Origin: a bacterium
GTDB lineage: Bacteria; Spirochaetota; UBA4802; UBA5550
Direction: 5' to 3'
DNA length: 14,477 nt
Assembly: GCA_024224995.1 (NCBI GenBank)
Contig: JAAENB010000114.1
Location: forward strand, 1 to 14,477
The position numbers and the translations under genes were made by a program. This document shows, piece after piece, positions 1 to 14,477 of the stretch (the first letter of the stretch is position 1; every line of letters starts with the position of its first letter). The notes under the pieces were generated by a model. That model worked only from the letters and a program-made list of their open reading frames with translations, was not told the DNA's origin and searched no databases.

Positions 1-1479
1 ATAAATGAACTCATTGATACTTTTAAACTCCTTATCCCGCAAATTTTTAAATTATCAATAGAAGAACAAGAATTTATTGAATTTTCTCTTTATGATCATT
101 TTAATGAACTAAAAGATACCTTATGGCTATACCTGGAATATCCCTATGTAGATAAAGTATACCGGAACAGTTATTATTCATACTATTCATCAAAGCATAA
201 AGACTTTGATCGAAACTGCATACGGATCTCTCTGTTTGATTCCGAAATAAGCGACCGGGATTTTAGAGATAACGAAAGAATTCCGCGTGTTCAAAAATGC
301 TATCTTGGATATATCGTAATCAGACCAACCAGCTCTTGCTTAATAGGCCGGTCAATGATATCGCCCGGAGCTATGAAAAATGATAATTTTCTATGCTGCC
401 TGGTAAAAGATACAAGCCTTATTAACGGTCTATTATTAACAACTGCCGCCTTTCCGCATTCATCGCAAGACCAGGAAACAATAACGTGCGCGGAAACAAC
501 GATATGGTCAATAATGGAATATTTCGGAAATAAATATTCTGATTATACCCCGGTGCTGCCATCGGGTATAATTAATGTGTTAAAAAATATATCAACAGAA
601 CGATTACTGCCGTCAACCGGTTTATCAGCAGCTCAAATATCATTTGCTTTAAAAGAATTTGGATTTGGTACTAAAATGTATTCGAAAGGTGCTTATGCAG
701 AAGATGAACTCAAAAGGATCTTTAACTACTACATAGAATCAGGAATCCCGGTAATAACCTCTTTGCAAAATCCGGAAATTGGTCATGCTGTAATATATTG
801 CGGACATGAAAATTTTGACCCAAATAAAATTAATCATTGTCCTGTTTCAAGAACAATCCCCCGGCCCGAAGGTAACCCTTTGAAAATTTATGATACCGCT
901 GATATAGATAAAAAATTTGTTATAATTGACGATAATCATTGTCCATACCGTGTATCAAGTTTTGAAAATCCCACTGAATATTATCTCGATCCTGCTTTTG
1001 ACGACTGTGAAATAGACTCAATTATAGTGCCGTTATATCCAAAAATATACCTGGAAGCTATAAATGCACGAAAAATAGTTGATTTTATACTCGGTTCTAA
1101 TAAAATTGGTATGGAAAGTGATTCTGTAGTAATTAGATTTTTTCTCACATCAAGCCGTTCTTTTAAGACTTGTATAAATTTGAATACAAGTTTCGACACT
1201 GTTTGTAGAGAACTCATTCTCAGCTCTACAATGCCGAAATTTATCTGGGTAGCGGAGCTATCATCTAAAAACTTATATAAGCAAAAAAAAGCTTTTGGAT
1301 ATATTATTATTGATTCAACCGGTACGGAAAGCATGGAATCAATTATTTTTATTGTGTTTTCCAATCAATTTATGACAATAGAGAACAACAGGCTACAAAT
1401 ACACAAAAGAAATTACTCCAAATTATATGATATATATGAAAATAATTTAAAAGGGAGATGGAACAAATGGCAAGGATAG
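1..1479 (+). CDS. Papain-like (C39-like) cysteine peptidase family protein, 5' end outside the window
   Basis: The frame is open from base 1, so the ATG at 355 is internal and the first 118 codons in the window belong to the same protein (492 residues visible). The block around C163 (TCAETTIW) looks like the catalytic cysteine helix of papain-fold peptidases. H262 in GHAVIYCGHE and D310/D311/N312 in VIIDDNH are spaced as expected for the rest of a Cys-His-Asp/Asn site. A region before the cysteine (YLGYIVIRPT, then IGRSMISPG) and an alpha-helical/beta C-terminal half of about 180 residues have no function I recognise. No signal peptide can be judged because the start is missing. The stop overlaps the next gene by 13 bases, suggesting translational coupling. 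The peptidase-like fold is inferred from motif order; activity and substrate are unknown. Confidence 0.7.
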   Translation: MNELIDTFKLLIPQIFKLSIEEQEFIEFSLYDHFNELKDTLWLYLEYPYVDKVYRNSYYSYYSSKHKDFDRNCIRISLFDSEISDRDFRDNERIPRVQKCYLGYIVIRPTSSCLIGRSMISPGAMKNDNFLCCLVKDTSLINGLLLTTAAFPHSSQDQETITCAETTIWSIMEYFGNKYSDYTPVLPSGIINVLKNISTERLLPSTGLSAAQISFALKEFGFGTKMYSKGAYAEDELKRIFNYYIESGIPVITSLQNPEIGHAVIYCGHENFDPNKINHCPVSRTIPRPEGNPLKIYDTADIDKKFVIIDDNHCPYRVSSFENPTEYYLDPAFDDCEIDSIIVPLYPKIYLEAINARKIVDFILGSNKIGMESDSVVIRFFLTSSRSFKTCINLNTSFDTVCRELILSSTMPKFIWVAELSSKNLYKQKKAFGYIIIDSTGTESMESIIFIVFSNQFMTIENNRLQIHKRNYSKLYDIYENNLKGRWNKWQG

Positions 1480-1664
1480 TCAATAGAATAGAAGAAATCA
1501 GGAATACATTTAAAGAAAGCGGCAACTATGTTGAACTATCAGAGACAGAAACCGCTGAGATTGCTGCCGCCCTCAGGAAAGAGATGGAAGTAGTCAGGCG
1601 GGAATGCAGAAAAAAAGAGCGCCTGTCAATAGAGATCGCATCAAAAATAATAATAAATACTTAA
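1467..1664 (+). CDS. Small charged helical protein coupled to the peptidase gene
   Basis: A 65-residue protein with no family I recognise. It is rich in Glu, Arg and Lys and likely helical: an N-terminal VNRIEEIRNTF helix, then a long helix from about residue 27 to 60 (ETAEIAAALRKEMEVVRREC). I chose the ATG at 1467 because AAGGGAG at 1451-1457 is 9 bases upstream; the ATG at 1458 touches that site and is less likely. The start lies inside the end of the peptidase frame (13-base overlap), so the two are probably one transcript and perhaps functional partners. A small helical protein coupled to a peptidase could be an inhibitor, adaptor or substrate, but this is inference. A strong hairpin begins 1 base after the stop. 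Confidence 0.6.
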   Translation: MARIVNRIEEIRNTFKESGNYVELSETETAEIAAALRKEMEVVRRECRKKERLSIEIASKIIINT

Positions 1665-1692
1665 GCGCGGTTTCTTTCAACTAAAACCGCGC
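1665..1692. terminator. Strong hairpin after the peptidase/small-protein pair
   Basis: A perfect 9-bp stem, GCGCGGTTT (1665-1673) with AAACCGCGC (1684-1692), and a 10-base loop. It starts right after the stop at 1662-1664. There is no T-run on the plus strand, so its efficiency as an intrinsic terminator is uncertain. The right arm also encodes the last residues (ARF) of the cut-off small minus-strand gene, so the hairpin may once have served converging genes. Confidence 0.5.
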
Positions 1693-1713
1693 CTCCCCAA
1701 GCAGCTGCCTCAT
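1681..1713 (-). pseudogene. Detached C-terminal end of the small minus-strand gene at 3364-3543
   Basis: Read on the minus strand, 1713 to 1681 encodes MRQLLGEARF followed by TAG. The same ending, MRQLLGEAA and stop, follows YGEEMRV in the fragment at 5153-5217, whereas the copy at 3361 stops abruptly after YGDEMR. So 1681-1713 is the missing tail of that gene, moved 1650 bp away by the segment at 1714-3363. Only the Val codon between the halves is absent. Confidence 0.75.
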
Positions 1714-1750
1714 AGCCGTAACAATTTATACTACAATCGTGAGAATAAAA

Positions 1751-2542
1751 ATGAGTGTTACCTGGATTCTTGAAAGAGAAATATTTTCCGATAATCATGA
1801 AAGACTTGAAACGTCTGCGATTAAAGCCGGACACAGGGTGATATCCTGGGATGATGATTGGCTTGAAAATAACAAATGGCCTGAGCTTAATGATGAGTAT
1901 GTTCTGTTCCATGGAAGTCTGGGCAATGCCCATAAAATTGCCAATGACTTCCCCTGGGCTCCCGGTGCTTTTTGCAATACCCGGGCATTTTTATGCAACT
2001 ATTGGTATAACGAAGTTAAGAAGTGGCTTGTTCATAAAAAATGGGTAGAAAGTACTGTTATTGATTTCATCAATAAACCTGAATTTTATTTGGAACAAAT
2101 AGATGCTTTTGATTCTTTTTTTGTTCGACCCAACAGCCCTCTGAAACCATTTTCCGGGCGTGTTTTGCAAACAGAGAGCTTAACGATGAAAGCGCTTGAT
2201 CATGGGTTTTACTATGATGATGAGAATCTTCCTATTATCATTACCCCTGTTGTTGAAATAGGAAAAGAATGGCGGGTTGTAATTGCTAATGGGAAACCTG
2301 TTTGCGCTTCTTCATATGAATCTGTCGGCAGAGTTGAAAGCGAGCACGATTGCCCGGATGAAGTCTGGAAAATCGCGTCTGATATTTCATCAAGCATAAC
2401 CCAGCCTGATCCTATTTACATACTTGATGTATGTGAGACAGGTGATGAATTTAAGCTGCTTGAATTAAACCCTTTTAGCGGTGCTGATTTGTATAACTGC
2501 AATAGGGATTCTATTGTTGCTGCTGTTAGTGAACCAGCATAA
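1751..2542 (+). CDS. ATP-grasp protein, R2K type (DUF4343-like)
   Basis: A 263-residue predicted ATP-dependent ligase. ATP-grasp enzymes join a carboxylate to an amine or other nucleophile through an acyl phosphate. The pattern fits the R2K clade as I know it: FFVRPNSPLKPFSG near residues 123-136, then EWRVVIANGKPVCASSY, then IYILDVCETGDEFKLLELNPF near the C terminus, which supplies the acidic and Asn metal/ATP ligands. The substrate cannot be read. The start is either GTG at 1739 or ATG at 1751; I prefer 1751 because GTGAG at 1739-1743 is a plausible, weak ribosome site 7 bases ahead. No signal peptide, so cytoplasmic. It is the first gene of the inserted segment, with 104 bases before the methyltransferase start. 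Confidence 0.72.
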   Translation: MSVTWILEREIFSDNHERLETSAIKAGHRVISWDDDWLENNKWPELNDEYVLFHGSLGNAHKIANDFPWAPGAFCNTRAFLCNYWYNEVKKWLVHKKWVESTVIDFINKPEFYLEQIDAFDSFFVRPNSPLKPFSGRVLQTESLTMKALDHGFYYDDENLPIIITPVVEIGKEWRVVIANGKPVCASSYESVGRVESEHDCPDEVWKIASDISSSITQPDPIYILDVCETGDEFKLLELNPFSGADLYNCNRDSIVAAVSEPA

Positions 2543-2567
2543 AAACACCCCGGCACAGCCCTTCCTG

Positions 2568-2584
2568 TTTTTTGGTTGACTTTT
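2568..2584 (+). promoter_or_regulatory. T6-GGTTGAC motif, copy 1 of 4
   Basis: TTTTTTGGTTGACTTTT lies between the ATP-grasp and methyltransferase genes. The TTGACT part matches a -35 box after a T-tract, but no good -10 hexamer stands 16-18 bases downstream. Near-identical words stand upstream of three later cargo genes (4204, 5318, 5749). The segment after it also resembles that after copy 3: both run through a similar stretch to an ATGAAA and AAGG word. Confidence 0.45.
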
Positions 2585-2646
2585 ATTATGGTGTTATGAA
2601 ATAAAGGATGGAAGAGAACTTCAATATCAATTCAAAGGATAGGTCC

Positions 2647-3360
2647 ATGAGAACTAAAATTAGTATCCGTTTTCTACTTATATTGCTCCTATTCGTTTCT
2701 ATTTTCTGTAATAAATCCCAAAGTCATAATGACCAGGAAGTTCAAATTGATTGTCCTCTTAGAAAGCAAGGAATTAATGCACATAGCCTGAAGCCTTTTA
2801 AAGAGATAAAAAAATATATTGAATTTTTAGAAAAAGAAGACAGGGCAATATGGCAAAAACCCGGTTTAGTAGTTTCATCACTGGGATTAAAAGGTTCTGA
2901 AACTATAGCAGATATCGGTGCAGGTTCCGGGTACTTTTCTTTTCGTTTTGCTTCAGAGTTACCAAAAGGAAAAGTAATCGCCATTGACACAGAACCTGAA
3001 ATGATCCGGCATATTCATCACAAATCAAAGGCATCAGGTATTAAAAATATTGAAGTAGTATATGCATCGCATGATGATCCAAAAGTACCAAGCAATGTTG
3101 ATGTAGTTTTTATTTGCGATGTATTGCACCATGTAAAAGATCTTCCCCGGTGGCTGTTGAAATTGAATTCGGAAATGAGAAAAGGGGCGAAGCTTGTTGT
3201 TATAGAATTTAAAGAGGGGAATCTGCCGGAGGGGCCTCCGGAAAAAATGAAAATTTCAAGCAAAAAAATGTTATCACGAGTAAGTGATGCAGGGTTTAAA
3301 TTGACACAACAAAAACTCGATTTATTACCATACCAGTATTACTATGAGTTTACAAAATAA
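2647..3360 (+). CDS. Exported class I SAM-dependent methyltransferase
   Basis: A 237-residue Rossmann-fold methyltransferase. Motif I is D89-G95 (ADIGAGSGYF), the acidic ribose-binding residue is D114 (VIAIDTEPEM), and motif IV is DVVFICDVLHH. The block AIWQKPGLVVSSLGLKGSE just before motif I is characteristic of a methyltransferase group often found with signal peptides. Residues 1-21 (MRTKISIRFLLILLLFVSIFC) form a signal sequence. C21 could be a lipidation site, but Phe before it is not a standard lipobox, so simple secretion or a membrane anchor is possible. The ATG at 2647 is preferred over 2608 because AAAGGA stands 7 bases ahead and the signal peptide then begins at residue 1. An extracytoplasmic SAM enzyme is puzzling because SAM is cytoplasmic. 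Substrate unknown. The stop ends 3 bases before the cut small gene. Confidence 0.8.
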   Translation: MRTKISIRFLLILLLFVSIFCNKSQSHNDQEVQIDCPLRKQGINAHSLKPFKEIKKYIEFLEKEDRAIWQKPGLVVSSLGLKGSETIADIGAGSGYFSFRFASELPKGKVIAIDTEPEMIRHIHHKSKASGIKNIEVVYASHDDPKVPSNVDVVFICDVLHHVKDLPRWLLKLNSEMRKGAKLVVIEFKEGNLPEGPPEKMKISSKKMLSRVSDAGFKLTQQKLDLLPYQYYYEFTK

Positions 3361-3543
3361 CTACCGCATCTCATCCCCGTAAAGACACAGCTTGAATCGG
3401 TCCTCCGCGTCCAACCGGTATACCTCTTCGGGGGAAGTCCTGTCCTGGGGGAGATTCAGGATGATTTCTTTTAGGATTAGTTCAAGGGTTTCTCTCTGGG
3501 TTTCTTCAAGGGTGATAGTTCTTTCGTTTTGTTGAGATGACAT
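3361..3543 (-). CDS. Small minus-strand protein of the divergent module, C-terminally truncated by an insertion
   Basis: A 60-residue protein beginning MSSQQNERTITLEETQRE and ending YGDEMR. I chose the ATG at 3541-3543 because AAGGAG lies 8 bases before it; the longer frame to 3612 has no such site. No known family is recognised. The middle (ETLELILKEIILNLPQD) is likely a helix, and DAEDRFKLCLYG near the end recurs partly in the fragment at 5153-5217. The intact form would continue V-MRQLLGEA to about 71 residues; here a stop contributed by the inserted segment ends it after MR. It may still work if the tail is dispensable. It is transcribed divergently from the XRE regulator at 3765, a layout seen in regulator/partner and toxin-antitoxin-like pairs, though no toxin fold is visible. 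Confidence 0.6.
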   Translation of the reverse strand: MSSQQNERTITLEETQRETLELILKEIILNLPQDRTSPEEVYRLDAEDRFKLCLYGDEMR

Positions 3544-3764
3544 TGGCTGGTCTCCTTCGCTTTCAGGAATTAATTTATTGTTGACAATTCTCAAAAAGAG
3601 CAGTCTAAACAAGGGATAAACTTAAAGGTTCTCCTTTGGGATTGCCGCGACAGATACTGAAACATTCTAGCACTAGAACGCTATAAATCACCATATCCGT
3701 CAACAACTTATTCCGATTAAACGTTAAATTGTTTCCACAAAGTGCTATTTAGGAGATCAGTATA
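3544..3764. promoter_or_regulatory. Divergent control region of the small protein and the XRE regulator
   Basis: This 221-bp gap separates two divergent start codons. It holds a perfect dyad, TTCTAG-CA-CTAGAA (3665-3678), a good candidate operator for the XRE protein. A -10-like TATAAAT at 3682-3688 lies just downstream, facing the regulator, so a repressor on the dyad would block that promoter. A smaller AAAGG/CCTTT dyad sits at 3625-3638. No clear promoter was fixed for the minus-strand gene. Confidence 0.45.
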
Positions 3765-4127
3765 ATGGATTTCAGGGTATTACCGCTTCACGATAAAATT
3801 AAAGAATTACGAACCGACATGGGCTGGACTCAAGGGGAACTTGCGGACAAAATTGGTACGGATGCACGAATGATCAGTCAGTATGAAAAAGGGAAATCTG
3901 TTCCTTCTGTTGAATACGTGATTAATTTCGCAGAGACTTTCAATGTTTCTGTTGATTATCTTCTGGTTGAAGATGCTCCCAAAAGGCCGTTTAAAGATGG
4001 CGGGGATAAGGAGCTCATGGGGCAGTTCCTTGAGGTGAATAAGCTGCCGGAGAAGGACAGGGAGATGGTGAAGTATATGATTGATTCTGTGCTTATGAGA
4101 GATCGGTTGAGGGGTATGGTGAAGTGA
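3765..4127 (+). CDS. XRE-family helix-turn-helix transcriptional regulator
   Basis: A 120-residue DNA-binding protein. Residues 12-64 (IKELRTDMGWTQGELADKIG, then ISQYEKGKSVPS, then FNVSVDYLL) form a classic HTH_3 domain. A polar linker (KRPFKDGGDKELMGQF) leads to a C-terminal helix (LPEKDREMVKYMIDSVLMRDRLRGMVK) that probably mediates dimerisation. AGGAG at 3751-3755 is 9 bases before the ATG. It is divergent from the small gene at 3361-3543 and most likely regulates both through the dyad at 3665-3678. Its 3' third is duplicated at 5218-5315 (96/98 bases) and an older relative of its middle lies at 5763-5816. This is the only complete copy in the window. The sequence names the family, not the ligand or targets. 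Confidence 0.88.
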   Translation: MDFRVLPLHDKIKELRTDMGWTQGELADKIGTDARMISQYEKGKSVPSVEYVINFAETFNVSVDYLLVEDAPKRPFKDGGDKELMGQFLEVNKLPEKDREMVKYMIDSVLMRDRLRGMVK

Positions 4128-4168
4128 GTGTAGGCTTCCGGGGAGAAAGCTCTTTAAAAGAAGTAAGA

Positions 4169-4186
4169 ATTTCATTTTAATGAAAT
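4169..4186. repeat. 18-bp perfect dyad downstream of the regulator
   Basis: ATTTCATT-TT-AATGAAAT is a perfect inverted repeat of two 8-base arms 42 bases after the regulator stop. It could be an operator for the deaminase promoter at 4213-4241 or a weak terminator; there is no T-run directly after it. Function not established. Confidence 0.4.
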
Positions 4187-4203
4187 CGTTAGGAGGAAGA
4201 GAG

Positions 4204-4241
4204 TTTTTTTGGTTGATTTATTAGAGTTGGATTGATATATT
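4204..4241 (+). promoter_or_regulatory. Promoter with T7-GGTTGAT motif (copy 2 of 4), upstream of the deaminase gene
   Basis: TTTTTTTGGTTGATTTA at 4204-4220 is copy 2 of the repeated motif. Here it forms a good sigma-70-type promoter: TTGATT (4213-4218), a 17-base spacer, and TATATT (4236-4241). Transcription would start near 4248, leaving a leader of about 85 bases before the ATG at 4333. The leader contains a direct repeat TGACATAAT at 4292-4300 and 4308-4316. Confidence 0.55.
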
Positions 4242-4332
4242 AGATATATGACTTTGTTACGGATATACTGTATTTATACATAAAAACAATGTGACATAAT
4301 TTTAATTTGACATAATAAAGCCAAAAATTACC

Positions 4333-4893
4333 ATGATACAAATAATAGGTTTAACAGGTTCTTTTGGAAGTGGATGCACTTTCATAGCCGAAAAAAAGAT
4401 TGTAAAGCATGGTTATAAGTATATTTCATTATCAAATATACTAAGAGACGAATATAAAAAAGAACACGGACAGGCTTCGGATGAGAACCGTGATTTGTTG
4501 CAAAATTATGGAAATAAGATTAGAGAAGAATTAGACAATGATATCAAAGATCTAATTACTGTTAAAGAGCAACAAATGTCTATTTCAAAATTATTTAAAG
4601 AAAAATTTAAAAATTTAGATTACTGTAGATCATTACATGCAGAGGAAAATGCGATTTTAAATATTGCCAGATTTGGAAGTTCAGCTGCTCTATCAGATGC
4701 AACAATCTATACGACGACCTATCCCTGTAATTTGTGTGCTAATAAAATTGTTCAAGTAGGTATCAAAAAAGTCGTTTATCTTGAACCCTATCCTATGCCT
4801 GAAGCAAAAAAAATATTAGAAAAAAATAATATTACGCAAGAATCATTTGAAGGTGTTTTGTTTAATGGTTACTTTAGATTTAAAGGAGAATAA
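4333..4893 (+). CDS. Compact P-loop/cytidine-deaminase-fold protein, related to dCMP deaminase and AvcD-type anti-phage deaminases
   Basis: A 186-residue protein in two parts. The N terminus has a P-loop-like GSFGSGCT (residues 9-16), with Cys where a Walker A lysine would stand, then a nucleotide-kinase-like stretch to about residue 66 ending in QNYGNKIREE. The C-terminal part (about 97-180) has the zinc-deaminase signature H102-A-E104 and PC132-NLC135. P-loop plus deaminase fusions are known as AvcD-type dCTP/dCMP deaminases that deplete pyrimidine nucleotides during phage infection, but those are usually 500 residues or so. Here most of the kinase-like domain and the front of the deaminase are missing between residues about 66 and 97, with no frameshift. 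It could be a compact family, a decayed gene or a plain deaminase relative. No ribosome site is visible before the ATG. The zinc-ribbon gene follows directly. Confidence 0.75.
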   Translation: MIQIIGLTGSFGSGCTFIAEKKIVKHGYKYISLSNILRDEYKKEHGQASDENRDLLQNYGNKIREELDNDIKDLITVKEQQMSISKLFKEKFKNLDYCRSLHAEENAILNIARFGSSAALSDATIYTTTYPCNLCANKIVQVGIKKVVYLEPYPMPEAKKILEKNNITQESFEGVLFNGYFRFKGE

Positions 4894-4894
4894 A

Positions 4895-5080
4895 ATGAAA
4901 ATATGTCCGGAATGTGGTGAATTAGCATCATTTAACTCTCACTTTGGTGCATATATGTGCTCTAATTGTTCCTGGAGAGACGATTCATATAATACACTAA
5001 GAGCGAATAAAAATGCACATAAATCAGAAAAAGTTGATCCCCTATCACATCAGACATCTGATAATTGTTATTGCAAATAG
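4895..5080 (+). CDS. Small zinc-ribbon protein
   Basis: A 61-residue protein with a two-knuckle zinc ribbon: C4-PE-C7 and C22-SN-C25, followed by SWRDDS. The rest is polar and ends DNCYCK, giving two further Cys. The ATG at 4895 is chosen because AAAGGAG at 4882-4888 is 6 bases ahead, inside the end of the deaminase gene; the longer frame from 4847 lacks such a site. With one base between the deaminase stop and this start, the two are almost certainly co-transcribed and translationally coupled, so it may be an accessory factor of the deaminase. No enzymatic motif is present, and nucleic-acid or protein binding is inferred only from the fold. Confidence 0.65.
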   Translation: MKICPECGELASFNSHFGAYMCSNCSWRDDSYNTLRANKNAHKSEKVDPLSHQTSDNCYCK

Positions 5081-5084
5081 CACT

Positions 5085-5147
5085 TCACATACGCCGGAAA
5101 CGTTGAACAAAGCCACCGGGATGCGGTGGCTTTCCCTGCATATGTGA
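5085..5147. terminator. Nested hairpin after the deaminase/zinc-ribbon operon
   Basis: The inner stem AAAGCCACCG (5109-5118) pairs perfectly with CGGTGGCTTT (5124-5133) around a 5-base loop and ends in a short T3, giving a plausible intrinsic terminator for the plus-strand operon. Outside it, TCACATA (5085-5091) pairs with TATGTGA (5141-5147), making a larger unequal dyad. The outer pair is unusual for a simple terminator. Confidence 0.6.
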
Positions 5148-5152
5148 TAAAT

Positions 5153-5217
5153 CTACGCCGCCTCCCCCAAAAGCTGCCTCATGACCCGCATCTCTTCTCC
5201 GTAAAGACTATAGTTTA
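5153..5217 (-). pseudogene. C-terminal fragment of a second copy of the small minus-strand gene
   Basis: On the minus strand this encodes SLYGEEMRVMRQLLGEAA and a stop (TAG at 5155-5153), preceded by a few less certain codons to about 5217. It matches the end of the gene at 3361-3543 (CLYGDEMR) and then the detached tail at 1681-1713 (MRQLLGEA), in one uninterrupted order. This makes it the reference for the uncut gene. Its N-terminal part is deleted and it abuts a fragment of the XRE gene at 5218. The stretch 5081-5389 has no complete gene: it holds the nested hairpin, this fragment, the XRE fragment and a T6-GGTTGAC motif. Confidence 0.75.
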
Positions 5218-5315
5218 TTGAGGTGAATAAGCTGCCGGAGAAGGACAGGGAGATGGTGAAGTATATGATTGATTCTGTGCTTATGAGAGATCGGTTGAGG
5301 GATTTGGTGAAGTGA
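5218..5315 (+). pseudogene. 3' fragment of a second XRE regulator copy
   Basis: These 98 bases match 4030-4127 of the intact XRE gene at 96 positions without gaps, from the codons LEVNK to the stop at 5313-5315. The two changes turn the end RLRGMVK into RLRDLVK. There is no HTH region, promoter or start, so it cannot make a regulator. With the fragment at 5153-5217 it is a collapsed copy of the divergent module: both tails kept, both heads and the control region lost. Confidence 0.9.
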
Positions 5316-5317
5316 AA

Positions 5318-5335
5318 TTTTTTGGTTGACCTTTT
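5318..5335 (+). promoter_or_regulatory. T6-GGTTGAC motif, copy 3 of 4
   Basis: TTTTTTGGTTGACCTTTT begins 2 bases after the stop of the truncated XRE fragment and 72 bases before the DUF1801 start. TTGACC could be a -35 box, although no good -10 hexamer is evident. The following bases resemble those after copy 1 at 2568. Confidence 0.45.
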
Positions 5336-5389
5336 GTAACGAGTGCATGAAAAGGAATGCTTAGATTATTTTTAAGAGGATGACGAAAA

Positions 5390-5743
5390 ATGCCCAAAAA
5401 AGGAAAAAATTATAAAGAATATATTTCTTCATGCAAGCCGGAAAATAAACCGGTATTTGAAAATCTTTTTACAACACTGAATAAAGCGTTACCGGATCAT
5501 GATTTATCAATGAGATACGGCTTCCCTTTATTAGACGGTTATGGAAAAGTCGGTTTTGATGAAAGAGCCGGTTATGTAGTTATCTACTTCCATCATTTTG
5601 ATCTAAAAGTTACAGTAGATAATTATAGCAGCGAACTTGGCGACTATAAATTAGAGAAAGAAAGTCTTAGATATAAAGAAGCATCTCAAATCCCCGTTGA
5701 AATTATTTGCAAGATCGCAGATGAATTATTTAATAAAAAATAA
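5390..5743 (+). CDS. DUF1801 (YdhG-like) domain protein
   Basis: A 117-residue single-domain protein. The pattern KEYISSCKPENKPVFENLFTTL, then DHDLSMRYGFPLLDGYGKVGF, then AGYVVIYFHH matches the DUF1801/YdhG fold, which has a frataxin-like alpha/beta architecture. The length is normal for the family. AAGAGGA at 5374-5380 is 9 bases before the ATG. No signal peptide, so cytoplasmic. The family's biochemical role is poorly defined; iron or small-molecule binding has been suggested for relatives, and I do not extend that here. It stands alone between two XRE-gene fragments, each marked by a T(6-7)GGTTGAY motif, so it looks like a single-gene cargo. Confidence 0.75.
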   Translation: MPKKGKNYKEYISSCKPENKPVFENLFTTLNKALPDHDLSMRYGFPLLDGYGKVGFDERAGYVVIYFHHFDLKVTVDNYSSELGDYKLEKESLRYKEASQIPVEIICKIADELFNKK

Positions 5744-5748
5744 AAACC

Positions 5749-5765
5749 TTTTTTTGGTTGATTTT
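5749..5765 (+). promoter_or_regulatory. T7-GGTTGAT motif, copy 4 of 4
   Basis: TTTTTTTGGTTGATTTT starts 6 bases after the DUF1801 stop and runs into the XRE fragment at 5763. It is upstream of the VanX-like gene, as the other copies are upstream of their cargo. No hairpin precedes the T-run, so it is not an obvious terminator. Confidence 0.45.
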
Positions 5766-5816
5766 AAAGAAGGTGGTGATAAAGAATTGACAGGACAGTT
5801 TCTTGAGGTAAATAAA
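5763..5816 (+). pseudogene. Internal fragment of an older XRE-regulator paralogue, now the leader of the VanX-like gene
   Basis: These 54 bases read FKEGGDKELTGQFLEVNK, matching the intact regulator's linker (codons from 3990 to 4043) at 16 of 18 residues but only 41 of 54 bases. Most changes are silent, so the sequence diverged while still translated as protein and only later became a fragment. It ends at the LEVNK codons where the fragment at 5218 begins. Its GAGG (5805-5808) now sits 9 bases before the ATG of the dipeptidase gene and probably serves as its ribosome site. Confidence 0.75.
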
Positions 5817-5817
5817 A

Positions 5818-6495
5818 ATGAAAATTTTGTTCATTAGCACCATACTCCTGTCAGGTTTATTGATGACAGGGTGTAGTAAACCAGGCAGCAATAATCCCGT
5901 AGAAAGAAAATTTAAAAAAGCCGGGCTTATAGATATTCATACAATTGATCCCACAATTAAAGTAAAGTTAGTTAATTCGAATAAATGGGACAATTATTTT
6001 AGTGAAAATTATTATGAAGGTTTACAAAAGGCATATTTACAAAGAACTGTTGCAATCAAATTGTCAAAAGCACAGAAAATTCTAAAAAAACGATATCCAA
6101 ATTTTTCTTTGCACATAATGGATGCAGCACGGCCATATTCCGTAAGCGTAAAAATGTACAAAAAAATGAAGGGAACAAGATTTGAAAAATATGTCGCAAA
6201 TCCTAAAAGAGGTTCTATGCACAACTACGGCGCTGCGGTTGACATAACTATCGTTAATGAAAAGGAAGAAATAATTGATATGGGAATGATTCCTTTTTAT
6301 AAAACAAAAGTTGGGGTTATTATTTCGTACCTATTACACAAAGGAAAAAAATTAACTAAAACTCAATCTGCAAATAGAAAACTGCTTAAGAATGTAATGA
6401 TTTCAGCCGGGTTTAAACCATTAAGTTTTGAATGGTGGCATTTTAACGGATATTCAAAATCATATATACGAAAGACATATAGTATGATAAAATAA
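5818..6495 (+). CDS. VanX/DdpX-like D-Ala-D-Ala dipeptidase lipoprotein (peptidase M15D)
   Basis: A 225-residue zinc peptidase of the M15 family. Metal ligands are H135 and D142 in SMHNYGAAVD and H208 in EWWHF; E205 is the catalytic base, and R105 in DAARPY matches the VanX substrate arginine. Residues 1-19 end in LMTGC, a standard lipobox, so it is predicted to be a lipoprotein acting outside the cytoplasmic membrane. VanX-type enzymes cleave D-Ala-D-Ala; secreted relatives may recycle peptidoglycan dipeptides. No vanH or vanA homologue is near, so a glycopeptide-resistance role is not supported. The GAGG 9 bases before the ATG comes from a relic of an XRE gene. No function-breaking change is visible. 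Confidence 0.85.
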   Translation: MKILFISTILLSGLLMTGCSKPGSNNPVERKFKKAGLIDIHTIDPTIKVKLVNSNKWDNYFSENYYEGLQKAYLQRTVAIKLSKAQKILKKRYPNFSLHIMDAARPYSVSVKMYKKMKGTRFEKYVANPKRGSMHNYGAAVDITIVNEKEEIIDMGMIPFYKTKVGVIISYLLHKGKKLTKTQSANRKLLKNVMISAGFKPLSFEWWHFNGYSKSYIRKTYSMIK

Positions 6496-6604
6496 ACAAG
6501 ACCAAAAATAAAAGGGAACAAGATATGAATTTTATTTTTATAAGGAATATACAAAATACCTGGATTATAAAGTTACCTGCACTCAAACAATAATACTACA
6601 GCAC

Positions 6605-6634
6605 ATTGACGCAATAGTCAATAGTTTTTTAAAT
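6605..6634 (+). promoter_or_regulatory. Promoter of the HI0933-family gene, overlapping a short dyad
   Basis: TTGACG (6606-6611), a 17-base spacer and TTAAAT (6629-6634) make a plausible sigma-70-type promoter. The overlapping dyad ATTGAC-GCAATA-GTCAAT (6605-6622) followed by T6 could instead be a weak terminator for the dipeptidase gene, or an operator. Transcription from here would exclude the ATG at 6633 as start. Confidence 0.4.
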
Positions 6635-6710
6635 GAACGTTAGAGGCAGTCTTGAGCGCATGAAACAAGATTATTCAGATAAATCAAATATAAGCAAAAA
6701 CCAAACAAAG

Positions 6711-7925
6711 ATGGAAATCGCGATAATTGGCGGCGGAGCGGCAGGTTTTTTCGCGGCAATTACGGTAAAGGAAAATTATCCCGAAGCGAGAGTTGTCATT
6801 TTTGAAAAATCGGAAAAGCTCCTGGCCAAAGTAAAAATATCGGGCGGGGGAAGGTGTAATGTAACGAACGGCTGTACATCCGTAAAAGAGCTCTCAGAAG
6901 CCTATCCCAGGGGCGGGAAAGCTTTGAAAAAAGCCTTTCGGATCTTTAATACCAGACACGCAATGGAATGGTTTGAATCGAGAGGCGTTCCTTTAGTAAT
7001 TCAGGATGATAACTGTGTATTTCCCGCGTCTCAAAACTCACAGAGTATTATTGATTGTTTTATAGAAGAAACACAAAAATCAGGGGTTACAATTGAAACA
7101 GGGAAAGGAATAAAGGCCATAAAACAGGCCAATAACAAGCTGGAAGTTGACTTCATAGACGAAGAAATTGAATCGAGAACTTTCGACAGGATAATCGTGG
7201 CAACAGGAGGTTGCCCAAAAAGGACAGGATTGGAGTGGCTTGAAAAATTAAATCACAAGATCGAAGATCCGGTACCTTCGCTATTCACCTTCAATATGCC
7301 GGGCGAACAAGTTACCGAACTCATGGGAGTTGTGGTGAAAAAAACGCTCGTAAGCATACCGGGAACAAAACTCAAATCCGAAGGCCCTTTGCTGATTACC
7401 CATTGGGGAATGAGCGGTCCGGCAATATTAAAATTATCATCTTTTGGAGCCAGAGTATTACATGAAAAAGGATATGAATTTAAAGTCCAGGTAAATTGGG
7501 TCAATGAGCGGAACACGAATATTGTTATTGATAAAATAACAGGTATTGCGAATGAACATCCGAATAAGATCCTGTCGAACTTTCGGCCGTATTCTTTACC
7601 GGAAAGATTATGGCTTTACCTGCTTGAGAAAAGCGGCTTGCCGGAGAATAAAAAGTGGCGGGAGCTCGGAAAAAAGGGGATGAACAAATTGGTTAGCATA
7701 CTAACCAATGATGTTTATTCAATAGAAGGGAAAACATCTTTTAGAGAAGAGTTTGTCACCTGCGGAGGGGTGAGCCTGGAAAGTATCGACTTTACTACGA
7801 TGCAGAGCACGGTGTGCAGCAAGCTCTATTTTGCCGGAGAAATATTGGATATTGACGGAATTACCGGGGGGTATAATTTTCAGGCTGCCTGGACAACGGC
7901 GTTTATAGCAGGCAAATTGAATTAA
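6711..7925 (+). CDS. HI0933/BaiN-family flavoprotein (NAD(P)/FAD-dependent oxidoreductase)
   Basis: A 404-residue flavoprotein. The N-terminal FAD-binding motif IAIIGGGAAGFFAA is followed by FEKSEKLLAKVKISGGGRCNVTN, the hallmark block of the HI0933 family. The C terminus has GEILDIDGITGGYNFQAAWTTA, the second FAD-contact block, with TCGGV before it. Length and domain order are normal for the family. E. coli YhiN is an uncharacterised member, and BaiN has been linked to reduction of bile-acid intermediates, so the substrate here is unknown. I place the start at 6711 because family members begin a few residues before GGG, though no good ribosome site precedes it. The in-frame ATG at 6660 (16-17 further residues) is possible. 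Cytoplasmic. It converges on the lipoprotein gene at 8037. Confidence 0.88.
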   Translation: MEIAIIGGGAAGFFAAITVKENYPEARVVIFEKSEKLLAKVKISGGGRCNVTNGCTSVKELSEAYPRGGKALKKAFRIFNTRHAMEWFESRGVPLVIQDDNCVFPASQNSQSIIDCFIEETQKSGVTIETGKGIKAIKQANNKLEVDFIDEEIESRTFDRIIVATGGCPKRTGLEWLEKLNHKIEDPVPSLFTFNMPGEQVTELMGVVVKKTLVSIPGTKLKSEGPLLITHWGMSGPAILKLSSFGARVLHEKGYEFKVQVNWVNERNTNIVIDKITGIANEHPNKILSNFRPYSLPERLWLYLLEKSGLPENKKWRELGKKGMNKLVSILTNDVYSIEGKTSFREEFVTCGGVSLESIDFTTMQSTVCSKLYFAGEILDIDGITGGYNFQAAWTTAFIAGKLN

Positions 7926-7986
7926 TTCATTTTCCCCCTGACAAGACTCCCATGCGAATGTTTTGGCTGCGAATATATTTTGTTTT

Positions 7987-8023
7987 TAAGAAGATACCTT
8001 TTCAAGAGAAAGGTATCTTCTTA
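7987..8023. terminator. Bidirectional terminator hairpin between convergent genes
   Basis: A perfect 15-bp stem, TAAGAAGATACCTTT (7987-8001) with AAAGGTATCTTCTTA (8009-8023), and a 7-base loop. It lies between the flavoprotein stop (7925) and the stop of the minus-strand lipoprotein (8037), and probably ends both transcripts. Neither strand has a long T-run directly after the stem. Confidence 0.75.
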
Positions 8024-8036
8024 TAATATTGATAGT

Positions 8037-9809
8037 TTATTCAGAACTTAATTTCCAGATAAAAACATCATACGCATTTGTAGGCGAAGAAGAATAATAA
8101 TCCGTACCGGTTCCGGGATCGAAATCAACATTTGTACCATAGAATTGACCGGTTACAAAAATATTATTTAAACTATCTATTGCAATACCTTCACTGCCTT
8201 CAAAACCCGATCCGGTAATTGTTTTTGTCCAGGAATATGTAGAGTCACTATTAAACCTGGTAACAAAAACATCTCGGCCGGAATTTGAAGTATAAAGATC
8301 TTCACCGGTACCAGGATCAAAATCAACATTCGTGCCGGAAAAAGTTCCGGTAAAAAAGATGTTATCAAATTTATCAACAGTAATGTCATATCCGTGATCA
8401 CCGGTAGTACCGCCTACTGTTTTTGTCCAGAGATAAGTACCATTAGTACTATATTTTGACACATAAATATTTGAGCATGAAGAATTTTTACTGGAATGAA
8501 TGTCTTCTTCAGGACCCGGATCAAAATCAACATTTGTTCTATGAAAGTAACCGGTCAGGAATATATTATCACCGGAATCGACAGCAATACCATTATTCCA
8601 ATCAATATAAGTGCCGCCAAATGAATGTGCCCAGGCATAAGAACCGTCACTATTAATTTTTGCAACAAAAACATCATAGCTGCCATTAGATGATTCAATA
8701 TCTTCACCATCCCCCGGGTTGAAGTCGACATTATCACTGGCCATCACGCCGGCGACTATAACATTGCCATAAGAATCTGAAGTGATGTTTTGCGCGAAGT
8801 CATTTATACTCCCGCCTATTGTTACAGTCCATTCATAGGAGAAATCACTGGAAAATTTAGTAACAAAAATATCATTTGCCCCATTAGTTGAATGGAGGTC
8901 CGATCCGGTTCCGGGATTAAAATCAATATCCGTACCGGAAAAACTGCCGGTAAGAAAAATATTTCCCGATGAATCGATTGCCGCATCGCAGTGTGAATCA
9001 CTATCCTGTCCATCAATCACTATTGTCCGGACATAATCACCATCACTTTCCAGTTTAGTTAAAAAACAAGAATACCTTCCGGTACTGGAATGTAAGTCTG
9101 TTCCAGGTCCCGGATTAAAATCTACATCTGCTTCCTGGAAATAGCCTGCCACATAAATATTATTTGACTTATCTACAACAATATTTTTGCAGCCGTCATA
9201 GCCACTTCCTCCAAGAGTTTTAGTCCATAAATAGGAACCATCACTCGCGAACTTGCTAATAAAAACATCTCTTTCACCATTTGAAGAATGGGAATCTGTA
9301 CCGGTACCCGGATCAAAATCGACATTAGTTCCGGAGAATTCTCCTGCTGCAATTATATTGTTTTCCGAATCCGTAGTAATACAATAACCATAATCAGTAC
9401 CGGATCCCCCTGTTAGTATAGTTTTATTATATAGATGTTCCGTAGTTACCGTTGATTCAAGTGTGTAAGAGGCAGATACAATATCACTGTCATTCAGACC
9501 ATCTTTAACAGCAATTGCTTTAATCGTAACCGGGTTGCCATATTTTTCAAATGAAATAGCCGCCCCATTATAAAGATTTGATGAAGTCGCAGGCTCATCT
9601 CCATTTGTAGTATAATAAATAACAGCTCCTTCCGTAGAACAGTTTAGTTCTATATCAACATTGGTACTGTATGTTCCTTTGGCTTTGCTGAATACAGGCG
9701 AAGCTACTTTTGTGCCATCCTGCCCACTGTTATCATTACTACATCCTAAAAAAACTAAACTGATGAGTAAAAATATCAATACTATATTACTTTTTTTTAT
9801 TAATTTCAT
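8037..9809 (-). CDS. Lipoprotein with chitobiase-like domain and seven-repeat beta-propeller (SBBP-type)
   Basis: A 590-residue surface or periplasmic lipoprotein. Residues 1-23 are a signal peptide ending FLGC, a relaxed spirochaete-type lipobox. Residues about 35-117 (SPVFSKAKGTYSTNVDIELN, then VIYYTTNGDEP, then ITIKAIAVKDG-like text) match the small chitobiase C-terminal/FN3-like domain. From about 125 to the end there are seven repeats of about 65 residues, each with an IDSxNNIFxTGxF core, a VDF(D/N)PG motif and a final VFVxKxxSDGxYxWT strand. Seven units fit one closed seven-bladed propeller. The repeated acidic VDFDPG motifs may bind calcium. No enzymatic residues are evident, so a binding or structural role is likely. 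AAAGGAG lies 7 bases before the ATG. Confidence 0.85.
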   Translation of the reverse strand: MKLIKKSNIVLIFLLISLVFLGCSNDNSGQDGTKVASPVFSKAKGTYSTNVDIELNCSTEGAVIYYTTNGDEPATSSNLYNGAAISFEKYGNPVTIKAIAVKDGLNDSDIVSASYTLESTVTTEHLYNKTILTGGSGTDYGYCITTDSENNIIAAGEFSGTNVDFDPGTGTDSHSSNGERDVFISKFASDGSYLWTKTLGGSGYDGCKNIVVDKSNNIYVAGYFQEADVDFNPGPGTDLHSSTGRYSCFLTKLESDGDYVRTIVIDGQDSDSHCDAAIDSSGNIFLTGSFSGTDIDFNPGTGSDLHSTNGANDIFVTKFSSDFSYEWTVTIGGSINDFAQNITSDSYGNVIVAGVMASDNVDFNPGDGEDIESSNGSYDVFVAKINSDGSYAWAHSFGGTYIDWNNGIAVDSGDNIFLTGYFHRTNVDFDPGPEEDIHSSKNSSCSNIYVSKYSTNGTYLWTKTVGGTTGDHGYDITVDKFDNIFFTGTFSGTNVDFDPGTGEDLYTSNSGRDVFVTRFNSDSTYSWTKTITGSGFEGSEGIAIDSLNNIFVTGQFYGTNVDFDPGTGTDYYSSSPTNAYDVFIWKLSSE

Positions 9810-9844
9810 ATGGAACTCCTTTTATAAATAAATATCAATTTAGA

Positions 9845-9873
9845 TATACACAATTAAGCTCAATTTTAGTCAA
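9845..9873 (-). promoter_or_regulatory. Promoter of the propeller lipoprotein gene
   Basis: On the minus strand TTGACT (9873-9868), a 17-base spacer and TGTATA (9850-9845) form a plausible sigma-70-type promoter; TATATC 19 bases away is the alternative -10. It leaves a leader of about 30 bases with AAAGGAG before the ATG. Confidence 0.5.
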
Positions 9874-9895
9874 GCTTTTAAAAAAAAATCCGACC

Positions 9896-10453
9896 TCATA
9901 ACCTCAAAATCCCCCCAACAAGACTCTGAAAATAAGCCTTGTTCTGCACTGTGCCCATTCCATAGCTCCCCAAAAGAAAGGGATACACAATCCCCGACAT
10001 AAAAGCAATAACCCGGTGCGCGGCCTCAGTCTCATCGCTCAGTCCTGTGGCCCGCGTAATAATTTCTTTTAAGACGCCAAAATTCCTCTGCACAGCCTGT
10101 TCAAAATCCGGGTCCACTTCACTGCTCATGATCATTCTTGAGAGCATGGTTTTTTCAAGTCCCGGCTTACTGGAAATAAATTCCAGGAGATCCCCTGCCA
10201 GGTTAACCAGGGTCTCGCGTCCGTTTTCAAAATCAGTGTTGTGCGAAGACAGAACCCGGAACATTTCCTCGTAGTACCACTGCAGCGCCTGTTTTAGCAG
10301 GTTCTCTTTTGAACCAAAGTGATACGATATTGCCGACAGGTTCCCCTCCCCGGCCTCTTTGAGAATTTCCCGCGTGGAAAAATTCCCGCCTCCCTGCTGC
10401 CCCATGAGCCGGAGCACAGCCTGAATAATCCTTGTTTTGGTTGTTTCTTCCAT
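9896..10453 (-). CDS. TetR-family transcriptional regulator
   Basis: A 185-residue TetR-type repressor. Residues 5-53 hold the N-terminal three-helix DNA-binding domain: TRIIQAVLRLMGQQGGGNFSTREI, then AISYHFGSKENLLKQAL, the recognition helix and the family's YHFGSKENLL hallmark. The C-terminal 130 residues are all-helical, as for a ligand-binding dimer domain; the ligand is unknown. GAGGAG lies very close to the ATG, so the exact start is somewhat uncertain. Upstream is a near-palindromic 20-bp site (10461-10480) also found, doubled, at the promoter of the HXXEE gene. This points to autoregulation and control of that gene, which lies upstream in the same orientation. Confidence 0.88.
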   Translation of the reverse strand: MEETTKTRIIQAVLRLMGQQGGGNFSTREILKEAGEGNLSAISYHFGSKENLLKQALQWYYEEMFRVLSSHNTDFENGRETLVNLAGDLLEFISSKPGLEKTMLSRMIMSSEVDPDFEQAVQRNFGVLKEIITRATGLSDETEAAHRVIAFMSGIVYPFLLGSYGMGTVQNKAYFQSLVGGILRL

Positions 10454-10460
10454 GCTCCTC

Positions 10461-10480
10461 TTTAATGCGGTCGAATTAAA
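10461..10480. promoter_or_regulatory. TetR operator candidate at the tetR promoter
   Basis: TTTAATGCGGTCGAATTAAA has two arms, TTTAATGC and, on the other strand, TTTAATTC, matching at 7 of 8 positions. The same form recurs at 11233-11252 and 11253-11272. On the minus strand a TTGACT -35 box (10487-10482) directly precedes it, so the site fills the promoter spacer. A -10 near 10460-10465 would put the transcript start close to the ATG. Confidence 0.6.
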
Positions 10481-10544
10481 AAGTCAAGAAAATAAATAAT
10501 GATTGATAAAAATACCGGCAGCAGAAGCGGTAAAACAATAGTAT

Positions 10545-10569
10545 CCACTGGCCAAATAATGACCAGTGG
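10545..10569. repeat. Inverted repeat in the gap between the HXXEE and TetR genes
   Basis: CCACTGG (10545-10551) pairs with CCAGTGG (10563-10569), with two further inner pairs around a small A-rich loop. It lies 100 bases beyond the HXXEE stop and could be that gene's terminator, though no T-run follows. The remaining gap from 10454 to 10668 shows nothing else I can name. Confidence 0.35.
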
Positions 10570-10668
10570 CGACTATATACGGATGCACGAAGAACGGGTC
10601 AAAAGGTAACAATACTGTATGATCCCAAATATCCCGGGAGGCATTTATTACAATTACTTGATGACTGA

Positions 10669-11214
10669 TCACAAGCACGCCAGCACATTAATCATCAACT
10701 CATGAATCGCCCTGATAGACGGCGACAGCGTGTTCCCCGCCTGAACAGTCCCAGCCATAACATGCACAATATAGGGCACAAACAGCACCGGGAACCAGGC
10801 TTTAACCAGGTCTTCGCGAACAGTACGATAGATCAAGTAGATACCGGCAGTCACTCCAAGAAAACCGCCAAAAATAACTCCGGGGGCGTAAGCCTTAAAA
10901 AGAAAGAGCCAGTAGATGTGTTGTAAACCGTTAGACACAGTAAAGGCAATTAATGGCACCATGAGATAAGCGGTGATTTTTGTATTCTTGAAACGCAGCG
11001 CAAGCCCGGTTAAAAGAAAACCGGTAATGCCTATGCCTATCATCCAGATTCTCACGGAAAGATCTGTGGAAGGCGGCATATCAATGTAAAAACGATTATA
11101 CCATTCCATAATGTTCCATTCTTCCAGCTCATGAAAAAGAAAGATCACGGGAAAAACCCATACGATTGTTCTCAAAGGCAGAGATTTTAGTTTGTTAATT
11201 AAGTTTGATATCAT
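10669..11214 (-). CDS. HXXEE domain membrane protein
   Basis: A 181-residue integral membrane protein. FLFHELEEW at about residues 26-34 is the HXXEE signature (His-x-x-Glu-Glu) of a family of small bacterial membrane proteins of unknown function. Roughly five hydrophobic segments follow from the N terminus (TIVWVFPVIFLF, WMIGIGITGFLLTGLAL, AYLMVPLIAFTVS, PGVIFGGFLGVTAGIYLIY, WFPVLFVPYIVHVMAG). I chose the second in-frame ATG (11214) because AGGAG lies 7 bases ahead; the ATG at 11229 overlaps that very site. Two tandem 20-bp near-palindromes in its promoter match the one before tetR, so the TetR protein probably represses it. The His/Glu motif could bind metal, but no reaction is known. Confidence 0.75.
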   Translation of the reverse strand: MISNLINKLKSLPLRTIVWVFPVIFLFHELEEWNIMEWYNRFYIDMPPSTDLSVRIWMIGIGITGFLLTGLALRFKNTKITAYLMVPLIAFTVSNGLQHIYWLFLFKAYAPGVIFGGFLGVTAGIYLIYRTVREDLVKAWFPVLFVPYIVHVMAGTVQAGNTLSPSIRAIHELMINVLACL

Positions 11215-11232
11215 TTTTAAACTCCTCATCTT

Positions 11233-11278
11233 TTTAATGCATCTGAATTAAATATAATGCATTTGCATTAAAAGTCAA
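11233..11278 (-). promoter_or_regulatory. HXXEE promoter with two tandem TetR operator candidates
   Basis: On the minus strand TTGACT lies at 11278-11273 with TATATT 16 bases downstream. The spacer is filled by TATAATGCATTTGCATTAAA (11253-11272, arms matching 7/8), and the next 20 bases hold TTTAATGCATCTGAATTAAA (11233-11252). The two sites abut exactly, 20 bp centre to centre, about two helix turns, which suits cooperative binding of TetR dimers on one face. Confidence 0.65.
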
Positions 11279-11326
11279 GGTAAATGTTCTGTTTTTATCA
11301 AAAAAAAGATTAAAATACGGATATTA

Positions 11327-12442
11327 TCAGCTATCGTAGAAATTTATGAGCCACTGCCTTTCCTGTTCATGGTGATAACAGGCTTTAGTAAACAAATCTA
11401 ATTTATTGCCGGAATCAAAGAGACTGTTCACCCGGGTCTTTATATCATCATGATAAAAATCAGGGGCCATCATGGGTTTATACCGTAACGAAAAATCGCT
11501 GCTTTCTTCATATAATACAACAAATCCTGCTGATAGCTTGTACCGGCCGGAGTTTACATAATCAAAAACGCTCTGTGCAGCAGTAAGTTCAACGGTTCTC
11601 AGCAAGCGGTACATGAGGGTACCAGCTGTTTTAAGTTCAAACTCCGATTCCATGTCCGGAAAATTTTCAACAAGGTAATCAAAAACCGCGTCGGCTTCAT
11701 CTACCGTGGGCGGGACCGCGCAGTTTTCCCTCACAGGATCGAGAATTAGCTCGTTAATTTTATCACCGGCATCCACCCAGAGACAACGGTCGGGCCAATA
11801 GCAAACCTGCCCCCGAAGAATATGGATTGAACGGATAGGAATATCACCCTGCAGGTTCTCTTTTAAAACCTCAATAACATTTGTCGATATCGCTTCCCGG
11901 AAAATATCAAAATTATACATGGTAATTAATAGGTTTTGTTCCGCCAGCTGTTCATCTATATGCCCACTGCCGTGTTTTTGCAATATCTCTAAAAGCTGTT
12001 TGCCGCGCGTTGGATTTGTTTTTTGCAGCTCATCAAGAACATCAATTACCTCGTAACGATCATCGCTAAAATGGTCGTAATCCGCGTTTTTCGCGTATGA
12101 AAGATATAGTTCAAAGAGCGTATCTTCCAGCATTGCGATAATCTCTCTCCCGGGAAGAGCCAGGGCCGCGAATGACCAGGAGTCATCCTTTGGAAGAACA
12201 GTAACCTTGTTAACATACAGCATCAGCTGTTCATGCAGTTCCGGCTGTTTCCACGCGAGCTCAAAGAAATCAAAATAATCCATCTCACTGCCGCAGTCAC
12301 ATTTCCATAGAATATCCTGTTCCCATACAAGACGGGTATTCTCTAAAAACCCGGGGACTTTATCGTTAAGAGCTTTTAATCCCTTTGTTATTGAAGTTCT
12401 TTCATTGGAGCAGGCCGGGCATTTGAACATCAGCTGTATCAC
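11327..12442 (-). CDS. CpXC-like zinc-ribbon protein of unknown function
   Basis: A 371-residue protein. An N-terminal zinc knuckle pair, C8-PA-C11 and C48-D-C50, frames a segment resembling the CpXC domain (a Cys-Pro-x-Cys family). The rest, about 300 residues, is mainly helical with no signature I recognise; VLKENLQGDIPIRSIHILRG and RVNSLFDSGNKLDL are features only. No signal peptide or membrane segment. The start is GTG at 12442-12440: GGAGG lies 6 bases ahead, while the next ATG (5th codon) is too far from it. A 36-bp piece of a related gene survives at 14054-14089, in the same reading frame (LMLFINKVT against LMLYVNKVT here), beyond the sensor gene. That suggests a duplicated and decayed neighbour. 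Confidence 0.65.
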   Translation of the reverse strand: MIQLMFKCPACSNERTSITKGLKALNDKVPGFLENTRLVWEQDILWKCDCGSEMDYFDFFELAWKQPELHEQLMLYVNKVTVLPKDDSWSFAALALPGREIIAMLEDTLFELYLSYAKNADYDHFSDDRYEVIDVLDELQKTNPTRGKQLLEILQKHGSGHIDEQLAEQNLLITMYNFDIFREAISTNVIEVLKENLQGDIPIRSIHILRGQVCYWPDRCLWVDAGDKINELILDPVRENCAVPPTVDEADAVFDYLVENFPDMESEFELKTAGTLMYRLLRTVELTAAQSVFDYVNSGRYKLSAGFVVLYEESSDFSLRYKPMMAPDFYHDDIKTRVNSLFDSGNKLDLFTKACYHHEQERQWLINFYDS

Positions 12443-12523
12443 AATAATCCTCCATTTACGAATAATTCATCATAGGAAGTATAATTTTACTTGAAAAAAA
12501 AATCAAGGAAAATATTATTAATA

Positions 12524-12588
12524 AGACCATGATTTTTTAATAATCAACTATGGAAAACATAACTTCAAGACACTCAGTGTGATAAAAT
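12524..12588. repeat. 65-bp direct repeat, left copy
   Basis: Aligns without gaps to 14082-14146, 59 of 65 bases identical. The two copies bracket the sensor gene at 12682. Inside is a short dyad, ACACT-C-AGTGT. It lies in the 239-base gap 12443-12681, whose other content is the ribosome site of the minus-strand gene and the promoter at 12648. Confidence 0.75.
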
Positions 12589-12647
12589 GCTTAAAGTACC
12601 GGCGCGCAATAGAGACTGACTTTCCAAACCCCATACAAAAAAAGAAA

Positions 12648-12676
12648 TTGACTTTTACTTAATTTTCGTATACGAT
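12648..12676 (+). promoter_or_regulatory. Promoter of the truncated sensor gene, predicting a leaderless transcript
   Basis: TTGACT (12648-12653), an exact 17-base spacer and TACGAT (12671-12676). The ATG at 12682 begins only 5 bases after the -10, so transcription would start at or next to the A of the start codon. No Shine-Dalgarno sequence precedes it. Confidence 0.55.
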
Positions 12677-12681
12677 AAAAT

Positions 12682-14043
12682 ATGCAAGAAAAAAAAGCAA
12701 AAATAATTCTTCTTGTGGAAGATGAACCCATAACAGCAATGATGGAAAAAAAGAACCTTGAAGAATACAGGTATGCTGTTACCCACGTCCATACCGGAGA
12801 AGAAGCGGTAAAAGCCGCTCTTGAAGAAAAAAAACCAATTGACCTCATCCTTATGGACATTGATCTGGGTTCCGGCATTGACGGAACTGAAGCCGCAGAA
12901 AAAATACTTACCCAAACGGATATCCCTGTTGTTTTTCTTTCGAGTCATACTGAACCTGAAATTGTTGAAAAAACAGAAAAAATAACTTCATATGGGTATG
13001 TTGTAAAAAATACAGGTATGACGGTTCTTGATGCATCTATAAAGATGGCATTTAAGCTCTTTGAGGCCAAAATAAAGGAACGGGAAAAAGAAGATGCATT
13101 GCAAGAGAGCGAAGAACGTCTCTCGCTTGCCCTGGAAGTAACGAATAGTGGAATATGGGAATTCAATCCCCGCACTTTTAATGATTGCCATTATAATGAT
13201 AAATGGTTCACAATGCTTGGGTATAATCCGGATGAGCTCCCGCATACAGCTGAAACCTGGTTAACGCTTATACATCCCGAGGACCTGGAACACTTTCAGC
13301 GGAAATTACAGGACCACATAGAGGGAAAGAATGGATTCTTTGTTGAGTTTCGAATGAAAAGAAAATCCGGCAATTATTGCTGGGTTAACTCTATTGGAAA
13401 AATCGTTTCATGGGATAACAAAAAAAAACCGCGGCGAATGATAGGCATTAATTATGACATTTCCGGCCGTAAAGAATCGGAGAAGGCGCTTCTAAATGAA
13501 AAAATACTTTCAGAAAAATTCATAGACAGCCTGCCGGGTCTTTTTTATGTGTTTGATGAAAAACAGTTTGTACGAAGGAATAAGCAATGGGAGACGATTA
13601 CAGAGTACTCACCGGAAGAACTAAAGACCATGTATGGACCCAGCTTTTTCAATGGTTCCGAGAAAAAGCTTATGGAAAGAAAAATGAAAGAAGTTTTTGA
13701 AAAAGGCGCTTCACATGCTGAAGCCTGCCTGGTAACAAAACATGGTAAGCGAATTCCCTATTATTTTACGGGGGTACGTCAAAAAATAAATGGTAGACCT
13801 CATTTAATTGGTCTGGGTATAGATATCTCGGAACGCAAAAAAGTGGAAGAGTCACTGAAAAAATCCCTTCAGGAAAAATCACCCCTGTTTCACGAGCAGC
13901 AGCGGCGGATTAAAGATAATTTAAGTATGGTATGCAATATAATATCATTATCGATGACGTATACTGAACCAGGGGAGCTCAAATCCGCTATGGTTGAGAT
14001 TGAATCTCGAATAAAAACCATATTTGAACCGCGTGCAGATTGA
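12682..14043 (+). CDS. Receiver-PAS-PAS sensor protein with truncated, histidine-less kinase domain
   Basis: A 453-residue signalling protein. Residues 6-125 are a complete receiver domain: acidic pair E13/D14, phosphoacceptor D59 (LILMDIDLG), S87, and K109 in YGYVVKNTG. Two PAS domains follow, about 146-268 (LALEVTNSGIWEFNP, WLTLIHPEDLEHF, GINYDISGRKESE) and about 275-395 (IDSLPGLFYVFDE, GLGIDISERKKVE). The end (about 395-446) looks like the start of a HisKA_2-type dimerisation domain, but where the family has EVHHRIKNN this has EQQRRIKDN (405-413). Both histidines are replaced (Q407, R408). No ATPase domain follows; the frame stops 40 residues later. It therefore cannot autophosphorylate and may act as a receiver-sensor, or be a decaying kinase. 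The start has no ribosome site and may be leaderless. Confidence 0.82.
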   Translation: MQEKKAKIILLVEDEPITAMMEKKNLEEYRYAVTHVHTGEEAVKAALEEKKPIDLILMDIDLGSGIDGTEAAEKILTQTDIPVVFLSSHTEPEIVEKTEKITSYGYVVKNTGMTVLDASIKMAFKLFEAKIKEREKEDALQESEERLSLALEVTNSGIWEFNPRTFNDCHYNDKWFTMLGYNPDELPHTAETWLTLIHPEDLEHFQRKLQDHIEGKNGFFVEFRMKRKSGNYCWVNSIGKIVSWDNKKKPRRMIGINYDISGRKESEKALLNEKILSEKFIDSLPGLFYVFDEKQFVRRNKQWETITEYSPEELKTMYGPSFFNGSEKKLMERKMKEVFEKGASHAEACLVTKHGKRIPYYFTGVRQKINGRPHLIGLGIDISERKKVEESLKKSLQEKSPLFHEQQRRIKDNLSMVCNIISLSMTYTEPGELKSAMVEIESRIKTIFEPRAD

Positions 14044-14053
14044 TGCGTGTCAA

Positions 14054-14089
14054 AGTAACCTTGTTGATAAACAGCATCAACAGACCATG
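14054..14089 (-). pseudogene. 36-bp relic of a gene related to the CpXC-like gene at 11327
   Basis: 29 of 36 bases match 12200-12235 inside the CpXC-like gene, in the same reading frame: HGLLMLFINKVT against HEQLMLYVNKVT. The match ends at both sides, running into the sensor gene's stop region at one end and into the right 65-bp repeat at the other. It is short, so similarity by chance is not excluded, but frame and orientation agree. Confidence 0.5.
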
Positions 14090-14146
14090 TTTTTTTAATA
14101 ATTGACTATGGAAAACATAACTTCGACACACTGAGTGTGATAAAAT
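14082..14146. repeat. 65-bp direct repeat, right copy
   Basis: Aligns without gaps to 12524-12588 (59/65). Its central dyad is longer here, CACACT-G-AGTGTG. Its left end overlaps the relic of the CpXC-like gene by 8 bases. Confidence 0.75.
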
Positions 14147-14187
14147 ATTGCAGGGAGCAATTAGAAAGTATTGAATCATATTTAGTA

Positions 14188-14313
14188 ATGTATAAAAAAA
14201 TAGCGGTGATACATCCGCCGAAGTATAGTAACGTCAGTGAAGATCCCGGCAAACTTGATTTTTTCACTTCGGAAACGGAAGCAAAAAAATGGTTTTTATT
14301 ATTAACTGGTTAA
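14188..14313 (+). CDS. Possible 41-residue small protein
   Basis: ATG at 14188 to TAA at 14311-14313 encodes a small basic protein beginning MYKKIAVIHPPKYSN and ending KKWFLLLTG. It has no known family and no clear ribosome site. It may be chance or a relic. The stretch from 14044 to the window end has no other gene: it holds the relic of the CpXC-like gene, the right 65-bp repeat and two large hairpins. Confidence 0.25.
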   Translation: MYKKIAVIHPPKYSNVSEDPGKLDFFTSETEAKKWFLLLTG

Positions 14314-14324
14314 ACAAATTCGTT

Positions 14325-14363
14325 GCCCCCTCTCAAGAAACTTAATTTTGCTTGTGAGCGGGC
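14325..14363. repeat. Imperfect hairpin near the right edge
   Basis: GCCCCCTCTCAAG (14325-14337) pairs with CTTGTGAGCGGGC (14351-14363) at 11 of 13 positions around a 13-base loop. Its right foot overlaps the left foot of the next, larger hairpin. Confidence 0.5.
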
Positions 14364-14448
14364 CTGGAAGCATGGGCTCTTTGGATTGCTGCGGAACTCC
14401 CTCCGGTCAAACAGTCCTCACAACCCAAAGAGCCCATACTTCTACGCC
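14361..14448. repeat. Large imperfect palindrome with a 34-base loop
   Basis: The core stem ATGGGCTCTTTGG (14372-14384) pairs perfectly with CCAAAGAGCCCAT (14425-14437). It extends inward by TTG/CAA (14386-14388 with 14421-14423) and outward through one mismatch to GAAG/CTTC (14367-14370 with 14439-14442) and GGC/GCC. The loop reads, on the minus strand, GTTTGACCGGAGGGAGTTCC, resembling a GTTTGAGCGAAGCGAGTT-type word I recall from intergenic repeats of several bacteria. It could be a REP-like element or a folded recombination site. Confidence 0.6.
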
Positions 14449-14477
14449 AGATGCAGCCCGCAGTACTATTTAGTCTC

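Follow-up and report, generated by a model that had tools for sequence, protein, structure and literature searches.

Pieces of one gene pair, encoding a small protein and an XRE-type regulator, lie between unrelated genes in a stretch of DNA assigned to the Spirochaetota, which raises the question of whether the pair helped to assemble those genes or is itself debris. We analyzed the whole of this stretch (14,477 nucleotides, hereafter the window), in which a preliminary description had seen a divergent small-protein/XRE module acting as a repeated landing or breakage point for cargo genes. One copy of the pair, M1 (3361 to 4127), is near complete:

3361..3612, minus strand: M1 small-protein gene, 3′ end cut off (its relatives terminate in EMRAMRQLLGEVR)
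3665..3678, no strand: palindrome TTCTAGCACTAGAA in the divergent promoter region of the pair, a possible XRE operator
3765..4127, plus strand: M1 XRE gene, intact, 120 aa, RstR-family repressor (NF041951, PF01381)

The stop codon of the M1 small gene occupies positions 3361 to 3363 on the minus strand, and this cut end is directly abutted by the stop codon of a methyltransferase gene (3358 to 3360). The last ∼10 codons present in relatives P0012 and P0013 are missing; the database ORF starts at MSSQQ and encodes 60 aa. The predicted fold of the small protein has a mean pLDDT of 71.8 and a pTM of 0.44. At E ≤ 0.001, structural searches of PDB and BFVD gave nothing, and neither did a sequence search of PDB (best, 0.37). 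Our searches detected seven members of its family, including the one in the window, five of which carry the locus-tag prefix GY754 (a MAG), a single prefix that we take to be a single assembly. Pattern scans returned 15 stretches in GTDB contigs and, over three scans of viral contigs, 46, 85 and 89 stretches, none of which was confirmed; a fourth viral scan returned none. A profile of the family run against 49 genomes or records gave a single match (E = 0.003), which lay inside a 233-aa frame and was judged to be chance, and gave none in 395 genomes from the phylum of G003 or in 124 from the phylum of G001, an empty answer that is uninformative without a positive control. The small protein also had no match among plasmids or phages, nor did window DNA (1 to 8000 against plasmids, 3361 to 5830 against phages). 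The best reading of these sequences is that the small protein belongs to an acidic, lineage-restricted, multi-member family. Ten XRE relatives were detected, again including that of the window, and none of the six other small-protein contigs had the same length as any of the nine other XRE contigs, although the contigs are short and more distant XREs would have escaped detection. On these sequences, the pair is not supported as a recurring, travelling unit.

The XRE protein scored 86.3 bits against NF041951 over residues 8 to 114, above the curated cut-off of 80; as a control, weaker matches occurred in 14/14 control genomes and exceeded the cut-off in 0/14. It also matches phage transcription regulators (PHROG 8), and its best plasmid matches are Leptospira repressors with 42% identity, which on two plasmids are divergent from a CHC2 zinc-finger replication gene and have an integrase nearby. 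These observations are what one would expect if small integrated phages or satellites had used the pair as their immunity switch (a repressor and an early gene transcribed divergently from it), the cargo being passengers left after tandem decay. However, no integrase, replication or structural gene was found among the scanned ORFs (16 ORFs with Pfam, seven proteins only with PHROGs), and the small protein was assigned no PHROG in that seven-protein run and lacks a match in phages, plasmids and viral contigs. In addition, XRE repressor matches extend to 147 records from phages and 883 from plasmids, which makes the RstR family label weak evidence, and we regard the phage or satellite origin as unlikely. 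The two genes of a toxin–antitoxin pair, of which one is toxic and the other neutralizing, are usually adjacent and co-directional; the M1 genes are divergent, and the XRE protein resembles antitoxin HTH models with scores below their cut-offs. As an operator, TTCTAGCACTAGAA is a weak candidate (93/200 shuffles gave a match at the 2-mismatch limit). An operator common to the pair and the cargo was rejected, since the one occurrence of TTCTAGCACTAGAA is in the promoter region of the pair itself, with none before the cargo genes.

The other pieces of the pair are incomplete, and two hairpins lie close to them:

1663..1694, hairpin of 12 pairs, terminator-like on the minus strand, between a 68-aa ORF and M0
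1690..1718, minus strand: M0, small-gene 3′ end (AMRQLLGEAR), just upstream of the R2K gene
5085..5147, hairpin before M3
5153..5315: M3, small-gene 3′ end (minus strand) joined to XRE 3′ end (plus strand), an internal deletion derivative
5763..5816, plus strand: M4, middle of an XRE gene, GC3 low, lying two bases upstream of the M15 start codon (ATG)

M1, M3 and M4 proved to be real, and the set is extended by M0, absent from the earlier account, and by a 12-base block discussed below. The small-gene end of M3 reads YGEEMRVMRQLLGEAA followed by the stop. Positions 5212 to 5315 of M3 (104 nt) are 96% identical to M1, with a longest exact run of 84 nt (0/60 shuffles); the small-gene half is weaker on its own (0/60 shuffles with a short query, 2/60 when the 252-nt small gene was used instead). 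By their sequence, M1 and M3 are near-identical duplicates rather than independent arrivals, and the order of the two ends of M3 points to an internal deletion. M4 reads FKEGGDKELTGQFLEVNK and scored 25, against a maximum of 17 among 600 shuffles; GAGGT within it may serve as the ribosome-binding site of the M15 gene. M4 differs from M1 at 13/54 nucleotides and 11/18 codons, nine of the codon changes being synonymous and two not, and so few nonsynonymous codons were reached in 0/5000 random-substitution trials. GC3 also differs (3/18 in M4 versus 12/18 in M1, p = 0.006). The mostly synonymous differences and different GC3 thus indicate that M4 derives from a different, low-GC, formerly constrained XRE gene. 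M0 scored 18.5 against a maximum of 16.5 among 600 shuffles and differs from M3 in two codons, both synonymous. The segments that hold the hairpins gave z-scores of −5.0 (1660 to 1700) and −3.6 (5085 to 5155). Further weak pieces, at 10386 to 10411 (5/60 shuffles), 28 to 51 (7/60), 610 to 649 (7/60) and 5337 to 5378 (2/60), were judged to be chance.

The cut points vary among the copies: M1 ends after EMR of the small gene, M3 has its internal deletion, M0 is a small-gene tail only and M4 is the XRE middle only. Because the joins fall at differing points of the pair, the sequence does not show a common landing point, contrary to the preliminary description.

The genes between the pieces form a plus-strand array:

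1739..2542, plus strand: R2K-clade ATP-grasp gene (PF18299, PF14243), starting at GTG or possibly at the ATG at 1751
2608..3360, plus strand: class I methyltransferase gene, hydrophobic N-terminus (PF13847 and others)
4333..4893, plus strand: short deaminase gene, related to anti-phage dCTP deaminase, with a P-loop-like part at the N-terminus
4895..5080, plus strand: small zinc-ribbon protein gene, weak PF14206, four CxxC cysteines
5390..5743, plus strand: DUF1801-like gene (PF08818, E = 0.0014, under its cut-off)
5818..6495, plus strand: M15-family peptidase gene, D-Ala-D-Ala dipeptidase-like (PF01427)

The deaminase matched the PADLOC dCTPase model at 1.3e-44 and NF041025 with 115.9 bits, below the cut-off of 400, and the VanX models matched the M15 gene below cut-off (NF033115, 40.5 bits versus 320). 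All six genes have a GC3 of 0.20 to 0.33, compared to 0.52 and 0.48 in the pair and 0.43 in the next gene, HI0933; low GC3 is also found outside the array, in a beta-propeller gene (0.27) and an ORF at 355 (0.27). The cargo genes were probably imported. Since pieces lie at the joins and the GC3 of the cargo is low relative to that of the pair, accretion island, the term used earlier, remains a fair description. The pieces do sit at joins of unrelated plus-strand genes, as had been claimed, but a piece ahead of every gene is in part to be expected, because debris must sit in gaps if genes stay intact. Pieces occupy 4/6 gaps in the array versus 0/6 elsewhere (one-sided p = 0.03), or 5/6 versus 0/6 (p = 0.008) when the block is included, in both cases with gaps drawn by hand after the data had been seen.

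HI0933 has 416 confirmed relatives; the best 80 of the 416 come from mixed phyla, none titled spirochaete, and the top ones (79%) are from MAGs titled Cloacimonadota. The 371-aa protein encoded at 11330 to 12442 had no matches in 124 Cloacimonadota genomes.

We give roughly even odds to the following account. The window would be a hypervariable stretch, chromosomal or plasmid-borne, that took up low-GC foreign genes next to members of a lineage-restricted family and was later trimmed by deletions, the pair being passive. Foreign genes would have accreted one after another beside copies of the small-protein/RstR-like XRE genes. M1 and M3 are products of a recent duplication, as their 96% identity over 104 nt shows, after which M3 would have lost its middle through a deletion that began inside the small gene and reached the XRE gene; M0 would derive from another, older family member, as M4 does by its mostly synonymous differences and its GC3. 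The pair would be inactive in capture, its repeated copies supplying at most short homology for the gain or loss of neighbours. The direct repeats of M1 and M3, 1188 bp apart and with the 84-nt exact run, flank the deaminase and zinc-ribbon genes, so these genes may be lost or circularized via ordinary homologous recombination. No recombinase or transposase family was matched among the 16 ORFs scanned. The pieces look like what normal decay and rearrangement leave behind in a variable region, and no result shows the pair itself to capture genes.

Another account, which we hold to be possible but doubtful, is that the pair consists of ordinary genes in an indel-rich region and that the pieces are leftovers of random breakage, tolerated in gaps only. 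The scattered joins and the derivation of M1 and M3 from one duplication are consistent with it, as is an unrelated 65-nt repeat (91%) with copies on either side of another window gene (12524 and 14082), which implies that repeats at joins are not special to the pair. On the other hand, the codons and GC3 of M4 compared with M1/M3 point to at least two distinct family members, which calls for repeated arrivals or for an array that has persisted for long, and the uneven distribution of pieces among gaps also argues against random breakage.

Passive decay leaves the 12-base block at the joins unexplained. The block, TTTTTTGGTTGA, is present in four exact plus-strand copies, each in a gene gap:

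2568..2583, plus strand: block copy 1, here with CTTT
4205..4220, plus strand: block copy 2
5318..5333, plus strand: block copy 3
5750..5765, plus strand: block copy 4, which runs into M4

Exact TTTTTTGGTTGA reached a maximum of one copy in 600 shuffles (mean, 0.015); the methyltransferase gene contains one more match, at 3256, with one mismatch. Successive blocks are 1637, 1113 and 432 nucleotides apart, and their flanks are unrelated on the left and mostly unrelated on the right. Identical bases at four joins between mostly unrelated flanks, with all genes on one strand, would fit a cassette system with its own site, whose units start at TTTTTTGGTTGAYTTT, hold one or two genes, in some cases together with the pair, and have been joined by a recombinase encoded elsewhere. 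We consider this improbable: there is no attC-like site, no conserved hairpin at the blocks (eight segments, z −1.7 to 0.6), and no block before the R2K and HI0933 genes. Moreover, TTGAYT is similar to a −35 box, and one of the four sites (4213 to 4241) has a good −10 after it, which makes a common promoter or operator a simpler reading than a cassette site. Slightly more improbable still is a non-integron cassette array joined at a 12- to 16-base site (TTTTTTGGTTGAYTTT), with the pair as the control unit of the element, a copy of which stays behind in each round of capture.

Compared with chromosomal integron cassette arrays, the locus shares single-gene units, one orientation and a short repeat between them; unlike in those arrays, what is repeated here is coding sequence from a gene pair, and there is no integrase among the scanned ORFs. 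A simple pattern scan (not HattCI) found 0 attC-like candidates (RYYYAAC...GTTRRRY) in the window versus a mean of 3.3 in 20 shuffles, and the earlier statement that the joins are not integron sites is borne out. RstR-family phage repressors (NF041951) resemble the XRE protein, which lies above the cut-off and is divergent from another gene, but here that gene encodes the small protein and not a replication protein, and no phage genes were found among the scanned ORFs. IS-bounded translocatable units, such as the familiar IS26 arrays, likewise have direct copies that separate unrelated cargo and could mediate its loss by homologous recombination; here there is no transposase (16 ORFs), no terminal inverted repeats were seen, none of the inverted pairs (the 25 longest of 41) encloses the copies, and the copies are cut at different places. 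If pieces of this kind mark joins in many genomes, they would point to a regulator family that seeds gene accretion without a dedicated recombinase; the present case yields a lineage-restricted family, several members of which have diverged and five of which seem to belong to a single assembly, together with a concrete array of joins. Hypervariable or defence islands, as generally understood, are alike in their unrelated low-GC genes on one strand, one of them resembling an anti-phage deaminase here, and in the debris in their gaps, which in those islands consists of insertion sequences, tRNA genes or integrases and in this array of a regulator pair.

Of the 14,477 bases, the part up to about 7925 carries a run of plus-strand genes; the genes beyond it are on the minus strand, apart from a single sensor gene on the plus strand. 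Within the plus-strand run, a divergent pair, made up of a small-protein gene and an XRE (RstR-like) repressor gene, and further pieces of this pair sit between the genes of a low-GC array. Most likely, this is a hypervariable stretch in which low-GC genes were gained serially, a lineage-restricted gene family is present in repeated copies, and deletions have occurred. The features concerned are as follows.

1665-6632, plus strand: array genes, namely R2K-clade ATP-grasp, methyltransferase, short deaminase plus zinc-ribbon, DUF1801-like and M15-family peptidase
1690-1718, minus strand: M0, a small-gene piece
3361-4127, divergent: M1, a copy of the pair
5153-5315: M3, a collapsed copy of the pair
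5763-5816: M4, an XRE piece
2568, 4205, 5318 and 5750, plus strand: the 12-base block TTTTTTGGTTGA

The preliminary description had taken M1 for a full module. Its XRE gene is indeed intact, but its small gene is truncated at the 3′ end: the database relatives P0012 and P0013 run 10 to 11 residues past EMR, where the M1 gene is cut, and the cut directly abuts the methyltransferase stop. M3 keeps the small-gene end missing from M1 and approximately the last 33 XRE codons, with the middle absent. Over 104 nt, the XRE part of M3 matches that of M1 at 96% identity, including an 84-nt exact run. M3 scored above all 60 shuffles; its small-gene half was matched by 2 of the 60 when the whole small gene was the query. 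M4 corresponds to 18 codons from the middle of an XRE gene and, like M0, scored above every one of 600 shuffles. Thus, the collapsed copy and third relic proposed previously are real. M0, a small-gene end (AMRQLLGEAR) directly ahead of the R2K gene, was absent from that earlier list. Pieces occupy 4 of 6 gaps in the array and 0 of 6 in the rest of the window, a small, post hoc comparison.

Of 102 coding nucleotides compared between M1 and M3, 4 differ (one synonymous and three nonsynonymous differences), as would be expected if M3 were a recent copy released from constraint. Compared with M1, M4 has changes at 13 of 54 nucleotides and in 11 codons, nine of which are changed synonymously; so few nonsynonymous codons occurred in 0 of 5000 random-substitution trials, plain or AT-directed. 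GC3 is 3/18 in M4 versus 12/18 in M1 (p = 0.006). The scarcity of nonsynonymous changes and the low GC3 relative to M1 show that M4 derives from a different family member, selected in a low-GC setting like that of the adjoining genes. GC3 is 0.20-0.33 in the six array genes versus 0.52 and 0.48 in the pair; beyond the array, the beta-propeller gene and the ORF at 355 are also low, at 0.27 each. We infer that M4 arrived either with its neighbor or from a relative of low GC.

At the left edge of the array, a 374-aa ORF (355-1479, plus strand) gave only a sub-threshold peptidase C10 match and no convincing family, and overlaps a 68-aa ORF (1458-1664, plus strand). The deaminase (4333-4893) has only 186 aa, with a P-loop-like N terminus immediately before the deaminase domain, and resembles the anti-phage dCTP deaminase model (437 positions) with a score below the model cut-off. 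The HI0933-like flavoprotein (6633-7925) is at most 79% identical to genes in metagenome-assembled genomes titled Cloacimonadota, Desulfobacula, Bacteroidetes and others; such close matches across mixed phyla suggest frequent transfer. Repeat family D1, with its 198-nt spacing, stems from the lipoprotein-like gene at 8037-9809, which encodes beta-propeller repeats as well as a chitobiase C-terminal-type domain. Copies of a 65-nt direct repeat (91%; 12524-12588 and 14082-14146) lie on both sides of a response regulator-PAS gene (12682-14043). The HisKA_2 match of this gene covers only profile positions 3-43 of 76, and the gene gave no ATPase-domain match, as if it were truncated ahead of the repeat. 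Near the right end, 14361-14448 forms a long imperfect hairpin (28-nt arms, 86% complementary, folding z −4.9), for which Rfam returned microRNA models only, all far under gathering scores.

The 12-base block occurs exactly in four gaps, ahead of the methyltransferase, deaminase, DUF1801 and M15 genes; none of 600 shuffles held more than one copy. The methyltransferase gene itself contains a fifth match, with one mismatch. The sequences flanking the four exact copies are mostly unrelated, and folding found no hairpin common to these copies. The block could be part of a promoter, since it contains a −35-like TTGAYT. At 4213-4241, TATATT follows TTGAYT after 17 bases; the promoter scan found no such partner at the other three blocks and no excess of promoter-like sites across the region (17 versus a shuffle mean of 19.8). 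After the block at 4205, part of the block is repeated imperfectly in tandem (4209-4244; period 19, 1.9 copies).

In the order of events that we favor, one pair copy would already have been present and would then have been duplicated, after which the middle of M3 would have been lost; other family members, or segments bearing them, would have been present or arriving and been trimmed to M0 and M4. The pair copies may have aided these events by homology, of which the junctions give no proof.

A small-protein profile search of 5.8 billion proteins gave 20 candidates, seven of which are relatives: the window's own protein, P0012 and five proteins whose locus tags begin with GY754 (numbers 03180 to 34890). 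Across the full alignment, the GY754 proteins share 51-64% identity with P0012, with one exception at 48%. The XRE search yielded 10 relatives among 34 candidates. Setting the window aside, the contigs of the two sets of relatives had no length in common. By this comparison, 0 of the 6 other small genes were seen beside a detected XRE relative, in a search that more distant XREs would escape; therefore, the pairing is seen in this window only (M1, with M3 as its duplicate). At the sensitivity used, GTDB contigs, viral contigs, phages and plasmids held no small-protein relatives, and the profile matched 0 of 395 and 0 of 124 genomes in two sets and 1 of 49 in a further set (E = 0.003, judged chance). 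Pfam, NCBIfam, PHROGs and PADLOC gave no family for the small protein at the limits used, nor did the low-confidence predicted model have a structural match.

No phage genes were matched among the scanned neighbors of the pair. The XRE protein is, by score, an RstR-family repressor (86.3 versus a cut-off of 80) and shows 42% identity to Leptospira plasmid repressors; on these resemblances, the pair may be of phage-type ancestry.
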